The notes under the pieces are model-generated. The model ran no database searches. It saw nothing but the letters and a program-made list of their open reading frames with translations, and was not told where the DNA came from. The position numbers and the translations under genes are program-made. 61,323 nt of DNA, from positions 1 to 61,323 of the IMG/VR virus record IMGVR_UViG_3300023174_007841; one strand, 5' to 3'. Source of the DNA: a virus. Positions 1 through 61,323 of the stretch are shown here, one piece after another; the stretch's first letter is position 1, and every line of letters begins with the position of its first letter.

Positions 1-352
1 AAAGGTGATTGTATGCTATTGGACATACCTGATGAATTTCATCTTCCATTTCCCAAACCCAGATAAAAAACCTAGGATCCGTGAACAATAGAAGAACATC
101 TGGTCTTTCAGTTGCTAAAACTTGCCTCAACATGTTTCTATCACCAAACCCGTTTGTCGGCTTAATGATGAAATCTTCATTGACAACTAGGGTCCTATAA
201 TCTTCATGCTTTACTGCTCCGCCAAAGCACTTAAACTTCCACTTACCAGTATTGATTAGACCATTAATCAACCATCGAGCCTGTGTTCCAACTCCGCTTG
301 AACTCAATTGATGATCTGACAATAACAAAATTGTTTTTTTATCTGCCACCAC
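1..352 (-). CDS. Glycosyltransferase, N-terminal part (runs off the left edge)
   Basis: A reverse-strand frame is open from a GTG near 352 (a second GTG is at 349) to the window edge, giving about 117 residues. The start reads VADKKTILLLSDHQLSSSG, a beta strand followed by a glycine turn (SSSGVGTQARWLINGL), which is typical of the N-terminal Rossmann half of GT-B (GT4-like) glycosyltransferases. A further strand, PDVLLLFTDPRFFIW, fits the same fold. The catalytic C-terminal half is outside the window, so donor and acceptor are unknown. An AGTAGG stretch about 8 bases upstream could be the ribosome site. It is the last gene of the leftward glycan operon visible here. Confidence 0.6.
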   Translation of the reverse strand, partial: MVADKKTILLLSDHQLSSSGVGTQARWLINGLINTGKWKFKCFGGAVKHEDYRTLVVNEDFIIKPTNGFGDRNMLRQVLATERPDVLLLFTDPRFFIWVWEMEDEIHQVCPIAYNHL

Positions 353-408
353 GATATATTACCTACTTTTGAGAAATTGTAATAAAAATGCTTAATTTTA
401 AAAAATTT

Positions 409-1227
409 TCAAGTGCAGTGTTCTGTACCCTTAAACTCACACCAAGTACATGCATCACGATTCTTTAAAGAAATGCCACGTTTCACTGATGTCAACATGT
501 TGCTGACAACTTTTAATGAACGCTTGATGGGAACTTCACCAAGAGATACGGAGAATAGTTCGCAGTGATCTCCCGGCTTGGCTGCTTTCTTTAGAAGAAC
601 AAATCCGCATCGAACATTCTTCATATCGACCTGCGGATTCTTTTGACACCAATAGTTTTTATAGAGTGCAAGCTGGGCTTTCACCATGTCATCTGATCGC
701 TTGTCTCTAAACCATCCCCTCGCGGTGGTTTTCCAATCGAGAATCCAATAGATCGTCTCTCCACGTTTTCCTTTTGCCTTGATCACGCCATCGATGAAAC
801 CTTTAAAAGCATGAGGATGATTTTCTACTGCCTCATAGAGCTGATGTTCTGCATCGACAACTTCCCATTCCTCAAATGTTTCATCAAGAAACCTTGGAAC
901 TTCTGAAAGAATGGCTTCAACTTCCTTCTTAGACTTTTCTAGAGATGCTGGGCTAAAATCTGGATTTTCCGAATGTTTTGCCCAGGCTTTTTCCATGTGC
1001 TCAAAAGCAATTTCAGGCTTCATTTCTCTAGTTAAAAGATAATGCTCGCATGAAGCGTGAACAGCAGTACCGAAATCTAATACTGGCGATGGCTTTGAAA
1101 GATCAATCTTTTTAATGTGAACTAAGTTGTGACGGTAAGAACACTCTTTCCAGAGCTTTACTTCTGAAAATGAAACGTGTTGTTTGCCCGTCGGTAGTAC
1201 CTCATAAGAGGGTGTTACTTCTTGCAT
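409..1227 (-). CDS. PD-(D/E)XK nuclease of the RecB/Cas4/AddB type with a likely Fe-S cluster
   Basis: This 272-residue protein has the order of a RecB-family nuclease domain: GTAVHASCEHYL (His57, motif I), GFIDG (Asp146) and ILDWKTT (Asp164, Lys166), followed by a QLALYKNYW helix. One N-terminal cysteine (Cys29) and three C-terminal ones (Cys260, 263, 271; CTWCEF...HC) match the four-cysteine Fe-S staple of Cas4, AddB and Dna2. It probably trims DNA ends in recombination or repair; a role against host DNA is possible. It sits among sugar genes but has its own candidate promoter, and its start codon lies inside a 16-bp inverted repeat (1204-1251). No Shine-Dalgarno site is visible. Confidence 0.85.
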   Translation of the reverse strand: MQEVTPSYEVLPTGKQHVSFSEVKLWKECSYRHNLVHIKKIDLSKPSPVLDFGTAVHASCEHYLLTREMKPEIAFEHMEKAWAKHSENPDFSPASLEKSKKEVEAILSEVPRFLDETFEEWEVVDAEHQLYEAVENHPHAFKGFIDGVIKAKGKRGETIYWILDWKTTARGWFRDKRSDDMVKAQLALYKNYWCQKNPQVDMKNVRCGFVLLKKAAKPGDHCELFSVSLGEVPIKRSLKVVSNMLTSVKRGISLKNRDACTWCEFKGTEHCT

Positions 1228-1251
1228 TTAGGGATAGTAACACCCTCTTAT
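1204..1251 (-). repeat. Perfect 16-bp inverted repeat enclosing the nuclease start codon
   Basis: Arms 1204-1219 and 1236-1251 are perfect reverse complements (ATAAGAGGGTGTTACT on the plus strand), with a 16-base spacer. The spacer contains the ATG at 1227-1225, and the inner arm encodes codons 4-8 of the nuclease gene. The outer arm overlaps the -10 box and spacer of the candidate promoter. A long transcript reading through from upstream would form a stable hairpin with the start codon in the loop; a transcript starting at the ATG would carry only one arm. It could instead be a repressor operator. Confidence 0.8.
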
Positions 1252-1263
1252 TTGTTAGTTCAA
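1234..1263 (-). promoter_or_regulatory. Candidate leaderless promoter for the RecB-like nuclease
   Basis: On the minus strand TTGAAC (1263-1258) and TACTAT (1239-1234) are spaced by 18 bases, and the -10 box ends 6 bases before the ATG at 1227. The -35 box overlaps the TGA stop of the upstream dehydrogenase gene. There is no Shine-Dalgarno site, so transcription would start at or next to the start codon. Confidence 0.5.
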
Positions 1264-2219
1264 TCCTTCGGTTTCTTTGAGATTGCTCTGCCTATTAGCT
1301 TTTCCCAATCACGCTGAGGACGAACTTCCATGTTTTTTTGCCACGCTCCATTCATAACCTTTGGATCAATTCCTAAAGTTTTTGCAATTGAGATGAGAGC
1401 ATTAATGTCCTTGACAAAACAGCTTCCGCCGAAACCAAATGCGGGTTCACCTGTGTCGTCAGCTGGCATCGGACCGGGGACCTTCCAGTGAGAGTTTCCG
1501 AGTCGCTTATCAAGAGTAGCGTATTCAATCACCTTGTCATAATCAATATTAGCGCCTTGAGAATCGAGCGCTTGACAAACTTGATAGAACTCATTAGCAA
1601 GAGCGACCTTGACGGCGAGATGAATGTTGGTGACATACTTCACCATCTCCGCAGTGGTACTCGACGTTTTTACTATAGGGACGTTAGGAAAAGCAGTTTC
1701 GAATATTTGCTTGACTTTATTAATCCACGGACGAGGTCCACCAAGAATAATTCTATTTTGGTTTCGCATGTCGTCGAGTGCATTAGCTTCTGTCAAAAAT
1801 TCCGGATTGAAGACGACGTGTAAACCTGTTTTAGAAAACTTCTTATTCCACATTTCGACGGATCCCGGTGGCACGGTCGACTTAACAACCGCGATTCTTT
1901 CACCAGGTAAAGTTGCTAATTCTGACAAAGCACCCTCTACGATAGATAGATCGGCGGACCCATCTTCATACATCGGTGTCGGAAGACACACAAAATAAAC
2001 ATTAGAAAATCCAGGTGTTCCACCACCCTCATTATCTTGAATTAATTCTGCAATAGATCCTGGGTAACCTGTGACTGGGTCTCCATGGCTTGATAGAGAT
2101 CCTTTTGCGTACTTTCCAGCCTTATCATAAGCGTAGACGTCGAAGCCTCGCTCGGCGAAAACAGTCGTAAGAGAACCGCCAACGAAACCCTGTCCTAATA
2201 CGGCTATAGATTTTTTCAC
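1260..2219 (-). CDS. UDP-glucose 6-dehydrogenase family enzyme, short form
   Basis: This 319-residue NAD-dependent nucleotide-sugar dehydrogenase would oxidise a UDP-hexose to the uronate. Seen: N-terminal Rossmann motif VLGQGFVGGSLTTVFAERG; FVCLPTPMYEDGSAD; VVKSTVPPGS; HVVFNPEFLTEANA; and the catalytic-cysteine motif FGFGGSCFVKD near residue 263. Bacterial family members are usually about 390-450 residues. This one stops shortly after the central domain and lacks most of the C-terminal UDP-binding domain, so activity or substrate may differ. It overlaps the preceding operon gene's product region by 4 bases at its start (ATGA type). Confidence 0.85.
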   Translation of the reverse strand: MKKSIAVLGQGFVGGSLTTVFAERGFDVYAYDKAGKYAKGSLSSHGDPVTGYPGSIAELIQDNEGGGTPGFSNVYFVCLPTPMYEDGSADLSIVEGALSELATLPGERIAVVKSTVPPGSVEMWNKKFSKTGLHVVFNPEFLTEANALDDMRNQNRIILGGPRPWINKVKQIFETAFPNVPIVKTSSTTAEMVKYVTNIHLAVKVALANEFYQVCQALDSQGANIDYDKVIEYATLDKRLGNSHWKVPGPMPADDTGEPAFGFGGSCFVKDINALISIAKTLGIDPKVMNGAWQKNMEVRPQRDWEKLIGRAISKKPKD

Positions 2220-2968
2220 TTTTTCCTCTTATAGGTTACGATAAAATCTAAGGCTGGCGATACGAATTGTTTCGATAGAAGTTCTGCATTTTCTACGACG
2301 CAATGTCCACCAATACCCCCGGCAGGAGCAGACAACACGGGTCTAACCACATTCGATTTTCCTAACGTCGTATAACCTTCGTTATAAGTTTGGTTATAAG
2401 TCGTCATAACTTGATCAAAGTTAGCTCCGAATTTTTCACATGCTTTTTTAGCTTCACCGTGATAAGCGATGCATATACCATAGTAGCTTGTATCGAGTAA
2501 TTTTGCTAGTTCGGTCGTTTCAGAATTATCGCATAAGATCGTTTTTACGTTGAGAGAATTTAGATGTTCTACCGCAATAGCAGCATCCTCAATCAGGGGC
2601 GCGCCTACGAATTTGGGAAACGTCATTATGCCTTCGTATAGGTTGGGATGAACCCCCCTGCATGGAGAATGAACGATCGCAGTTTGTGGAATTAGTTCTT
2701 TTAATTTTCTAACAGTTCCTACAGCAACTGTTGAATGAATTATTGTTAATTTCGCTTTTGAGCTTAGTATAATATCTTTTACTGTAGTTACAAAATCGAA
2801 AGAATAATTAAAAGGTATCGAAACATTTAATATATCTAAATCAACAAACCCGTCATCTTTATTTAGATCTTTTATAAAGACTTGAAAAGATTTTGAGTTT
2901 GTATTATTGTCATAAAGTTTATGAATAGTTTGTCCTATTTCTCCATATCCTAAAATTCCAATTTTCAT
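2216..2968 (-). CDS. Second nucleotide-sugar dehydrogenase-like protein (WecC-type motif)
   Basis: Starting at the ATG at 2968 gives 250 residues; an in-frame TTG at 2992 is less likely. The Rossmann start is MKIGILGYGEIGQTI, then TIIHSTVAVGTV, IVHSPCRGVHP (matching the NPEFL position) and GGIGGHCVVENAELL, which resembles the GVGGHCI(A/P)VDP catalytic-cysteine motif of UDP-ManNAc dehydrogenases such as WecC. It is short for the family (about 420 residues) and lacks the C-terminal domain, like its neighbour at 1260-2219. The two may form a pair, or this copy may have become a binding protein. The adjacent genes overlap by 4 bases. Confidence 0.65.
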   Translation of the reverse strand: MKIGILGYGEIGQTIHKLYDNNTNSKSFQVFIKDLNKDDGFVDLDILNVSIPFNYSFDFVTTVKDIILSSKAKLTIIHSTVAVGTVRKLKELIPQTAIVHSPCRGVHPNLYEGIMTFPKFVGAPLIEDAAIAVEHLNSLNVKTILCDNSETTELAKLLDTSYYGICIAYHGEAKKACEKFGANFDQVMTTYNQTYNEGYTTLGKSNVVRPVLSAPAGGIGGHCVVENAELLSKQFVSPALDFIVTYKRKK

Positions 2969-2997
2969 TTTATTTACACTCTTTATATTCAACTATT

Positions 2998-3558
2998 TTA
3001 TTTTTTTGATAAAATACATTGATCATACCAAATGTAAAATGGATCAAAAAGCCTTATTTTATTCGTAACATTAAAATGTTCTTCTAACTTTTTCATCGTA
3101 AAATGACGTTGTGATTTTATAGCAGTAAACTTACCATAAGTGGAAATGTCAGGTTCTTTATATAACTTTGGATCCATATCTTCAAACCAAATTAATTGAT
3201 TAGGACCATCTAAGAAATCTTTAAAATCTTTTATTGCATTAGCATGATCGTATATGTAACAAGAACAACGAAGAATAGTAATAATATTGAATCCTTGTTC
3301 TTTTAATCTCCCTCCCCAACCAGTTTGATTTAAGTCAAAGTTGTGAAGATGTTGTTCGTCGCTCGTAATAGTAAAATCGAAATAATGATTTTCAATTTTC
3401 GAATTTATACTAGTTACATGATTTGATATCTGATACGGACGTTGCGCGCCAAACCACGCAATTTTTTTGCAAGTATCCGTAGAACTTATATTTTCTATCA
3501 AGTATGCATCGATATATTTTTTATAATAATAAAAAAGAGTAGAATCTGAAGCGCCCAT
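2998..3558 (-). CDS. Hypothetical protein, distantly methyltransferase-like
   Basis: This 186-residue protein has an AAGGAAA ribosome site upstream of the ATG. I do not recognise it outright. The middle part, GFNIITILRCSCYIYDHANA followed by FLDGPNQLIWFEDMDP, has the same layout as YDLIICTRCAYFSNDPLRF and LNEGGSAMIDWGLGDH in the protein at 7240-7875, so the two are probably distant paralogues with a class I methyltransferase-like fold. No clear SAM-binding glycine motif is visible here, so catalytic activity is uncertain. It lies within the glycan operon, after a glycosyltransferase. Confidence 0.5.
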   Translation of the reverse strand: MGASDSTLFYYYKKYIDAYLIENISSTDTCKKIAWFGAQRPYQISNHVTSINSKIENHYFDFTITSDEQHLHNFDLNQTGWGGRLKEQGFNIITILRCSCYIYDHANAIKDFKDFLDGPNQLIWFEDMDPKLYKEPDISTYGKFTAIKSQRHFTMKKLEEHFNVTNKIRLFDPFYIWYDQCILSKK

Positions 3559-3613
3559 AATCTATATTTCCTTTTTTAATTAACTTTAAACATGAATTTG
3601 TTCATATGCATGC

Positions 3614-4234
3614 TTAAATTTTGCATTCTTGATATTCAGGAGTTTTTGTTTTATTGTTATGATGCATTCTATAACGATAGAATGGAATTTTTAGGTGATG
3701 TATTTGGTAGTATTCGCCTAATCTTTTTCGAAGTTCTTCTTCTTCCCTGTGTCTCATGGAATCGTTATATCCTCCCGACTGCAAGAAAAGATCTTTTCTA
3801 TACATGATGCCGCATGACACAGGCTCTTTTTCTGCATACTTTCTTTCGATGATATTTTCGCGATTATCAACTAGGTGATAATCACAAGATACACAAAACG
3901 CGTCGTGATTAGACTCCAAATAAGTTTTCATGAAATAACACATGTCTGAAGACACGTAATCGTCTGCGTCGACTCGAATGATAAATTGACCCCTAGCGTT
4001 TTTTATCCCCAAATTAGCTGCTACAGCGACGCCTGCGTTTTGGGGTGTCGAAATTACTTTTACGTCGGGTTCAAATATCTTAACCATCTCCAAAGAATTA
4101 TCAGTGGAGCAATCGTCGACGACGATCACTTCATGATTGACGTTTTTTTGATTTAAAACGCTTCTTAAACAGCGTTGAAGATAAGAACCGTAGTTATAGT
4201 TAGTGACGATTATTGAAACATCAGGTGCGTTCAT
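3614..4234 (-). CDS. Family 2 glycosyltransferase
   Basis: This 206-residue GT-A fold enzyme would transfer a sugar from a nucleotide-sugar donor. Seen: VSIIVTNYNYGSYLQRCLRS, EVIVVDDCSTDNS, and the metal-binding DxD-type motif RVDADDYV. The C-terminal half has RHREEEELRKRL in the acceptor-side position (the ED-type catalytic region). It is at the short end for GT2 proteins but has all N-terminal donor-binding elements. It overlaps the upstream glycosyltransferase gene by 14 bases, so the two are probably co-translated. Donor and acceptor cannot be deduced. Confidence 0.85.
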   Translation of the reverse strand: MNAPDVSIIVTNYNYGSYLQRCLRSVLNQKNVNHEVIVVDDCSTDNSLEMVKIFEPDVKVISTPQNAGVAVAANLGIKNARGQFIIRVDADDYVSSDMCYFMKTYLESNHDAFCVSCDYHLVDNRENIIERKYAEKEPVSCGIMYRKDLFLQSGGYNDSMRHREEEELRKRLGEYYQIHHLKIPFYRYRMHHNNKTKTPEYQECKI

Positions 4235-5006
4235 ATACTCTTTCGACTTTAACTAAGCTTTTGTTGTCGTTATAGAAAGACAAAAAATTAGGATTGATAA
4301 AACATGAGTTATTATAAATAGCTTCAAATTTTTGTTTTGATATTTCCGAATTTTTTTCCATCGATTCTAAAAATTTGATTCTAAGTTCATCGTTATGAAT
4401 AATACTGGTGTGATGAGACTCGTAGACATCATGCGGGTTAATTTCTCTTAGACCATAAAGCTTTAATCTGTGAATGATGTCATCGTCATCACCGCCCCAC
4501 GTCGGATTATTTTCATCGAAACCGCCAACCGCAGCGAAGCTAGATTTGGTGACTATCATATTGCCATAGTTGGTTTTTGGCGTCACTCTTCGAGAACTAC
4601 ACTCTGTCGTCTCTTGAACTCGAGAAGAAAAAAAATATTTGTCGTTGCGAGTCAATAACTGAATCCAGTGTCGATGATAGTCCATTCCCAAGAACACGTC
4701 GGCGTCAGAGAATGAAACAAAGTTTCCACTAGAAAAATGAGAACCTATATTTTTAGCCTTACCACTATTGAACTTAACGTCATCTTCTATGACGATCCTG
4801 TTAATGGCTTTAAGAGAATCCGAAAAAAGATCCAGGTATCTTACCGTTTCTTTTTTTAAAGATTCTCCAAAGTCATCCTGTGAACCGTAGTCGACGAAAT
4901 TAATCTCGTAAGACCAGGGTTGTTGCTGCGTGACTAGAGAAGAAAACGTTTTTAGAAAATGCTCTTTTCTATTTTTTATGGTGACGACTATAGAAAAATC
5001 TATCAT
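4221..5006 (-). CDS. Family 2 / galactosyltransferase-like glycosyltransferase
   Basis: This 261-residue GT-A type enzyme starts DFSIVVTIKNRKEHFLKT and carries INFVDYGSQDD, a DxD-type motif in VSFSDADVFLG, and the C-terminal GGFDENNPTWGGDDDDIIHR. The last motif is characteristic of the galactosyltransferase/polypeptide GalNAc-transferase C-terminal region (Glyco_transf_7C style). The start overlaps the stop of the NeuB-like gene by 4 bases. It may use a product of the neighbouring nucleotide-sugar genes, but nothing in the sequence fixes the donor. Confidence 0.85.
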   Translation of the reverse strand: MIDFSIVVTIKNRKEHFLKTFSSLVTQQQPWSYEINFVDYGSQDDFGESLKKETVRYLDLFSDSLKAINRIVIEDDVKFNSGKAKNIGSHFSSGNFVSFSDADVFLGMDYHRHWIQLLTRNDKYFFSSRVQETTECSSRRVTPKTNYGNMIVTKSSFAAVGGFDENNPTWGGDDDDIIHRLKLYGLREINPHDVYESHHTSIIHNDELRIKFLESMEKNSEISKQKFEAIYNNSCFINPNFLSFYNDNKSLVKVERVYERT

Positions 5007-5692
5007 AGCGAATCACAAAACAATCTTAGATTTCTCAAGTCTTCCATGTCCATACTACAAGAGTGAGCGGCCTCTGTTTTAGATTGCGAATTTTTATTTA
5101 ACGTAAAGTGCTTCTCAATGTACTTCGCTCCTCGGCGCGCTGCTTCTTTCGCCGCATCGATTCCAACTACGTGATCAGAATATCCGGACACTCTATTGTC
5201 AAAAGCTTGCGGTAATACTTGAAGAGCTTCTTCTAACGTGTGTGGATACTTGGGTACACAATGGAAATATTCGACGTTAGTGTGGTCGAAAGGTAAGCCT
5301 AGTTTATTCCACTTGCCTAATGAAAAAAAAGTCTTCATACCAGAATCTAACATCGTCTTACAAAGTTCAGGCTTAAGTTCTATCAACGAGCTGGCTATTT
5401 TGTTGTATCCGAGATTTGCTTCTTGGATCCATTGAAATCTTTCTTCGTCAAACGCTGAGGCAAAAAAATCTATGTTTAACCTATCGCTAAATTCTGCCAG
5501 GCGAAGAAAATCTTCTCGCTTCATTGACAAGTATTCCCACAATTGGCGATCTTGTCCTGGCATTTTATACGTGTCGAAAAGCTGTACTTTGACTGCGTTT
5601 GCGCCCATCATCTTAGATTGTAAGATCATCTGCTCGGCTTTTCTCACCGAACCGCCCCATTGTCCGCATATCTCACTTATGATATATGTCAT
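5003..5692 (-). CDS. neuB: NeuB-type nonulosonate (sialic acid-like) synthase without SAF domain
   Basis: This enzyme would condense phosphoenolpyruvate with a 6-carbon amino sugar to give a nonulosonic acid. The 229 residues match the NeuB TIM-barrel domain: ISEICGQWGGSVRKAEQMI, ANAVKVQLFD, FFASAFDEE, YNKIASSLI, FHCVPKYPHTLEEA, GYSDHVVGIDA and the barrel-end IEKHFTLNK. Bacterial NeuB/SpsE/LegI/PseI proteins are about 330-350 residues and carry a C-terminal antifreeze-like (SAF) domain that caps the partner active site; it is absent here. It overlaps the neuA-like gene by 4 bases, which supports a shared CMP-nonulosonate pathway. No neuC-like epimerase could be firmly identified. Confidence 0.85.
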   Translation of the reverse strand: MTYIISEICGQWGGSVRKAEQMILQSKMMGANAVKVQLFDTYKMPGQDRQLWEYLSMKREDFLRLAEFSDRLNIDFFASAFDEERFQWIQEANLGYNKIASSLIELKPELCKTMLDSGMKTFFSLGKWNKLGLPFDHTNVEYFHCVPKYPHTLEEALQVLPQAFDNRVSGYSDHVVGIDAAKEAARRGAKYIEKHFTLNKNSQSKTEAAHSCSMDMEDLRNLRLFCDSL

Positions 5693-6255
5693 ATGTTTTT
5701 ACCGTATTTATTTTCTAAAATTTCTACGTCTTCTTTAGTATGGACGTCGTACAACTCGCATATATGAAATCCACAATTAGTAGACAGGTCCTGCTGATAG
5801 ACATAAGGGCCCCTAAATATTCGAAACGCACCGTTTTGCATGTGGTTGTTGTCGACACTAATGATTTCGTTCTTATTATATGATACGAGTTTATCGATTG
5901 CTGCGTCGAGGTGAAAACCTTTTATTTCAGGCGAATTGGGTTGTAGAGAAATATATACGTCACTGGGACCTAACTGGGCGTCTATTGCAGATGCTGCTTC
6001 CCTGATCGCGACCTGTTTAAACGCGAAGTCGTTCGCGGTCGCTTCTCCACGTACGAAGACCCTAGCACCGAAAGATTCGGCTAACGATGCGATATCCTTT
6101 GAATCCGTCGTGACCCACACATCTGGTGCGTACCTGGATTCTTTACACGCCTTAATAGCCCAATAAATCATGGGTGCTCCCCAGATAAGATGGGCATTTT
6201 TGTCCTTCAACCTTTTTGACCCACCACGAGCAGGGATAATCACAACGACCTTCAT
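5689..6255 (-). CDS. neuA: CMP-nonulosonate (CMP-NeuAc type) cytidylyltransferase
   Basis: This 188-residue protein activates a sialic-acid-like sugar with CTP. It shows the nucleotide-binding start VVIIPARGGSKRLKDKN, WVTTDSKDIASLAESFGA, the conserved Q-N/S-P segment ISLQPNSPEI, and a C-terminal YDVHTKEDVEILE, where a D-x-x-x-D pair near the end typically binds metal. Length is slightly under the usual 220-230 residues of single-domain NeuA. It is translationally coupled (4-base overlaps) to the NeuB-like gene and to the GT-B protein gene before it. Confidence 0.88.
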   Translation of the reverse strand: MKVVVIIPARGGSKRLKDKNAHLIWGAPMIYWAIKACKESRYAPDVWVTTDSKDIASLAESFGARVFVRGEATANDFAFKQVAIREAASAIDAQLGPSDVYISLQPNSPEIKGFHLDAAIDKLVSYNKNEIISVDNNHMQNGAFRIFRGPYVYQQDLSTNCGFHICELYDVHTKEDVEILENKYGKNI

Positions 6256-7220
6256 ACGATTTTGTCGATTATATCCTTCGAAGAAGTCCTTGTATCGAAC
6301 AATTTGTCGTTGGCATCCGAGAAATCTTTTGAAAAATTTGTCATCGTTAAGCGATTCACAGAATCAGTTAGCTCCTGAAAAGAATAGTTGGTGCTCAAAT
6401 TTTGCACGAACGAAAAGTCATATAGAAAATTAAACGGTTTCGTAAAAGGCTTGACGTGAAAGTTAATAAGAGGAACTTGCAAGGCTGTCGTTTCCTCTAT
6501 TACGCTAGAACTAAAATTGACTATAAACTCGCTGACTTTTATGAGTTCGAGTGACGTGTGAGGATGCCACGAGACATCATCAAAATTGAATTGTGTTATA
6601 TCCAATTCTTGGATGGGATCTTTCCCGCGAGTCTTTAATACGACTTTGTAACCTAATTTTTTTATATCTTCGGCTATTTTTCTGACAGGCGAATTTCCTA
6701 TATCTCTCAATCGGGGATAAAATATAGTGACGTATTTATCATCTACAAGCCCATATTTATTTTTGACGTCTTCAAGATTTATTCGAACATCAAATTTGGG
6801 AGTTCCCAAATATAGGTTTTTGTCTCCTGTTTTTCCATAGTAATTAGCCGTGAACTGGCTGGACATGACGACTCCAGCGACGTCGTCTACATATTTTTCG
6901 TATGAAGCTGTAAAATCCGTCGAGCAACACAGAGAAAAAATTTTAGATTTATCGAGCGACCGTATCTTGGTTCCTTCCACCGTAAATATGATATCGGAAT
7001 TATTGATCAATTTTTCATCGTGATCGAAAAGAGATACGTTGTAAGAGTTACAAATACTCTTTAACACGTGGTGATGATCTTTGGCAAATGGACAATTATA
7101 CTTGTTACTTTTTGAAACAAAAATCGTAGACGATAATCCTCTAAAATTTGCCTCTTCTATCAGCGGAATGTAGTACTTTAGATACGTCATTCCATCCAGG
7201 ATAAAACCTAATTTTTTCAT
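6252..7220 (-). CDS. GT-B fold transferase (glycerophospho-/polysaccharide transferase-like)
   Basis: This 322-residue protein begins KKLGFILDGMTYLKYYIPLI and has a likely nucleotide-binding C-terminal half: YVTIFYPRLRD, GYKVVLKTRGKDP, then SEFIVNFSSSVIEETTALQVP. This pattern resembles CDP-glycerol glycerophosphotransferases and UDP-GlcNAc 2-epimerase/sialyltransferase-type GT-B folds. Immediately preceding neuA, it could be the enzyme that uses the CMP-sugar, or it could provide the missing NeuC step; the sequence does not decide. Confidence is for a GT-B transferase in general. Confidence 0.55.
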   Translation of the reverse strand: MKKLGFILDGMTYLKYYIPLIEEANFRGLSSTIFVSKSNKYNCPFAKDHHHVLKSICNSYNVSLFDHDEKLINNSDIIFTVEGTKIRSLDKSKIFSLCCSTDFTASYEKYVDDVAGVVMSSQFTANYYGKTGDKNLYLGTPKFDVRINLEDVKNKYGLVDDKYVTIFYPRLRDIGNSPVRKIAEDIKKLGYKVVLKTRGKDPIQELDITQFNFDDVSWHPHTSLELIKVSEFIVNFSSSVIEETTALQVPLINFHVKPFTKPFNFLYDFSFVQNLSTNYSFQELTDSVNRLTMTNFSKDFSDANDKLFDTRTSSKDIIDKIV

Positions 7221-7239
7221 TATCGTTTATTCTTATTTT

Positions 7240-7875
7240 CTAATTATCCCTAATTAAAGTAAGAATGTACAGTTGCGGAGCATCGGGCCAAAGAAAAACT
7301 GTTTTGATCTTTTGAGTTTTATAATCTACGATCGCTGGGACTTCTCTCCTCACGACATCCGATATGTCCTCGTTCGTAGTATAACTAAATTTTTGATTAG
7401 ACTTTACGTAATACCAAAATAGTTCGACATTGAGATCATTTTTTAAATCGTCATTCCAATAACAAGAATACAAAAAGTTTTTTGGTGTATAGGCGTACTC
7501 TTGTTCTTCGTCGCGTAACCATCCCACTTTATAATTGTCGAACCGCCAATGGTCGCCTAACCCCCAGTCTATCATCGCGGATCCACCTTCGTTGAGGTGT
7601 TGCTTACACTTTTCTATAAATCGTAAAGGATCATTGGAAAAATATGCACATCTAGTACAAATTATTAGGTCGTAAGTTTGTTTTAACGACCAATCGTCGT
7701 TAATGTTCCAGTTGTCGAGTTGTAAGTCATAAAAATGTCTTGTGGGCGCTTCGACAGTAAGCGTAAAAGAATTCTCTTGATCGAATCCTAAGAATGCTAC
7801 AGAGCCGCATGAATTTATTTCTCCATCAAGAAAACTAGCATATTCTTTGAATATGACAGGGTCAGATCTTCCCAT
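7240..7875 (-). CDS. SAM-dependent methyltransferase-like protein
   Basis: Starting at the ATG at 7875 (MGRSDPVIF, with GGTGG just upstream) gives 211 residues; a GTG at 7893 is an alternative. Seen: a first Rossmann strand CGSVAFLGFDQENS, an acidic second strand region, YDLIICTRCAYFSNDPLRFI (motif like class I methyltransferase post-motif), and LNEGGSAMIDWGLGDHWR. The SAM-binding glycine loop is unusual (FLGFDQEN rather than GxGxG). It overlaps the upstream glycosyltransferase gene by 14 bases. It probably methylates a sugar or glycan end; the paralogue-like protein lies at 2998-3558. Confidence 0.6.
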   Translation of the reverse strand: MGRSDPVIFKEYASFLDGEINSCGSVAFLGFDQENSFTLTVEAPTRHFYDLQLDNWNINDDWSLKQTYDLIICTRCAYFSNDPLRFIEKCKQHLNEGGSAMIDWGLGDHWRFDNYKVGWLRDEEQEYAYTPKNFLYSCYWNDDLKNDLNVELFWYYVKSNQKFSYTTNEDISDVVRREVPAIVDYKTQKIKTVFLWPDAPQLYILTLIRDN

Positions 7876-8665
7876 AAAGCCACCGCTCAACACTGTCTTT
7901 CCAGGTTTTGACTATAAGGTCATTTTTAAAATTTCTAGTTAAAGAACGCCCTATGTGAGTAGAAATAGGTCTACCATTCAAGTGATATTCTTCGCCACGT
8001 TGACTCGTGTCTAGGATTTTTAGCTTGGATGAAGTATCTCGATAACGAGAAGATATTATCTTTAGAACCTCTGTTTGATATCCATTTTTAGAGATAGTTT
8101 CCATAATTTCGCAACCGGTATCTAGCATGATAGATTCCCCAATTTGGGTACCATAATACGAGGCAGTTTCTGGTGTCGTAATTATCTTTTTGAGAGAAGG
8201 CGTAAAGTCTAATTTTAGATTTTTGAAAATCTCTACGTCGAAGGCACAAGTAATGACGTTAGGTTTATTCACCATCTTGCCATCTGAATGATGGTATTCG
8301 CTTCCAATCATTATGGTTTTATCGTTTAGGCTGTTTAGTAATAAAACGTCCCATTCTTTTTCTAGGACTGCTACGTCGGAGTCTAGAAAAATTCCAAACT
8401 TGGAATTCATGCTTCTTAACATGAGATTGAGACAATGAGCGTGACCCAAGCTAGATGTGGCAGATGACAGCTCTTCTACGAAATCAAACTTACTAGTATC
8501 GTGATTTTTTGTTATCTCGTCTTTGTTGACGCCAGGTTTATTGACGCCAATCAAAAAACGATAATTCAATTTTTTAGATATCGTAAACTCTATAGTTTCA
8601 ATTAAAAAATTGGCGAAATATTCGCTGTTAGGTCCACATGGAATTGCTATTTGTAAATCGTGCAT
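7862..8665 (-). CDS. Glycosyltransferase (GT-A, family 2-like)
   Basis: The chosen start is the ATG at 8665 (MHDLQIAIPCGPNSEYF), preceded by GAGTGAG and just past the stop of the GNAT gene; 267 residues. The N-terminal strand, the LIGVNKPGVNKDE stretch, GHAHCLNLMLRSMNSKFGIF and the DxD-type LDSDVAVLEKEWD fit a GT-A glycosyltransferase. The C-terminal part contains GEEYHLNGRPISTHIG, with a conserved histidine typical of metal coordination in this fold. The acceptor is unknown. Confidence 0.7.
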   Translation of the reverse strand: MHDLQIAIPCGPNSEYFANFLIETIEFTISKKLNYRFLIGVNKPGVNKDEITKNHDTSKFDFVEELSSATSSLGHAHCLNLMLRSMNSKFGIFLDSDVAVLEKEWDVLLLNSLNDKTIMIGSEYHHSDGKMVNKPNVITCAFDVEIFKNLKLDFTPSLKKIITTPETASYYGTQIGESIMLDTGCEIMETISKNGYQTEVLKIISSRYRDTSSKLKILDTSQRGEEYHLNGRPISTHIGRSLTRNFKNDLIVKTWKDSVERWLYGKI

Positions 8666-8666
8666 C

Positions 8667-9125
8667 TTACTCACTCTTCCGAGAGTAAACCATTGTAACG
8701 TATTCTCTATTGTTAACCAGTCGAGGTGCAGAACCAACTTCGATAAATCCTAATTTCTTATAGAGATTATATGCTATCGTATTATCTCGATAGACATCCA
8801 GCCAGATGACTGAATAATCATTTTTGTATAGTTGAATTAGACATTGATAGGCTGCCTTCGCGTACCCTTTACCTCTTTGTAATGGAGAGATATCGCAACC
8901 TATGCAGATAGAATTACCTGTATTGTGACTCGTTCTAATATAACCTACTCTATCCGCCCCCCAGTTGATAATAAACCAGGCTGGCGATTTTTCTTTAAAC
9001 CACTTGGCGGTTTCTTCTAGGGAAATAATTTCAGTATTTTCTAGTTGGCTTCTAGTGGTGAGATCGTTTCGAATATCGTTAATAAACTTTAGATCATCCT
9101 CAGATATGGGTCTAAGACTTATCAC
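8667..9125 (-). CDS. GNAT N-acetyltransferase
   Basis: This 152-residue protein is a GCN5-related acetyltransferase. It starts ISLRPISEDDLKFINDIRND and carries the acetyl-CoA pyrophosphate-binding motif DISPLQRGKGYAKAAYQCL (Q/R-x-x-G-x-G/A), then IWLDVYRDNTIAYNLYKKLGF, the classic motif B. Such enzymes (PseH, FdtC and WecD types) acetylate the amino group made by a sugar aminotransferase. Its place directly after the DegT aminotransferase and RmlB genes supports acetylation of a dTDP-amino-sugar. Confidence 0.88.
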   Translation of the reverse strand: MISLRPISEDDLKFINDIRNDLTTRSQLENTEIISLEETAKWFKEKSPAWFIINWGADRVGYIRTSHNTGNSICIGCDISPLQRGKGYAKAAYQCLIQLYKNDYSVIWLDVYRDNTIAYNLYKKLGFIEVGSAPRLVNNREYVTMVYSRKSE

Positions 9126-9135
9126 GACTACTCTC

Positions 9136-10227
9136 TCAATAGTTGTTGACCGTATCGATGATCTTGTCTAAGTCGGCGTCGCTTAACCACCAACCAACGG
9201 GTATGTTAATCATCTTGTTGCAAAATTCTTCTGTGCCATGAAGATCTTGTCTCTTGAAGTCCTTGAAGACGCTGTATCGATCGTTGCGAACGTGGACGAC
9301 ATCCGAAGCTATTCCATTCTTCGCAAGGTTCTGTTTGAATTTTTCCTTGTCGTCGACCAGCAGAGAATAGATCCAATAAGAGGAAGCGCCGAGTGGGTCA
9401 CGGCGAAGTTTGGTCACCTTCGGATTGTTGATCTTTTCATCATAGAGTTTACCGTTCTTTTTGTGAGATCCCACGATGAAATCTAGATGCTTCATCTGTT
9501 CGAGACCGATGATAGCGTTGACATTATTCATGTGGAATTTATATCCGGACTCTGCGATGTCCTGCTCCCAACGAGATCCTGGATATTTTCTGTCTAGACC
9601 GAACCATCTCATCTTCTTAATCCTGACGTCATCCGATGTCGACGCCGAACAAATAGCGCCGCCGTCGACCGTGGTCAAATGTTTGATAGCCTGGAAAGAG
9701 AAACAGACGTAGTCGGAATGACTACCGATTGGCTTGTTGTCGTACGATGCTCCAAGGGCATGTGCTGCGTCTTCTATGACTTTAATGTTTGGGTCGTATT
9801 GCTTGACGATCTGTTGCACAGAATTGATGTCGAATGGTTGCCCAGCCCAATGAACGGCGACGACTGCCTTTGTACGTTTTGACAACCTCTTTTTCACAGA
9901 CTCTGGATCTATGTTACCTGTTGTAGGATCGATGTCTGCAAATACCAACTTTGCTCCCGTTAGATGAGCTGGTTCGTTGGTCGCCATGCAAGTCATGGGC
10001 GTCGTAATAATTTCGGTATCAGGACTGAGATCAGATAACCTATAAGCGAGAGCTAGCGCAGACGTACAACTATTTACTAAAGAGCAATTAGAGTTACCCA
10101 CGTAAGAACCAAATTCATTTTCAAACTTATCAGAAAATTCTCCTTCGGTTATGACTCCCGCATCAAAAACTTCTTGTATTTTTGCTCCGATATTGGGCGG
10201 CACGTGTATCTTAAAAAGCGGTATCAT
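9136..10227 (-). CDS. DegT/DnrJ/EryC1/StrS-type sugar aminotransferase
   Basis: This PLP-dependent enzyme (363 residues, normal family length) would transaminate a keto-sugar nucleotide. Seen: ITEGEFSDKFENEFGSYVG near the start; SLVNSCTSALALAYR; ITTPMTCMATNEPAHLTGA; VEDAAHALGASYDN-like VIEDAAHALGASYD (cofactor aspartate); and the Schiff-base lysine in SFQAIKHLTTVDGGAI near residue 185. The C-terminal part ends with the family VGWWLSDADLDKI. It is flanked by RmlB-like and GNAT genes, the usual setting for dTDP-3- or 4-amino-6-deoxyhexose synthesis. Confidence 0.92.
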   Translation of the reverse strand: MIPLFKIHVPPNIGAKIQEVFDAGVITEGEFSDKFENEFGSYVGNSNCSLVNSCTSALALAYRLSDLSPDTEIITTPMTCMATNEPAHLTGAKLVFADIDPTTGNIDPESVKKRLSKRTKAVVAVHWAGQPFDINSVQQIVKQYDPNIKVIEDAAHALGASYDNKPIGSHSDYVCFSFQAIKHLTTVDGGAICSASTSDDVRIKKMRWFGLDRKYPGSRWEQDIAESGYKFHMNNVNAIIGLEQMKHLDFIVGSHKKNGKLYDEKINNPKVTKLRRDPLGASSYWIYSLLVDDKEKFKQNLAKNGIASDVVHVRNDRYSVFKDFKRQDLHGTEEFCNKMINIPVGWWLSDADLDKIIDTVNNY

Positions 10228-11186
10228 TTTTTATTCCTGTAAAATTCGATAATTTCTATTAACGATTCTTCGAAATTTCTCTTTGGAGTCCAGCCCAACT
10301 TTGTTATCTTTTGAAAATCCAACGCATATCTTAAATCGGCACCGGCTCTATCTGAACTATAATCTGCGCTATCTTTAAAGTTTAAATTTAGAACCTTACA
10401 AACTCGCTCAACGACTTCATTGACAGAGTATTCTTCTTCAGAGGCAATGTGATAGACTTCGTTTAATATCCCGGTATCAATGACTTGTAATATTGCCTCG
10501 ACGTTGTCTTCGACGTGAATCCAGTTTCTAACGTACGAACCGTTACCGTGAATAGGAGCTTTTTCTCCTGCTAATAATTTTGTAATAACTCTTGGTATCA
10601 ACTTTTCGGGATGTTGTCTCTTACCATAGTTGTTCGTAGTTCGAGTCATCAAAAATGGTATATCGTAAGTTCTTGACCAGGCAAACAAAATTTGTTCTGC
10701 TGCGGCTTTAGTTGCAGAGTAAGGATTACTGGCTTTGTGTCTGTCTTCTTCCTTGAAGAATCCTTCTTCAATGTCTCCAAAGACTTCATCTGTACTGATC
10801 TGTACGAATAACGGACTTACATATTTCTGAGCCGCTAAAGTACTTTTTACTTTGTTGTTCTTTATTATCTCCAACAAATTATAGACGCCCTTGATGTTAG
10901 AATTTAGAAAATTAAAACTTTCGGTTATCGAATTATCTACGTGAGACTCAGCTGCAAAATTTACTATGACGTCGCAACGAGGTATTTCTTTAATGTCGCA
11001 AATGTCTTTTTGAATAAATTCATAGTCGCCAACGAATTTTATATCTACGCTCGACGCGTAAGTAACCTTATCAATGTTGGTTACACTATGACCTAGAGAT
11101 AAACACTTTTCTATAAAGTGACTACCGATAAATCCCAATCCGCCAGTTACTAAAAAACGACAAGGTTTCTTTAGTCTTTTTTCCAT
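10224..11186 (-). CDS. rmlB: dTDP-glucose 4,6-dehydratase
   Basis: This 320-residue short-chain dehydrogenase/reductase converts dTDP-glucose to the 4-keto-6-deoxy sugar. Seen: FLVTGGLGFIGSHFIEKCL (NAD binding), NFAAESHVDNSI (the RmlB signature), FVQISTDEVFGDI (Thr-Asp-Glu catalytic loop), NPYSATKAAAEQ (YxxxK) and RTTNNYGKRQHPEKLIP. All catalytic residues are present. Its start lies 16 bases inside the cupin gene, and its stop overlaps the aminotransferase start, so the three are one translational block. No rmlA-like thymidylyltransferase is visible in the window, so dTDP-glucose would come from the host or from genes outside the window. Confidence 0.93.
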   Translation of the reverse strand: MEKRLKKPCRFLVTGGLGFIGSHFIEKCLSLGHSVTNIDKVTYASSVDIKFVGDYEFIQKDICDIKEIPRCDVIVNFAAESHVDNSITESFNFLNSNIKGVYNLLEIIKNNKVKSTLAAQKYVSPLFVQISTDEVFGDIEEGFFKEEDRHKASNPYSATKAAAEQILFAWSRTYDIPFLMTRTTNNYGKRQHPEKLIPRVITKLLAGEKAPIHGNGSYVRNWIHVEDNVEAILQVIDTGILNEVYHIASEEEYSVNEVVERVCKVLNLNFKDSADYSSDRAGADLRYALDFQKITKLGWTPKRNFEESLIEIIEFYRNKK

Positions 11187-11608
11187 TTTTTAAATTCGCT
11201 CCAGTTCTTAAACTTTATGGTATCGGGATCATCGGGATGCCAAGACGGACTAGGACAATTTATGATGATAGCTAATTCATCGCCACGATTAGATAATTTT
11301 ATCGGCACGTTAGCTGGAATGATAGCAAGATCTATCATGTTATTTGCATCTTCTTTAGAAGATAATAAAACCATTTTTGTCGTATCATCGGCGAGCGTCT
11401 CTATTTCGACGTCGCCCTGTATACAAGTCATATACGCAACTCGACGTTCATGAAGTATGATGTCTTTTTCTATCCGAGGAGCTATCGTCGTAGCATAAAC
11501 CATTTTAGGCTCGTGACCTTCGTTGGTTTCATTGTCCCAATTTCTATAGATGGGAATCATGTGACCATCGGGTGTTTTTATCTTTTGAATCTTTTTTAAG
11601 ACTATCAT
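11171..11608 (-). CDS. RmlC/FdtA-like cupin, sugar isomerase or epimerase
   Basis: The chosen start is the ATG at 11608, whose ATGA overlaps the deacetylase stop; 145 residues (an upstream extension lies inside the previous gene). The protein has one jelly-roll cupin: VYATTIAPRIEKDIILHERR, VAYMTCIQGDVEIETL, LAIIPANVPIKLSNRGDE and INCPSPSWHPDDPDT. The latter pattern is seen in dTDP-keto-sugar epimerases or 3,4-ketoisomerases of the RmlC/FdtA/WxcM group. Directly before RmlB, it likely rearranges the 4-keto-6-deoxy intermediate prior to transamination. Which reaction cannot be settled by eye. Confidence 0.7.
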   Translation of the reverse strand: MIVLKKIQKIKTPDGHMIPIYRNWDNETNEGHEPKMVYATTIAPRIEKDIILHERRVAYMTCIQGDVEIETLADDTTKMVLLSSKEDANNMIDLAIIPANVPIKLSNRGDELAIIINCPSPSWHPDDPDTIKFKNWSEFKKWKKD

Positions 11609-12312
11609 GCTAGGTCTTCCATGAAACAAAATTCTACGTCGGTTTGCGATTGTATAAATTTCTTTAACTCGTCGGTTTTTTCTTCGCTTAAATAATTCGA
11701 ATCCCATTCGCATGCGTGATATACGACTTCTGTGTAAGGAGAAAAAGCTTGCAAAGCATCGAAGGGAGGATTACAGTTGTAGTAAACTACTTTGCTAAAA
11801 GTGTTTTCCGCACCATCATAAATTTTCTTAGCATACTCCTTGGGAGAAAGAGCTAATATTTCTATACCCATTTGTTGAGCTACGTTTATGGCGTCCGAAG
11901 ACATTCTCCACGCAGGAGGTCTAAACACGGGTTTAAAGACTTCTTTTAATCCCGCCTTGTCGACTACTTCAAGCATGGTTTGAAATTTTTGTATAGCCTC
12001 TTCTGCGTTTAGGCGTTGGAACTCGTCGTTGTCACTTACGCCAGGTATTCCGTGATAAAATCCATGATAGCAAATTTCGAAATTTTCTTTTGGAAGCTTA
12101 CTGATAAAATTACAAAAATCGGGAAAACGTTCAATGCTTAAAGGTTCGATTGTAACTGTTCCTGGTTTAATAGTTCTCCAATAAGATACCGGAACGAAGA
12201 GACTAAACTTCGCTTTTGGAAATATCGATATAATTTCGTTACATCTCTCTACGACCTTTATGGAGGCGCGAGGATGCGGCGAAACATCGTCTATACTAAT
12301 GTTGATTTTCAT
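11605..12312 (-). CDS. Polysaccharide deacetylase-like (NodB/DUF2334-type) protein
   Basis: This 235-residue protein has the motif order of NodB-homology deacetylases: the metal-binding start ISIDDVSPHPRAS, then CYHGFYHGIPG (the H-x-x-x-H motif) and VFRPPAWRMSSDA (the RxPxW/Y motif). It would remove N-acetyl groups from a glycan or sugar. There is no signal peptide, so it acts in the cytoplasm. It is coupled by ATGA overlaps to the glycosyltransferase before it and the cupin after it. Confidence 0.75.
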   Translation of the reverse strand: MKINISIDDVSPHPRASIKVVERCNEIISIFPKAKFSLFVPVSYWRTIKPGTVTIEPLSIERFPDFCNFISKLPKENFEICYHGFYHGIPGVSDNDEFQRLNAEEAIQKFQTMLEVVDKAGLKEVFKPVFRPPAWRMSSDAINVAQQMGIEILALSPKEYAKKIYDGAENTFSKVVYYNCNPPFDALQAFSPYTEVVYHACEWDSNYLSEEKTDELKKFIQSQTDVEFCFMEDLA

Positions 12313-13226
12313 GTGATAGACTCAAATAAATTTACATATTCTTTTGCCATATCCAACGAATGCCTCGTTGAAGACATTCTGATAAAGGTAGAATAAATTA
12401 AGTCCATATAGTTTTCCAAGATATGCGTCAATTCTTCCATATCGGTATAAGAAAAACCGTAGTCTTTACAGTATTCGCATATGCTACCTCCATCGGAGTG
12501 ATAAAGCACGGGTAGATTCATAGCAATTGCTTCGAGAACATGATTCGCGCCGGCTTCAAATTTAGAAGCCGTAACATATACGTGATAATTCGACAACTCA
12601 TCGATTAATCCATTTACGTCGTGCGGAGGTAGGTGTCTTGTAAAAGAAATATTTTGCGGTTTTCTCCCAATGTAGGTAAACGTAAATTTTTCAGAACCCA
12701 AACAATAATTGTCGAGTTTTTGATAAAAATCGAATCCTTTATTGGCGTTATCTGACCAATGGTGTGTTACAAGATTAATTTTTCCGTCAAAAGATTTTTC
12801 ATAATCTTTAAGCGTAATAAACTCTGGCAAAGGCGCATTTTGAATCACGCATTGGTTCGAGTTATTTTGATTCAAATATTTTTTTGCCCAATCGCTAGGA
12901 AATACTAGAACATCTGCGTGAGGCGTTGTGCTTTTCAATAATTCAAAAAGTTCTGGTTTGCCGTGAGTTCCAAGATCGCCAACCCTTTGAAGAATTTTTT
13001 TTCCGAATTTTTTTTTATATTCTAACATCTTTTCAAAACTAACGTTTTGATTAGGTCTAGGGTCGAAACAAACGATTAGATCGACGTCTTCGTTGTTAAG
13101 ATCTAGTTGTTCTTCGAATAAAACTGAGTGACCACGACTAGTGCATTCACTTACAATAGATGAAAGAACTTTAGAACCGCCACCCCAAGGTCCTTGAACC
13201 GGTCGTCTGTTGAAATAAATTTTCAT
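12309..13226 (-). CDS. Family 4-like glycosyltransferase
   Basis: Starting at the ATG at 13226 (ATGA with the methyltransferase stop) gives 305 residues. The GT-B fold is indicated by MKIYFNRRPVQGPWGGGSKVL, LIVCFDPRPNQ, VFPSDWAKKYL, NLVTHHWSDNANKGFDFY, FTYIGRKPQ and the nucleotide-sugar binding region VYVTASKFEAGANHVLEAIAMNLPVLYH, where the E-x7-E pattern of GT4 enzymes is recognisable. The protein probably uses one of the NDP-sugars made by the operon. Confidence 0.82.
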   Translation of the reverse strand: MKIYFNRRPVQGPWGGGSKVLSSIVSECTSRGHSVLFEEQLDLNNEDVDLIVCFDPRPNQNVSFEKMLEYKKKFGKKILQRVGDLGTHGKPELFELLKSTTPHADVLVFPSDWAKKYLNQNNSNQCVIQNAPLPEFITLKDYEKSFDGKINLVTHHWSDNANKGFDFYQKLDNYCLGSEKFTFTYIGRKPQNISFTRHLPPHDVNGLIDELSNYHVYVTASKFEAGANHVLEAIAMNLPVLYHSDGGSICEYCKDYGFSYTDMEELTHILENYMDLIYSTFIRMSSTRHSLDMAKEYVNLFESIT

Positions 13227-14041
13227 AATTTTTCCCAAATCCTAGTTTGATTAGGTTGGCGATCGGGGGTTTCTCCAAGCAATAATTTAAAATCTTTATC
13301 TAGGTTTTGGTAATATAGATCTCTTTGTTCTGCGGCTGAATCTAGGTCTGGCCCTGGTTGTTCGTTTGGATCGTGAGCGTGTTTAATAAAGTTTTCGCAG
13401 AATAATCCGCCTTGTTTCATCTGCGCTGTAAGATTTTCAAGCGTGGCGACGGGACTTGGGACATGCTCTAAAACCTCAAATATAAAAACAGCGTCTAGCT
13501 TTTCAGAATATTGTGGCAAAGAATTAGGCAATATCGTTATTGGTTCAAAAGTTACATTTCTCAAGTTTCTAGATTCAATTAATTTTTTTAGTCGCCATGC
13601 GCCGAACGTAAAGTGTTCGCTTTCTACGTCTGAAATATGCACGCTTAATTTTTCGGCAGGATCAATGTTTTCTAACAGCGTATAGGTAAATGGCGCTACT
13701 CCACAACCGTATTCGCAAAAAACAGAATTTCTTTTTACGGTTCTTGTCAAAAATTCTAGATGTACTTGCGTCATGTCTTTATGACGCACGACTTGTCTAA
13801 AAGCAGACCAAGCGCCTTGATCTTTGTAGAATTGGAAAATTTGTTCTTCGCTATCTCTAGGTTTAGAAGCCCAAATTTCTTCAAAGGTTAAATTACTTAC
13901 AGCATGAGTTGTTGCCGAAGCAGGAAGGCTTGGTTTTCTGTTAGGCTTCCGTGTGCCGAGTTCGAGCGCTACATCAGGAGAAACGCCATAATATTCGCAC
14001 AAATCGTCGTACCAGTTTTTATAATAAAATACATTTTCCAT
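13223..14041 (-). CDS. Class I SAM-dependent methyltransferase
   Basis: This 272-residue protein has motif I as VFCEYGCGVAPFTYTLL (G-x-G-x within the ExGxG loop), an acidic strand end LSVHISDVESEHF, FEVLEHVPSPVATLENL (the motif IV/post-motif stretch common to small-molecule methyltransferases) and MKQGGLFCENFIKH. About 110 residues precede the Rossmann domain, with an EEQIFQFYKDQGAWSAFRQ helix that may bind substrate. In its context it is likely a sugar O-methyltransferase; methyl capping of a glycan chain is a common role. The substrate is unknown. Confidence 0.82.
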   Translation of the reverse strand: MENVFYYKNWYDDLCEYYGVSPDVALELGTRKPNRKPSLPASATTHAVSNLTFEEIWASKPRDSEEQIFQFYKDQGAWSAFRQVVRHKDMTQVHLEFLTRTVKRNSVFCEYGCGVAPFTYTLLENIDPAEKLSVHISDVESEHFTFGAWRLKKLIESRNLRNVTFEPITILPNSLPQYSEKLDAVFIFEVLEHVPSPVATLENLTAQMKQGGLFCENFIKHAHDPNEQPGPDLDSAAEQRDLYYQNLDKDFKLLLGETPDRQPNQTRIWEKL

Positions 14042-14046
14042 AACAT

Positions 14047-14952
14047 TTAATCTGTAAGTGAGGTTATCAAGTCTCTATACTTTTTGAAGCCTTCGTTTAA
14101 TTTTAATTTTTCAACTTCAGGTACTGTCGGCGTCGCCGTAGTGACATCATCGGATATAGATTCTTCGGGCAATACTAAATTAGCAATACCAATATTGCGC
14201 GAAATCACGGGAATGTTTAACAGCCCACATTCGATAAGCGACTGAGGTCCGCCTTCCGCTCGGGACGTAACGGGATACAAGTCCAGCGTTTGATATAACT
14301 CATTTATCGTTTCTTGCGATGGTCTATCAAAATAGGTGTAAGGTATGCCGGCTTGTTCTAGTCTGGATATCACATATTGACGACGCCAACCTGCCAAGAC
14401 AACATGAATTAGTTTATTAGTCGACCAAAGTTTTTCTACGGCATCTACAAATAGATCCGGACCTTTTTCTAGTTTTGGAGTCTTTAGATCATGACCTTCT
14501 GTGTCTCTTTGAAACGATCCAATCAAGTATCCGTTAGACACTAGACCATGCTTTTTTCTTAGCGTCTGTTTATCTTCTGTTGGTCTCCAGATTTTTTGAT
14601 TAGCCCAATATGGAATTACGTGTATCGGTTTTTTAGTTAATTGTTTTACGATACTTTCTGTGTGATGATTGGGCACGTGATAGGCATCAGTAATAGAATC
14701 TCTTTGTTGAAAATCTGATAGCTTGCTTTGATCGAATTTTTCAATAACGATATGATGGATAGTGGTGATTATCTTTTTGCTTGTCAATAGCGCGGGATTG
14801 ATGTTTTTGTAACACCAGCTAGCGAGCAACCATATTACGTCTGCTTGACTTGGGTCGTTAACTGATATATCTGAATTATCATTGTACCATTCGGTAGCCA
14901 ATCTATCAACGATCCAGTCTTCCGACGGTCTTAATACGAAAACTTTGTTCAT
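14047..14952 (-). CDS. Family 4 glycosyltransferase
   Basis: This 301-residue GT-B enzyme begins NKVFVLRPSEDWIVDRLATE. The central part has TTIHHIVIEKF, YHVPNHHTESIVKQL and HVIPYWANQKIWRP; the C-terminal domain has IGSFQRDTEGHD, LEKGPDLFVDAVEKL, HVVLAGWRRQYV and DLYPVTSRAEGGPQSLIECG, matching the GT4 nucleotide-sugar site (E-x-G-x-x-x-x-x-E). It lies between the methyltransferase and GDP-mannose dehydratase genes and overlaps the latter by 4 bases. Confidence 0.88.
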   Translation of the reverse strand: MNKVFVLRPSEDWIVDRLATEWYNDNSDISVNDPSQADVIWLLASWCYKNINPALLTSKKIITTIHHIVIEKFDQSKLSDFQQRDSITDAYHVPNHHTESIVKQLTKKPIHVIPYWANQKIWRPTEDKQTLRKKHGLVSNGYLIGSFQRDTEGHDLKTPKLEKGPDLFVDAVEKLWSTNKLIHVVLAGWRRQYVISRLEQAGIPYTYFDRPSQETINELYQTLDLYPVTSRAEGGPQSLIECGLLNIPVISRNIGIANLVLPEESISDDVTTATPTVPEVEKLKLNEGFKKYRDLITSLTD

Positions 14953-15947
14953 GACTGGAAAATGGCCTTTTCCTTCTCGGCCAACGCGATATCGTGTTCT
15001 ACCATTCTTTTTACGAGCAATTTAAAATCTACCTGAGGAGTCCAACCCAGAACTTCCTTAGCTTTTGTAGCGTCGCCGATGAGAGTATCTACTTCGGATG
15101 GTCTCATGAATTTCTGGTCTATTTTGACATACTTTTCTTTATCTAACTCTGCGATTGCGAATGCTTCATCAATAAATTCTTGGACGGAATGTCGCGTTCC
15201 AGTACCGATGACATAATCGTCTGGTTTGTTTTGTTGCAACATGAGCCACATCGCCTCTACATATTCGGGAGCATAACCCCAATCTCTAAGCGCAGATGTA
15301 TTGCCCATCCTTAGTTCGTCTTGTAGACCGACTTTAATTCTACCTACTGCTCGAGTGATTTTACGAGTAACAAAGTTTTCTCCTCGACGTTCAGATTCAT
15401 GATTGAATAAAATGCCCGAACATGCAAACATGTCATACGACTCTCTATAGTTTTGCGTGATATAGTGAGCGTATACTTTCGCACAGCCGTAGGGGCTACG
15501 CGGATAGAACGGAGTCTCTTCGTTCTGTGGAGTAGATCTTACTTTACCGAACATCTCGCTCGACGAGGCTTGATAAAACTTACAATTTAATTTTGAACGT
15601 TTAATAGCATCAAGAAGATTGAGCGCCCCAAGCGCTGTTACTTCCGAAGTGTTAACCGGTTGTTCGAAAGATATACCGACGTGGCTTTGTGCGGCGAGAT
15701 TATAGATTTCGTCGGGTTGAACTGTTTCTAACATGGCTCTCATGCCTGATGCGTCCATTAGATCGCCGTGATGTACCTCTAGCTTTTGCGAAAGCATTGC
15801 GCCTTTTAAGTGACCCCATCTGTCAGGAGTAAATTGAGTAGATTGTCTGATAAGACCGTGAACTTCGTAACCCTTCGAAATTAAAAGATCAACCAGGTAA
15901 CTACCATCCTGACCTGTAACACCCGTTATGAAAGCCTTTTTATTCAT
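14949..15947 (-). CDS. gmd: GDP-mannose 4,6-dehydratase
   Basis: This 332-residue SDR enzyme makes GDP-4-keto-6-deoxymannose, the precursor of GDP-fucose, GDP-rhamnose and GDP-perosamine. Seen: AFITGVTGQDGSYLVDLLI, the Gmd-specific GLIRQSTQF stretch, IYNLAAQSHVGISFEQP, QASSSEMFGKV, PRSPYGCAKVYAHYI (YxxxK), FNHESERRGENFVTRKI and LRDWGYAPEYVEAMW. Length and all catalytic motifs are normal. No GDP-mannose pyrophosphorylase or following reductase is recognisable in the window, so the final sugar is not determined. Confidence 0.95.
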   Translation of the reverse strand: MNKKAFITGVTGQDGSYLVDLLISKGYEVHGLIRQSTQFTPDRWGHLKGAMLSQKLEVHHGDLMDASGMRAMLETVQPDEIYNLAAQSHVGISFEQPVNTSEVTALGALNLLDAIKRSKLNCKFYQASSSEMFGKVRSTPQNEETPFYPRSPYGCAKVYAHYITQNYRESYDMFACSGILFNHESERRGENFVTRKITRAVGRIKVGLQDELRMGNTSALRDWGYAPEYVEAMWLMLQQNKPDDYVIGTGTRHSVQEFIDEAFAIAELDKEKYVKIDQKFMRPSEVDTLIGDATKAKEVLGWTPQVDFKLLVKRMVEHDIALAEKEKAIFQS

Positions 15948-15948
15948 A

Positions 15949-16305
15949 TCACGATCTCTTTTTTACTTCAAGAATAAACGGTGACGCGAAAGGTGTATTG
16001 GAAAAAACGCTGGCCAATAATGCCAATTCTTTAGTTTCTACATTTTTTACACTAGCTCTTTGTGAAAATATGTTGGGATCTAATTCTTGATTGCCATTTA
16101 TGGAGACGGCATCATAGTACATTTGGCACACCATATTCATGGCTTCGTTGCTTATTTCTATTTTCGATTCTTGAAATATGTCTACGAAAGTTTCGAATAT
16201 GTCTTGATAGATCGACGTGCATGTCGCCGAGTTTAATTTTTCATTTTTATATTTAACAAGCTTGGTTGTCAATAACTTGCTGACAGATTCATGTATATTT
16301 TTCAT
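15949..16305 (-). CDS. Hypothetical protein
   Basis: This 118-residue, mostly helical protein is not recognised. It has an N-terminal stretch HESVSKLLTTKLVKYKNEK and a helix EIFETFVDIFQESKIE-like segment, with no cysteine clusters or membrane spans. It is tightly packed between gmd and a glycosyltransferase gene (4-base overlap), so it is expressed with the glycan operon. A regulatory or complex-forming role is possible but unsupported. Confidence 0.55.
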   Translation of the reverse strand: MKNIHESVSKLLTTKLVKYKNEKLNSATCTSIYQDIFETFVDIFQESKIEISNEAMNMVCQMYYDAVSINGNQELDPNIFSQRASVKNVETKELALLASVFSNTPFASPFILEVKKRS

Positions 16306-17192
16306 ATTGATCCTAGGGCTTCCATATAGCGGCGACTGACGTCTATTATGTCGACGCTCGAGGCAATTTTATTTTGTCTCTCCTTAGAATAATCTAAGAC
16401 CGGCGGAGAATAAAGGTCGAGTGGCGACATGTCCCAGTCTAAATCATCAACAATCTTTGCGCTTAATCCTGCTATTTCTTTTGTTCCACCGCTGGCGGCT
16501 ACTATTAGTTTGCACCCTGCGACGCGTGCGTCGACGACGACATTTGGGCAGTGATCCAAAAATGCCAGATGTAAAAAAGTTGTCGATCTCTTGTAAAGAG
16601 AGACGCAATCTTCCCAAGAAAGCTGTCCTGTATAAAGGATCCTCGGGTGTTGTATTACGTAATCAGGATTTTCACCTGCTACTACCATGCAAGCTGTTTC
16701 AGGCGCTTTTTCTAAAAAATAATTAATGTTATCTCTTAGTCTTTTATGAGGACGCCAGGAAGAAGCACAGGACCACACCTCCGAGTATTTATCCAATTCG
16801 ACATGGGCGAGTGGCTGGATAGAGCTTATCGTTTCTAGACAAGTACCGTTATTGATTACAATTGATTTTTTAGATTGTCCAAAATATTTTTCTGTTAGCT
16901 TTTTGTTAAAATTAGATTGATATATCACTAAGTCTGCAACGTCATATGACCCCCTGATAGGAGCATTCATCAATTGCCAATCTTGTCGAGAATTAAAATA
17001 AATTCCGTCGAGACGAAGGGCTAGTTTCGCTTTTTTTTGAGTGGCAGATATAAAAGAAAGTTGAATATCAGGATTTAAAATATTTGTTCCTATTGTGTGG
17101 CCCGTCTTTTGAGCTTCTAACGTTAACCTACGACCGAATGAATTAGGGCCCGAAGAAGAATTAACGTTGACGTTATCTAATAGTATCTTCAC
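16302..17192 (-). CDS. Family 4-like glycosyltransferase
   Basis: This 296-residue GT-B enzyme starts MKILLDNVNVNSSSGPNSFG, a glycine-rich loop as in GT4 N-domains. LALRLDGIYF and LVIYQSNFNKKLTEKYFG are typical acceptor-side elements; VWSCASSWRPHKRLRDNI, CMVVAGENPDYV, ILYTGQLSWEDCVSLYKRS and FLDHCPNVVVDARVAGCKLIV form the C-domain. The usual E-x7-E is degenerate (D-x7-D-like). Coupled by 4-base overlaps on both sides. Confidence 0.8.
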   Translation of the reverse strand: MKILLDNVNVNSSSGPNSFGRRLTLEAQKTGHTIGTNILNPDIQLSFISATQKKAKLALRLDGIYFNSRQDWQLMNAPIRGSYDVADLVIYQSNFNKKLTEKYFGQSKKSIVINNGTCLETISSIQPLAHVELDKYSEVWSCASSWRPHKRLRDNINYFLEKAPETACMVVAGENPDYVIQHPRILYTGQLSWEDCVSLYKRSTTFLHLAFLDHCPNVVVDARVAGCKLIVAASGGTKEIAGLSAKIVDDLDWDMSPLDLYSPPVLDYSKERQNKIASSVDIIDVSRRYMEALGSI

Positions 17193-17926
17193 TCTAAAAA
17201 TCCTCTTTCACGAATAGTCTCAGCTGACATTTTTTGATTGATCGCTCTATCCGAAGTAAATAAATTCTTATTTCCTAGATCAATATTGTAATGATAACCG
17301 ACTACGGGTATGAAGTTCAACTTCTTTCCTTCTCTATGGGAGAGGTGCATCATTGGTAAGAATATTGCTTGGTCACATGCGATCATGATGTACTCGCCTG
17401 AGTCTGTAAAAAAGTTAGCTTTTGGAACTTTACGAAGTCGTTCGGCACGAAACGTCTTAAGATGACTCGAAACCCACGGGTGCTGATAGACAGTTTGATT
17501 TGATTGTAGATTTAGGGGTCCAGAGATATTTCTTGGTGTATAGCTCCATCTATGTGCCGTCCAGGCGACAGCTTGAGATGGATCCTTATACGTTTCATTG
17601 AGTATCCATAGTAGATCGTTTTCCAATAGCCAGTCTCCGCCATCTAATCGACACACAATCTCGTCATCTTCTATGGACTCTAAAGAGGAGAGAGTGTTAC
17701 GAACTTCTCCGTGTTTCTCTATCCTGTCTACTAGGGTAAATTTGTCTCGGTGGATAGACCCGTCGACTACTCGCTTGACGAGACTAGGTCCACTATCGGT
17801 AGACATATCATTAATAACAATAGCTCTCCACTCATCATAGCTTTGGGCCATCATAGAGTGGAGCGTATTTGATATGTCTTCTTCCGCGTTGTAATACGGA
17901 ATGACGAAGACAAAACGATTCTTCAC
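17189..17926 (-). CDS. Family 2 glycosyltransferase
   Basis: This 245-residue GT-A protein has FVFVIPYYNAEEDISNTLHS at its start, then AIVINDMSTDSGPS and a metal-site region CRLDGGDWLLEN in place of the canonical DxD. It overlaps the large fusion glycosyltransferase gene by 4 bases. Donor and acceptor are unknown. The C-terminal part MACDQAIF-like stretch IACDQAIFLPMMHLS matches the catalytic-base position of GT2 enzymes. Confidence 0.82.
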   Translation of the reverse strand: MKNRFVFVIPYYNAEEDISNTLHSMMAQSYDEWRAIVINDMSTDSGPSLVKRVVDGSIHRDKFTLVDRIEKHGEVRNTLSSLESIEDDEIVCRLDGGDWLLENDLLWILNETYKDPSQAVAWTAHRWSYTPRNISGPLNLQSNQTVYQHPWVSSHLKTFRAERLRKVPKANFFTDSGEYIMIACDQAIFLPMMHLSHREGKKLNFIPVVGYHYNIDLGNKNLFTSDRAINQKMSAETIRERGFLE

Positions 17927-19878
17927 GCGATGGTCTCCGAACCAAATACACGGTCCTTATTCGCCATCACGGTCGGCTCAGATTTTTTAATAACTAACCA
18001 TGGCGTCGGTTTGGAGAAATCAACACGGTGGTGAAAGATCCAACCACCAAGTTCAGTCTTCATACGAATTGCAAGATCTTTAATCTCCTCGTCAGTCACG
18101 TCGGACCATTTTTTATCAAAAAACTTATTATTCTCTGGGACGTCTTCTTGTGCTTGATTATAGAGTGAAGTCCAGTGGCGTGACCAGAAGCCCTTATAGG
18201 TGTGGATCTTCCTCTCGAGATCATACCAAGAATAATGATAAACTCCAGGGAGTTGTTCCACGACTTGATTAAGCCAATTTTCATAAGCCACGAGAGCTTG
18301 TTTGTTACCACTCATCGCCGCTCGGCGAGCAGAATCGACTTCATTCGTGTAGAACGATACGCATGGTACATTTTCCAGCGTATCCCTATAGATGTAATCG
18401 TCGCCATCTGAACCGATAGAGAACATGGTACCCTCATCGTCAAATCTACGATGTGATTTTGGTAGACCATGGGTGATATTGGGGTTATTTCGACTGAGTC
18501 GCCACTTCCATGGATTGATGTCGACTCGAACCTTTTCTGGACCACCCCAATATTCAATGACTGGCAGCGCAATGAGATCGACACCTTTTGGAAATTTTTT
18601 CACAAGATCAAGAACTTTGACGTAATCATCTTCGTGAACAACTTCGTCGATATCTACCTGCCAACAGAAGTCCGCTGTACATTTCGCTCGAGCTTCGGCT
18701 TTTTGTTGACCGTTGAAGAGAGCAAATCGCTTGTCGTTCCAGTCTCTGACTACCTGGAATGGTTTGACGCGAGGATCGAGCTTTTGAATTTCTAGAAGAC
18801 GCTCCCAAGTTCCATCTGTGGATCCACCGTCGACGATGACAACCTCATCGCAAAAACCTAGAAGAGACTTGATAGATTGTTCCCAGGGGTAGTTTTGTTC
18901 GATGCAGTTTCGAGTTTGCGTATAACCGCTAATCGTGGGCTTATAGTTCATCATATTTCTAATTCCGTTCCAAAATAGTCCTGGTGCTGCGTAGAGGTAT
19001 TCTTCGATCGATTCAACATCGTCTGTGGCGAACCATTCTTCGTCCTTGTGCTGAACGTTATCATTAAGATGAAGTTCGCACCCTAAAATTTTGGCTTCGA
19101 TAACCATACGAGGGCACGTGTCTTTTCCTTTGGGAAGATATACGAAACCTTCTGCTGCTGCCATTTTTGCAAGAGTCGTTTCGTATGGCACGTTCCACAA
19201 TACTTCAAAGTCCTTATCATTTTCTTGACACCAAATCTTTGCGTCGTCGAAACCTTTTATCCACGATTCCGACCCTAGGGTTATCCAGGTTTTTCGTTCC
19301 TCGTTGGACTTCTTGATGCCTTCTCTGAGCGCCCTGATGGTCCCTAAAGTTTTTTTATCAAATACGCTGGATAGAACAATACTTGATTTTTCCAATAAAA
19401 ACGGGAATAGGCTGGTGTAATGGGATTTTTGTCCCTCAGACATCCACCACATTCCTTCGGCACCGTGATAAAAGGCCGAAATTAATTTCCCATTAATTTG
19501 TTCGTGGCAATCGCATTGTTGTTTGGCGATACTAGCGTGTTTTTCTGGGGATCTATAGCGACAATACTTGTAATCATATTCTAGGATTGAATACTTGAGA
19601 TTAGCAACTATGCTGGGGATTAATTGTGGATTAAGAGCCGAAAAATTCCCAAATATCCAAAACTTGTCTACTCCTTGCCTCAGTAAGTCCATCGTAAGTT
19701 CTTGAGACTTAAGTTTCATGACTTTAAAAGGGGATTCTACGATGAGAGCTTCAGAAGTCAGTTCTGCTCCGCCGACATAATCTTCAACAAATAAATCGGC
19801 AACAAAAATTATTTGAGCTTGAGAGTCTATTTGAATTTTCTGTCCAAATATTTCTTCTTTTAGATTAAATGTAGACAT
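17923..19878 (-). CDS. Two-domain glycosyltransferase (GT-B-like then GT2)
   Basis: This 651-residue protein is the first gene of the leftward glycan operon. Residues about 1-300 look like a GT-B (GT4-like) unit: IIFVADLFVEDYVGGAELT, YHGAEGMWWMSEGQ, ITLGSESWIKGFDDA and the sugar-nucleotide loop LPKGKDTCPRMVIEAKILGC. From about residue 315 a GT2 unit follows: SGYTQTRNCIEQ, CDEVVIVDGGSTDGTWERL, WQVDIDEVVHEDD (DxD). Two-headed enzymes of this kind add two sugars in succession. No Shine-Dalgarno site is visible; a TTTACA/GAATAT promoter lies immediately upstream. Confidence 0.8.
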   Translation of the reverse strand: MSTFNLKEEIFGQKIQIDSQAQIIFVADLFVEDYVGGAELTSEALIVESPFKVMKLKSQELTMDLLRQGVDKFWIFGNFSALNPQLIPSIVANLKYSILEYDYKYCRYRSPEKHASIAKQQCDCHEQINGKLISAFYHGAEGMWWMSEGQKSHYTSLFPFLLEKSSIVLSSVFDKKTLGTIRALREGIKKSNEERKTWITLGSESWIKGFDDAKIWCQENDKDFEVLWNVPYETTLAKMAAAEGFVYLPKGKDTCPRMVIEAKILGCELHLNDNVQHKDEEWFATDDVESIEEYLYAAPGLFWNGIRNMMNYKPTISGYTQTRNCIEQNYPWEQSIKSLLGFCDEVVIVDGGSTDGTWERLLEIQKLDPRVKPFQVVRDWNDKRFALFNGQQKAEARAKCTADFCWQVDIDEVVHEDDYVKVLDLVKKFPKGVDLIALPVIEYWGGPEKVRVDINPWKWRLSRNNPNITHGLPKSHRRFDDEGTMFSIGSDGDDYIYRDTLENVPCVSFYTNEVDSARRAAMSGNKQALVAYENWLNQVVEQLPGVYHYSWYDLERKIHTYKGFWSRHWTSLYNQAQEDVPENNKFFDKKWSDVTDEEIKDLAIRMKTELGGWIFHHRVDFSKPTPWLVIKKSEPTVMANKDRVFGSETIA

Positions 19879-19883
19879 ATTTA

Positions 19884-19912
19884 ATATTCTGAATGATCTT
19901 ATTATCTGTAAA
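19884..19912 (-). promoter_or_regulatory. Candidate promoter of the leftward glycan operon
   Basis: On the minus strand TTTACA (19912-19907) and GAATAT (19889-19884) are separated by 17 bases, and the -10 box lies 5 bases before the ATG at 19878. No ribosome site is seen. The 18-bp palindrome at 19927-19944 lies just upstream of the -35 box. Confidence 0.4.
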
Positions 19913-19926
19913 ATTTAAATCTTTAT

Positions 19927-19944
19927 TTAGATAAATTTATCTAA
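19927..19944. promoter_or_regulatory. 18-bp perfect palindrome in the divergent control region
   Basis: TTAGATAAATTTATCTAA is identical on both strands and has no loop, so it suits a dimeric repressor or activator better than an RNA terminator. It lies between the start of the leftward glycan operon (19878) and the first rightward gene (19982). It overlaps a possible rightward -35 box (TTATCT 19937-19942, followed 18 bases later by TAATAC 19961-19966). Confidence 0.5.
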
Positions 19945-19981
19945 TATTTTTACTAGAAAATAATACTTAACCTAGGGTCGT

Positions 19982-20512
19982 ATGAACAAAAAAACTTTTC
20001 ACAAAAGAATTGTTGAAGAGGATGAATATGGTAACGATTCAGAGGATCAAAATTCTCGAAGCTTATTGAAAAATATTCACAATAAGATAGACAAAAGCGC
20101 TGCTTTAAATGGCGGATTTGATAGACTTTTATTTAAGATAGACGGCATCGAAAAAAGTCAAATTCAAATCGTCGACAAGGTCGATAAAATACACGAAGCT
20201 ATCTATAATCCCGACGATGGACTTTTTTCTAGGATAGCAGCTAACAAAGCGTCTCAAATAGAGGCTGTGACCATGGTAGAAAAACAACTCATTGAAATTT
20301 CTAGCTGGAAACAACAATATGAAGACGACAGCGAAAATTGTGAAAAAGAGACCGACGAAATACAGAACAAAATAATTAAAATCGAAAAAGCTTTAGACGA
20401 TCTAGAAAAATTTAAATCACTAGCTGCAGCTGCTGGTAAATGGGCTGCTGCAGCCGTCGGTGGCGCCATAGTTTCTTACGTAGCCGAGATTATTTATAAA
20501 CTGGGAAAATAA
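19982..20512 (+). CDS. Coiled-coil protein with C-terminal membrane segment (XhlA-like layout)
   Basis: This 176-residue protein starts at an ATG preceded by TAGGG. Residues about 25-145 are charged and helical, with heptad-like stretches (IDGIEKSQIQIVDKVDKI, TDEIQNKIIKIEKALDDLEK); the last 30 residues have a single hydrophobic span, WAAAAVGGAIVSYVAEIIY, followed by a short basic tail. The layout resembles hemolysin XhlA-type phage membrane proteins and some spanin or lysis-accessory proteins. No lysis enzyme is visible beside it, so the function stays open. Confidence 0.6.
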   Translation: MNKKTFHKRIVEEDEYGNDSEDQNSRSLLKNIHNKIDKSAALNGGFDRLLFKIDGIEKSQIQIVDKVDKIHEAIYNPDDGLFSRIAANKASQIEAVTMVEKQLIEISSWKQQYEDDSENCEKETDEIQNKIIKIEKALDDLEKFKSLAAAAGKWAAAAVGGAIVSYVAEIIYKLGK

Positions 20513-20518
20513 AACCAG

Positions 20519-20547
20519 TTGAACACTTCTATAGTTTTCTTTATTAT
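20519..20547 (+). promoter_or_regulatory. Candidate leaderless promoter for the GroEL-like gene
   Basis: TTGAAC (20519-20524) and TATTAT (20542-20547) are spaced by 17 bases, and the GTG start lies 6 bases after the -10 box. There is no Shine-Dalgarno site between them. The predicted transcript start coincides with the GTG. Confidence 0.55.
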
Positions 20548-20553
20548 TATTTT

Positions 20554-21711
20554 GTGGAAATAGTTACTGAAGGACTAGATCGGTGTTTGATAGATGTTTT
20601 AAACAAATACGAAAGTTGTTTTAACTCTAATTTGGGACTGCAAAATTTACAGCAAATAAAATTTGAAAATTCTACGAAGGCAGCAGTTTCTAATTTGTTA
20701 TTGATGCATTTGTTGAAAGTAGAATCGTTATCAGCCGGAGCTGCTGATTTGATGCTACAATTTCTTTTTAACAAAGATAAAAAGAAAGACGAAGTCGGTA
20801 TTTGTCAAAAACTAGATTCTAGTTTGTTAAAAAGACTTTTATCATCGTACGTTGATAAGTCTTTGGAAGACCTGGTTAACGAATCGCTAAATTTAGCTGG
20901 ATTAACTGGCAAAGTGGTATTGATAAAACAACGCCCGCAGCAAGATAAAGATGTACTGGAATTGAACGACGGTAGTTTCTTTTCCGACGTTATTTCAATA
21001 CTAAAATTAAAAAACTCGAAATATCTAAACCCCAGAATCGTTTGTATCGATGGATATATCGAATCCGTTTCTGAAATACACCGCATACTAGAAGATGCAT
21101 CCAACCTAAAAGAGAATGTTTTTCTTTTTGTGAGAGGTATATCTGACGATGTCGCTCACACTCTCAAGGTTAATTACGATAGAGGCACTTTATCTGTGTT
21201 ACCATTCATCGTTAATTATGACTTAGATGGTGTTAATCTATTGAATGATATTGCAGTCGTTTCTGGTGGCGACGTAACGTCTTCTTTAAAAGGACAACTT
21301 ATAAATAATATCGATATATCGTGTGCCCCGCGTGTTGACTATATCAGCACCAGCGATTCAGGAGTATTGATAGAAAATGTTGCAACCAAAGCGAACGTAG
21401 ATCAACACATAAATTTTCTTCAAAAAAAATTATTAGAACTTGATCAAGTAGCCGCTAAAGATCTTATTTCAAAAAGAATAAAAAATCTTGGCTCCAATAG
21501 AGTTACGATCTCTTTGAGAATAGATCAAAATATTTCTAAAAGAAGTTTTATGATCGACCGCGCGCTGAGAGCTACAAAAATAGCTTCAACCCACGGAGTC
21601 GTCGAAGTTAACGATAGGCTATATCCGTTAACTTCTTTTACGATAGCCAAGCTCTATTGTCAACAATTTTTAAACGAGTATCGTAATCTAGGCACTATTA
21701 TTTCAATTTAG
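20554..21711 (+). CDS. Divergent GroEL/Hsp60-like protein lacking the ATPase signature
   Basis: This 385-residue protein starts at a GTG. Its middle and end follow GroEL's intermediate and apical domains: a helix SLEDLVNESLNLAGLTGKV (GroEL: KLIAEAMDKVGKEGV), VFLFVRGISDDVAHTLKVN, LLNDIAVVSGGDVTSSLKG (GroEL: MLQDIATLTGGTVISEE), KDLISKRIKNLGSNRVTISL (GroEL: KLQERVAKLAGGVAVIKVG) and MIDRALRATKIASTHGVVEV (GroEL: [20 protein letters not shown]). Alignment is from memory of E. coli GroEL (548 residues). The GDGTTT ATP-binding segment is not visible (AGAADLML at that position), and most of the C-terminal equatorial domain is missing. It could be a substrate-binding holdase or an adaptor to host GroEL. 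Its last 4 bases overlap the convergent gene at 21708. Confidence 0.7.
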   Translation: MEIVTEGLDRCLIDVLNKYESCFNSNLGLQNLQQIKFENSTKAAVSNLLLMHLLKVESLSAGAADLMLQFLFNKDKKKDEVGICQKLDSSLLKRLLSSYVDKSLEDLVNESLNLAGLTGKVVLIKQRPQQDKDVLELNDGSFFSDVISILKLKNSKYLNPRIVCIDGYIESVSEIHRILEDASNLKENVFLFVRGISDDVAHTLKVNYDRGTLSVLPFIVNYDLDGVNLLNDIAVVSGGDVTSSLKGQLINNIDISCAPRVDYISTSDSGVLIENVATKANVDQHINFLQKKLLELDQVAAKDLISKRIKNLGSNRVTISLRIDQNISKRSFMIDRALRATKIASTHGVVEVNDRLYPLTSFTIAKLYCQQFLNEYRNLGTIISI

Positions 21712-22877
21712 TTTGGAAGCCCCGCTGCGTCTTTTCCTTTTCCTTGTGCTGCCGCTACGACGCCTCGAACAAATGCTTGTTGCGGATTTTGATTATTTTC
21801 TTTATCTTGACCTTGCTTTTTTTGTTTTTCTTCTTGGTCTTTTTTCATCTTTTTTAAGTTGGCGTCGATCTTCTTTTGAATTTCTGTTTTAAATTCTTTT
21901 TCAAAATCCGACATCAAACCCCTAACGAATCCGTCGGTTTGTTCATCGTCAATATTTTTTTCGGCCATTAGTTCTTGTAGTGTCGGTATGACCAATGAAG
22001 CCTCGTACGATCCAACTTCGTAATTCATTTTTTTCATTAATGCGGTTAATGCCTTACCGTCTGATATCCCGGCATTTTTTGCCGCGGTTTGTGTGGCTTT
22101 AGTTAACGCTGATTTTATTTTTTCTGATGGTGCCTTACCTGGTTCGTTGGTTTTTTCTTCACCAGCTTTTCCTTCTTTATCAGAAACTACTTCGGGTTTT
22201 GTTAAATTAGGATCGATGTTTCCACTCGTTGTACCCGTCTTTAAAACTTTTGAAATTTCTCCAAGTTGTCCTGGAGTCGCGAAGAATAAATCAGCGACTA
22301 ATTTAGGTGTATCAATACCGGGAATCGTTTTAAATATCTTTCCAAAAGTTCCTGCTGGAATAAATGCTTTAACTAAGTTATTTTCAATAGTCTTTCTTAC
22401 TTTTTCATCCGCAAGAACGCGCAACGTTTGCTTCATTTTATCTTTATCTTTTTCGATATCAGGGATGTTATTTTTTAAAACCGTAGGAAGAATTTTAAAT
22501 CCAGCTTCGAGCGCGCTTACCATTGCTAGTCCTCCAAGTATTGGGTTCTTCGCAGGCGCTTTGCTAAATAAACTGCTCATTTTTCCCTTAAATCTCGAAA
22601 AACCAGTGCCACCTGTGAAATTATTAATTTCTTTTATAACTTCATCGATAGCACCAGAAAGTAGAATCATTCCTGCATTCTTGGCAAGATCATTTATTTG
22701 TGTAAGTTTTTCAATAATTTCGGTTGCTTCTTGATACTCTTTTTCGTCTAAAGCTTCAAGTAACATTTCTACTTGATAGTCGACATTATTTTCCAGCAAC
22801 GCACCTTCGACATTTTTTACTTTAGTCTTAAGTTCGTTCAATTTCTTTAACTTATAATTTCGTTTTAGTGTTGTCAT
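21708..22877 (-). CDS. Hypothetical helical protein, possibly virion-associated
   Basis: This 389-residue protein is transcribed towards the GroEL-like gene and overlaps its end by 4 bases. GAGAGAG lies shortly before the ATG. The N-terminal 80 residues are highly charged and helical (KLKKLNELKTKVKNVEGAL; EALDEKEYQEATEIIEKL); the middle has hydrophobic helices (NPILGGLAMVSALEAGFKIL); a low-complexity lysine/glutamine-rich tail ends the protein. No family is recognised. It is the only long minus-strand gene in the right two-thirds of the window besides the sigma-like gene at 26829. Confidence 0.6.
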   Translation of the reverse strand: MTTLKRNYKLKKLNELKTKVKNVEGALLENNVDYQVEMLLEALDEKEYQEATEIIEKLTQINDLAKNAGMILLSGAIDEVIKEINNFTGGTGFSRFKGKMSSLFSKAPAKNPILGGLAMVSALEAGFKILPTVLKNNIPDIEKDKDKMKQTLRVLADEKVRKTIENNLVKAFIPAGTFGKIFKTIPGIDTPKLVADLFFATPGQLGEISKVLKTGTTSGNIDPNLTKPEVVSDKEGKAGEEKTNEPGKAPSEKIKSALTKATQTAAKNAGISDGKALTALMKKMNYEVGSYEASLVIPTLQELMAEKNIDDEQTDGFVRGLMSDFEKEFKTEIQKKIDANLKKMKKDQEEKQKKQGQDKENNQNPQQAFVRGVVAAAQGKGKDAAGLPN

Positions 22878-22945
22878 TGCTCTCTCGGCGATGCGACGTT
22901 TACTGATATCGATAAATATTGTATTCTTTTTTTTGGGTGGTAAAA

Positions 22946-23209
22946 ATGAATCAAGTAGATAAAATATCTAAAGAAGTTTTGAATTTACTTAATTATTCTA
23001 AAGACGTAACAACTATCAGTTTAAATTCTGCAAATAATTCTGGTAAACTTGAACCCAAGTTAACTGATGATCAACTTAGATTAGTCGTTAACTTGGTTGA
23101 AAATTCCTTGTCTCAAGGTTATCAAAATGGTTTAAATACCTTTCAAAAGACGCTAAAGACGACTCTTGAAATTAAGGTCGCTGATGAAACTACAAAAAAG
23201 AAAAAATGA
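22946..23209 (+). CDS. Hypothetical small protein
   Basis: The ATG at 22946, 5 bases after GGGTGG, gives 87 residues; an in-frame upstream extension lacks a ribosome site. The protein has a helical C-terminal half (DDQLRLVVNLVENSLSQGYQ) and a KKKK tail. It overlaps the next gene by 4 bases (ATGA) and heads a rightward unit of four small genes ending with the ClpP-like protease. No function can be assigned. Confidence 0.6.
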   Translation: MNQVDKISKEVLNLLNYSKDVTTISLNSANNSGKLEPKLTDDQLRLVVNLVENSLSQGYQNGLNTFQKTLKTTLEIKVADETTKKKK

Positions 23210-23676
23210 GTAGAGGACAAAAACACCTCGTTAAGTGCCGGTGTGTTCTACCTCAGTTCAAAAAACTAGAGAATCCACCGCCTCATCATTTTATCGTTTT
23301 TTCTGCTTTAGACGATGGAGGAAACGTTACAATTAAATATGCTCAATGCAACAATTGCGGAATTATACACAAGGTCATCGATGTTTGTAAGTCAGAGATA
23401 TTGCCTACCAAAGAAAACATGAATTCTTTGTTAAGAGTCGAAGATATTAAGCCTTCTTTGCATTCTAATTTTGTTAACGTACTTGAAGCAAACTCTGCTG
23501 ACCTCGCAACTTGGGAAGCCGTGCGATTTATTATAGAAAATAAAAATTGGGGAGAATTCGTGGTTATGACCAGCGAACATGAAGGCGCCGAAATTCATGG
23601 TAAGTATATCGTAGTATTGAGCGATTCGCTTTGCAAAGTAGAAACCTTTACTAGATCTTCAGGATTATTGATATGA
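23206..23676 (+). CDS. Hypothetical protein with zinc-ribbon-like cysteines
   Basis: This 156-residue protein has CRC at residues 11-13 and CNNCGIIHKVIDVC about 40 residues later, a pattern suited to a zinc ribbon. The rest is mixed alpha/beta (WGEFVVMTSEHEGAEIHGKY). It is coupled by 4-base overlaps to both neighbours. I do not recognise its family; nucleic-acid or protein binding is a guess. Confidence 0.6.
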   Translation: MSRGQKHLVKCRCVLPQFKKLENPPPHHFIVFSALDDGGNVTIKYAQCNNCGIIHKVIDVCKSEILPTKENMNSLLRVEDIKPSLHSNFVNVLEANSADLATWEAVRFIIENKNWGEFVVMTSEHEGAEIHGKYIVVLSDSLCKVETFTRSSGLLI

Positions 23677-23909
23677 GCGAACTTTACGGAAAAACGAACG
23701 CAGATAAGTTAGCTGAAGAAAACATAGTTGCTCGAAAAATTGTTAGCGAGATAACACAATTTGGAATATCTGAAAGACAAAAATATCTTGTCATGTATTA
23801 TCTAAGTCTAGAATTAGAAAACATTGAACACACCCAGAATATTTCTGGGTTTTTAAAAGAATTAGTACCGAGCTTAACGATCACTGGAATATACGAAGGG
23901 AGCACGTGA
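23673..23909 (+). CDS. Hypothetical small helical protein
   Basis: This 78-residue protein has an ISERQKYLVMYYLSLELENIE helix and no cysteines or membrane spans. Its ATG overlaps the upstream stop and its stop overlaps the next start, so it is translated together with the ClpP-like gene. It could be an adaptor for that protease, but only the position suggests this. Confidence 0.5.
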   Translation: MSELYGKTNADKLAEENIVARKIVSEITQFGISERQKYLVMYYLSLELENIEHTQNISGFLKELVPSLTITGIYEGST

Positions 23910-24508
23910 TGGGCAGATCAGTTAGTGCAGCTTATAAGAATAAATCAAATAGTATCGATGATTCTTACTATATCTCGAGTCTCGCCCATGGTGCAGATGA
24001 TAGACTCGTAGTTCTTCATGGAGAAGTCAACGAACATTCCATATCGAGCGTCATAGTCCAGCTTCTTCATCTTGCCAATCAAAACCATAGACCAATCCAC
24101 TTAGTGATATCAACTTACGGTGGTTCTGTCGACGAGATGTTTTCTCTTTATGATACGATTAAGTTTCTACCGTGTCCTGTTCACACGATTGCTTTAGGCA
24201 AAGTTATGTCTGCTGGTGTTTTGCTTCTTGCGTCTGGCGTTAAAGGTAAAAGAATGATTGGTCGTTCTGCTCGCATCATGATTCACCCTATTTCAGGTGG
24301 AGTTTTGGGAAATGTTTTCGAGGCCATGAACGAAATGAAGGAATTCGAGCGGTTACAAGATTTGATGGTTTCTGCGCTCATGTCAGAAACAACAATGAAA
24401 AAAGAAGAAATAGATAAACTCATGAAGGCAGGTCACGACTTTTTCGTGACGCCAGAGCAAGCTATTAAGATGGGGATTGTCGATAAGATAATCGGCGATA
24501 AAAAGTAA
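23909..24508 (+). CDS. clpP: ClpP-type serine protease
   Basis: Starting at the ATG at 23909, 6 bases after GGGAG, gives 199 residues, the usual ClpP length. The catalytic triad is readable: Ser near residue 101 (LGKVMSAGVLLLASG), His near 126 (ARIMIHPISGG; host ClpP usually has HQP) and Asp near 177 (AGHDFFVTPEQAIKMGIVD). VISTYGGSVDEMFSLYD matches the substrate-strand region. It is not next to the capsid genes, so it is probably a free self-compartmentalised protease working with a host Clp ATPase rather than the prohead protease. Confidence 0.88.
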   Translation: MGRSVSAAYKNKSNSIDDSYYISSLAHGADDRLVVLHGEVNEHSISSVIVQLLHLANQNHRPIHLVISTYGGSVDEMFSLYDTIKFLPCPVHTIALGKVMSAGVLLLASGVKGKRMIGRSARIMIHPISGGVLGNVFEAMNEMKEFERLQDLMVSALMSETTMKKEEIDKLMKAGHDFFVTPEQAIKMGIVDKIIGDKK

Positions 24509-24509
24509 T

Positions 24510-24539
24510 TTGCAAATTAGCACGGCATTGGTGTATCAT
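24510..24539 (+). promoter_or_regulatory. Candidate leaderless promoter for the helicase gene
   Basis: TTGCAA (24510-24515) and TATCAT (24534-24539) are spaced by 18 bases, and the ATG of the helicase follows 6 bases after the -10 box. No Shine-Dalgarno site is present. Confidence 0.5.
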
Positions 24540-24545
24540 TAACTG

Positions 24546-26195
24546 ATGCCAAAGCACCCATACGATCACTATTTTCCATTTTCAAAAATCAGGAAAGAGC
24601 AGCGTATTGCTATTGAATATGCTCTTGAAGCATTTGAAAGTGGAAAAAAGCGTGTAGTTCTTGAATTGGGCACAGGCGTTGGTAAATCAGCTACGGGTAT
24701 ATGCGTGGCTAGATATATGGAGGCTCATGGAACATCGCTGTATGATCAAAAAGGCGACGTTCTTACAGGGGCTTACGTCATTACCACGCAAAAGATACTG
24801 CAACAACAATATCTAAACGACTTTGGACCATCGACGGGCAAGGGTTTGGTTAGGTCTATTAAATCATCTAACAATTATCATTGTGAATTTTATGAAGATC
24901 AAACATGCGCAGAATCTAAAAGAATATTGTCCAAATTGAACAAGCAATTGACCGGAACAGAGTTTCAAAAACACTGTAAAGTTAGTTGTCCTTATTCTAT
25001 AGAGAAACAACAATTCGTAGAATCGCCCATTTCTATTACAAATTTTCCGTATATTCTTGCGGAGTCCACATACGCGGGTAAACTAGAACCCAGGGCATTA
25101 CTCATCATCGATGAAGCTCACAATATAGAAGCCGAATTGGGCAAGTTTATCGAAGTTACTTTTTCTGAAAAATTTGCGAGAGATATTGTTAAGTGTAAAC
25201 CCCCTCGTAATGATTCACAAACTATTATCTACGAGTGGATAAAAACTACTTATTTGAAGGCTCTAAAGAAGCACATGTCTTCGTTAGAAAAATCATTATT
25301 AAAACTTAGTAACGATATCGAAGGATATGGAATACATTCAAAACAATACGAGATTTTAGATAAGCATCTCAATAAAATTGATAAATTTATTGAGGTCTAC
25401 AAACCTGAAAATTGGATAATGAATGTAGCTCTTCCGGCGTTCGATAACAAAAAAGCTGGTAAGAAATACGAATTTAAGTCTATTGATGTTTCTCCATATA
25501 GTCAAGATACTCTCTTTAAGCTAGGTGGCAGGGTACTCATGATGTCTGCTACCATTGTTGATAAAGATATTTTTTGTTCGTCTCTAGGTTTAGACCCAAA
25601 CGAAGTAGCGTATCTATCTATTCCCTCTCCGTTTCCTGTCGAGAATAGACCTATTCACTATATTTCAGCGGGTAGTATGTCAAAATCGGCAATAGAAAAA
25701 ACGCTACCAGTAATCGTTGAAACATTAAAAATGCTACTTGATAAACATGGAACAGACAAGGGCATAATTCATTGCACCAACTATAGAGTTGCCAAATATA
25801 TACGGGAAAATATTGACTCGCGGCGATTGTTGTTACATGACTCGAATAACAGAGACGAAGTTTTAAAACTACATATTGACAGTGTAGAACCCACTGTTCT
25901 TTTGAGTCCGTCGATGATGGAAGGCGTAGACCTAAAGGATAACTTAAGTAGATTTCAAATAATTTGTAAGGTTCCATTTCCCTACTTGGGAGACCTAGTG
26001 GTAAAGAAGAGAATGGAACTCAACAACAAGTGGTATCCTTATACGACTGCCAAATCTATCATTCAGTCGCTGGGTAGATCTATCAGAAATGAAACTGACC
26101 ACGCTATTTCTTATATTCTCGATAGCGATTGGGAGAGGTTCTATAGGATGAATAGCGATTTATTTCCGAAAGAATTTAACACGGTTATTTGTTGA
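24546..26195 (+). CDS. DinG/XPD-family Fe-S helicase
   Basis: This 549-residue superfamily 2 helicase would unwind DNA 5' to 3'. Seen: RKEQRIAIEYALEAF (Q-motif region), Walker A ELGTGVGKS (residues 40-48), four cysteines at 113, 121, 144 and 148 placed as in the XPD/DinG Fe-S domain, the DEAH box IIDEAHNIE (about 188-196), VLMMSATI, and the C-terminal motifs LLSPSMMEGVDLKD and SIIQSLGRSIRNE. It is shorter than E. coli DinG (716 residues). A role in recombination or R-loop removal is likely. It probably starts from a leaderless transcript. Confidence 0.9.
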   Translation: MPKHPYDHYFPFSKIRKEQRIAIEYALEAFESGKKRVVLELGTGVGKSATGICVARYMEAHGTSLYDQKGDVLTGAYVITTQKILQQQYLNDFGPSTGKGLVRSIKSSNNYHCEFYEDQTCAESKRILSKLNKQLTGTEFQKHCKVSCPYSIEKQQFVESPISITNFPYILAESTYAGKLEPRALLIIDEAHNIEAELGKFIEVTFSEKFARDIVKCKPPRNDSQTIIYEWIKTTYLKALKKHMSSLEKSLLKLSNDIEGYGIHSKQYEILDKHLNKIDKFIEVYKPENWIMNVALPAFDNKKAGKKYEFKSIDVSPYSQDTLFKLGGRVLMMSATIVDKDIFCSSLGLDPNEVAYLSIPSPFPVENRPIHYISAGSMSKSAIEKTLPVIVETLKMLLDKHGTDKGIIHCTNYRVAKYIRENIDSRRLLLHDSNNRDEVLKLHIDSVEPTVLLSPSMMEGVDLKDNLSRFQIICKVPFPYLGDLVVKKRMELNNKWYPYTTAKSIIQSLGRSIRNETDHAISYILDSDWERFYRMNSDLFPKEFNTVIC

Positions 26196-26200
26196 TTATA

Positions 26201-26233
26201 TTTACTGTGCGATTTCTAGAAATATATTCTAGA
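26201..26233 (+). promoter_or_regulatory. Candidate promoter with overlapping inverted repeat (histone-like gene)
   Basis: TTTACT (26201-26206) and TATATT (26223-26228) are spaced by 16 bases. TCTAGAA (26215-26221) and TTCTAGA (26227-26233) form an inverted repeat with a 5-base gap that overlaps the -10 box, so it may be an operator. Unlike the leaderless group, this promoter leaves a leader with a strong ribosome site, TTAGGAGA, 6 bases before the ATG at 26254. Confidence 0.45.
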
Positions 26234-26253
26234 TACATCTTAGGAGAAATATC

Positions 26254-26445
26254 ATGGATAATAGCCCTGTTTTGGATAAGTGGAACGAGCTTAAGACTTT
26301 GGTTGAAGCTCTCGAGTCAGACGTAGTAAAAAATGCTAAAGGAACTGCCGCAGCTGGAGTTCGAGCGCGTAAAGGTCTTCGTCAACTTCAAACAAAATCT
26401 AAGGAGCTCGTCAAGCTCACGATTGAGCTTGACAAGAAAGATTGA
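26254..26445 (+). CDS. Histone H1-like (Hc1-type) DNA-binding protein
   Basis: This 63-residue basic protein has the core AAAGVRARKGLRQLQTKSKEL followed by a helix VKLTIELDKKD. It resembles the small bacterial histone H1-like family whose core reads AAGTRARKAL-(Q/E)-EL-K. It would bind DNA without sequence specificity, for genome condensation or host nucleoid disruption. Its very strong ribosome site (TTAGGAGA) suggests abundant expression. Basis: motif memory only. Confidence 0.75.
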   Translation: MDNSPVLDKWNELKTLVEALESDVVKNAKGTAAAGVRARKGLRQLQTKSKELVKLTIELDKKD

Positions 26446-26447
26446 TT

Positions 26448-26828
26448 GTGCCTCGTCGTCACAACAGAGCGATTCTCGCCGATATTGTTAATCTAGGATT
26501 AGATCCTAAAAAAAATTATACTAGGGTTAACAAGGCTGGAAATTTGGTCGGCGACCTCGATTCGGCAAAAACCGAAGTCCGGGTCGAGCTTAAACAATCG
26601 CAAAAAGTTGAAGAACCAAAGGTAGAACCAAAGGTAGAACCAAAGGTAGAACCAAAGGTAGAACTTCCGATTAGCGAAGTACTATCTGAAGAATCGGTCG
26701 CAGAACATGAAAATATTTTATCTACTGAGACTATTGAAGAAATAGTCGAAGAAGTAAAAGTAGAAGAAATTCAAGTTAAGACGCCCCAATTGCCTAGTGG
26801 TAAAAGTGGTAAAAAAAAGAAAAAGTGA
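26448..26828 (+). CDS. Hypothetical acidic/lysine-rich protein with EPKV repeats
   Basis: The GTG at 26448 is the favoured start (a TTG at 26442 is an alternative), directly after the histone-like gene; about 126 residues. The N-terminal part is basic (PRRHNRAILADIVNLGLDP). The middle has four tandem 12-base units encoding V-E-P-K, then an acidic stretch (EEIVEEVKVEEIQVK) and a KKKKK end. It is likely disordered. Adjacent to the histone-like gene, it could also act on nucleic acid. Its stop abuts the stop of the convergent sigma-like gene. Confidence 0.6.
   Translation: MPRRHNRAILADIVNLGLDPKKNYTRVNKAGNLVGDLDSAKTEVRVELKQSQKVEEPKVEPKVEPKVEPKVELPISEVLSEESVAEHENILSTETIEEIVEEVKVEEIQVKTPQLPSGKSGKKKKK
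26613..26660 (+). repeat. Four tandem 12-bp repeats inside a coding region
   Basis: GAACCAAAGGTA occurs four times head to tail without mismatch, followed by a partial GAAC. It encodes repeated Glu-Pro-Lys-Val. Copy number is likely variable through slippage. Confidence 0.95.
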
Positions 26829-26845
26829 TTATTCTCGAATAATCA
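26811..26845 (-). terminator. Rho-independent terminator of the sigma-like gene, at convergent stops
   Basis: TGATTATT (26826-26833) and AATAATCA (26838-26845) form an 8-bp stem with a 4-base loop. On the minus strand it is followed by a T-rich run (26825-26811), as in an intrinsic terminator. It overlaps the last codons of both convergent genes. On the plus strand the T-run is weaker, so it may act in both directions only partly. Confidence 0.65.
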
Positions 26846-27089
26846 TGTTCTTAACTTTTTCATAAATATTCTTTTCAATTTGGCAGATCCTCATTCGCGT
26901 CAGGTTATAAATTTTACCAATTTCCTGAAGCGTTTTAGGACCTGCCTTTGAAGCTATCACGACACAATTTTTACCCTCTCGATAATCTATCCAGTTGCTA
27001 CAGGTCTTTCTTTGACATTCAACCTTGTAGTGTTCGTGAAGAGAAAAGCAAGCCTTGTCGGATATTACTTTTAATTTTTTCTTTTTCAT
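26829..27089 (-). CDS. Small sigma-70 region 4-like transcription protein
   Basis: This 86-residue protein carries a C-terminal helix-turn-helix, EIGKIYNLTRMRICQIEK, very like sigma-70 region 4.2 (consensus EIGxxxGVTRERIRQIE), which contacts the -35 box. The N-terminal 45 residues have four cysteines (Cys14, Cys25, Cys30, Cys42) and a histidine that could bind metal; there is no region 2. It is encoded opposite to its neighbours. It could act as a phage transcription switch, like the small sigma-related factors of T4 (gp33/gp55) in principle, though it is not obviously homologous to them. Confidence 0.72.
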   Translation of the reverse strand: MKKKKLKVISDKACFSLHEHYKVECQRKTCSNWIDYREGKNCVVIASKAGPKTLQEIGKIYNLTRMRICQIEKNIYEKVKNMIIRE

Positions 27090-27169
27090 GAGGTCGTCTA
27101 ACTTATAGACAACCCTATAAAATCAACGTTTATTTGTTTAAGGATGTAGTATAATTGTTCGTAGGTTAC

Positions 27170-28591
27170 ATGAAAAAAACATACGTCCTTGACACCAACG
27201 TCTTACTTAGCGATCCAAATTCTATTTTTTCTTTTGAGGATAATGACCTGATCATTCCGATGGCTGTACTTGAAGAGCTAGATCATCATAAGAGTCGTCT
27301 CGACGAGGTTGGCAGAAACGCTAGACACACCTCAAAGACTCTTGACGAATTAAGACTAAAGGGCAGTTTAGTCGATGGCGTATCGTTACAAAACGGCGCG
27401 ACGCTCAGAATAGTCGCTATAAATCCTAGTATCCTCACCAACCTTCCACCAGAGCTATTGTCTTCCAAGGTCGACAACATGATTATTTCTTTCATGCTGC
27501 AGTTGAAGCAGGAGCAGGATAGATTTTTCAATTCAGACGAAACAAATAATCAAGCTATTCTTGTTACCAAAGACATCAACGTTAGAATTAAGTGCGATTC
27601 TCTTGGTGTTAAGTGCGAAGATTACCTGAAGATGAGAGTAACGGCCGATGCAGAACACTTTTATCGAGGAGTTACTGTCGTTGAGATCGAAGAAAAAAGA
27701 GTCGAAAAATTTTATCGCGACGAAGAATTGTTGTTTACCTCTGAAGAAGTAAAAGATAGCGCGCTTTACCCCAATCAAATAGTCGTCATTAAGAATACCG
27801 GTCAAGATGGTAAGACGACAAAGTCGGCATTAGCAAAATGTGTTGCAGTCGACAAACCTCTTGTTCCTATCGCCAAGATTGAGCAAGCATTCGGTTTGAA
27901 GCCTCGTAATAAAGAACAGTCTTTTTCTTTAGACTTACTCTTTGACAACAACGTTAAACTTCTAACTCTAACAGGACCTTCTGGTACGGGCAAAACCCTA
28001 TTAGCGATCGCGGCGGCTTTAGAACAACTCAAAGGAATTGGTAGTTCTGACTACGCCAAATATGAAAAACTCATAGTTACAAGACCAGTACAACCTGTTG
28101 GCAAGGACATTGGATTTTTGCCGGGTACTCTCGAAGAAAAGATGGAGCCTTGGATTTCTCCGATTCGAGACAACGTTAATTTTTTGATGAATAATCGAAA
28201 AGGTAATAAAAAGCGTACGTCTATAGATCCTGCCAAGTCGAGGATAGGCGACGAATATTATCTTACGCTTATGCAGGAAAAGGGATTAATAGAGATCGAA
28301 GCAATTACATTTATTCGTGGTCGTTCCATTCCAAATGCCTACATCATCATTGATGAAGCTCAAAACCTATCGATGCACGAGCTGAAGACGATCATTACTA
28401 GAGTTGGTGATGGAACCAAGTTGGTTCTCACTGGTGATATCGAGCAAATTGACAACGTCCATGTCGACGCTTTTACTAATGGCCTAACTTACGCAGTTGA
28501 AAAATTTAAAGAGCACAGTATCGCCGGTCACGTCAATCTCATTAAGGGAGAGAGGTCGGAACTGGCCACCTTGGCGTCAAAGATACTCTAG
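27170..28591 (+). CDS. phoH: PIN-PhoH ATPase/ribonuclease
   Basis: Starting at the ATG at 27170 (MKKTYVLDTNVLLSD) gives 473 residues; GTAGG lies 4 bases upstream, and a TATAAT box is at 27150-27155. Residues 1-140 form a PIN domain (acidic residues in LDTNVLL, LEELDHHK and LVTKDINVRIK), implying RNA cleavage. The C-terminal PhoH ATPase has Walker A TGPSGTGKTLLA near residue 270, PVGKDIGFLPGTLEEKMEPW, and Walker B IIIDEAQNLS near 392, then LTGDIEQID. The fusion is like Mycobacterium PhoH2-type RNA helicase/RNase proteins. PhoH is frequent in marine phages. Confidence 0.93.
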   Translation: MKKTYVLDTNVLLSDPNSIFSFEDNDLIIPMAVLEELDHHKSRLDEVGRNARHTSKTLDELRLKGSLVDGVSLQNGATLRIVAINPSILTNLPPELLSSKVDNMIISFMLQLKQEQDRFFNSDETNNQAILVTKDINVRIKCDSLGVKCEDYLKMRVTADAEHFYRGVTVVEIEEKRVEKFYRDEELLFTSEEVKDSALYPNQIVVIKNTGQDGKTTKSALAKCVAVDKPLVPIAKIEQAFGLKPRNKEQSFSLDLLFDNNVKLLTLTGPSGTGKTLLAIAAALEQLKGIGSSDYAKYEKLIVTRPVQPVGKDIGFLPGTLEEKMEPWISPIRDNVNFLMNNRKGNKKRTSIDPAKSRIGDEYYLTLMQEKGLIEIEAITFIRGRSIPNAYIIIDEAQNLSMHELKTIITRVGDGTKLVLTGDIEQIDNVHVDAFTNGLTYAVEKFKEHSIAGHVNLIKGERSELATLASKIL

Positions 28592-28641
28592 CACTAAATG
28601 GGCGACATTCTAATAATCCAGTATATTTGGTATGTGGAAAC

Positions 28642-29652
28642 ATGAGCGGAATATTAGACAATAAATCTAGAGTCATTGATGCCATTCTGACGTATGAAGG
28701 TAGACGTCAAATGGCCGAAGGTACATTTAGCGTTAACTACGCTACTTTTACTGACGCGCATGTTGTCTATGAGCCCGATGAACAAGAAGGACACGTAGAT
28801 CCGACCAAAAAAATATACCTTGAAGCCTTTAATGCGCCTCAAGATCAAATAACTCTTGAAGCTGATGATTCGGGTTTGCTAAATCCATTTAATGCTTTTG
28901 ATTTTGAATTTAAGTTAAATAAGGGCAAATTAAAAAAAGTAGAAACCAATTTTTTGTCTGGTACCTTTTCAGATATCGTAATTTCTGGTTCTAAATTTGC
29001 ATCTCAAATGGAAGGTGTGTTGACTTCTTCCATAGATAATTTCCAAAAATTGCAAATTTTAAGTACGATTGATCGTTTATTCAACGACGATCAATTTGCA
29101 CTAAGTCCCAACGAGGTAGAATTCAAAATTATACCCAATCAAGAAACCATACAGTTAATTCAACCGACTAATGCTTTTTTAATAGACTCATTATTCAATG
29201 ATGAAAAATTAAGAAATTTAATTAACTTCAAGTGGTTACCACCCATAAAAAAAGTAAATTCTGGAGAATTGATCGATAAAACGAATTCATCAGATTTAAT
29301 CAATAGAGGATATGGGTTGGGTAACTATCCGCCTTGGGGCAAAGTTGAAAAACTTACTTTTGAAAGAATAAAACAGGAGTTAAAAAATTACGAAGAAAAT
29401 TCAAAAGTAATTTATTTCGATCCGACGTCAAGAGACAATGACATTGTTGCACAAATGTTTGAAATAACAGACAACGAAGCCAGAAAGTTGGATGTCATAG
29501 ATTACGGTAGGGTTTATAATAATTCACAATCTATCAAGGTTGCAACTCATCATGTGTTTTTCGTTGGAAAACTTATAATTGACAATTCGGGATCAGATTG
29601 TTTTATACACTTGTTTACCTTGATTTTTGGATCGAGCGAAGAGGAATTTTAG
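28642..29652 (+). CDS. Virion structural protein with shared N-terminal module
   Basis: The ATG at 28642 (after TGTGGAAA) gives 336 residues. The N-terminal 45 residues, LDNKSRVIDAILTYEGRRQM then FSVNYATFTDAHVVYEPD, match the start of the protein at 38257 (LDNSTNNIILDAVLTDFGRQ then FRVAKFSLGDDEINY), so both carry one assembly module. The remainder is not recognised. It is the first of a block of large structural genes, probably tail or baseplate. The next gene begins 12 bases later. Confidence 0.65.
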   Translation: MSGILDNKSRVIDAILTYEGRRQMAEGTFSVNYATFTDAHVVYEPDEQEGHVDPTKKIYLEAFNAPQDQITLEADDSGLLNPFNAFDFEFKLNKGKLKKVETNFLSGTFSDIVISGSKFASQMEGVLTSSIDNFQKLQILSTIDRLFNDDQFALSPNEVEFKIIPNQETIQLIQPTNAFLIDSLFNDEKLRNLINFKWLPPIKKVNSGELIDKTNSSDLINRGYGLGNYPPWGKVEKLTFERIKQELKNYEENSKVIYFDPTSRDNDIVAQMFEITDNEARKLDVIDYGRVYNNSQSIKVATHHVFFVGKLIIDNSGSDCFIHLFTLIFGSSEEEF

Positions 29653-29664
29653 AGAGAAATCTAG

Positions 29665-32094
29665 ATGCAATCATATTCTTTCACAAATAAACAGAAAAAT
29701 TTGTTGGAGTTTTCTCCTCATTTCGCTACGCTTATTGACGAACTAGAAGAAGAGTATATTTTTGAATTCGTTTTTAGAATATCTCAGGTAGCTATAGTAA
29801 AAAAATTTTTAAGTAGGCTAGTTGTCAAGTGTGTTAATCCCAACGTTTTTGTTGAAAAAAATTCTAGTGTAAAAAAACTCAGTAGTTCACCACCTCAAAA
29901 AAAAGCTATTGTAGCCCAATTAGGCAAATCAGAAATTGAAAATATTTTATTCAAACACACTAGACAAATAAAGCAAGCTATTGCAAAAGAAAATAGTGTG
30001 ATTACTGAAGGCGTCGCTAATTTACAAAATTATGTTGAACCGAACGTAGCAAAATCTCTTCTTTCGGGTAGAAAAGCCGCAGAAATAGAACAAATGTATT
30101 CTTATATTGACAGTTTAGAACTGGTTAATAACGAATACGAACTTCCGTCAGCGTCTACGATCAGCCAAAACGAAGTCAGAAAAGTTAACCTAGATTTAAT
30201 CTCTAATTTTCTTCTTCATCCAATGGAAGCAGTCAATTATCAGACTGATATAGACATCGTCAACTCTATTAGAAAATATTATACATATGATGCTTTGCAA
30301 TCTCTACCCAGAGAAAAAGCTTATTATAAACCTGCAAAGAAAAAGAAACTGGTCGACAAGGTATCAATACCCGTTTATCTAGCGATACCAAAAAGACTAG
30401 TGCAAGGAAGTTTTGAAATACAGTTGGAGATTTTAAAATTTGAAAGAAATAAAAAGGCCAAACTTTTTATTAGCGAGGTTCCCGTTGAAAGAAAAATAAC
30501 GACCATTAATCTTGCCAAACACTTAAAATTTTTTAAACAGCCAATAGCTCGCCCCGTTTTAGAAGCGCCGACGGAAGACACGCCAGAAGTTATAGCAACT
30601 CAAAAAGATGCTAATTCTAACTATTTGAGAATTGAAAAAAAAGAGATGAATAATCGAGGCGATTGCACTCGCTATACGATAGCGTGTGAAGCCTTGGGTT
30701 TAGTTGTCGGTGAAAATAGTTCGATAACAGAAGCCGTACCTGACAATAAATTCAATATATTTCGTTGTGTTTCTGGTGATGCTATAACGACCATGCTAAA
30801 TCCTCGAGTCGATGGCATAATTTCTGGACAAGTAATTCCTGTCGATACTACGACTTTAATAGTTACAGACAAACTAAATATTGGCATTTCAGACGCGATA
30901 GAGATCACGATAAAATATCCACCCGCATATGCTTCCCAATTCCAAATTAGTAGATCTACTTGGGATGGTTCTTCTTTTGATAAAAAAGAAGTGATTATTC
31001 CCTATAGAGATTTTGATGGAGATTCTACGCTAGTGGTAGATGATCTGGTAAAAAATGGATATATTTATGAATATTTTTTGAGTTATAAAACGTTAACGGG
31101 AGAGATTAGACAATCTATCAGTAGAATACACCAATATTTCAAAATTAGCAATAAGGGAATTTCTGTTTCCATAGATTCTCCCGCAGCTTCGATAGTTGCG
31201 GGCCGTCCTGCTTTAAAATTTAATATTTTTCATAATCAATTACATAACTCTGAAAGAATAGCAGATCTTGCAGCGCAACAGTTGATTTCTTCTAAAGATA
31301 CGTTAGAAACAAGTACTAATAGTAAATTAGACAAATTAGACGATCTAATTTATCATAAAGTAGCAAGAATAAATTTGAAAACTGGCATTAGGGAATTTTT
31401 TAGTAACATAACTGCAGATTTTTCGTTAGGCGTAAATAGCAATCAACAATTCCTTAATGATGATCCAGACAACAGGAAGAAACACGGAATAGAAGACTTA
31501 GATCTCACGACTGATTATTTGTATGAGGTGAGAACGTACGCTAGAAATCCCTCTACTATGATTAAGGGATTGGTTCATCAAGTGAAACTACCGCCCGCTT
31601 CAGCAAAATCTCCGCCTAAAATTTATAGTTATAAACCTCACAAGTGGCGACAACCTTCCTATTTGGAAAGTGGTACCATTCCTGCGCAAGATGAGCAAGA
31701 TAACATAGTGATGAAGAGGATAGACGAGGACGGAGAAGTAGGCATAACTGCGACTTATTTGTTAACGGGTATGAATAAGTTACTTATGATTAATTCATTT
31801 ACTGCTGAACGTGTCGACGCTAATAAAGTTAGACTGTCTTGGGGTTTAACTGGAGACATGTCAGAATTCGATCACTTTGTCGTCGTTAAAGAAGTCAACA
31901 AGACAAGAAATTTACTTGGTGCTGTTATAGGACAAGAGTTATTCGACTTTTTAGGTCCTAATGACCTAGGAACTATTATTTACTATGCGATTCCTGTCTT
32001 ATACGATTTTTCAGCCGGCGTCGCGACGAGATCAAATGCGCTAGTCATAGATCCAGAAGAACTACATTTTAAACAACAGGTTTCGGAGAAATAA
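29665..32094 (+). CDS. Large virion protein with C-terminal FN3-like domain
   Basis: This 809-residue protein lies in the structural block and abuts the next gene (stop at 32094, next ATG at 32095). Domains are not named by sequence, but residues about 445-500 (QFQISRSTWDGS...YIYEYFLSYKTLTGEIR) and about 710-800 (FTAERVDANKVRLSWGLTG...IIYYAIPVLYDFSAG) have the strand pattern of fibronectin type III or Ig-like domains, common on phage baseplates and tails. The protein at 36057 has the same pattern. The exact role is not determined. Confidence 0.65.
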   Translation: MQSYSFTNKQKNLLEFSPHFATLIDELEEEYIFEFVFRISQVAIVKKFLSRLVVKCVNPNVFVEKNSSVKKLSSSPPQKKAIVAQLGKSEIENILFKHTRQIKQAIAKENSVITEGVANLQNYVEPNVAKSLLSGRKAAEIEQMYSYIDSLELVNNEYELPSASTISQNEVRKVNLDLISNFLLHPMEAVNYQTDIDIVNSIRKYYTYDALQSLPREKAYYKPAKKKKLVDKVSIPVYLAIPKRLVQGSFEIQLEILKFERNKKAKLFISEVPVERKITTINLAKHLKFFKQPIARPVLEAPTEDTPEVIATQKDANSNYLRIEKKEMNNRGDCTRYTIACEALGLVVGENSSITEAVPDNKFNIFRCVSGDAITTMLNPRVDGIISGQVIPVDTTTLIVTDKLNIGISDAIEITIKYPPAYASQFQISRSTWDGSSFDKKEVIIPYRDFDGDSTLVVDDLVKNGYIYEYFLSYKTLTGEIRQSISRIHQYFKISNKGISVSIDSPAASIVAGRPALKFNIFHNQLHNSERIADLAAQQLISSKDTLETSTNSKLDKLDDLIYHKVARINLKTGIREFFSNITADFSLGVNSNQQFLNDDPDNRKKHGIEDLDLTTDYLYEVRTYARNPSTMIKGLVHQVKLPPASAKSPPKIYSYKPHKWRQPSYLESGTIPAQDEQDNIVMKRIDEDGEVGITATYLLTGMNKLLMINSFTAERVDANKVRLSWGLTGDMSEFDHFVVVKEVNKTRNLLGAVIGQELFDFLGPNDLGTIIYYAIPVLYDFSAGVATRSNALVIDPEELHFKQQVSEK

Positions 32095-35000
32095 ATGTTA
32101 TCAAAGTCTAGGGTTTTTAATCACGGAAATGTAGTTGCTCAATCCATCGGTGGATCTGCTCATAATATTGTAAACTTTGAGACTATTAGGCCCTTTCACG
32201 CTTCTTACGAAACCGTAAAAAATAATCTCGATGAGACTTTTACAATACCCAGCATAAATCAACAAAAAAAGGTTGAACCGTTTGATACCGCTACAGGTAT
32301 TATTAGCAACAGTCCTGAAATTATAGCATTTTCAAATTTTATTCCCGTTTACGACAAATACAATAATCTAAACGAATTTGGACAATATCTACAGACGAAA
32401 CAAGACTCTATTCTCATAAGATCTTCGAAAACAGTACAGAGTTTAATTACAAGCAACGTTAGTAATATTCTAATAAGTGCAGCCGAAGCTAATGCAGGAA
32501 ATATATTAGAATATATTGAGTTACATGCAAAAGGAATAGAAGAGCTGTTAAATCACTTTTCTTTAATTAGGAAAAAACTAGATTTTAGATATCCTATCGA
32601 TCAGAATATTTTAACGCTTATAGGAGTTCTACCTCCTGATTACACTTTAAATGATCCAGAATCTCAAGTTTTTTATGCCAACTCCCTACCGCTCGATGTT
32701 GAAGAAATATTAAACGAGTCTTCTAATGTCACAAATACGTGGACGCCAACCAAGATTTGGTTACAGAGTTGTCTAGAACTAAAAGAATTATTAGCTAATG
32801 GGATGCCTCAGTCTTTTTTGTCAGATGGTACGACATTAGGAATAGATCCCCATAATACGTCCTACTACGACGCCCTTAGCTTGAATCAAGCTAGGTCTTC
32901 GTTAATAAAAAAGTTTGGATTTAACGAAAGACAAGTTCTTGCTTATCCAATACAGAATTTAGTAAGAGGTAACGTTGATAGCCTCGGTGCAATAATTTCT
33001 GTTACTACTGCTGCTTTTAGCTCTAGCGATATTGGTAGCTCTATTTTTAATCAAAAAATATTTTCAGATACTTCTAGCATAGACGAGTCCATAGCTAAGT
33101 TAAGTCATCTTTTGTGCAAGGAATATGTTTACTCCACGAAAATGCGATCGGAAGTCGTTGTAGATTACGGTTATCCATTTAACTTTGGTGGTAAAAATTC
33201 TAATATTTGGAATTATTTTATTGGACAAGTTGGAGCAGATATAACTGATATTTCTTCTACGCCTTTGGGCGGTGGCAAATCACTCGTTAGTTTAGCTCAA
33301 ACTGTAGAGCCCGATGGAACAGAAGTGTTATCATTCGAGGATAGATACATTAACGATAACGTGGGGACAGTTAGACCGAACGTGGTAATAACACCTGGAA
33401 CTATTTATTATCTTGAAAGTTCTATAAATCCAACCACGAATGGCTTCGATATTACACGCTTAAATCGTTATTTATCTAGATTAAATTCTGCGACCAACAT
33501 GTTGAAAATGGTCAAAGAGGATTTATCTTTTAAGTCCGAAACGCCGTATTCTAGCATAATAAATAAAGTCACTAACGTTTCCGAGCCAGGTGTTACTAAT
33601 ACTAACACCAATAGTTCTACTAATGATACTACAAAAAATCAAAAACAAGAAGATGTAAAAAATGCTCTTTCTAATCCTGTCAGTTTATTAAGGCATATAG
33701 AAAAAAATATTTTTGGTGGATCAGGTTTGTTGAGAAGAAATATTGGTCCCAAACTATGGACTAATAAAAATGTCAATGACGCTGATACGGATGTGAGCGC
33801 GCTGTTAATTTCTTTAGCAATAGACAAGGATGATGCTGAGTTACAGGCGCTGTTGTTTTTACATCAAGTATACTCGGCTGCTTCTGCGACCGGTGCAGTA
33901 ATGGAATATAGTCCTCAATCTCTCCCCACGCCGGCAGACAATGTAATTAAAATACAGATAGTAGACTCTATTATGAAAAGAGTTAAAGCTCTGTTGGATC
34001 AAGACACGACGTTGTCTAGATTAAAACATCAAGATGAAATTAGTTTATCTATTTCTGTAATAAAAGATGCGTTGTTGTCTCAATTTACTTCTCCTCATTT
34101 AAGAGTTTTAAATCAGATAGGGTCATTGCTGAACCAGTTCGATGAAAATTTTGATAGTGACGACCCGAAAGCTAGAACGAATGGAAGATTTTTTCTTGAT
34201 CAAACAAGAAATATTGGTATTACAACGCAGACTAGAATTAATAACACTATTAATTTACCCACTGATAAAAAATCAGCTTATTCGGGTATTCAAAAAACTT
34301 CATATCTAATCGCGATGTTTAAATTGTGTTGCTTGATGGTACATCTTGCTAATCCTGAAAGATTAGGATCAATAAAAAAACCAAATGTAAGAGGACAGGG
34401 TAGCGACAAAATAACGATTAGCAAAATAAGAAATTCGATTATTGGGGTTTTTCTTGGTTCGGCCGAGTTAAATCAAGGTATCACAAAATTCAATATATCT
34501 GAAAATGACTCTCAAGGAAAACAATCTTTCGGTCTTTCGGGTATCTCTAATCTAGGGGCCAGTACAAATAAGATCTACAATTCTTCTATACCTGGAATTA
34601 AAAAATTAGAAACTTTTAAGAAAAATATTAAAGTTTTTGAATTACCTTCAGCTATTAAAAGTGGCGTCCAAATTTTTGGTAATAACGCTGTTACTTCATT
34701 AAACGTTTTTTCCAACTCTGACACTCGATTAGTCGCTTTGCAATACGACGAAACCATGGTTAGTGTAGAAAATATGCTAACTGATTATGATAAAAAAATG
34801 ATGCGATTTGTTGACAAGTTTTATTCGTTTGTTTATAGTCTAAAAAGCGAATTTACACTATTAAAAAACAATTTGCAACTTAGGTCAGGATTATACGGAA
34901 GAACTTTGCTGACACTAACTAGACAGATAGGCGATCCCACGTTGACCAGGTCTCTGTTTTCTGAAGAACAACTCTTGTTAATGAGAAGTAAATTTGAAGA

Positions 35001-36060
35001 CTATATGGTCAGGCTAAAGAAAGACTACAATTCGCCCATCAGGGATTCAGTTCCACATTTTCAAAGTTTAAAAGACATCAATGGTTTTGAATGCCTTTTG
35101 CCGATAGAAGACGTTCATCTCATCTCTTGGAATACTTTCTTGAAAAGCTTTTTAGCTTCGGGTGAATATGTCGAAGGCGCTGGCTCTAATAAGAAAATTA
35201 TTTCTATAGGTATACCACAAAAAATACACAGAAGAATGAGAGTAAATTCTTCTAATTTGAGTGGGGTGAGACACAGGAATAGTCTAATTAAAGTGTGCAT
35301 TTATAGGGTAAATTCATTTTTACCAGACGTGATATATAAACCGAAAACCCTTCTATTCGATTTAAAGTTATTTCCTACTAGGGTTTTAAGAAATTTTATT
35401 GACAGCGGTTTTAGCGTATCTGAAAGTGAAGATATATCGACGAACGTTCCTACGTCTACTTCTTTGCTTCAAACTCTTAGTAGCGACGTAGTTGCGTTTA
35501 TACCTCATTGGAAAAATACAGAAGACTATAATTTTACTTTAGTCGATGCGTTAGAAAAATCGAGTCTTAGGGACACGAATTATTCGTTTTTATCCGATGA
35601 TGAATTTAAAGAAATTTTTGATAATCACTCTATCAGTTTTTTGATGGAAGAATACTTGAGGTATGTAGCTGATCTTCCCTTCGACGAACAAAAATATCAA
35701 CAATACAATGCTATTTCACAGAAATCACAATCGCAATTTTCTAAATTTGTAATGGAAAGAGCCCCGGCCGAGACCATAAGAGGATCTATCGACAACCTCT
35801 ATAACGACGAAACGTTGCTTTCTAATCAAGAAACAATAATTAGATCGTTAATATTGCCTAAAAAATTCGATAGAGCGTTTCATGTTATATTCGATCCTGA
35901 TGATTTTGAAATAGACGAAAGAACACCAAAAGAAGTAATCGAAAAATACGTTGGAGCTACCGGTGACGTTTCTAGTCTGAGTAGAAATGACTGGAATGAA
36001 CCTACGTTCGACAAATATTATGTCGCATTAGAAACCCATGAAGGAGACGACGCATCGTGA
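32095..36060 (+). CDS. Very large virion structural protein
   Basis: This 1321-residue protein is the largest in the window. It is rich in Asn, Ser, Thr and Ile, with helical stretches (ANAGNILEYIELHAKGIEEL; DYDKKMMRFVDKFYSFVY), a threonine/asparagine linker near residue 500, and no recognised enzymatic motif. It overlaps the next gene by 4 bases (GTGA). Its size and neighbours suggest a baseplate wedge, hub or tail-fibre connector; a tape-measure protein is less likely since there is no long regular coiled coil or transmembrane cluster. Confidence 0.6.
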   Translation: MLSKSRVFNHGNVVAQSIGGSAHNIVNFETIRPFHASYETVKNNLDETFTIPSINQQKKVEPFDTATGIISNSPEIIAFSNFIPVYDKYNNLNEFGQYLQTKQDSILIRSSKTVQSLITSNVSNILISAAEANAGNILEYIELHAKGIEELLNHFSLIRKKLDFRYPIDQNILTLIGVLPPDYTLNDPESQVFYANSLPLDVEEILNESSNVTNTWTPTKIWLQSCLELKELLANGMPQSFLSDGTTLGIDPHNTSYYDALSLNQARSSLIKKFGFNERQVLAYPIQNLVRGNVDSLGAIISVTTAAFSSSDIGSSIFNQKIFSDTSSIDESIAKLSHLLCKEYVYSTKMRSEVVVDYGYPFNFGGKNSNIWNYFIGQVGADITDISSTPLGGGKSLVSLAQTVEPDGTEVLSFEDRYINDNVGTVRPNVVITPGTIYYLESSINPTTNGFDITRLNRYLSRLNSATNMLKMVKEDLSFKSETPYSSIINKVTNVSEPGVTNTNTNSSTNDTTKNQKQEDVKNALSNPVSLLRHIEKNIFGGSGLLRRNIGPKLWTNKNVNDADTDVSALLISLAIDKDDAELQALLFLHQVYSAASATGAVMEYSPQSLPTPADNVIKIQIVDSIMKRVKALLDQDTTLSRLKHQDEISLSISVIKDALLSQFTSPHLRVLNQIGSLLNQFDENFDSDDPKARTNGRFFLDQTRNIGITTQTRINNTINLPTDKKSAYSGIQKTSYLIAMFKLCCLMVHLANPERLGSIKKPNVRGQGSDKITISKIRNSIIGVFLGSAELNQGITKFNISENDSQGKQSFGLSGISNLGASTNKIYNSSIPGIKKLETFKKNIKVFELPSAIKSGVQIFGNNAVTSLNVFSNSDTRLVALQYDETMVSVENMLTDYDKKMMRFVDKFYSFVYSLKSEFTLLKNNLQLRSGLYGRTLLTLTRQIGDPTLTRSLFSEEQLLLMRSKFEDYMVRLKKDYNSPIRDSVPHFQSLKDINGFECLLPIEDVHLISWNTFLKSFLASGEYVEGAGSNKKIISIGIPQKIHRRMRVNSSNLSGVRHRNSLIKVCIYRVNSFLPDVIYKPKTLLFDLKLFPTRVLRNFIDSGFSVSESEDISTNVPTSTSLLQTLSSDVVAFIPHWKNTEDYNFTLVDALEKSSLRDTNYSFLSDDEFKEIFDNHSISFLMEEYLRYVADLPFDEQKYQQYNAISQKSQSQFSKFVMERAPAETIRGSIDNLYNDETLLSNQETIIRSLILPKKFDRAFHVIFDPDDFEIDERTPKEVIEKYVGATGDVSSLSRNDWNEPTFDKYYVALETHEGDDAS

Positions 36061-38198
36061 CATTCGCTAAACCAGAAACTGTATTATCTAGTTTTTCTAG
36101 ACCTTCTTCTCCCGTGGTTTCTATGAACATACCGAAAGTCGGAGGGTTCGCCGCAAACTTTTTTTACAATTATTACACAACAGACGAACGAACTAATGAA
36201 AACTCCGATATCCCAAATTATCTAAAAAGAAAATCTGTAGAGCAAATTAATACCGATGTTGTCGATTTTTCTTTAAGGGTTCCGAGATACAACAAGATTC
36301 AATGGGAGAGTCCCGTGGGCTCAGTCGCCCCTGCCGGGGCGCTCGTCGCGAATAGTCCAGGAAATTCCATTCAATCCAATCTAGATAAAATTCAAACAGA
36401 AGAATCTTTTTTAAAATCCAAATTTTCTTCTCACTCAATATCAAATTATGGTTCTATTCGTGATGCCAGCACCGAAATCATGAGCCTCGGCGGGCAGCTA
36501 TATCCGAATCTAGAAGACGCCTACCCAGAAACAAGTTTAGGCTCAACTTATAACGACGCTCTAGATAATACGCCGTTAAGAGACATCATGGCTTCTTCTA
36601 CTCCTACGAGTGTACTAAGCTATAATTCTCCCTCGGGCATTCCCAAAGTTATAACGACTCAAAAGACTCCGCAACAGATTAGAAATACTTTTCCTAACTC
36701 CGCTGCGCAAATAAATAAACAACAACAATATTATTTATCTAATGACGGATTAAACGATATGGGTTTTAGTTTGTCGAAATTAGTCGATACGTACAATGAA
36801 AACTCGTTAAAAAACTATTCTTTAACTAATCAAACAAACAGGGGATCTTCTTCAGAAAAAGAAAGATTTCAAGATATTTCGAAAGCAGTAAAAAGCGTAG
36901 AAGACATCGCTACTAACCCCCTAAAGAGTCATGGTATGGCTTTTTATGATACCAACAACAAGCAAGTAAAAGTTGATTTAGGTTACGATTCTTTAAAAGT
37001 CAAAATAAATAAGAATCCGCTAAACTTACAAGTCAACAAGTTGACAGGGGTAGATATTTTCGCCTCAGCTTCGCTTTCTAGAGAAGAAAGAAAACGATTA
37101 AATCTAAATTACAATAGAGCGAATAAAGAATCTTCGGAGGTCGACGACGTGTATGCACAACCCACGTATGTGGGCCCAGTGATACAAACACCTGATGCTT
37201 TTGAAACATCTGCAGGATTAATAGGTTATTTAATAGAAAGATCTGTCTATACCGAAAGAGGTTTCGAAAAAGATAAAACATATACCGTAGAAAATGCGTA
37301 CGTGACAGATTTTATTGACACGTCTATCTTGTTCGGTAAAGAATATTTTTATTCGATTAGATCTATAGTCAGAGTTTCTACGACAGGCTACGATGAAGAG
37401 ACTAACGAAATACGGGAGATTCAATACTATATCGGGTCTCAACCTGTTACTACAACCGTCAAGACTTTTGAGTTTGTGCCACCACCGCCACCTGTAGATT
37501 TAAACTTTGTATGGGATTATAAGAATAAAAAATTACAAGTCACGTGGGGAATGCCTGTTAATTCTCAAAGAGACATTACACAATTTCAGGTTTTCAGAAG
37601 ACAAAGTATAGAAGAACCATTCGAACTAATAGCTCAAAAGTGTTTTGATAATTCCAGATTAAAATATCGTACGGGAGAAATAATAGACGGTAATTTCAAA
37701 AATATGTCGCCAGAAAATTTGCAGTTTGTTGAATACTCTGATCAACCCGTGATGTTTTTTATAGATGAAGATTTTAAGGTTGATCCTAAAAGTCTAAAGT
37801 CTTCTAGGTTTATTTATACCATCGTTTCTCTCGACGCGCACGGAATGTCTTCGAATTATGGTTCGCAATTCGAGATTAATTTTGATTTTTTCAAAAATGC
37901 GCTGATGAAGAAATTGATTAGTTCACCTGGTGCTCCCAAGCCTTATCCAAATCTATACGTAAAAATAGATGCATTTAAAGACGTCATAAAAACGAACGGA
38001 GTCAATTCGACAAAACTAAAGATTTATTTTATGCCTGAATATTTTAAGATATTGAAAGAAGACGGATTGATTCAAAGAATGATTTCAACCAAACAAGATA
38101 ATGCTTACTATAAAATTCAGTTCATCAATCTCCAAAATCAAAAAGGCGATTCGTTGAAGATCACTATAGATGATCCTCATGAACTGACAACAATTTAA
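36057..38198 (+). CDS. Virion protein with FN3-like domain
   Basis: This 713-residue protein starts at a GTG overlapping the upstream stop, with GGAG upstream. Residues 1-350 are low in recognised motifs. About residues 380-460 (TSAGLIGYLIERSVYTERGF...YFYSIRSIVRVSTTGYDEE) and 480-610 (VDLNFVWDYKNKKLQVTWGM...FQVFRRQSIEEPF) resemble paired FN3-like repeats. It shares this plan with the protein at 29665, so the two may form neighbouring baseplate or tail shells. The last gene of a tightly packed trio. Confidence 0.65.
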   Translation: MTFAKPETVLSSFSRPSSPVVSMNIPKVGGFAANFFYNYYTTDERTNENSDIPNYLKRKSVEQINTDVVDFSLRVPRYNKIQWESPVGSVAPAGALVANSPGNSIQSNLDKIQTEESFLKSKFSSHSISNYGSIRDASTEIMSLGGQLYPNLEDAYPETSLGSTYNDALDNTPLRDIMASSTPTSVLSYNSPSGIPKVITTQKTPQQIRNTFPNSAAQINKQQQYYLSNDGLNDMGFSLSKLVDTYNENSLKNYSLTNQTNRGSSSEKERFQDISKAVKSVEDIATNPLKSHGMAFYDTNNKQVKVDLGYDSLKVKINKNPLNLQVNKLTGVDIFASASLSREERKRLNLNYNRANKESSEVDDVYAQPTYVGPVIQTPDAFETSAGLIGYLIERSVYTERGFEKDKTYTVENAYVTDFIDTSILFGKEYFYSIRSIVRVSTTGYDEETNEIREIQYYIGSQPVTTTVKTFEFVPPPPPVDLNFVWDYKNKKLQVTWGMPVNSQRDITQFQVFRRQSIEEPFELIAQKCFDNSRLKYRTGEIIDGNFKNMSPENLQFVEYSDQPVMFFIDEDFKVDPKSLKSSRFIYTIVSLDAHGMSSNYGSQFEINFDFFKNALMKKLISSPGAPKPYPNLYVKIDAFKDVIKTNGVNSTKLKIYFMPEYFKILKEDGLIQRMISTKQDNAYYKIQFINLQNQKGDSLKITIDDPHELTTI

Positions 38199-38256
38199 AG
38201 CAGTAATTTTAGGAATTCAATATCTATTGTAAGATTGTGTACGCGGAGGCTTCAAA

Positions 38257-38964
38257 ATGGGCTGGTTAGATAATTCAACGAACAACATTATATTAGACGC
38301 CGTGTTAACGGATTTCGGTCGTCAAGCGTTAGCAAGAAACGACGGTTCTTTTAGAGTCGCAAAGTTTTCCTTGGGCGATGACGAAATCAACTATGGCGTT
38401 ATTACCAAATATGGTAGAACTGTCGGAAGAGAAAAAATCGAAAAAAATACACCGATCTTCGAAGCCTTCACCAACCAAAACTTGGGTCTTAAGTATAGAA
38501 TGATCAGCGCCCCAAGGCCTTTTGTTTACTTACCAAGGTTGACGTTGGTTCCAACAGCTCAAACGTCAATATCGTTGGCTACTAGCGGAGATAATGTTAC
38601 TGCTTCAATCAAAATTGAACAACAGCCACAAGGCGGTGAAACCACGATCGATGCAGACATAATCGAAACTAATTTTGATGTGTATGTACCTGATCTATTT
38701 TTGACGATAATGAATCAATCCGCAGTAGGATCCCCCGACTCAAATAAGATAGCAAAATATGTTATTAGAACGACAAACGGTGGAACAGTCCCCACGTTGG
38801 AATTCATTCTTAAGGTTAAACCATTAACGTCTACAATTTTTACTACCTACGGTAGAGTCACCACTGGCTCCACGCGAGAAATAACAACGTCAGTCAAGAT
38901 AGTCGGTAGAAGTTCTGGCGCAGTGGTAGAATTACCCGTCACTATTGCTTCTACTATGCGCTGA
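38257..38964 (+). CDS. Virion structural protein (conserved LDAVLTDFGR module)
   Basis: This 235-residue protein has a strong ribosome site (GCGGAGG). The start MGWLDNSTNNIILDAVLTDF then FRVAKFSLGDDEINYG is a module seen in tail-associated proteins of T4-like marine phages as I recall, and is shared with the protein at 28642. The C-terminal half is beta-rich (IVGRSSGAVVELPVTIAST). It may be a tail or baseplate adaptor. There are 29 bases to the next structural gene. Confidence 0.65.
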   Translation: MGWLDNSTNNIILDAVLTDFGRQALARNDGSFRVAKFSLGDDEINYGVITKYGRTVGREKIEKNTPIFEAFTNQNLGLKYRMISAPRPFVYLPRLTLVPTAQTSISLATSGDNVTASIKIEQQPQGGETTIDADIIETNFDVYVPDLFLTIMNQSAVGSPDSNKIAKYVIRTTNGGTVPTLEFILKVKPLTSTIFTTYGRVTTGSTREITTSVKIVGRSSGAVVELPVTIASTMR

Positions 38965-38993
38965 TGTAAGATGTAAACTATAAGGAAACCAAG

Positions 38994-40289
38994 ATGGCGA
39001 CATTTCACGAATTAGCACCCGGCGACATAAAAACCGCAAGATCGTTTTTAAATCAACTTATTGATGTTCTGCAAGAAGACATCAGCGGTTCTACGTCTAG
39101 AAGAAAATATCAACATTTCGTGACGGGTGGCGTTGGTCCAGGCGTGACTTCTTCGTTATTCCAAACCGTATACGATCAAGACTTTACTTTACAAACAGCC
39201 AACGCGGTGTTCGATATAACGATGGGTCTTGCTCCCGAAGGATCTCTTACAACGGGCATCGCTGCTACGACGAAAACAGAAACAGACGCTGCGGGAAAAA
39301 CCTTATACCCCAGCAGCTCTTTAATGATGCGCGAAAAGGTTGATATTTATCGACAATTTGCGCAAACGCTTTTAGGAAGTGGAGATTCCTTATTTAGGGT
39401 TCCCCTTGAAGGAACTAATGCGACCACAGTAGACTCAGCCATGTTCATCGCGTTTAAAAGATTGTTCTCGAGAGATCAAATTAAGCGTGAAACCTTTGCG
39501 ATGAGATTTTATCAAACTGCGTCGGCAGTTTCTAAAAACTTTAACGGTGGCAATATTGATATGCCTCCGAACGCCGACGCTAGCGGTCAAACTAACCTGA
39601 ACGTTACTTCTTTGTCTGGCTCTACTATTTTTACAGATTTAGGAGCCTCTACTCAGAAATTTAACGCCGCGGGTGGACAATATGGAATCATCGTCGATTC
39701 TGCACAGACTTCTCGTCAGGTTGGATTGATGTTTTATGACGCTGGAATTGCCGTACTCGATCTTGCGCAGGTTACTTCAGGCAGTCAATTCATGTCGGGC
39801 ACTATCGATGCGATGCATCCATTGGGGTCTTTGACACTTGGTGGTGTCGCCACAGAAACGCAAAAAACCGCTAAGTTTATTCCCGATTTCATTACGTCAG
39901 GTAGCATCGATAACATCATCGATCACTTGTGTAGCACAAGATTCCAATCAGGGTCTTTAACAGCGATTACTTTTCAAAACGTAACGAATATTAACTCTTC
40001 TCTAATATTCTGTCGAGCGCCCGCCGACGAATTTAACTATTCTTCCAATCCTACATTCGTCGATACGTCTAACAACTCTAGAGGTAGGATCGTCGTTATA
40101 GATCCAGGCGAAGAGGACAAACAAGAATCTTTTACTTTCGTTACAGGAATCGGTATGTATGACGCTGCGGGTAACTTATTAGCCGTCGCGAAGCTTAGCA
40201 GGCCGGTCGAAAAGAGTCCGGAGCGGGACTTAACATTTAGAGTTCGATTAGACTTTGCGAAAAAGAAGTCAAGAAGTTACACAAAGTAA
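38994..40289 (+). CDS. Virion structural protein with shared C-terminal module
   Basis: This 431-residue protein is preceded by AAGGAAA. Its last 90 residues (EFNYSSNPTFVD...FTFVTGIGMYDAAGNLLAVA...LTFRVRLDF) match the end of the 834-residue protein at 41933 (LNSSSNPSYIAT...FVYISGVNFHDENLNVVAKA...ILFKITFDF). I recall comparable C-terminal segments in T4-like phage tail proteins. The body is Ser/Thr/Gly-rich and likely beta-helical or fibre-like. A homing endonuclease gene begins 24 bases after it. Confidence 0.65.
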   Translation: MATFHELAPGDIKTARSFLNQLIDVLQEDISGSTSRRKYQHFVTGGVGPGVTSSLFQTVYDQDFTLQTANAVFDITMGLAPEGSLTTGIAATTKTETDAAGKTLYPSSSLMMREKVDIYRQFAQTLLGSGDSLFRVPLEGTNATTVDSAMFIAFKRLFSRDQIKRETFAMRFYQTASAVSKNFNGGNIDMPPNADASGQTNLNVTSLSGSTIFTDLGASTQKFNAAGGQYGIIVDSAQTSRQVGLMFYDAGIAVLDLAQVTSGSQFMSGTIDAMHPLGSLTLGGVATETQKTAKFIPDFITSGSIDNIIDHLCSTRFQSGSLTAITFQNVTNINSSLIFCRAPADEFNYSSNPTFVDTSNNSRGRIVVIDPGEEDKQESFTFVTGIGMYDAAGNLLAVAKLSRPVEKSPERDLTFRVRLDFAKKKSRSYTK

Positions 40290-40302
40290 TATCACGTTAT
40301 AG

Positions 40303-40332
40303 TTATAGCTTGATGAAACAATCAAGCTATAA
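40303..40332 (+). promoter_or_regulatory. 12-bp hairpin covering the homing endonuclease start
   Basis: TTATAGCTTGAT (40303-40314) and ATCAAGCTATAA (40321-40332) are perfect reverse complements with a 6-base loop. The ATG at 40313-40315 is at the top of the stem, so a read-through mRNA would hide the translation start. A TTATAG stretch in the left arm could also be a late-type promoter box. Homing-endonuclease genes of T4 (I-TevI) are controlled by such hairpins. Confidence 0.65.
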
Positions 40333-41428
40333 TTGTAAGAATTGCAAAATTGATTTTCTTTCAGTAAAGAAAAAAACGTTTTGTTGTAAGGAATGTTATT
40401 TCTTGTCTAGAAAGAAAATAGTAACGAATATCTGCGTTGTTTGTAACAAACAATTTGTTGTTCCTTACAGATTTAGAGAAAAAAAGACATGCAACCAAGA
40501 TTGCATGAAAATTTCAATTTCAAAATCTTTAACGAGCAGCATTACAAAGCAATGCCTAAATTGCAGTAAAGCTTTTGAAGCAACTAAGTCTTATGAAAAA
40601 AAAGCGAAGTACTGCTCTTCTGATTGCTTTTATCATCATAAATACGAAAGAGATTCTAAGATAATATCAAAAATCTGCGAAGGTTGTGGAAAAGAATTTC
40701 AAAAAGATTTTATAAAAAGGCACGTTAGATTCTGCTCAAAAAACTGTGCTTTTTCAGGGTCTAGAAACCCTATGTATGGTAAAGAAAATGGGATGTGTGG
40801 TAAGAAAGCTTGGAATAATGGTCTTACAACTAAGACAGACGAGAGGCTTTTAAACGCAGGAAGAAAAATTTCAAAAATTCAAAAAAGACAATTTGAGTCA
40901 GGAATGCGTTCCAATTATGGAAAAAAAAATCCGATGTTCGGAAAAACAAAAGATTTAATGACGCAAGAACAAAGAGAAAAATATTCAAAAGCAGCAATTG
41001 AAAGAGTTATAAGCGGAGTTTCTGGATACAAAACAGGACATTTAAACGGAACGTATGATTGTAAAAAATCATCTTCTGTTAAATTTAAGTCTTCTTGGGA
41101 ACTTGCTGCAATGATGTGGTGGGATGATTGCGAAGAAGTAGTATCATATCAATATGAGCCAGAGATCGTTAGATTAAAAGATGGTAGAAGAGCAATACCA
41201 GATTTCAAAGTAGAGTATGTTAATGGCGCTGTTAAGATATTTGAAATTAAGCCAACACAAATTCAACAATTAGAATCAATGAAAGAAAAGTTGAATCTAG
41301 TAAAAGAAGCCTTAAATTCTTTTGGAATAAGTTATGAACTTTTGGGTGATAAAGAAATTAAATTAATGATAAAAGATCTAGGAGAAAATTTTAAAAATGA
41401 AATCGAGCGCTATAAAAGTGGGAAATAG
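40313..41428 (+). CDS. Free-standing homing endonuclease: zinc fingers, NUMOD3 and PD-(D/E)XK domain
   Basis: The ATG at 40313 gives 371 residues. Four Cys pairs form zinc-ribbon repeats in residues 1-145 (CKNCKIDF...CCKEC; CVVCNKQF...CNQDC; CLNCSKAF...CSSDC; CEGCGKEF...CSKNC). NUMOD3-like DNA-binding motifs follow (NPMYGKENGMCGKKAWNNG; GKKNPMFGKTK). Residues about 250-310 form a nuclease: SSWELAAMMWWDD then PDFKVEYVNGAVKIFEIKP, the E...PD...ExK signature. The nuclease resembles the gp4-like protein at 44499. It is AT-richer and sits between two related structural genes, so it is probably mobile. Confidence 0.82.
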   Translation: MKQSSYNCKNCKIDFLSVKKKTFCCKECYFLSRKKIVTNICVVCNKQFVVPYRFREKKTCNQDCMKISISKSLTSSITKQCLNCSKAFEATKSYEKKAKYCSSDCFYHHKYERDSKIISKICEGCGKEFQKDFIKRHVRFCSKNCAFSGSRNPMYGKENGMCGKKAWNNGLTTKTDERLLNAGRKISKIQKRQFESGMRSNYGKKNPMFGKTKDLMTQEQREKYSKAAIERVISGVSGYKTGHLNGTYDCKKSSSVKFKSSWELAAMMWWDDCEEVVSYQYEPEIVRLKDGRRAIPDFKVEYVNGAVKIFEIKPTQIQQLESMKEKLNLVKEALNSFGISYELLGDKEIKLMIKDLGENFKNEIERYKSGK

Positions 41429-41726
41429 AGTTTATTCGATAGCATCAGTAGATGATGCTATTTTTGATTTAGTTCTTTCGCAAAAAGGCGTACAAGACCC
41501 AGAAATAAAAAGTTTTATTGATTATGATGATCAACTAATTTTAGTTAGAGATAGACTACAAAGCGATCACAAAAAAGAGCTATTACTACATGAGCTTCTT
41601 CATTCATGTATGGAAGATTCGGGAATGGTTCAAGACGAATTTGTTGAAAACTTTATTAAGGTTTTATCTCCAAGATTAATTGGAATTGTTGAAGAATTAC
41701 CTTTAGTGTTTTCAGAAGCAGTTTAG
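41397..41726 (+). CDS. Small HEXXH zinc metalloprotease-like protein
   Basis: This 109-residue protein starts 32 bases inside the end of the homing endonuclease gene, in another frame. LLLHELLHSCMEDSG carries the HEXXH zinc motif (HELLH), and a likely third ligand is Glu in EFVENFI, as in ImmA/IrrE or SprT-like small peptidases. There is no signal peptide. It may cleave a host regulator, or it may be carried as cargo with the endonuclease. Catalytic activity is inferred from the motif only. Confidence 0.65.
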   Translation: MKSSAIKVGNRVYSIASVDDAIFDLVLSQKGVQDPEIKSFIDYDDQLILVRDRLQSDHKKELLLHELLHSCMEDSGMVQDEFVENFIKVLSPRLIGIVEELPLVFSEAV

Positions 41727-41769
41727 ATGTCATTGTCTTTTTAGTGATGTATAATTACTTGGGAATTAA

Positions 41770-41958
41770 ATGTCTATATTTAAGGTCAATCAGACTGATT
41801 TTCAAAGTGTAACAATCGCGACGAAGCCGTCGAGACATTATTATTCTAGTTCCAGCGGCGTAACGGGATCAGTCTTTGTTTTTGCTAGAAGATCTGATAT
41901 AGAAAAAGAAGTAGAAAAGTTGAGAATAATAAATGGCTATTTTGCCTGTCACATCTGA
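41770..41958 (+). CDS. Short copy of the N-terminal module of the next structural protein
   Basis: This 62-residue protein begins at an ATG in the 44-base gap after the metalloprotease. SRHYYSSSSGVTGSVFVFAR then IEKEV aligns with KRAYVSSSISGVTGSVNVFAR then IEKEV at the start of the 834-residue protein at 41933, whose start overlaps this gene by 26 bases. It therefore looks like a duplicated N-terminal segment, either a free module or a remnant left at the endonuclease insertion point. A function is not known. Confidence 0.55.
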   Translation: MSIFKVNQTDFQSVTIATKPSRHYYSSSSGVTGSVFVFARRSDIEKEVEKLRIINGYFACHI

Positions 41959-44437
41959 TGATGTAGAATTTTTTACGACTATCATCAATCCCAAACGTGC
42001 GTACGTTTCGTCTAGCATTTCGGGAGTGACGGGCTCCGTCAACGTTTTTGCTCGTTTTTCTAAAATAGAAAAAGAAGTTAGGCCTTTGTCTAATTTTTCT
42101 TTTTCTACAGTTAACGACGAGGATATAGAACTATATCGACAAGCTATTTTGTCGGTCGCGAGGCAGACTCCTGTAAGCGGTTCTTTTTTTACGAACATCG
42201 AAGATTACTTAGACGAAGTAAATCAACAGCCTTCTTCTGTAAAGAAACAAAAAAGCTTAGACATAATTCGATTTACTCCAAGCGTTTCTTTCACTTCGAA
42301 TACGGTAAAAAAGCTAAACGTGAAAGAGATGTTAATGCCCTATTATCGCATGTCTTATCCGACTGCACAATGGGCGTATACCAACTATCATAGTTTAAAT
42401 TTTTTCTCTACTCAGACAGTTCCGACGTCTTCGGTTCTTTTATATCCGAGTTTAGAGAACGCTGATCTACCCGAACAAGTCGGATACGTGAGCGGTACCT
42501 ATGCTTTGTCCGGAGCCTTTTCTTTTGATTTTCACATAAATCCGCGGTACAAAAAAGACGAAATAACACAGGGACACTTCAAGGCAGGAACGATATTTCA
42601 CTTATCTTCTAGTTATGCCCTCTCGCTAGTTACAGGTTCGACGAAGGACGAAAATGGTTTACCTGCTTACTTCAGGTTGATGTTACAGTTGAGTCATAGC
42701 GCCGACGTCGCGCCGTCTCGAGTAGTTCCAGGAACTTATCCAAATGATTTGGTGTTTTTATCAGAAGACAATTGTCTAGAATGGAATAAGTGGCACCGCG
42801 TAGTCGTACGTTGGGGTACAAATTTAATCAATGATGGAACTGGATCCTTCAACATTAACGGAACGGATAGAGGCGTTTTCGTTATACCATCGGGCACAAT
42901 CATGCCGAAGGTTTATTCTTCTAAGGATGACCCCAACGTTCTTTGTTTAGGCAATTTTTATGAAGGTATAAATTCGGGCGACGAAAGTCAAGCCTACTTT
43001 TTTAGTGACATATCTTCGACGAGAGAAGGTCTTGAACAACTTGTAGATAGTGGCGGCTCACTCGATCAACCCGATTATTATAGATTTGATCATCCCCTAA
43101 AAGCAGAATTACACTCCGTGATGATTCGCAGAGATTATTTAAATGATCGCCAAATTTTAGAATCATCTGCCAGTAATCCGGGTGTTATAGACCCCAAAAA
43201 GATAGCTTTTTACGTTCCGCCTTTTTTTATAGAAAACACCAATATTCGTAGATATACCAACGCACCTTCGTTAGGCGGTAAAGCCTATGGCGGAATCTTA
43301 CAAACTCCATTTTTTGAAATAGACGGCTCTACTGACGATCCATTTAATGTCGCTATGGCGTTTGGCGTTAACGGTCATTATGTCAATTTAGAAAATTTCA
43401 CAAAAGATTTTGCGAACAACGTTTTCCCAAGATTGCATCATTTATCGGGCACTGCTTTAGATTACACGACAGTGGCTGTGCCGGCTAACGAATTCTTGTA
43501 TGGGGATTCTTTCGTTAGAAAAAGAAATTTGACAGTTCTACCTTGCGACGATGGAACCTTTCATCCCAATTATCAAATTATTAAAAACGAAATTAACAAT
43601 AAGGCCCTCGACGCCTGGGGCAGAGTCGACCTAAGCATAATTAATCTTGATAATTTATTAAGTACCGCGTCGTTACTTTTCGGTAAGACTCACGACGTTG
43701 AATATGACCCGACGTTGTCGGATCAACAAATAGGATATACGCCAGAAAATCCTGGATATTCTCCAGGATCTGCAGTCTTTAATGCCAAACAAAAGATAGA
43801 AGGAATAATAGCAACCGACGAGGGTAGCTATGGTCCTGGCGTTCAAAGAGATGTTCCTTTGACGATTTTTCAAAGACTAAAAGATCCATCGTCTAACCAG
43901 GTTACTTTTTTCGAAATAAGCAACTTATTCTACGGCGGTAGAATTATGCCTGGTAGTTTTGAAATTATTGATGCTTCATTGTCGGGCTCAAATGGCGCAA
44001 TCTCTATCAAACTAAAAGATGACGGATTTGGCAACATTTATCGTGCCGATTCTTTGACACCACACTGCACGTGGAATTCTGTCGGTAATATCTTTTACGA
44101 CGAAGGAATCGTTTTAATCAAAAGTCCACACCTGTATTTCTTCGGCAAGGAAGCTTATAACATGTCGTTCCGCGGCGAGCAAAAATTGTTTACTTCCAAA
44201 TATGAAATACTAGCTCCTAGAGGATTTTTAAATTCATCTTCTAATCCTTCTTACATAGCTACCGAAAATTCCATTAGCGCTTCCTTGGACTTGAATGACA
44301 AAGAAAAATTTGTTTATATCTCTGGCGTAAATTTTCATGATGAAAACTTAAACGTCGTGGCGAAAGCGTCTTTAGCACAGCCTGTCATGAAACGTGAAGG
44401 CGAGCGAATTTTATTTAAGATAACTTTTGATTTCTAG
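41933..44437 (+). CDS. Large virion protein with lectin-like (LamG/ConA) domain
   Basis: This 834-residue protein has the start module KRAYVSSSISGVTGSVNVFAR. Residues about 190-350 look like a concanavalin A/LamG jelly roll (YALSGAFSFDFHINP, AYFRLMLQLSHSA, WNKWHRVVVRWGTN, GSFNINGTDRGVF), so it could bind glycan. The C-terminal module (NSSSNPSYIATENS...VYISGVNFHDENLNVVAKA) is shared with the protein at 38994. It is probably a tail-fibre or baseplate protein. The gene ends 62 bases before the gp4-like gene. Confidence 0.65.
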   Translation: MAILPVTSDDVEFFTTIINPKRAYVSSSISGVTGSVNVFARFSKIEKEVRPLSNFSFSTVNDEDIELYRQAILSVARQTPVSGSFFTNIEDYLDEVNQQPSSVKKQKSLDIIRFTPSVSFTSNTVKKLNVKEMLMPYYRMSYPTAQWAYTNYHSLNFFSTQTVPTSSVLLYPSLENADLPEQVGYVSGTYALSGAFSFDFHINPRYKKDEITQGHFKAGTIFHLSSSYALSLVTGSTKDENGLPAYFRLMLQLSHSADVAPSRVVPGTYPNDLVFLSEDNCLEWNKWHRVVVRWGTNLINDGTGSFNINGTDRGVFVIPSGTIMPKVYSSKDDPNVLCLGNFYEGINSGDESQAYFFSDISSTREGLEQLVDSGGSLDQPDYYRFDHPLKAELHSVMIRRDYLNDRQILESSASNPGVIDPKKIAFYVPPFFIENTNIRRYTNAPSLGGKAYGGILQTPFFEIDGSTDDPFNVAMAFGVNGHYVNLENFTKDFANNVFPRLHHLSGTALDYTTVAVPANEFLYGDSFVRKRNLTVLPCDDGTFHPNYQIIKNEINNKALDAWGRVDLSIINLDNLLSTASLLFGKTHDVEYDPTLSDQQIGYTPENPGYSPGSAVFNAKQKIEGIIATDEGSYGPGVQRDVPLTIFQRLKDPSSNQVTFFEISNLFYGGRIMPGSFEIIDASLSGSNGAISIKLKDDGFGNIYRADSLTPHCTWNSVGNIFYDEGIVLIKSPHLYFFGKEAYNMSFRGEQKLFTSKYEILAPRGFLNSSSNPSYIATENSISASLDLNDKEKFVYISGVNFHDENLNVVAKASLAQPVMKREGERILFKITFDF

Positions 44438-44498
44438 GTTTAACTAATTCAAGCGGATTACTTGAGCAGAGCTCGTGTCTAGAGGAATACTTCAGATC

Positions 44499-44900
44499 AT
44501 GGCCACTACGAAAAAGCGCAAGAGAAAACGTAAGAGTCACTATCACAGAGGAACTCATACGTCTCCGATCGCGGGCGAGTGCAAGTATCGCTCGGGATGG
44601 GAACAAAAATACATGGTTCATCTGGACGAAAATTTCGAAGTCGCCAAGTGGTCCTACGAAAAGCTCGTGATCGAATACGTTTCCAACCAGAAGACGAAGA
44701 AGGTCCGCAAGTACTATCCAGATTTTCAGATTGAATACAAGGATGGTCGCAAAGTCGTGGTGGAAATCAAACCATCTCGAAAATTAGGACAAGCTACTGT
44801 CGTTAAAAAAATTCGAGCCGCCATGCTGTGGTGTACAGAACACGACATGACCTATAAAGTATTGACAGAAATAGAATTAAAAGATATGGGTCTTATTTAA
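44499..44900 (+). CDS. gp4-like head-completion nuclease (TnsA-like PD-(D/E)XK)
   Basis: Starting at the ATG at 44499 (AGAGGA upstream) gives 133 residues. After a basic KKRKRKRKSHYH start, YRSGWEQKYMVHLDE, EVAKWSYEKLVIEYV and YYPDFQIEYKDGRKVVVEIK form a PD-(D/E)XK fold (catalytic E, D, E-x-K). This arrangement matches my recollection of the T4 gp4 head-completion family (about 150 residues), which acts on DNA ends in the packaged head. The nuclease of the homing endonuclease at 40313 is related. Confidence 0.75.
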   Translation: MATTKKRKRKRKSHYHRGTHTSPIAGECKYRSGWEQKYMVHLDENFEVAKWSYEKLVIEYVSNQKTKKVRKYYPDFQIEYKDGRKVVVEIKPSRKLGQATVVKKIRAAMLWCTEHDMTYKVLTEIELKDMGLI

Positions 44901-44943
44901 CAAGATTTTACTTTAGATCAAATCTGCTTTAAGAATCTGGCTT

Positions 44944-45510
44944 GTGGTTAATCTGATCCTCGGTCTGGACGTTTCGACGTCAGTTACTGGTGTATGTATC
45001 ATCGATCCCAAGATTCCGCTAGAAGACCGAGGATCCCACATTTTACGCTTAGATCGCGTAGAATTTAAAAAATGTAAGACGCTGTGGGAAAAAGCTGATC
45101 TTATTGCCACGGAATTATCTGAGCTTTTGAAAAAGTTTCCTGGTGAATATCGAGTCGTACTAGAAGAACCGCTCTTAGGATTCAGGACAGGTATGTCTTC
45201 TGCGGCGACCATTACAACTCTCATGAAATTCAACGGTGTAGTATCATACATCTCTAGAGAAATATTCAAAGTTGATCCAGAATATATCTCAGCATCCCAT
45301 GCTAGAAAACTTTGTGGAATTAAAATACAGAGAACCTCAATAGCCGGGATGAGCGGAAAAGAGCAGGTCTTCAACTACATGACAGAACACGATCTCAAAC
45401 ACGTCCATTGGCCCCTAAAAAAGAATGGTAAGCCTATTGATGCTTCTCGCGACATGTGTGATTCCTATGTGATTGCCCGGGCTGCTTGTTTAACTCAAAA
45501 TAATATTTAA
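44944..45510 (+). CDS. RuvC-like Holliday junction resolvase
   Basis: This 188-residue protein starts at a GTG. ILGLDVSTSVTGVCIID contains the first catalytic aspartate; VVLEEPLLG has the glutamate, and the end SRDMCDSYVIARAA contains the two late aspartates, as in RuvC-type RNase H folds. Resolvases of this type cut branched DNA during recombination and packaging. No Shine-Dalgarno site is obvious; a TTTACT (44907-44912) and TAAGAA (44930-44935) pair lies 8 bases before the start. Confidence 0.85.
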   Translation: MVNLILGLDVSTSVTGVCIIDPKIPLEDRGSHILRLDRVEFKKCKTLWEKADLIATELSELLKKFPGEYRVVLEEPLLGFRTGMSSAATITTLMKFNGVVSYISREIFKVDPEYISASHARKLCGIKIQRTSIAGMSGKEQVFNYMTEHDLKHVHWPLKKNGKPIDASRDMCDSYVIARAACLTQNNI

Positions 45511-45574
45511 TATTCACTATTTACTATTTGCCGATATATATAGTTTAACCATCTATGCATGAAAGATAATACGC

Positions 45575-45907
45575 ATGAAAATTACAATCAATCAGCTCCG
45601 CAGAATTATCAAAGAAGAAGTCGAGAATGTCATGCAGGGTTCATCTCCTGTAACGATTGAGGTCGATTACGGTGAGTTCCCAGGTCAACCAAAGATGGGT
45701 GACGTTACCAATATTATCTTAAAACAACAAAGATCCTATGGTATACCTGCAATAGGCTTAACCAAAGCTGTAGTTGTCGAGGAGATGGGCACGGGCGGCG
45801 ATAATCCCATCGTTCAGCTTACGTTTGATTCGATGGACAACGCTGCAGCCTGGTGGGAAGCTTCTGGATACGCAGACATGGATGATATCGAAAACGCTAT
45901 TGTCTAA
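45575..45907 (+). CDS. Small protein with the recurrent N-terminal helix tag
   Basis: This 110-residue protein has the tag MKITINQLRRIIKEEVENV at its start, also present in four other proteins in the window (see findings). The remainder (VTIEVDYGEFPGQPKMGDV; FDSMDNAAAWWEASG) is a small mixed alpha/beta fold, not recognised. A strong terminator follows 30 bases after the stop. It is possibly a capsid-internal protein if the tag is a targeting sequence. Confidence 0.6.
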   Translation: MKITINQLRRIIKEEVENVMQGSSPVTIEVDYGEFPGQPKMGDVTNIILKQQRSYGIPAIGLTKAVVVEEMGTGGDNPIVQLTFDSMDNAAAWWEASGYADMDDIENAIV

Positions 45908-45937
45908 GATATCTGAGTTACTCGATCCTCCGATCAA

Positions 45938-45962
45938 AAACGCCTCCACTTCGGAGGCGTTT
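45938..45962 (+). terminator. Strong rho-independent terminator
   Basis: AAACGCCTCC (45938-45947) and GGAGGCGTTT (45953-45962) form a 10-bp perfect stem with the loop ACTTC, then CTCATTT. It ends the unit with the tagged small gene at 45575 and lies just before the primase promoter region. It is A-rich on the upstream side, so it may also act on the other strand, where no gene is present. Confidence 0.88.
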
Positions 45963-45969
45963 CTCATTT

Positions 45970-45999
45970 GTGAACAGTTGAACGCGTGTGTGGTACGGT
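45970..45999 (+). promoter_or_regulatory. Candidate leaderless promoter for the primase gene
   Basis: GTGAAC (45970-45975) and TACGGT (45994-45999) are spaced by 18 bases; the GTG start at 46006 lies 6 bases after the -10 box. Boxes are weaker than in the other members of this group, but the geometry is the same. It begins right after the terminator at 45938-45962. Confidence 0.4.
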
Positions 46000-46005
46000 T
46001 GTACC

Positions 46006-46986
46006 GTGGCGTTACATAGTGTCTCTGATAAAGTTTCTTTTTTTGAATCCATTTTTGGCAGAGGAAGGTTGTCTGCCAACGGAATCAACTTTGATGTCAG
46101 GTGTCCGATCTGCGCCCCGACAGATCCGACTAAAAAGAAGTTGGCCATCCGTACAACAGATGACGCAAATCACTGTTGGGCATGTGGATGGAAGGCCAGA
46201 AGCCTTGCTCCTTTAATTCGTAAATATGGAACGCAGGAACACCTTAATTTATATCGGGAATTAACTGGACAAGGCGGCAAGTCGGATCTAGTGACCGCTG
46301 ATGTCGATAACGTCCAGAAGATAGAGTTACCTAAGGATTTCAGGTTGTTGACCCTGGCAAACGAGATGGACCCTGATGTCAAGGCTGCTTGGAGATATGT
46401 CTATTCTCGAGGATTGTCCGATAGAGATGCCTGGTATTTTAAGTTTGGAATTTCCGATGAACCTCGCTGGAAACGTCGAGTCATAATGCCGTCCTTCGAT
46501 TGCAACGGAGAATTGAACTACTTTGCTGCTCGAGCGGTTGACAATGGTCGCAAACCCAAATACGATAATCCCGATGTCGACAAAAATCCCGTCGTCTTTA
46601 ACGAGATTAACATAGATTGGTCGAAGAGATTAGTGCTATGCGAGGGACCATTCGATCTTGTCAAGTGTCCCGAAAATTCAACAGCATTATTAGGTTCGGA
46701 TCTCGATGAACGCCACGAAGTTCTTAACAAGATTCTCTTATATAATACACCGGTAGCTCTTGCTCTAGATGGCGACATGTGGTACAAGAAGACGCCTAAG
46801 ATAGTTAAGAAACTTCAAGAATATAACGTCGACGTCCTCGTTGTTGATGTTAGACCGTGGGGAGATCCAGGTAGCATGTCCAAAGCAGAATTTGAAAAAG
46901 CTTTGTCTGAAGCTATTGTCTTTGACTGGGGCGATAGGTTTTCTAATAAATTAGAAAAAGCAATGACGACTAGCTTTAGAATCTAA
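46006..46986 (+). CDS. DnaG-type DNA primase
   Basis: The GTG at 46006 is favoured (another at 45988), giving 326 residues. A zinc-binding domain has Cys33, Cys36, Cys57 and Cys60 (CPICAP...HCWACGW). The central part (WYFKFGIS, RVIMPSFDCNGELNYFAAR) and the Toprim motifs LVLCEGPFDLVK (catalytic Glu) and ALALDGDMW (DxD) follow. It makes RNA primers for lagging-strand synthesis. No helicase domain is attached, unlike T7 gp4. It is like T4 gp61 in size. Confidence 0.9.
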   Translation: MALHSVSDKVSFFESIFGRGRLSANGINFDVRCPICAPTDPTKKKLAIRTTDDANHCWACGWKARSLAPLIRKYGTQEHLNLYRELTGQGGKSDLVTADVDNVQKIELPKDFRLLTLANEMDPDVKAAWRYVYSRGLSDRDAWYFKFGISDEPRWKRRVIMPSFDCNGELNYFAARAVDNGRKPKYDNPDVDKNPVVFNEINIDWSKRLVLCEGPFDLVKCPENSTALLGSDLDERHEVLNKILLYNTPVALALDGDMWYKKTPKIVKKLQEYNVDVLVVDVRPWGDPGSMSKAEFEKALSEAIVFDWGDRFSNKLEKAMTTSFRI

Positions 46987-46998
46987 TAATTAAAATCG

Positions 46999-48039
46999 AT
47001 GAAACAAAAAGTCGCTATATCAGAACGCCAACTTCGCAAAATAATTAGAGAAGAATTGGCAAGACAATATCTCGTTCAGGAAGGTCTTCTCGATTCGATC
47101 AAAAAGCCTTTTCAAAAACTTTCCGAAAAGGCTAAACAGATCGTGTCAAAAAAAGTGGACGAAGTCTTGGAAAAGATTTCTGCGGCACTTGAAGGCGTGC
47201 AAAAACCAGAAGGTCTTGACGAATTTTTGAAGAAATTTGAACAGACCGAAGGAGGCGTGGACATTAAAAATTTAGCTTTAGAGGTTGGTTTAGAAGATGC
47301 TGTTTCTGCTTCTGCGTCTAAAGAAAAAATCGTCGCGACCGAAGGTACGTTTATTGTCGTGAGAGAATCGTTCGACGCCATCCCCGCATCGGCAGAAGAC
47401 TTGATTTCTTCTTTCGCTCTAATCGAAGGATATTATCAAAAACGCGCTCTTAAAAATTCTGAAATTTTAAACGAAGCACTGTTGACGGAAGCGGTTGGAT
47501 TAACTGCTCTCGTAGGTGTCTGGTGGGCAGCCGTAAAAGCTGCCGTCGGTTTTTTAGGCGGACTTTCGTTAGCCTGTAAGTTGTTGGCGGCCATCTTTGA
47601 AAAGGCACTTAACAAACCCGATATAGCTAAAAAATTAAAACATTATGAGCACGTTTTCCATGAACTAGAAGAGAAAGCTCTAAGAGTCCTTGTCTATCCT
47701 GCTCCCGTATCTTACGCTGCCTACCTCACTGCGTCAGGACTAAAGAAAATGTCTGCGTCGAACAAAAAACCTAAAAAGCTTTTGTCTTACGAAGAATTCA
47801 ATTCGCCAGAAAACAAAGACGAAAAAGTAGCGGCAGAAAAATTAATTCACACTGCCTTGTTGCTGGCCATTATTTTTGAGGCTGTTTCTCACATAGGTCA
47901 CGCCATCAAAGAACTCGCTGAAAATACTTCCCACGCGCTCGAGTCTATTGGACACTCAGCAGTAGAAATTGGTAAAGAGGCTTCGGCGCTACCCAAGGCG
48001 GCACGAGTAGCCGTCACCGCCGGCGCGCAAATTACCTGA
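46999..48039 (+). CDS. Membrane-segment protein with the N-terminal helix tag
   Basis: This 346-residue protein begins KQKVAISERQLRKIIREELA, the recurrent tag. Residues about 20-75 are an amphipathic coiled-coil (KPFQKLSEKAKQIVSKKVD). Two hydrophobic stretches, VGLTALVGVWWAAVKAAVGF...SLACKLLAAIF (about 167-203) and LIHTALLLAIIFEAVSHIG (about 281-300), could span or insert into a membrane. It has no signal peptide. A virion-packaged protein delivered to the host membrane would fit; this is an inference. No Shine-Dalgarno site is apparent. Confidence 0.6.
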   Translation: MKQKVAISERQLRKIIREELARQYLVQEGLLDSIKKPFQKLSEKAKQIVSKKVDEVLEKISAALEGVQKPEGLDEFLKKFEQTEGGVDIKNLALEVGLEDAVSASASKEKIVATEGTFIVVRESFDAIPASAEDLISSFALIEGYYQKRALKNSEILNEALLTEAVGLTALVGVWWAAVKAAVGFLGGLSLACKLLAAIFEKALNKPDIAKKLKHYEHVFHELEEKALRVLVYPAPVSYAAYLTASGLKKMSASNKKPKKLLSYEEFNSPENKDEKVAAEKLIHTALLLAIIFEAVSHIGHAIKELAENTSHALESIGHSAVEIGKEASALPKAARVAVTAGAQIT

Positions 48040-48051
48040 TATTCTAATTTG

Positions 48052-48079
48052 TTGAACATATTTGTAATTTGGGTATAAA
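48052..48079 (+). promoter_or_regulatory. Candidate short-leader promoter for the Mre11-Rad50 gene
   Basis: TTGAAC (48052-48057) and TATAAA (48074-48079) are spaced by 16 bases. The ATG follows 9 bases after the -10 box, leaving at most a 3-base leader. The same region contains the hairpin at 48069-48089. Confidence 0.5.
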
Positions 48080-48089
48080 GTTTACCCAA
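48069..48089 (+). repeat. 7-bp inverted repeat ending at the Mre11-Rad50 start codon
   Basis: TTGGGTA (48069-48075) and TACCCAA (48083-48089) are perfect reverse complements around a 7-base loop. The right arm ends at the A of the ATG. In a read-through transcript it would block initiation; as DNA it could be an operator overlapping the -10 box. Confidence 0.55.
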
Positions 48090-51000
48090 TGGTTAAAATT
48101 GCGCATACTGCCGACATCCATTGGCGCGGCTTGAGTCGACATGACGAATATCGTTATGTTTTCGAAGCCTTCAACAAGGATTGTAAGAAGAACAAAGTAG
48201 ATCATATCTTCGTCGGCGGCGACATATTTCATACCAAGACCACTGGCATTTCACCAGAATATATCGATCAGCTAACGTGGTGGTTAGAATCTATGGCAAA
48301 AATTGCCAGTGTTCATTTGACATTAGGTAACCACGATGGTAATTTGGTCAACCTGTCTCGACAAGACGCGGTGTCTCCTATCGTACAGGCGCTGAATAAT
48401 CCAAAGATCCATCTTTACAAGAAGAGTGGAGTATACGAATTCCACCCAGGGTATAACTGGTGCGTTTATTCTCTTTTCGACGAAGAAGGTTGGGGTGAAG
48501 TAAGACCTGAACCAGGAAAAGTAAATATTGCATGCTATCATGGCCCCGTTCAAGGTTCTGTGACAGAAGTTGGTTGGGAAATGGAAGGTATGAATCTAGA
48601 ATTCTTCAAAGATTATCCCTATGTTTTTCTTGGTGATATCCATCAGATGCAGCATTTAGGTTATCGCGAATGCTTAGTTGGAAAGAAAAAACCATGGATT
48701 TCTTATCCAGGAACGCCACTCCAGCAGAACTACGCAGAAGAGTTAGACCATGGTTATTTGTTATGGGATATCGATGATAAACAATCTTGGGATGTTTTGT
48801 TTAAAAAGTTACCGAATCCAAAACCCTATGTTACCATTCCGTGGAATGGTTCTATCGATAACTTAATTTCTTCTGCTTCTAAACACCCAGATGGTACAAG
48901 GTTTCGAATTAGGTCGTCAGACGCCTTGGGACAAAAAGACTTTAGTTTAATTAGTGAATCTTTGAAGAGCGTAAAGTCGGCCACTGAGGTCACATTCAAG
49001 TCTGATTTTATTGTCGATAAGTCGGTGGTCAAAACGAACACCTCGACGCTCGAGAAGGCCGACTTGAGAAATTCCGATGTCCTTTTCAAGTTGATTAAAG
49101 ATTATTACGCTGGTACACAGATAACAGAAGAACAGTGGAAGATCGTTTTTGAACAAGTAAAATCTTGTCTTTCTACTGTCATTTCTACAGAGGAAACGAC
49201 TCGTAACTCTAAGTGGTCTCTTCGATATCTGGGATTCGACAATATGTTTGCCTATGGCGAAGGCAATATGATTAACTTCGATAAGCTTAATGGTATCGTC
49301 GGAGTATTCGGTCCTAATAGAGTCGGTAAGTCTTCTATCGTCGGTACTTTGATGTATTCGTTGTTCAATGCGACGGACCGTGGTCCCGTAAAGAATATTC
49401 ACATTTGTAACATTCGTAAGCCATATTGCTCGTCGAAGGCCATCATTAATCATGATGGTACCGATTACGTTATCGAGCGCCAAACCACCAAAAGTGAAAA
49501 CAAAAAAGGAGTGTTAAACGCCTCTACTGCTTTGAACGTTTTTAAGATTAGAGAAGACGGTGAGGCAGAAGATCTTGCTGGAGAACAACGCGCTGATACT
49601 GAAAAGGTGATTCGCGCCCTTATCGGTAGTCAAGAAGATTTCATGATGACGTCGCTGGCTGCGCAAGGCGAAACGAATCAATTTATATCGCAAGGCTCTA
49701 CGAGACGCCGGGCAGTGTTGTCTAGATTTTTGGATCTTGATATATTCGACAAGATGCACGAATTGTCGAATAAAGAACTTGCATCTTATAAGTCACAATT
49801 AAAAAACTACCCCGATAGAGATTGGGCGTTGTTGATGCAACAAAATCAAAGCGCTATCGTTGATTCCGACAAGCAGATCATCGAATTACACCAGTTGATA
49901 AAAGACAAGCAACAGACTATTTCCCAACTGCAGATTGAATTGTCTAAACACAGGGGTACACTCGTCACCAAATCTCAAGTTGAGACATTCGCGAAGCAAC
50001 TTGTTGCTCTTGAAAAACAACACGAACTCCACGCGGTTAATATTTCCAGTCTGGAGTCTGAGATAACTAACAGTAACGAAAAACTGAAAACTATAGCAAC
50101 TATCAAATCAGAAAACGATATATCGCAATTGCGATCTCAATTAGCTGCGCTTAAAAATCTCGAAGCTTCTTTGACGTCTTTGAGATTTCTTTACGAGAAA
50201 GAAAATACTCTTTTTGAACAACAAAAAAAATCTCTTAAAATTCTTGATGAAGTGCCCTGCGGCGATGACTATCCTACGTGTAAATTCATTAAAGACGCTC
50301 ACGTTAATAAGTCAAAATTAATCGACCAACAAGGCAAAGTAGAACACGCACAAAAGAAACTAGAAGAAGTAAAGAAATCTTTCGAAGAACTCGGAAAAGA
50401 AAATTTGGTTGGTCGTTTAGAAAAAATGGAGAAATTGTTGTCTTTGGAGACAAAGCTGTTACTAGACATCTCTAAGAAAGAAATTGAACTTGAAAAATCT
50501 AGGACCGTTCACTATTCGCGAGAATCAGAACTAAAAAGTTCTAGAGAAAAACTTAAGGCGCTTGAGGAAGCATTAAAAAATGACGATAATGCAGAAGCAG
50601 TTTCTATTAAGCTAAATATAGAAGATATTTCTAAGGCTATAGATGCGTTGACAACAGACAAACTTGATGTGGCTACGCGCAAAGGAAAGCTTTCTGCTAA
50701 TCTTGAAAAGATAAGCGAAGAAAAAATCGCTAAGGACATTCTTTTGGAGAAGATGAAGGTACATGAGTTGGTTACCGTAGCATTTTCTAAGAAGGGCTTG
50801 CCACTAATCATTACAAAGTCGCAATTACCCGTTATCAACGCAGAGATAGCCAAGATTCTTCATGGCATCGTAGATTTTACTATCGAACTTGAAAATGACG
50901 AGAACACCGATTCTTCTGAAATTTATATCAACTATGGCGATTCCCGACGAGTTGTAGAACTGTGTTCGGGTATGGAGAAGACCATCGCCTCTCTAGCTAT

Positions 51001-51247
51001 TCGAGTCGCGATGGTCAACGTTTCTTCTTTACCCAAGCCGAATATCTTCATCGTTGACGAGGGATTTGGAACGCTAGATGATGCCGCCGTTGAAGCCTGT
51101 AATAGATTGCTGGTTTCTTTGAAGAAATATTTTAAGGTAATTTTGATAATCACTCATGTCGACGGCGTCAAGGACGTAGTCGATCACGTTTTGGAGATTA
51201 TGAAGAGCGAAAAAGATTCCAAGGTTATTTTTGGAGTAGATTCATGA
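48089..51247 (+). CDS. Single-chain Mre11-Rad50 (gp47-gp46 type) recombination nuclease
   Basis: This 1052-residue protein joins two proteins that are separate in T4 and bacteria. Residues 1-345 are Mre11/SbcD phosphoesterase: HTADIHWRGL (D, H), VGGDIFHTK (GD), TLGNHDGN (GNHD), CYHGPVQG and LGDIHQMQ. From about 390, Rad50/SbcC: Walker A FGPNRVGKSS near 405-414, long coiled coils (about 560-930) around a hook CGDDYPTC (residues 724-731, C-x6-C instead of the usual CxxC), signature ELCSGMEKTIASL near 956 and Walker B IFIVDEGFGTLD near 986. It would resect DNA ends for recombination-dependent replication. It overlaps the next gene by 4 bases. Confidence 0.95.
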   Translation: MVKIAHTADIHWRGLSRHDEYRYVFEAFNKDCKKNKVDHIFVGGDIFHTKTTGISPEYIDQLTWWLESMAKIASVHLTLGNHDGNLVNLSRQDAVSPIVQALNNPKIHLYKKSGVYEFHPGYNWCVYSLFDEEGWGEVRPEPGKVNIACYHGPVQGSVTEVGWEMEGMNLEFFKDYPYVFLGDIHQMQHLGYRECLVGKKKPWISYPGTPLQQNYAEELDHGYLLWDIDDKQSWDVLFKKLPNPKPYVTIPWNGSIDNLISSASKHPDGTRFRIRSSDALGQKDFSLISESLKSVKSATEVTFKSDFIVDKSVVKTNTSTLEKADLRNSDVLFKLIKDYYAGTQITEEQWKIVFEQVKSCLSTVISTEETTRNSKWSLRYLGFDNMFAYGEGNMINFDKLNGIVGVFGPNRVGKSSIVGTLMYSLFNATDRGPVKNIHICNIRKPYCSSKAIINHDGTDYVIERQTTKSENKKGVLNASTALNVFKIREDGEAEDLAGEQRADTEKVIRALIGSQEDFMMTSLAAQGETNQFISQGSTRRRAVLSRFLDLDIFDKMHELSNKELASYKSQLKNYPDRDWALLMQQNQSAIVDSDKQIIELHQLIKDKQQTISQLQIELSKHRGTLVTKSQVETFAKQLVALEKQHELHAVNISSLESEITNSNEKLKTIATIKSENDISQLRSQLAALKNLEASLTSLRFLYEKENTLFEQQKKSLKILDEVPCGDDYPTCKFIKDAHVNKSKLIDQQGKVEHAQKKLEEVKKSFEELGKENLVGRLEKMEKLLSLETKLLLDISKKEIELEKSRTVHYSRESELKSSREKLKALEEALKNDDNAEAVSIKLNIEDISKAIDALTTDKLDVATRKGKLSANLEKISEEKIAKDILLEKMKVHELVTVAFSKKGLPLIITKSQLPVINAEIAKILHGIVDFTIELENDENTDSSEIYINYGDSRRVVELCSGMEKTIASLAIRVAMVNVSSLPKPNIFIVDEGFGTLDDAAVEACNRLLVSLKKYFKVILIITHVDGVKDVVDHVLEIMKSEKDSKVIFGVDS

Positions 51248-51561
51248 AGCACGATTGGCAACCTTATCCACGAGATAGAAAAATTTGTTATAAAGAAAAC
51301 TACGCAATAATAGTTCCTTCTTCTTATGACGACCACGAGAGAAGAAATATGCCTCTGTTTTGCGAAGTTTGTAGTATCCGTTTTGGTCACAAAGAAGACG
51401 AGATCACATATAAGAAATTCGGTTGTTGCACGGCCTGTGCGGACACTTGGGCTTATTCTAATAAAGAAAAGTGGGAAGCAGGCTGGCGACCAACTTCCGA
51501 TGTCGTAAAAAATGTGACTGCGAGAAGATCTTTTGTCGATCAAAACATCGTCTTAGAATAA
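51244..51561 (+). CDS. Small zinc-finger-like protein
   Basis: This 105-residue protein starts with an ATGA overlap after the nuclease gene. FCEVCSIRFGH and GCCTACADTW form two CxxC pairs, typical of a zinc ribbon with about 26 residues between pairs. The rest is basic and aromatic-rich (KWEAGWRP). It is unrecognised; a nucleic-acid-binding partner of the upstream nuclease is plausible from its location only. Confidence 0.6.
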   Translation: MKHDWQPYPRDRKICYKENYAIIVPSSYDDHERRNMPLFCEVCSIRFGHKEDEITYKKFGCCTACADTWAYSNKEKWEAGWRPTSDVVKNVTARRSFVDQNIVLE

Positions 51562-51569
51562 ACGTTGTA

Positions 51570-51576
51570 TATTTAG
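51570..51576 (+). promoter_or_regulatory. TATTTAG box, candidate late promoter
   Basis: TATTTAG lies 13 bases before the ATG at 51590. The same heptamer occurs before the genes at 53629 (53601-53607) and 59643 (59614-59620), all in the packaging/prohead block. It resembles the T4 late box TATAAATA in position and composition, but it is only three cases. Confidence 0.35.
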
Positions 51577-51589
51577 GACTGGAGATACT

Positions 51590-51967
51590 ATGCCTAAAAT
51601 CGACTATAACGCCCTTGGACAAGCTATAGACACGACGTGGGGAAGAACGTCGACTCCCAAGACCGCTTCTTATTCTGTTAAGTTTACTCTTGCTGGTGAT
51701 GTTTTGACTGCTTCTTATCAAGTAGTCGTTAACTTCGCTTCTGAGAAAGAGATGATTACGATGAACAGGATGTACGAAGAAGAATCTAGCGAAGTGATTC
51801 AAGCTGTCCTCAAGAACATTAAGGCTATCTATAAAGACTTGTCTGGTTCCACATTGTCAGTGAAGGAACACTCCACGAATACGTCAGTCGAAATTATTGG
51901 ATTTAACGTGCACAATCCAAAAAGGACTGCCTATTTTCGCAGGAAGACGGCTTTTGAATTAGTCTGA
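51590..51967 (+). CDS. Hypothetical protein before terminase
   Basis: This 125-residue protein has a TGGAG ribosome site. It is mixed alpha/beta (SYSVKFTLAGDVLTASYQVV; EVIQAVLKNIKAIYKDL) with no recognised motif. It overlaps the terminase ATG by one base (TGATG). Its place just before the large terminase might suggest a small terminase, but it lacks a visible HTH, so I do not assign that. Confidence 0.6.
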   Translation: MPKIDYNALGQAIDTTWGRTSTPKTASYSVKFTLAGDVLTASYQVVVNFASEKEMITMNRMYEEESSEVIQAVLKNIKAIYKDLSGSTLSVKEHSTNTSVEIIGFNVHNPKRTAYFRRKTAFELV

Positions 51968-53580
51968 TGCAACAACCCCTAACTAGAAACGACCAAATAA
52001 AGGAGATCGTCCGCTGCGGCAAGGATCCGATCTACTTTATGAAGAATTATGTAAAGATCCAGCACACTGTGCGAGGTCTTATACCATTTGAAACCTATGA
52101 TTTTCAAGATGACTGTGTTAAACAATTTGAAACCAATCGTTTCAACATTGTCCTTAAATCACGCCAGCTAGGTTTGTCGACTGTAACAGCTGCATATGCC
52201 GTCTGGTTCGCAATCTTCAAAAAGGATAAAAACGTCCTCGTCATCGCTACCAAATTGTCTACGGCGATGAACTTCATCAAGAAGGTGAGGATTATGTTAG
52301 ACGGACTTCCCAAGTGGTTGTTGCTCACAAAGTTTGAACCAACGAAGCAGGCTATCAGGTTTGACAATGGTTCACAGATTAACGCGATTCCAACATCTCC
52401 GGACGCGGGTCGTTCCGAGGCTTTGTCGCTGCTCATCGTTGACGAAGCAGCGTTCATTAGAGACTTTGAGGATATTTGGACCGGTCTCTATCCCACCTTG
52501 TCGACCGGTGGCAACGCCGTAATTATTTCAACGCCTAACGGTGTTGGTGGACAATACTATCGTCTCTGGATGGATGGCGAAACCAAACAAAACGAGTTCA
52601 ATACCATTAAACTACCATGGTGGGTCCATCCCGAGCACGACGAAGATTGGTTTACTAGAGAGACTAAGAACCTACCGAAAAGAAAGGTGGCGCAAGAATT
52701 TCTTTGCGACTTTATTTCTTCTGGTGATACTTTCTTACAACCTACCGAGCTCGAAGCGATTAGAGAAGCCATTCGTCCGCCACTCGAGAAAACAGGCCCG
52801 CAGTCTGCTGTATGGATTTGGAGAAAACCCGAAGCAGGCAAAAAATATATCATGGCTGCTGACGTCGCAAGAGGCGATTCAGGAGACTTTTCTACTTTTC
52901 ACGTAGTTGATAACTCGTCATGTGAAGTAGTCGCAGAATATATGGGCAAAATACCGCCAGACAAACTGGCTGATATATTGTTCGAATATGGCAAAATGTA
53001 TAATGAAGCCTTAATATGCCCCGAGCAAAACACTTTTGGATATTTTACATGTGTTAAACTTCGAGATGATGGCTATCCTCGATTGTATTATCAAGGTTCT
53101 TCAGGAGATCCATTCGAGTTTAGACCGACAGACTCCAATGCTGTTCCTGGGTTTTCCACGCAAACAAAAACCAGGTCTCAAATATTGGCAAAATTAGAGG
53201 AATTAGCCCGCAACTCTATTCTTAAGGTTTATTCTCAGCGCCTCTATGATCAACTCCAGGCCTTCGTATGGAATGGGTCTAAAGCGCAAGCAGCCAAGGA
53301 CGCTCACGATGATCTAATAATAAGCCTGGCGATCGCCGCCTGGTTGGTCGCCGGAGATTCAGGCGTTAATGAGCAAGCCACAGCTTTAGCCATGGCGATG
53401 CTCAAGGCTACTAAGGTTGAGAGAAACAACAATATGCCTGGTGACATAAATTCTGCTCAACCCCTTGTGAATCCAAACATTAGGGGACTAAATCCAAATT
53501 CTCGAGACGTATTAAAACCGAAAGATCCCTCTCAGGTTCGTCATGTAGATATTTCGGATTTTTCTTGGCTGTACCGTTAA
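51967..53580 (+). CDS. Terminase large subunit (gp17-like)
   Basis: This 537-residue packaging motor has an ATPase half: Walker A-like LKSRQLGLST near residues 62-71 and Walker B LLIVDEAAF near 155-163, with STPNGVGG as coupling motif. Its RuvC-like nuclease half has IMAADVARGDSGDF near 295-308, ICPEQNTFG and AHDDLIISLAIAAW near 446. It translocates DNA into the prohead and cuts the concatemer. Length is a little short of T4 gp17 (610). Its C-terminal tail is Pro/Asn-rich. It precedes the tagged gene and portal, as in T4-like order. Confidence 0.95.
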   Translation: MQQPLTRNDQIKEIVRCGKDPIYFMKNYVKIQHTVRGLIPFETYDFQDDCVKQFETNRFNIVLKSRQLGLSTVTAAYAVWFAIFKKDKNVLVIATKLSTAMNFIKKVRIMLDGLPKWLLLTKFEPTKQAIRFDNGSQINAIPTSPDAGRSEALSLLIVDEAAFIRDFEDIWTGLYPTLSTGGNAVIISTPNGVGGQYYRLWMDGETKQNEFNTIKLPWWVHPEHDEDWFTRETKNLPKRKVAQEFLCDFISSGDTFLQPTELEAIREAIRPPLEKTGPQSAVWIWRKPEAGKKYIMAADVARGDSGDFSTFHVVDNSSCEVVAEYMGKIPPDKLADILFEYGKMYNEALICPEQNTFGYFTCVKLRDDGYPRLYYQGSSGDPFEFRPTDSNAVPGFSTQTKTRSQILAKLEELARNSILKVYSQRLYDQLQAFVWNGSKAQAAKDAHDDLIISLAIAAWLVAGDSGVNEQATALAMAMLKATKVERNNNMPGDINSAQPLVNPNIRGLNPNSRDVLKPKDPSQVRHVDISDFSWLYR

Positions 53581-53600
53581 TTAATTTTTGAAGTAATATC

Positions 53601-53607
53601 TATTTAG
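53601..53607 (+). promoter_or_regulatory. TATTTAG box, candidate late promoter
   Basis: This is the second of three TATTTAG boxes; it lies 21 bases before the ATG at 53629, followed by GATAGAGGA, which contains a possible ribosome site. Confidence 0.35.
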
Positions 53608-53628
53608 TGATAGAGGACTAAGACTAAT

Positions 53629-54006
53629 ATGCCGAAGCTTACGATTTCACGTTTAAGAAAAATTATCGCAGAAGAAGTATCACTTTTGAGAGAAGGTGAA
53701 AAAGAAGACCAAGCCGCTTCGATGGCGCAAAATGCGAGTAAACTTCTTAAGGCAATAGAGTCGTTTAAGTCAACCGCATCATCGAAAGCTAAGTCTAGCG
53801 CAGATGCTTCGAATGCGACTCTTGAAAAGCACCTTTTAGAGGCTGAAAAAATGCTAAAAAGGATCGTCGCCTCTCCATTGAACTACGTAGATGGTCCTAA
53901 GCAGCCCATTGCGGGTACTCCTTCCGCAGTCGTGCCGGATCAATCCCTCGCCGCCGCCGCGACGACTAAAAAAGTTTCTGTAAAGCCGGCCGTGGAAAAG
54001 AAGTAA
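53629..54006 (+). CDS. Small prohead-region protein with the N-terminal helix tag
   Basis: This 125-residue protein starts LTISRLRKIIAEEVSLLREG, carrying the tag with a possible I-A-E cleavage site. It is followed by a helical, Lys/Ala/Ser-rich middle (ASSKAKSSADASNATLEKHLLEA) and a Pro/Ala/Val tail. It lies between terminase and portal, where T4 has tail sheath and tube genes. A core or internal head protein is likely. Confidence 0.62.
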   Translation: MPKLTISRLRKIIAEEVSLLREGEKEDQAASMAQNASKLLKAIESFKSTASSKAKSSADASNATLEKHLLEAEKMLKRIVASPLNYVDGPKQPIAGTPSAVVPDQSLAAAATTKKVSVKPAVEKK

Positions 54007-54086
54007 AAGAAGTATACTAAAATTTTTTAGAAGTTACTATCTGACGACGAAAGAGCCTTCTCCACGATTGGAGTGGCAAAACAACG

Positions 54087-57000
54087 ATGGCAAAAGAAAA
54101 AGATCAAACATTATTCCAGCGTCTTTCTAAGATTTTTAAGAGCGGTCCAATTGTCAAGCGCAAGATAAGAAATCTCGATACGACAATCGCCGTCGCTGAC
54201 AAAACGAAGTCTTCTGGTGCTTTACTATTTCAGAAGTCGTTGGCTCCAACTTACGCAACTATCACAGCTAACGCGTACAATCTCTCTGAACGCTTGATGA
54301 GGTATCAAGATTTTCAAGAGATGGAATATTGCCTACATAAGGACACAAAGATCGCGGTGCCAGGTGGATACAAGACTATTGAAGAGCTTTCTTTGGAGTG
54401 TGAGGCGGATTCTAACAGAACTTTCGTAGTCTATGCATACGATCACAATCTAGGTAGGATCGTTCCAGCGATGGGAAAGCAAGCTCGACAGACTCGAGTT
54501 GACCATGCTTACACGGTTACTTTTGATAACGAACAAAAGATCACTGGAACACCAAATCACCGCCTCATGAAGCGAGATGGTACTTTCTGCAAGATAGAAG
54601 ACCTAAAGTCAGGCGACGCAATGATGCCCTTCTATCGTAGAGACTTATTCAATGGTTGCAAAGAAGAAGGGGAGGGCTATCGCTGGATATACACAATGGA
54701 CCGACGTTCGAATATGAACGGTTGGGTCGCTGAGCACAGGCTCATCGGTGAGATGATGAAGGGCTCCGAACTCGCCGCCGATGAGGTCGTGCATCACGTT
54801 AACTTTACGAAGCACGATAATAGACCAGAAAACTTACGCGTCATGAAGGACCACGATCACAGAAGCCTTCACACGAAGATTATCAACGGGGCGAAGTGGT
54901 CCGATCAAAACTCAGAATGGATCGAGAGGTTCAAGACTAATCATTCTAAGTTCATGTCAGAGAACAATCCAGCCGAGAGAAAAGATATCACATTCGGCAG
55001 GATACTCGAAGTTTCTGAAAGAGTTAACTTCAACTCAAAAAAGCTTTGCGAAGTTCTTGACACAGACCCGAATGTAATTAAACGCAAACTACGAAAGCAC
55101 GGATATCAAGATTTCCAAACATTCGCAAAGGCGTACAACCCAGATTGGTGCAATGTAGGTTGGGATAACCAAGGTAAGAATAATCCTCGATATAACCACT
55201 CAGTTACCTTCGATAGAATATGTTCTGCTTTTTCTAGAGGCGTGTCGAAGAAGCAGCTTGCAGTTTCTTTAGACACTACAACTACCGTGCTTGACAATCG
55301 TTTAAAGGAGCGAGGGTACAAGAACTATACTGAGTTTTCTCAGACCTATGACAACCTCAAGGTTGTCTCTGTCGAATATCACGGAGTGATTCCCCTCTAC
55401 GACTTGACCGTAGATGGGTACAAAAACTTTGCGACAGATACCGTAATTTCTCATAATACGCCAGAAATCGCCGCCACGATGGACATCTACGCCGATGAAA
55501 CCGTAGCGCAAGACGACAAGGGTCGAGTGCTTCACATCTATTCAGACAACGAAAAGATCAAAGAGATTTTAGAAGATCTCTTCTATAACACGCTGAATGT
55601 CGAGTTCAATCTTCGTTCCTGGGCCCGTAACCTCGTTAAGTATGGAGATTTTTTTCTCTATAATGACGTTTCTCCTCAATATGGCGTCATCAATGCGTTT
55701 CCTATACCAGTAAATGAGATTGAGCGTGAAGAGAACTACGACCCGAATGACCCCTTCGCCGTACGATATCGTTGGGTAACATTAGGAAATAGGACCCTAG
55801 AGAACTGGGAAGTAACCCATTTTCGTCTACTCGGCAACGACATGTTCTTGCCTTATGGCTCATCAATCATTGAGGCCGCTCGTCGCATTTGGCGTCAATT
55901 AATCCTTATCGAGGATGCTATGCTGGTTTATCGAGTCGTCCGCGCTCCGGAGCGTCGCGTTTTCTATATTGATGTTGCCAATATTCCTCCTGAAAACGTT
56001 CCGATGTACGTCGAAGAGCAGAGAAAAAATCTTCGTACAAACCAGGTTGTAGATAGAGCAACGGGTCGTCTTGATCTTCGTTATGCTCCTCTTTCTATCG
56101 AAGACGATTATTTTATTCCAGTCCGTGGCGGAGAATCTGGAACGAGGATCGACACGCTTGCGGGTGGTCAAAATGCTGCCGCTGTCGAGGACGTTGCCTA
56201 TATTCAAAAAAAGCTTTTTGCCGCGCTAAAGATTCCTAGAGCTTATCTCGGCTACGATGAGATGCTTTCTTCTAAAGCGACGCTTGCCCAAGAAGACATC
56301 AGATTTTCTCGTACGATTAACGTAATTCAGAAAGTCCTTATCTCAGAACTCAATAAGCTAGCAATAATTCATCTGTATTCTAATGGTTTTGATACAGAGG
56401 AATTACAGAATTTTACACTGCGTCTCTCCAATCCTTCGACAGTTGCTCAACAACAAAAACTGGAAATCTGGCGATCTAAATTTGAGATCGCGGGGTCGAT
56501 TCCTGAGGGAATGGGCAGTAAAGAGTTCGCACGCAAGATGATTTGGGGCCTGACAGACGAACAGATCGAGCAGATTGATGAGCAACGTTATCAAGAGAAA
56601 CTTGTTGATCAAGTCATCGAGGAAGCCAAACCTGATGAGGGCACCTCTGGCGAGGAAACTGGTGGAGAAGAGACTGGCGGTGAGGAAACTGGTGGAGAAG
56701 AGACTGGCAGTGAGGAAACTGGTGGAGAAGAGGAAGCAGGCGGAGAAGAGGCTGGTGAAGATCTTTTCGCGGGCGATGATGTCGAAGAGAAGGAGCCCGA
56801 AACTGAGCTTCTGATGACTGGCGATGCGGATGATTTAATGCCGACTCTTTTTGAAAAAGATAAATTACCCGTAAAAGCAAAGTCTCAATTGAAAAAAGCC
56901 TTATACGATCGAAGCCGTAGAAAAACTCGTCAAGATCACATGGTAGATTTTAAAAAAATGACGGATTATGATGCCGAAGGCATGGGCATGAAAAATGTCT

Positions 57001-57239
57001 TTGGTACTGACTACATTAAAGACGCAGTTAGTAATCCCCTTAAGAACGAGTCGGTATTAAATGATAGCGCATACGTCAGACCTAATTTGCCGTTGGCTCT
57101 ACAGTCTACGCTTCAAAAGATGTCGACAGCCCTGCAGATGACGCAACATAAAAATTCGAGTCTTTTGTCCGAGGGAGAAAGTTCGCAGCTTTCATCGATA
57201 GCAGACGAAAACAACTTATTTATCATAGACGAAGATTGA
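54087..57239 (+). CDS. Portal protein precursor (gp20-like) containing an intein
   Basis: The 1050-residue precursor has an N-extein of 81 residues (ending YQDFQEMEY), an intein (54330-55457) and a C-extein starting TPEIAATMDIYADETV. The spliced 674-residue portal would match T4 gp20 features: EEILEDLFYNTL-type clip, VTHFRLLGNDMFLPYGSSII, APERRVFYIDVANIPP, KIPRAYLGYDE and SSKATLAQEDIRFSRTI. The portal ring is the DNA entry pore. The C-terminal third has an acidic Glu/Gly repeat (56651-56732), unusual for the family, and a cleavage-like end. Gene order with terminase and protease supports this call. Confidence 0.95.
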   Translation: MAKEKDQTLFQRLSKIFKSGPIVKRKIRNLDTTIAVADKTKSSGALLFQKSLAPTYATITANAYNLSERLMRYQDFQEMEYCLHKDTKIAVPGGYKTIEELSLECEADSNRTFVVYAYDHNLGRIVPAMGKQARQTRVDHAYTVTFDNEQKITGTPNHRLMKRDGTFCKIEDLKSGDAMMPFYRRDLFNGCKEEGEGYRWIYTMDRRSNMNGWVAEHRLIGEMMKGSELAADEVVHHVNFTKHDNRPENLRVMKDHDHRSLHTKIINGAKWSDQNSEWIERFKTNHSKFMSENNPAERKDITFGRILEVSERVNFNSKKLCEVLDTDPNVIKRKLRKHGYQDFQTFAKAYNPDWCNVGWDNQGKNNPRYNHSVTFDRICSAFSRGVSKKQLAVSLDTTTTVLDNRLKERGYKNYTEFSQTYDNLKVVSVEYHGVIPLYDLTVDGYKNFATDTVISHNTPEIAATMDIYADETVAQDDKGRVLHIYSDNEKIKEILEDLFYNTLNVEFNLRSWARNLVKYGDFFLYNDVSPQYGVINAFPIPVNEIEREENYDPNDPFAVRYRWVTLGNRTLENWEVTHFRLLGNDMFLPYGSSIIEAARRIWRQLILIEDAMLVYRVVRAPERRVFYIDVANIPPENVPMYVEEQRKNLRTNQVVDRATGRLDLRYAPLSIEDDYFIPVRGGESGTRIDTLAGGQNAAAVEDVAYIQKKLFAALKIPRAYLGYDEMLSSKATLAQEDIRFSRTINVIQKVLISELNKLAIIHLYSNGFDTEELQNFTLRLSNPSTVAQQQKLEIWRSKFEIAGSIPEGMGSKEFARKMIWGLTDEQIEQIDEQRYQEKLVDQVIEEAKPDEGTSGEETGGEETGGEETGGEETGSEETGGEEEAGGEEAGEDLFAGDDVEEKEPETELLMTGDADDLMPTLFEKDKLPVKAKSQLKKALYDRSRRKTRQDHMVDFKKMTDYDAEGMGMKNVFGTDYIKDAVSNPLKNESVLNDSAYVRPNLPLALQSTLQKMSTALQMTQHKNSSLLSEGESSQLSSIADENNLFIIDED
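54330..55457 (+). other. Intein with HNH endonuclease inside the portal gene
   Basis: These 376 codons begin with Cys (CLHKDTKIAVPGG, block A) and end with HN (YKNFATDTVISHN, blocks F-G), with Thr as the +1 residue. GTPNHRLMKRDG is block B (TxxH). The homing part has HHVNFTKHDNRPENLRVM, an HNH motif, and two similar HTH-like repeats (residues about 225-275 and 300-345 of the intein; KLCEVLDTDPNVIKRKLRKHGY and KQLAVSLDTTTTVLDNRLK). All splicing residues seem intact, so it is likely active. It lies at a highly conserved portal site. Confidence 0.93.
56651..56732 (+). repeat. 30-bp tandem repeat in the portal C-terminal region
   Basis: A 30-base unit containing GAGGAAACTGGTGGAGAAGA occurs about 2.7 times with few changes, encoding repeats of Gly-Glu-Glu-Thr-Gly. 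It lies in a disordered acidic region of the portal. Confidence 0.9.
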
Positions 57240-57250
57240 AAGGTCGACAG

Positions 57251-58120
57251 ATGTCAAGATCCCACAATAAAAAACGCAACACGGCTTTACTATACGAGTT
57301 TTTAGTGAGAACAATTTCTAGTGCCCTGGTCGAAGGAGATAAGAAGAGGTCGTCGACTGCTCTTCGAATTCTTCGTAGATACTATAAGCCTGGAACACAT
57401 CTCTACAAGGAGTTCAGGCTCTTTAATGCTCTTGTAAAAACAACAGTTAGTTCTGATGCGGTCGTATCTTCAATTTTATCTGAGGCTCGCGCCGCCGCTG
57501 GAAATACCGAAGTCGATGCTCTTGATCGAGAAAAATCTTTATTGATTAGAAGCATCAACCATATGATTAAGGATGAAAATTTCTATGATCAACCGATCGC
57601 AGAATATCGACTTTATGCAACGATTCAAACTCTTTTAAATGAGTGGAGAAAACCTGCAGGTTCTGCCGACATTGCTTCTCTCGCTGGTTACGAAAATCAA
57701 CTTAGGGAATGGTTGTTGATCGAAAAGAAAAAAGAGGATCATGTTCTCATCGACGAGACGCCTGGTACAACGCGTCTCCTCATGAAAGTAATGATGAAGA
57801 AGTTGAACGAAAAATATTCTTTGACTCTTAACGAAGAGCAGCGAGAAATTATAAAAGCTTATGCTTTCTCCACGGCGAACGAAGATCAAACGACGATCAA
57901 GAAGAAGCTCGAAGATATTAGAGACAATCTATTAGAATCTATCGATCAATATGCGGAGCAGAAAAAGGAAGATAGATTTCTTGCGGATAAAATGCAAGAT
58001 GCTAAATCTAAGATAATGTCAGAGTCTCTTGAGATAGTCGACGATTCTACCGTATCTAAGTTTATGTTGTACTCTACGCTATGTCACGAGTTAACTACCG
58101 ACGAAGGAGAAAATTCATGA
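57251..58120 (+). CDS. Hypothetical helical protein between portal and prohead protease
   Basis: The ATG at 57251 (AAAGG upstream) gives 289 residues. The start SRSHNKKRNTALLYEFLV is basic; the rest is helical (ALRILRRYYKPGTHLYKEF; TTIKKKLEDIRDNLLESID). I do not recognise a family. In T4 the corresponding place holds the small core genes 67 and 68, so it may be a head-core or connector protein. Its stop overlaps the protease start (ATGA). Confidence 0.65.
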   Translation: MSRSHNKKRNTALLYEFLVRTISSALVEGDKKRSSTALRILRRYYKPGTHLYKEFRLFNALVKTTVSSDAVVSSILSEARAAAGNTEVDALDREKSLLIRSINHMIKDENFYDQPIAEYRLYATIQTLLNEWRKPAGSADIASLAGYENQLREWLLIEKKKEDHVLIDETPGTTRLLMKVMMKKLNEKYSLTLNEEQREIIKAYAFSTANEDQTTIKKKLEDIRDNLLESIDQYAEQKKEDRFLADKMQDAKSKIMSESLEIVDDSTVSKFMLYSTLCHELTTDEGENS

Positions 58121-58728
58121 AAGACTTACGCCTTTTAAATTCATATGAAATTTTTGATTACACGCCCGAGATGATCAAAGAATCTCGCGAAAAGAATGGC
58201 GGTAAGGTAATGATGAAGGGTATTCTGCAAAAGTCGGATACACTCAATCAAAATGGTCGTATTTATCCCGAGCACGTCCTCGAGCGCGAGGTTAGAAACT
58301 ATCAAAAATTCATAGTAGAGAATCGCGCTCTTGGAGAACTAGATCATCCTGATTCTTCGGTTGTTAATCTTAAGAATGTTTCTCACATTATAAGAGAAGC
58401 CCATCTCGATAGAGGCGTAGTGTATGGAACAGTCGAAATTTTGGACACGCCTTCTGGAAAGATCTTGCAATCGCTCGTTGAGTCCGGCGTAAAACTCGGC
58501 ATTTCTTCTCGTGGAGTGGGCTCGACAAAAAAACAAGGAGATTATCATGTCGTACAAGATGATTTCCAGCTTATTTGTTGGGACTATGTTTCCGAGCCAT
58601 CTACGCCTGGTGCCTTTATGTTGCCAGAGGGTCGTAGAATCACCTCCGCTGAACTTCAAAAAGTCTTTAATAAATCTGACAGAATTGACAGAATACTAAA
58701 TGATATAATTTCTTTTGGAGGAAAGTGA
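58117..58728 (+). CDS. Prohead core protease (gp21-like, peptidase U9)
   Basis: The ATG at 58117, 7 bases after GAAGGAG, gives 203 residues. GRIYPEHVLEREV, GELDHPDSS (His77) and VKLGISSRGVGS (Ser130 or Ser131) are the herpes-protease-like motifs of T4 gp21. The enzyme matures the prohead by cutting scaffold and capsid proteins after Glu in (L/I)-x-E contexts in T4. If this enzyme has similar specificity, it would cut the tagged proteins listed in the findings. Confidence 0.93.
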   Translation: MKDLRLLNSYEIFDYTPEMIKESREKNGGKVMMKGILQKSDTLNQNGRIYPEHVLEREVRNYQKFIVENRALGELDHPDSSVVNLKNVSHIIREAHLDRGVVYGTVEILDTPSGKILQSLVESGVKLGISSRGVGSTKKQGDYHVVQDDFQLICWDYVSEPSTPGAFMLPEGRRITSAELQKVFNKSDRIDRILNDIISFGGK

Positions 58729-58732
58729 TGAT

Positions 58733-59149
58733 ATGGCGCTGAATAATCCTCTTACCGGTATAAATTCTACTTCAGAATTTCAATTATCTGGTTTACCTTG
58801 GGTCGTATCCGGCACGACAGTATCGAATGTTGTTACCAGATATCAATTGCCTAAAGTAACGAAAAGTATTACCATACATAACTTGGAACCTTCTTCAAAT
58901 AAAAAAATTCGTATAGGATTCACAGAAAATGGTGTGAACGGTGTCGCTGGTAATTATTTTTTTGCATTTGATTCTGGCGCTCTTGTCACGTTAGATGCAA
59001 GGGTTAAAGAATTTTATATTCGTGCTGATACTTTTTCTGATGAGCACGATTACAGCATTTATTGTTCTTTAACGACAATAGCATCAAATATGATGCCCAT
59101 CTTAACTGGATCAACTGGTGGTGAAACACTTTGGAACGGAGTTGGTTGA
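58733..59149 (+). CDS. Small beta-rich protein, possible head decoration protein
   Basis: The ATG at 58733 (14 bases after GGAGG) gives 138 residues. The pattern SITIHNLEPSSNKKIRIGFT then FDSGALVTLDARVKEFYIRAD suggests a single beta-sandwich, similar to small surface or decoration proteins in many phage heads. It lies between protease and tagged core genes. Function is a guess from fold pattern and place. Confidence 0.55.
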   Translation: MALNNPLTGINSTSEFQLSGLPWVVSGTTVSNVVTRYQLPKVTKSITIHNLEPSSNKKIRIGFTENGVNGVAGNYFFAFDSGALVTLDARVKEFYIRADTFSDEHDYSIYCSLTTIASNMMPILTGSTGGETLWNGVG

Positions 59150-59150
59150 T

Positions 59151-59579
59151 ATGCCTGTTACAAAGCAGCAGCTAAAATTAATTGTAAAAGAATGTTTATT
59201 AGAAATTTTGTCAGAAGGAATATCAAATTCGACAGGAAATATTGTTGAATCTAAGAAGAAAGATATTCTAAAATTAAATTCGTCGCCTCATCCTTCTACA
59301 ATCATTAGACAAAATGCAAATAATGTTAGAGTTCAGTCGACCGCGCTAAAAGAAGCGATAAAAAGAGAAGCAGGCGGCAACGATATAATGGCTTCTATTT
59401 TGGCTGACACAGCTGAAAAAACCTTACCGACGATGCTTGAAAACGATCGTAGCAAGATTATGCCACCAGGCGGCGCTGCCGAGCGCGTAGTCGCTTCCCA
59501 TGATCCACAAGAGTTATTCGGAGAAGAAGCTGCTTCGAAGTGGGCAAATTTAGCATTTATGGGAATATCGAAGAAATAG
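59151..59579 (+). CDS. Small prohead-region protein with a variant helix tag
   Basis: Starting at the ATG at 59151 gives 142 residues. It begins PVTKQQLKLIVKECLLEILS, a variant of the tag (V-K-E in place of I-x-E E). The rest has helical stretches (AIKREAGGNDIMASILADTAE) and an ELFGEEAASKWANLAF end. It follows the previous gene after one base. It is probably a head-core or internal protein. Confidence 0.6.
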   Translation: MPVTKQQLKLIVKECLLEILSEGISNSTGNIVESKKKDILKLNSSPHPSTIIRQNANNVRVQSTALKEAIKREAGGNDIMASILADTAEKTLPTMLENDRSKIMPPGGAAERVVASHDPQELFGEEAASKWANLAFMGISKK

Positions 59580-59613
59580 CGTTTAAATTTTTCTTATTTT
59601 TATTTCATCTAGA

Positions 59614-59620
59614 TATTTAG
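59614..59620 (+). promoter_or_regulatory. TATTTAG box, candidate late promoter
   Basis: This is the third TATTTAG box, 22 bases before the ATG at 59643. A CGGAGAA ribosome site lies between. Confidence 0.35.
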
Positions 59621-59642
59621 CAATGTTGTACGGAGAACATAT

Positions 59643-59882
59643 ATGAAACTTACGAGCCAATTACTCAAGAAGATCATCGCAGAAGAAGTTGCAAAGTTCG
59701 GCGACATGGGCGACCCTGAGGCCGTCGAGGCCGATGAACTTGATGCAGATGAGCACGGTTCAGACAAGGCGCTTGAAAAGAAGATCGATTATATCAAGGC
59801 GCTTAAGATTGAAGAGTCTCGTCTTCGTGCGCGCCTCAAGAAGGTCGCCGAAACCCGCACCCGCGTGGCTCGCAGCCTCTGA
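59643..59882 (+). CDS. Small core-like protein with helix tag
   Basis: This 79-residue protein begins MKLTSQLLKKIIAEEVAKFG, a perfect copy of the tag. An acidic linker (DPEAVEADELDADEHG) is followed by a coiled-coil (ALKIEESRLRARLKKVAETR). Size and place resemble T4 gp67/gp68-type prohead core proteins, but no homology can be claimed from sequence alone. A strong ribosome site (CGGAGAA) precedes it. Confidence 0.65.
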   Translation: MKLTSQLLKKIIAEEVAKFGDMGDPEAVEADELDADEHGSDKALEKKIDYIKALKIEESRLRARLKKVAETRTRVARSL

Positions 59883-59912
59883 ATTTAAATTTTTAACTGA
59901 AAGGCGATTGTT

Positions 59913-60401
59913 ATGGGAACACCAGGCAGTGGAAGATACACAACTTATTTACCTGTTAATAGCGAAAAAGTTGAAAGACTTTCTAAACTATTTAAAGGCG
60001 GTTCTACAGATCTGTATGGTGGAGCTAAAAGCAATGCCGAAGCCGCCGCAGCAGCTGTTAAAACGCTAAACTCAGTCAGAGATGGTAAGGGAGATCAAGA
60101 CATGTTTGGAAATGGCGTGTCTTTAGAATATGCTGATTCTCCCAACACCGCTGAAGTAAAGTGGAAGAATCCTGGCGATCCTGCCAATCCCTATGTCCCT
60201 GACCTCACGTCTCCTGGCCCGGGAAATACGGACGGCGTACAAAAAGATACAGATCCCAAGATTAACAGCATCGACGTAAAGCCGAACTTTGATCCTGCGA
60301 ATCCGAGCGTCAATACGACGGCTCCATCTGCGACAGCGCCTCGCTTGGGCTCGGTCTCGGTAGGAGAAAATCTCGAAAAGGGAAAGAGTTCCGTCGAATA
60401 A
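59913..60401 (+). CDS. Hypothetical prohead-region protein
   Basis: This 162-residue protein has the ribosome site GAAAGGCG. It starts GTPGSGRYTTYLPVNSEKVE, which I associate with T4-like phage head-region hypotheticals without a known role. The C-terminal half is Pro/Asn/Ala-rich and probably disordered (PYVPDLTSPGPGNT). It lies just before the scaffold-like gene. Confidence 0.6.
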   Translation: MGTPGSGRYTTYLPVNSEKVERLSKLFKGGSTDLYGGAKSNAEAAAAAVKTLNSVRDGKGDQDMFGNGVSLEYADSPNTAEVKWKNPGDPANPYVPDLTSPGPGNTDGVQKDTDPKINSIDVKPNFDPANPSVNTTAPSATAPRLGSVSVGENLEKGKSSVE

Positions 60402-60447
60402 CACTGGCGGTAGAGAATAGTTAATGGGTATAAGAGAGGTCTGATAC

Positions 60448-61323
60448 ATGTCAAAGCAATTGTACGAAGAGGCTTTAGCCGACGTGAAGAAGCTAAAGGA
60501 GATAGCAGAAGACAACGCCAAGAAGGCTTTGATCGAAGCAGTTTCGCCTAGAATTAAAGATTTAATCGAGGCAGAACTTCTCCGCGAGGCCGGAGAAATG
60601 GAAGATGATCTTTTGCTCGATGAAGAACCACCTGCGCCGGACGACGCCGCAGCTCCTGTCCCGACCGCTCTTGATCCAGCAGTTGTCCCTGCGATGTCGC
60701 CTCCTGACGAGGAAGGAAAAGTTACTCTCGACCTCGACGCCCTGAGCGTACAACCGTCTGGTGCAGAATTTGAGTTAAGCAACGAATCTATTAAACTGAT
60801 CAATCCGCTCGTCAATAAGCTTAATTCTGCAACAGCTCTTCGGGTAGAGTCCAGACTCTTCCAACTAAACGAAGCGGTACAAAGGTTTTTGGGAGCTAGC
60901 ACTTCTTTAAAGAAGACTGCAAGTTACCAACTTAAAATTTTGGAGATGGTCTCTGAAATTGAAAAGACTTATGAATTTTTGCAGGAATCTGCAAAAAACC
61001 TTCAAGACAAAGGAGTCTACGAAGGAAAGTTAGAAGATCTATATAAGAAACTCAACAAGCTCGTGGAGCAATACAACATGAAAAAGAACTTGAAGTCATT
61101 AACTGAGGCAGAAATAACTCTTAAGCTCACAAACGTTCCCGATGAAGTCAAGGATAATCTTGACGACCTCGGCGTCGACCTCGTGGCCGATGAAGCTGGC
61201 GAAGAGGGCGGAGCCGAAGGTGATGAGTCAGATCTCGATCTCGGCGGTGACGACGAGGGCTCCGAGGGCGGCGATGAGGCAGAAGATTCCGACGAGGGTG
61301 ACGATGAACTCGACCTCGGTGGA
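60448..61323 (+). CDS. Prohead scaffold/core-like acidic protein (runs off the right edge)
   Basis: The frame is open from an ATG (AGAGAGG upstream) for 292 codons to the edge. It is helical at both ends (QLYEEALADVKKLKEIAED; DLYKKLNKLVEQYNMKKNL), with an acidic Asp/Glu/Gly-rich end (about residue 250 onward). Motifs such as LIEAE, LREAGE and IAED offer protease sites. After gp21-like protease this is where T4 has scaffold gp22, whose size (269 residues) and acidic helical nature are similar. The major capsid gene would be expected just outside the window. Confidence 0.7.
   Translation, partial: MSKQLYEEALADVKKLKEIAEDNAKKALIEAVSPRIKDLIEAELLREAGEMEDDLLLDEEPPAPDDAAAPVPTALDPAVVPAMSPPDEEGKVTLDLDALSVQPSGAEFELSNESIKLINPLVNKLNSATALRVESRLFQLNEAVQRFLGASTSLKKTASYQLKILEMVSEIEKTYEFLQESAKNLQDKGVYEGKLEDLYKKLNKLVEQYNMKKNLKSLTEAEITLKLTNVPDEVKDNLDDLGVDLVADEAGEEGGAEGDESDLDLGGDDEGSEGGDEAEDSDEGDDELDLGG

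What the first reader, a model, noticed from the sequence alone, without database searches (positions are those of the whole stretch)
45575..59882. A recurrent N-terminal helix tag on five unrelated proteins may be a capsid-targeting and protease-cleavage signal
Seen: starts with QLRRIIKEEVENV (45575), QLRKIIREELARQ (46999), RLRKIIAEEVSLL (53629), QLKLIVKECLLEI (59151) and LLKKIIAEEVAKF (59643); the rest of each protein differs. Known: T4 packages internal proteins through a short N-terminal capsid-targeting sequence that the gp21 protease removes, cutting in (L/I)-x-E contexts. Inference: IKE, IRE, IAE and VKE here fit such sites, and a gp21-like protease is encoded at 58117. This would define a set of virion-internal cargo, including a membrane-segment protein. 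If common in related phages, the tag offers a way to find ejected effectors by sequence alone.
Basis: partly seen in the sequence, partly recalled or inferred. Interest (0 to 1): 0.85.

Follow-up and report, generated by a model that had tools for sequence, protein, structure and literature searches.

The report
Packaging-and-cleavage tag on phage cargo
A short helical tag at the start of five unrelated proteins in this aquatic T4-like phage recurs on hundreds of unrelated proteins in uncultivated large phages (5 to 43 per contig), and most likely marks proteins that are packed inside the phage head, trimmed by the phage's own protease and injected into the host.

Summary
In detail: the strict motif occurs five times in the window, always at the N-terminus. 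It extends far beyond the window. In 244 loci the tag sits on about 500 distinct proteins whose bodies fall into 276 unrelated clusters, nearly all N-terminal. The same DNA pattern gives only 6 stretches in 257 Gb of cellular genomes. Large T4-like contigs carry 5-43 tagged genes. All 19 tag-bearing contigs or bins of at least 90 kb tested encode a gp21-type S77 protease; all 21 tested encode a gp23-type capsid protein. A tagged gene lies near the protease in 15 of 15 further head modules.

New here is a second element: about eight residues after IIKEE, 88 of 124 unrelated proteins carry (L/I/V/M)-x-E, against 14-21 in control windows; -x-D is depleted, and conservation then collapses (held-out set). 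The capsid proteins of the same phages have the same motif where T4 gp23 is cut. Virion location and cleavage are inferred, not shown.

The parts
45575..45907 (+). Tagged protein A (110 aa); tag MKITINQLRRIIKEEVENV at 45575-45631; its only I-x-E site is IIKE|E (residue 14)
   Evidence: LRE|M or LRE|A downstream in proteins of relatives with the same tag
46999..48039 (+). Tagged protein B (346 aa, long hydrophobic helices); predicted cut VQE|G after residue 28 (after 47082)
   Evidence: E28-G29 invariant in 14 aligned sequences
53629..54006 (+). Tagged protein C (125 aa) between terminase and portal; predicted cut LRE|G after residue 22 (after 53694)
   Evidence: 51 distinct family members, same place in relatives
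59151..59579 (+). Tagged protein D (142 aa) downstream of the protease gene; predicted cut LSE|G after residue 22 (after 59216)
   Evidence: 27-sequence alignment with invariant E18 I19 L20 E22 G23; present in 15/15 further head modules; AF2 model: helix 5-25, then a low-confidence linker
59643..59882 (+). Tagged protein E (79 aa, acidic); no downstream L-x-E in the window copy
   Evidence: 21-sequence alignment
58117..58728 (+). gp21-type prohead protease (Peptidase_S77)
   Evidence: Pfam PF03420 E=2e-26, PHROG 207 E=4e-50
51967..53580 (+). T4-like large terminase
   Evidence: Flavobacterium phage immuto 39.5%, Mel-JY01 41% identity
54087..57239 (+). T4-like portal (gp20 family) carrying an intein with HNH domain
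   Evidence: PF07230 2.7e-71, PF14890 1.5e-11, PF13392 1.8e-7
60448..61323 (+). Putative scaffold/prohead core protein, runs off the window; several L/I-x-E sites in its first 60 residues (LYE, IAE, LIE, LIE, LRE, LDE)
   Evidence: that it is the scaffold is inferred from its place and composition

Best explanation
The element is a removable N-terminal capsid-targeting prosequence that works like the T4 one. An amphipathic basic helix (consensus M-K/R-I-T-x-x-Q-L-R-x-I-I-K/R-E-E) docks the newly made protein on the prohead core during head assembly. The phage's S77 (gp21-like) protease then cuts after the Glu of a conserved (L/I/V)-x-E, mostly at residues 21-22, possibly also after IIxE, which frees the body inside the head. 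Proteins D, E and probably C are conserved head-module components. The many variable tagged proteins, often in tandem arrays, are most likely virion cargo ejected with the DNA. Shown: tag, N-terminal position, site enrichment, matching motif in the capsid protein, co-occurrence with protease and head genes. Inferred: docking on the core, cleavage, packaging, ejection.
For: N-terminal restriction; 276 unrelated body clusters; site enrichment in pattern-selected proteins, where the selection did not use those residues: 88/124 against 14, 18, 21, and in 51 held-out bodies 25/51 against 6, 5, 3; P1 is Glu with Asp depleted (8 against 23-32), and in T4 an Asp at that position blocks processing (PMC9026906); the capsid proteins of the same phages carry [LIV][LV]xE at the gp23 cut position (alignment of 12, 20 sequences); T4 gp24 LLRE|S and IPI ITE|A have a comparable layout (sequences from the record; these cut positions are from general knowledge); S77 protease in 19/19 contigs or bins of at least 90 kb, gp23 in 21/21; tagged D in the head cluster of 15/15; synonymous codon variation, so selection acts on the protein; helix then low-confidence linker in the model of D.
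Against: No virion proteomics was found for these uncultivated phages. About 30% of tagged families lack (L/I/V/M/F)-x-E at residues 18-26 (36 of 124), as do two of the five window proteins. The tag-bearing contigs may be largely one clade, so co-occurrence with the protease is not independent evidence. The tag profile does not match T4 head proteins (at most 2.2 bits). Bodies are mostly acidic (median net charge -5), unlike my recollection of basic T4 internal proteins. The few recognised bodies (polynucleotide kinase, GNAT, YkuD, HAD) could also be ordinary cytosolic proteins.
Confidence: 0.8

Rival explanations
1. The tag is a docking helix for a phage hub other than the prohead core (for example a polymerase, clamp or membrane complex), is not removed, and the L-x-E is part of the binding surface.
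For: Strong helix conservation; basic amphipathic helix; several families lack the L-x-E site; some bodies are enzymes usable in the cytosol.
Against: Does not predict Glu-specific, Asp-depleted P1 at a fixed distance followed by loss of conservation, the same motif at the capsid maturation site, or tagged genes inside every head module examined.
Confidence: 0.12
2. Targeting without processing, or processing only at IIKE|E; the downstream L-x-E is just the end of the helix.
For: The spacing L8..I11 I12.E14 equals T4 IPIII Y4..F7 I8.E10, where T4 is cut after residue 10; the IIxE Glu is 99% conserved.
Against: P1' would be Glu in 83% of families, unlike A, G or S; the downstream site has its own Glu-specific signal and matches the capsid site.
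Confidence: 0.15
3. A DNA- or RNA-level element (translation start enhancer or recombination hot spot) that happens to encode the helix.
For: Codons at some positions are skewed (ACA at T4, GAA at E14); tags lie in gene arrays where recombination is plausible.
Against: Leu, Arg and Ile codons vary at invariant residues; same-codon fraction at shared residues is 0.51 between loci and 0.65 within.
Confidence: 0.03
4. Shared ancestry: the tagged proteins are diverged paralogues and the tag is the remnant of common descent.
For: Tandem arrays of similar-size small genes; distant homology can escape blastp.
Against: 276 body clusters without detectable similarity while the tag is nearly unchanged; different domain types such as YkuD, AAA_33, GNAT and HAD behind the same tag.
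Confidence: 0.05

Closest known systems
T4 internal-protein capsid-targeting sequence (IPI, IPII, IPIII; CTS)
   Same: N-terminal, shared by otherwise unrelated proteins, ends in an L/I-x-E site for the S77 protease gp21; hydrophobic spacing Y4..F7 I8.E10 equals L8..I11 I12.E14 of the tag (PMC9026906, PMC12373910)
   Different: The T4 CTS is 10 residues in IPII/IPIII; this tag is about 22 residues with a separate downstream site, different sequence (no profile match), and 5-43 genes per contig against three IPs in T4
T4 prohead core proteins gp67 and gp68
   Same: Small proteins encoded next to protease and portal; E (79 aa) and D (142 aa) have sizes like gp67 (80) and gp68 (141)
   Different: No profile-profile similarity (probability at most 1%); gene order differs
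phiKZ / SPN3US head-protein propeptides
   Same: Removed by a gp21-like protease after x-x-E; paralogues gp53 and gp54 share identical N-termini; multiple redundant sites (PMC5694885)
   Different: A/S-x-E motif, several propeptides longer than 100 residues, no tag common to hundreds of proteins in the passages read
P1 DarB N-terminal packaging signal
   Same: The N-terminal 30 residues suffice to send a reporter into the capsid (PMC9024508)
   Different: No consensus among Dar proteins; sequences not compared here

Membership tests
T4-type capsid-targeting sequence | N-terminal position on otherwise unrelated proteins | tested here: met
T4-type capsid-targeting sequence | L/I-x-E cleavage motif at the end of the tag | tested here: met
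   In most but not all families: 88/124 and 25/51; 3 of 5 window proteins
T4-type capsid-targeting sequence | Genome encodes a gp21-type S77 protease and gp23-type capsid protein | tested here: met
   three records of 64-83 kb, probably fragments, gave no S77 match; the capsid gene lies beyond the end of the window
T4-type capsid-targeting sequence | Capsid protein of the same phage processed at the same motif | tested here: inconclusive
   Motif conserved at the equivalent position; cleavage itself not observed
T4-type capsid-targeting sequence | Sequence similarity to the T4 CTS | tested here: not met
   Profile gives at most 2.2 bits on T4 head proteins; only the residue spacing agrees
T4-type capsid-targeting sequence | Tag sufficient for packaging; tagged proteins found in virions and injected | not testable with these tools
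   Needs a cultivated phage, mass spectrometry and reporter fusions
Peptidase S77 (gp21) | Family profile match above the curated cut-off | tested here: met
   93.2 bits against cut-off 27
T4 gp67/gp68 core proteins (for D and E) | Detectable homology | tested here: not met

The most novel reading that the evidence does not exclude
Uncultivated aquatic T4-like and jumbo phages use one universal, cleavable packaging tag to load tens of different small proteins per particle: a sequence-addressable injected proteome far larger than T4's, built by fusing the tag onto hundreds of unrelated, mostly orphan bodies as an open platform for counter-defence and takeover genes.
Probability: 0.6. Interest if true: 0.85.

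Novelty: new variant of a known kind. Interest (0 to 1): 0.73.

Why it matters
If true, the injected proteome of a large group of uncultivated phages can be read from sequence alone. In T-even phages the same logic found the internal proteins, several of which inhibit restriction enzymes of the host (PMC12373910). Here it marks hundreds of families, of which few match any known domain (13 Pfam families, one member each, among 148), as candidate virion cargo and possible early anti-defence or takeover proteins. It also offers a packaging signal to test for protein delivery into aquatic bacteria.

Tried and rejected
Megablast of the region in GenBank phages: no match. tblastn of tag consensuses in GenBank phages finds only the 484 kb uncultured LR756508.1, which does carry about a dozen tags and an S77 match. 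Protein B against GenBank phages: nothing convincing. D and E as gp68/gp67 homologues: rejected by profile-profile comparison. Pfam, PHROGs, PADLOC and NCBIfam scans of 148 bodies: few domains, one marginal defence match. My impression that some tagged bodies are ADP-ribosyltransferases (FYHGT, WFHGA motifs) was not supported by Pfam. AF2 of protein B was poor (mean pLDDT 42.6) and not used. One tag alignment with composed sequences (A6) was discarded because it was biased to L-x-E. Literature searches found no description of this tag in the held library; subscription papers are not covered.

Full report
What was checked. The five N-terminal strings are present exactly as described, each at the start of an ORF, and the strict pattern has no other hit in six frames. 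The window is a whole IMG/VR record carrying a T4-like terminase (39-41% identical to Flavobacterium phage immuto and Microcystis phage Mel-JY01), a T4-like portal with an intein, and a Peptidase_S77 (gp21) protease. The rest of the genome is not in hand.

Beyond the window. The terminase brought in 80 related viral loci. In them the tag sits at the N-terminus of the same protein families at the same places: C between terminase and portal, D and E after the protease, B upstream of the terminase; further families carry it too. A profile of the tag run on seven whole contigs gave about 48 hits above 8.5 bits, all N-terminal; one hit at 7.8 bits was internal. Shuffled and reversed ORFs gave one stray hit each above 9 bits. 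Part of the profile came from these same contigs, so I rely more on the pattern-only results.

In 257 Gb of bacterial and archaeal genomes it found six stretches on four contigs. One is a 306 kb contig binned as a Methylococcaceae MAG that also encodes the protease and capsid protein, so it is a phage; all matches listed for that bin lie on this contig. For a Halobacteriovorax MAG the protease and capsid genes lie on a different contig of the bin (108.9 kb against 101.4 kb).

Across all loci there are about 500 distinct tagged proteins; the bodies beyond residue 30 fall into 276 blastp clusters, 219 of them singletons. Large contigs carry 5 to 43 tagged genes. Median length is 112 aa.

The second element. 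Aligning one protein per cluster on the tag shows strong conservation up to IIKEE, then a hydrophobic-x-Glu whose Glu peaks at +10/+11 (counted from the first Ile of IIKEE), then a drop to background. Because the first profile included the tail, I repeated this on proteins chosen only by the DNA pattern, which ends at EE: in 124 unrelated bodies (L/I/V/M/F)-x-E occurs at residues 18-26 in 88, against 14, 18 and 21 in the next three windows; -x-D falls to 8 against 23-32; -x-Q and -x-K do not rise; P1 peaks at residue 22 and P1' is mostly A, G, Q or S. In 51 further bodies without match to the earlier sets it is 25 against 6, 5 and 3, and nine more have the motif at residue 27, several as LIRE|S. 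Clusters are separated by blastp only, so distant relatives may be counted twice. T4 gp21 cuts after L/I-x-E, and an Asp at the P1 position of the T4 IPIII tag stops processing but not targeting (PMC9026906).

Cross-check with the capsid protein. In the gp23-type proteins of the tag-bearing contigs and of immuto, the end of the N-terminal propeptide reads ENQAxQ(V/L)L(K/R)E|(S/A/N/T) or close variants in 20 sequences. These were collected with a pattern containing [LIV][LIV]xE, so that count is not a test; the alignment of 12, chosen by ORF length, is, and shows the same in all 12. T4 gp23 has FLTE|A there and T4 gp24 begins MAKINELLRE|S (sequences from the T4 record; the cut positions are general knowledge).

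Genome context. The S77 protease is present in 19 of 19 tag-bearing contigs or bins of at least 90 kb and in none of three records of 64-83 kb; the gp23 family in 21 of 21. Fetching 15 further head modules showed tagged protein D in the protease-capsid region of 14 and a counterpart with a different tag (MKLTEAQLKAIVAEEVQAAIEEG) in the fifteenth, and protein E in about half. The base rate of S77 in large IMG/VR contigs was not measured, and the contigs may be one clade.

Structure and codons. The AF2 model of D has a confident helix over residues 5-25, covering the LSE|G site at 20-23, followed by a low-confidence linker. Synonymous codons vary at the invariant residues, so the protein sequence is what is kept.

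Interpretation. A prosequence that docks cargo on the prohead core and is removed by the S77 protease explains all of this at once; no other model considered explains the Glu-specific site and the capsid match together. Whether it is a member of the T4 CTS family is a different question: layout, protease and motif agree, but sequence similarity was tested and not met, and function was not testable. I therefore call it a new variant of a known kind that works like a CTS.

Limits. Cleavage, packaging and injection are inferences. The window's own proteins A and E lack the downstream site. Few bodies have recognisable domains, so 'effector' is a guess for most.

Noticed in passing
window 54087-57239: The portal gene carries an intein with an HNH domain between MEY and TPEI. 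Of 62 loci where the site could be read, 23 (window included) have Cys at +1 of this site and 39 run straight on, so the intein looks polymorphic.
   Followed up: partly
NHDW01000006.1 (L240, L244, L304): A 306 kb contig in a MAG named Methylococcaceae bacterium TMED69 encodes tag arrays, an S77 protease and a gp23 capsid protein, so it is a jumbo phage contig binned into a bacterial MAG.
   Followed up: partly
L177 3080-3745 (- strand): One ORF has a tag near its N-terminus and a second tag-like stretch (KISNNTLNKIIQEELRNVLLEKGSK) at its C-terminal end. A C-terminal signal or an assembly or overlap effect are both possible.
   Followed up: no
L309 (contig G018): Tagged arrays in this phage often have a five-residue longer spacer, giving LIRE|S with P1 at residue 27 instead of 22.
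   Followed up: partly
window 27155-28591: A PIN-PhoH fusion protein (PIN_4 3e-31, PhoH 3e-47).
   Followed up: no
tagged bodies in alignment A2: Tagged bodies with recognisable domains include YkuD L,D-transpeptidase, AAA_33/polynucleotide kinase, HAD_SAK_1, GNAT and a tRNA-ligase CPDase domain (one member each), a mixture reminiscent of RNA repair and host modification.
   Followed up: partly
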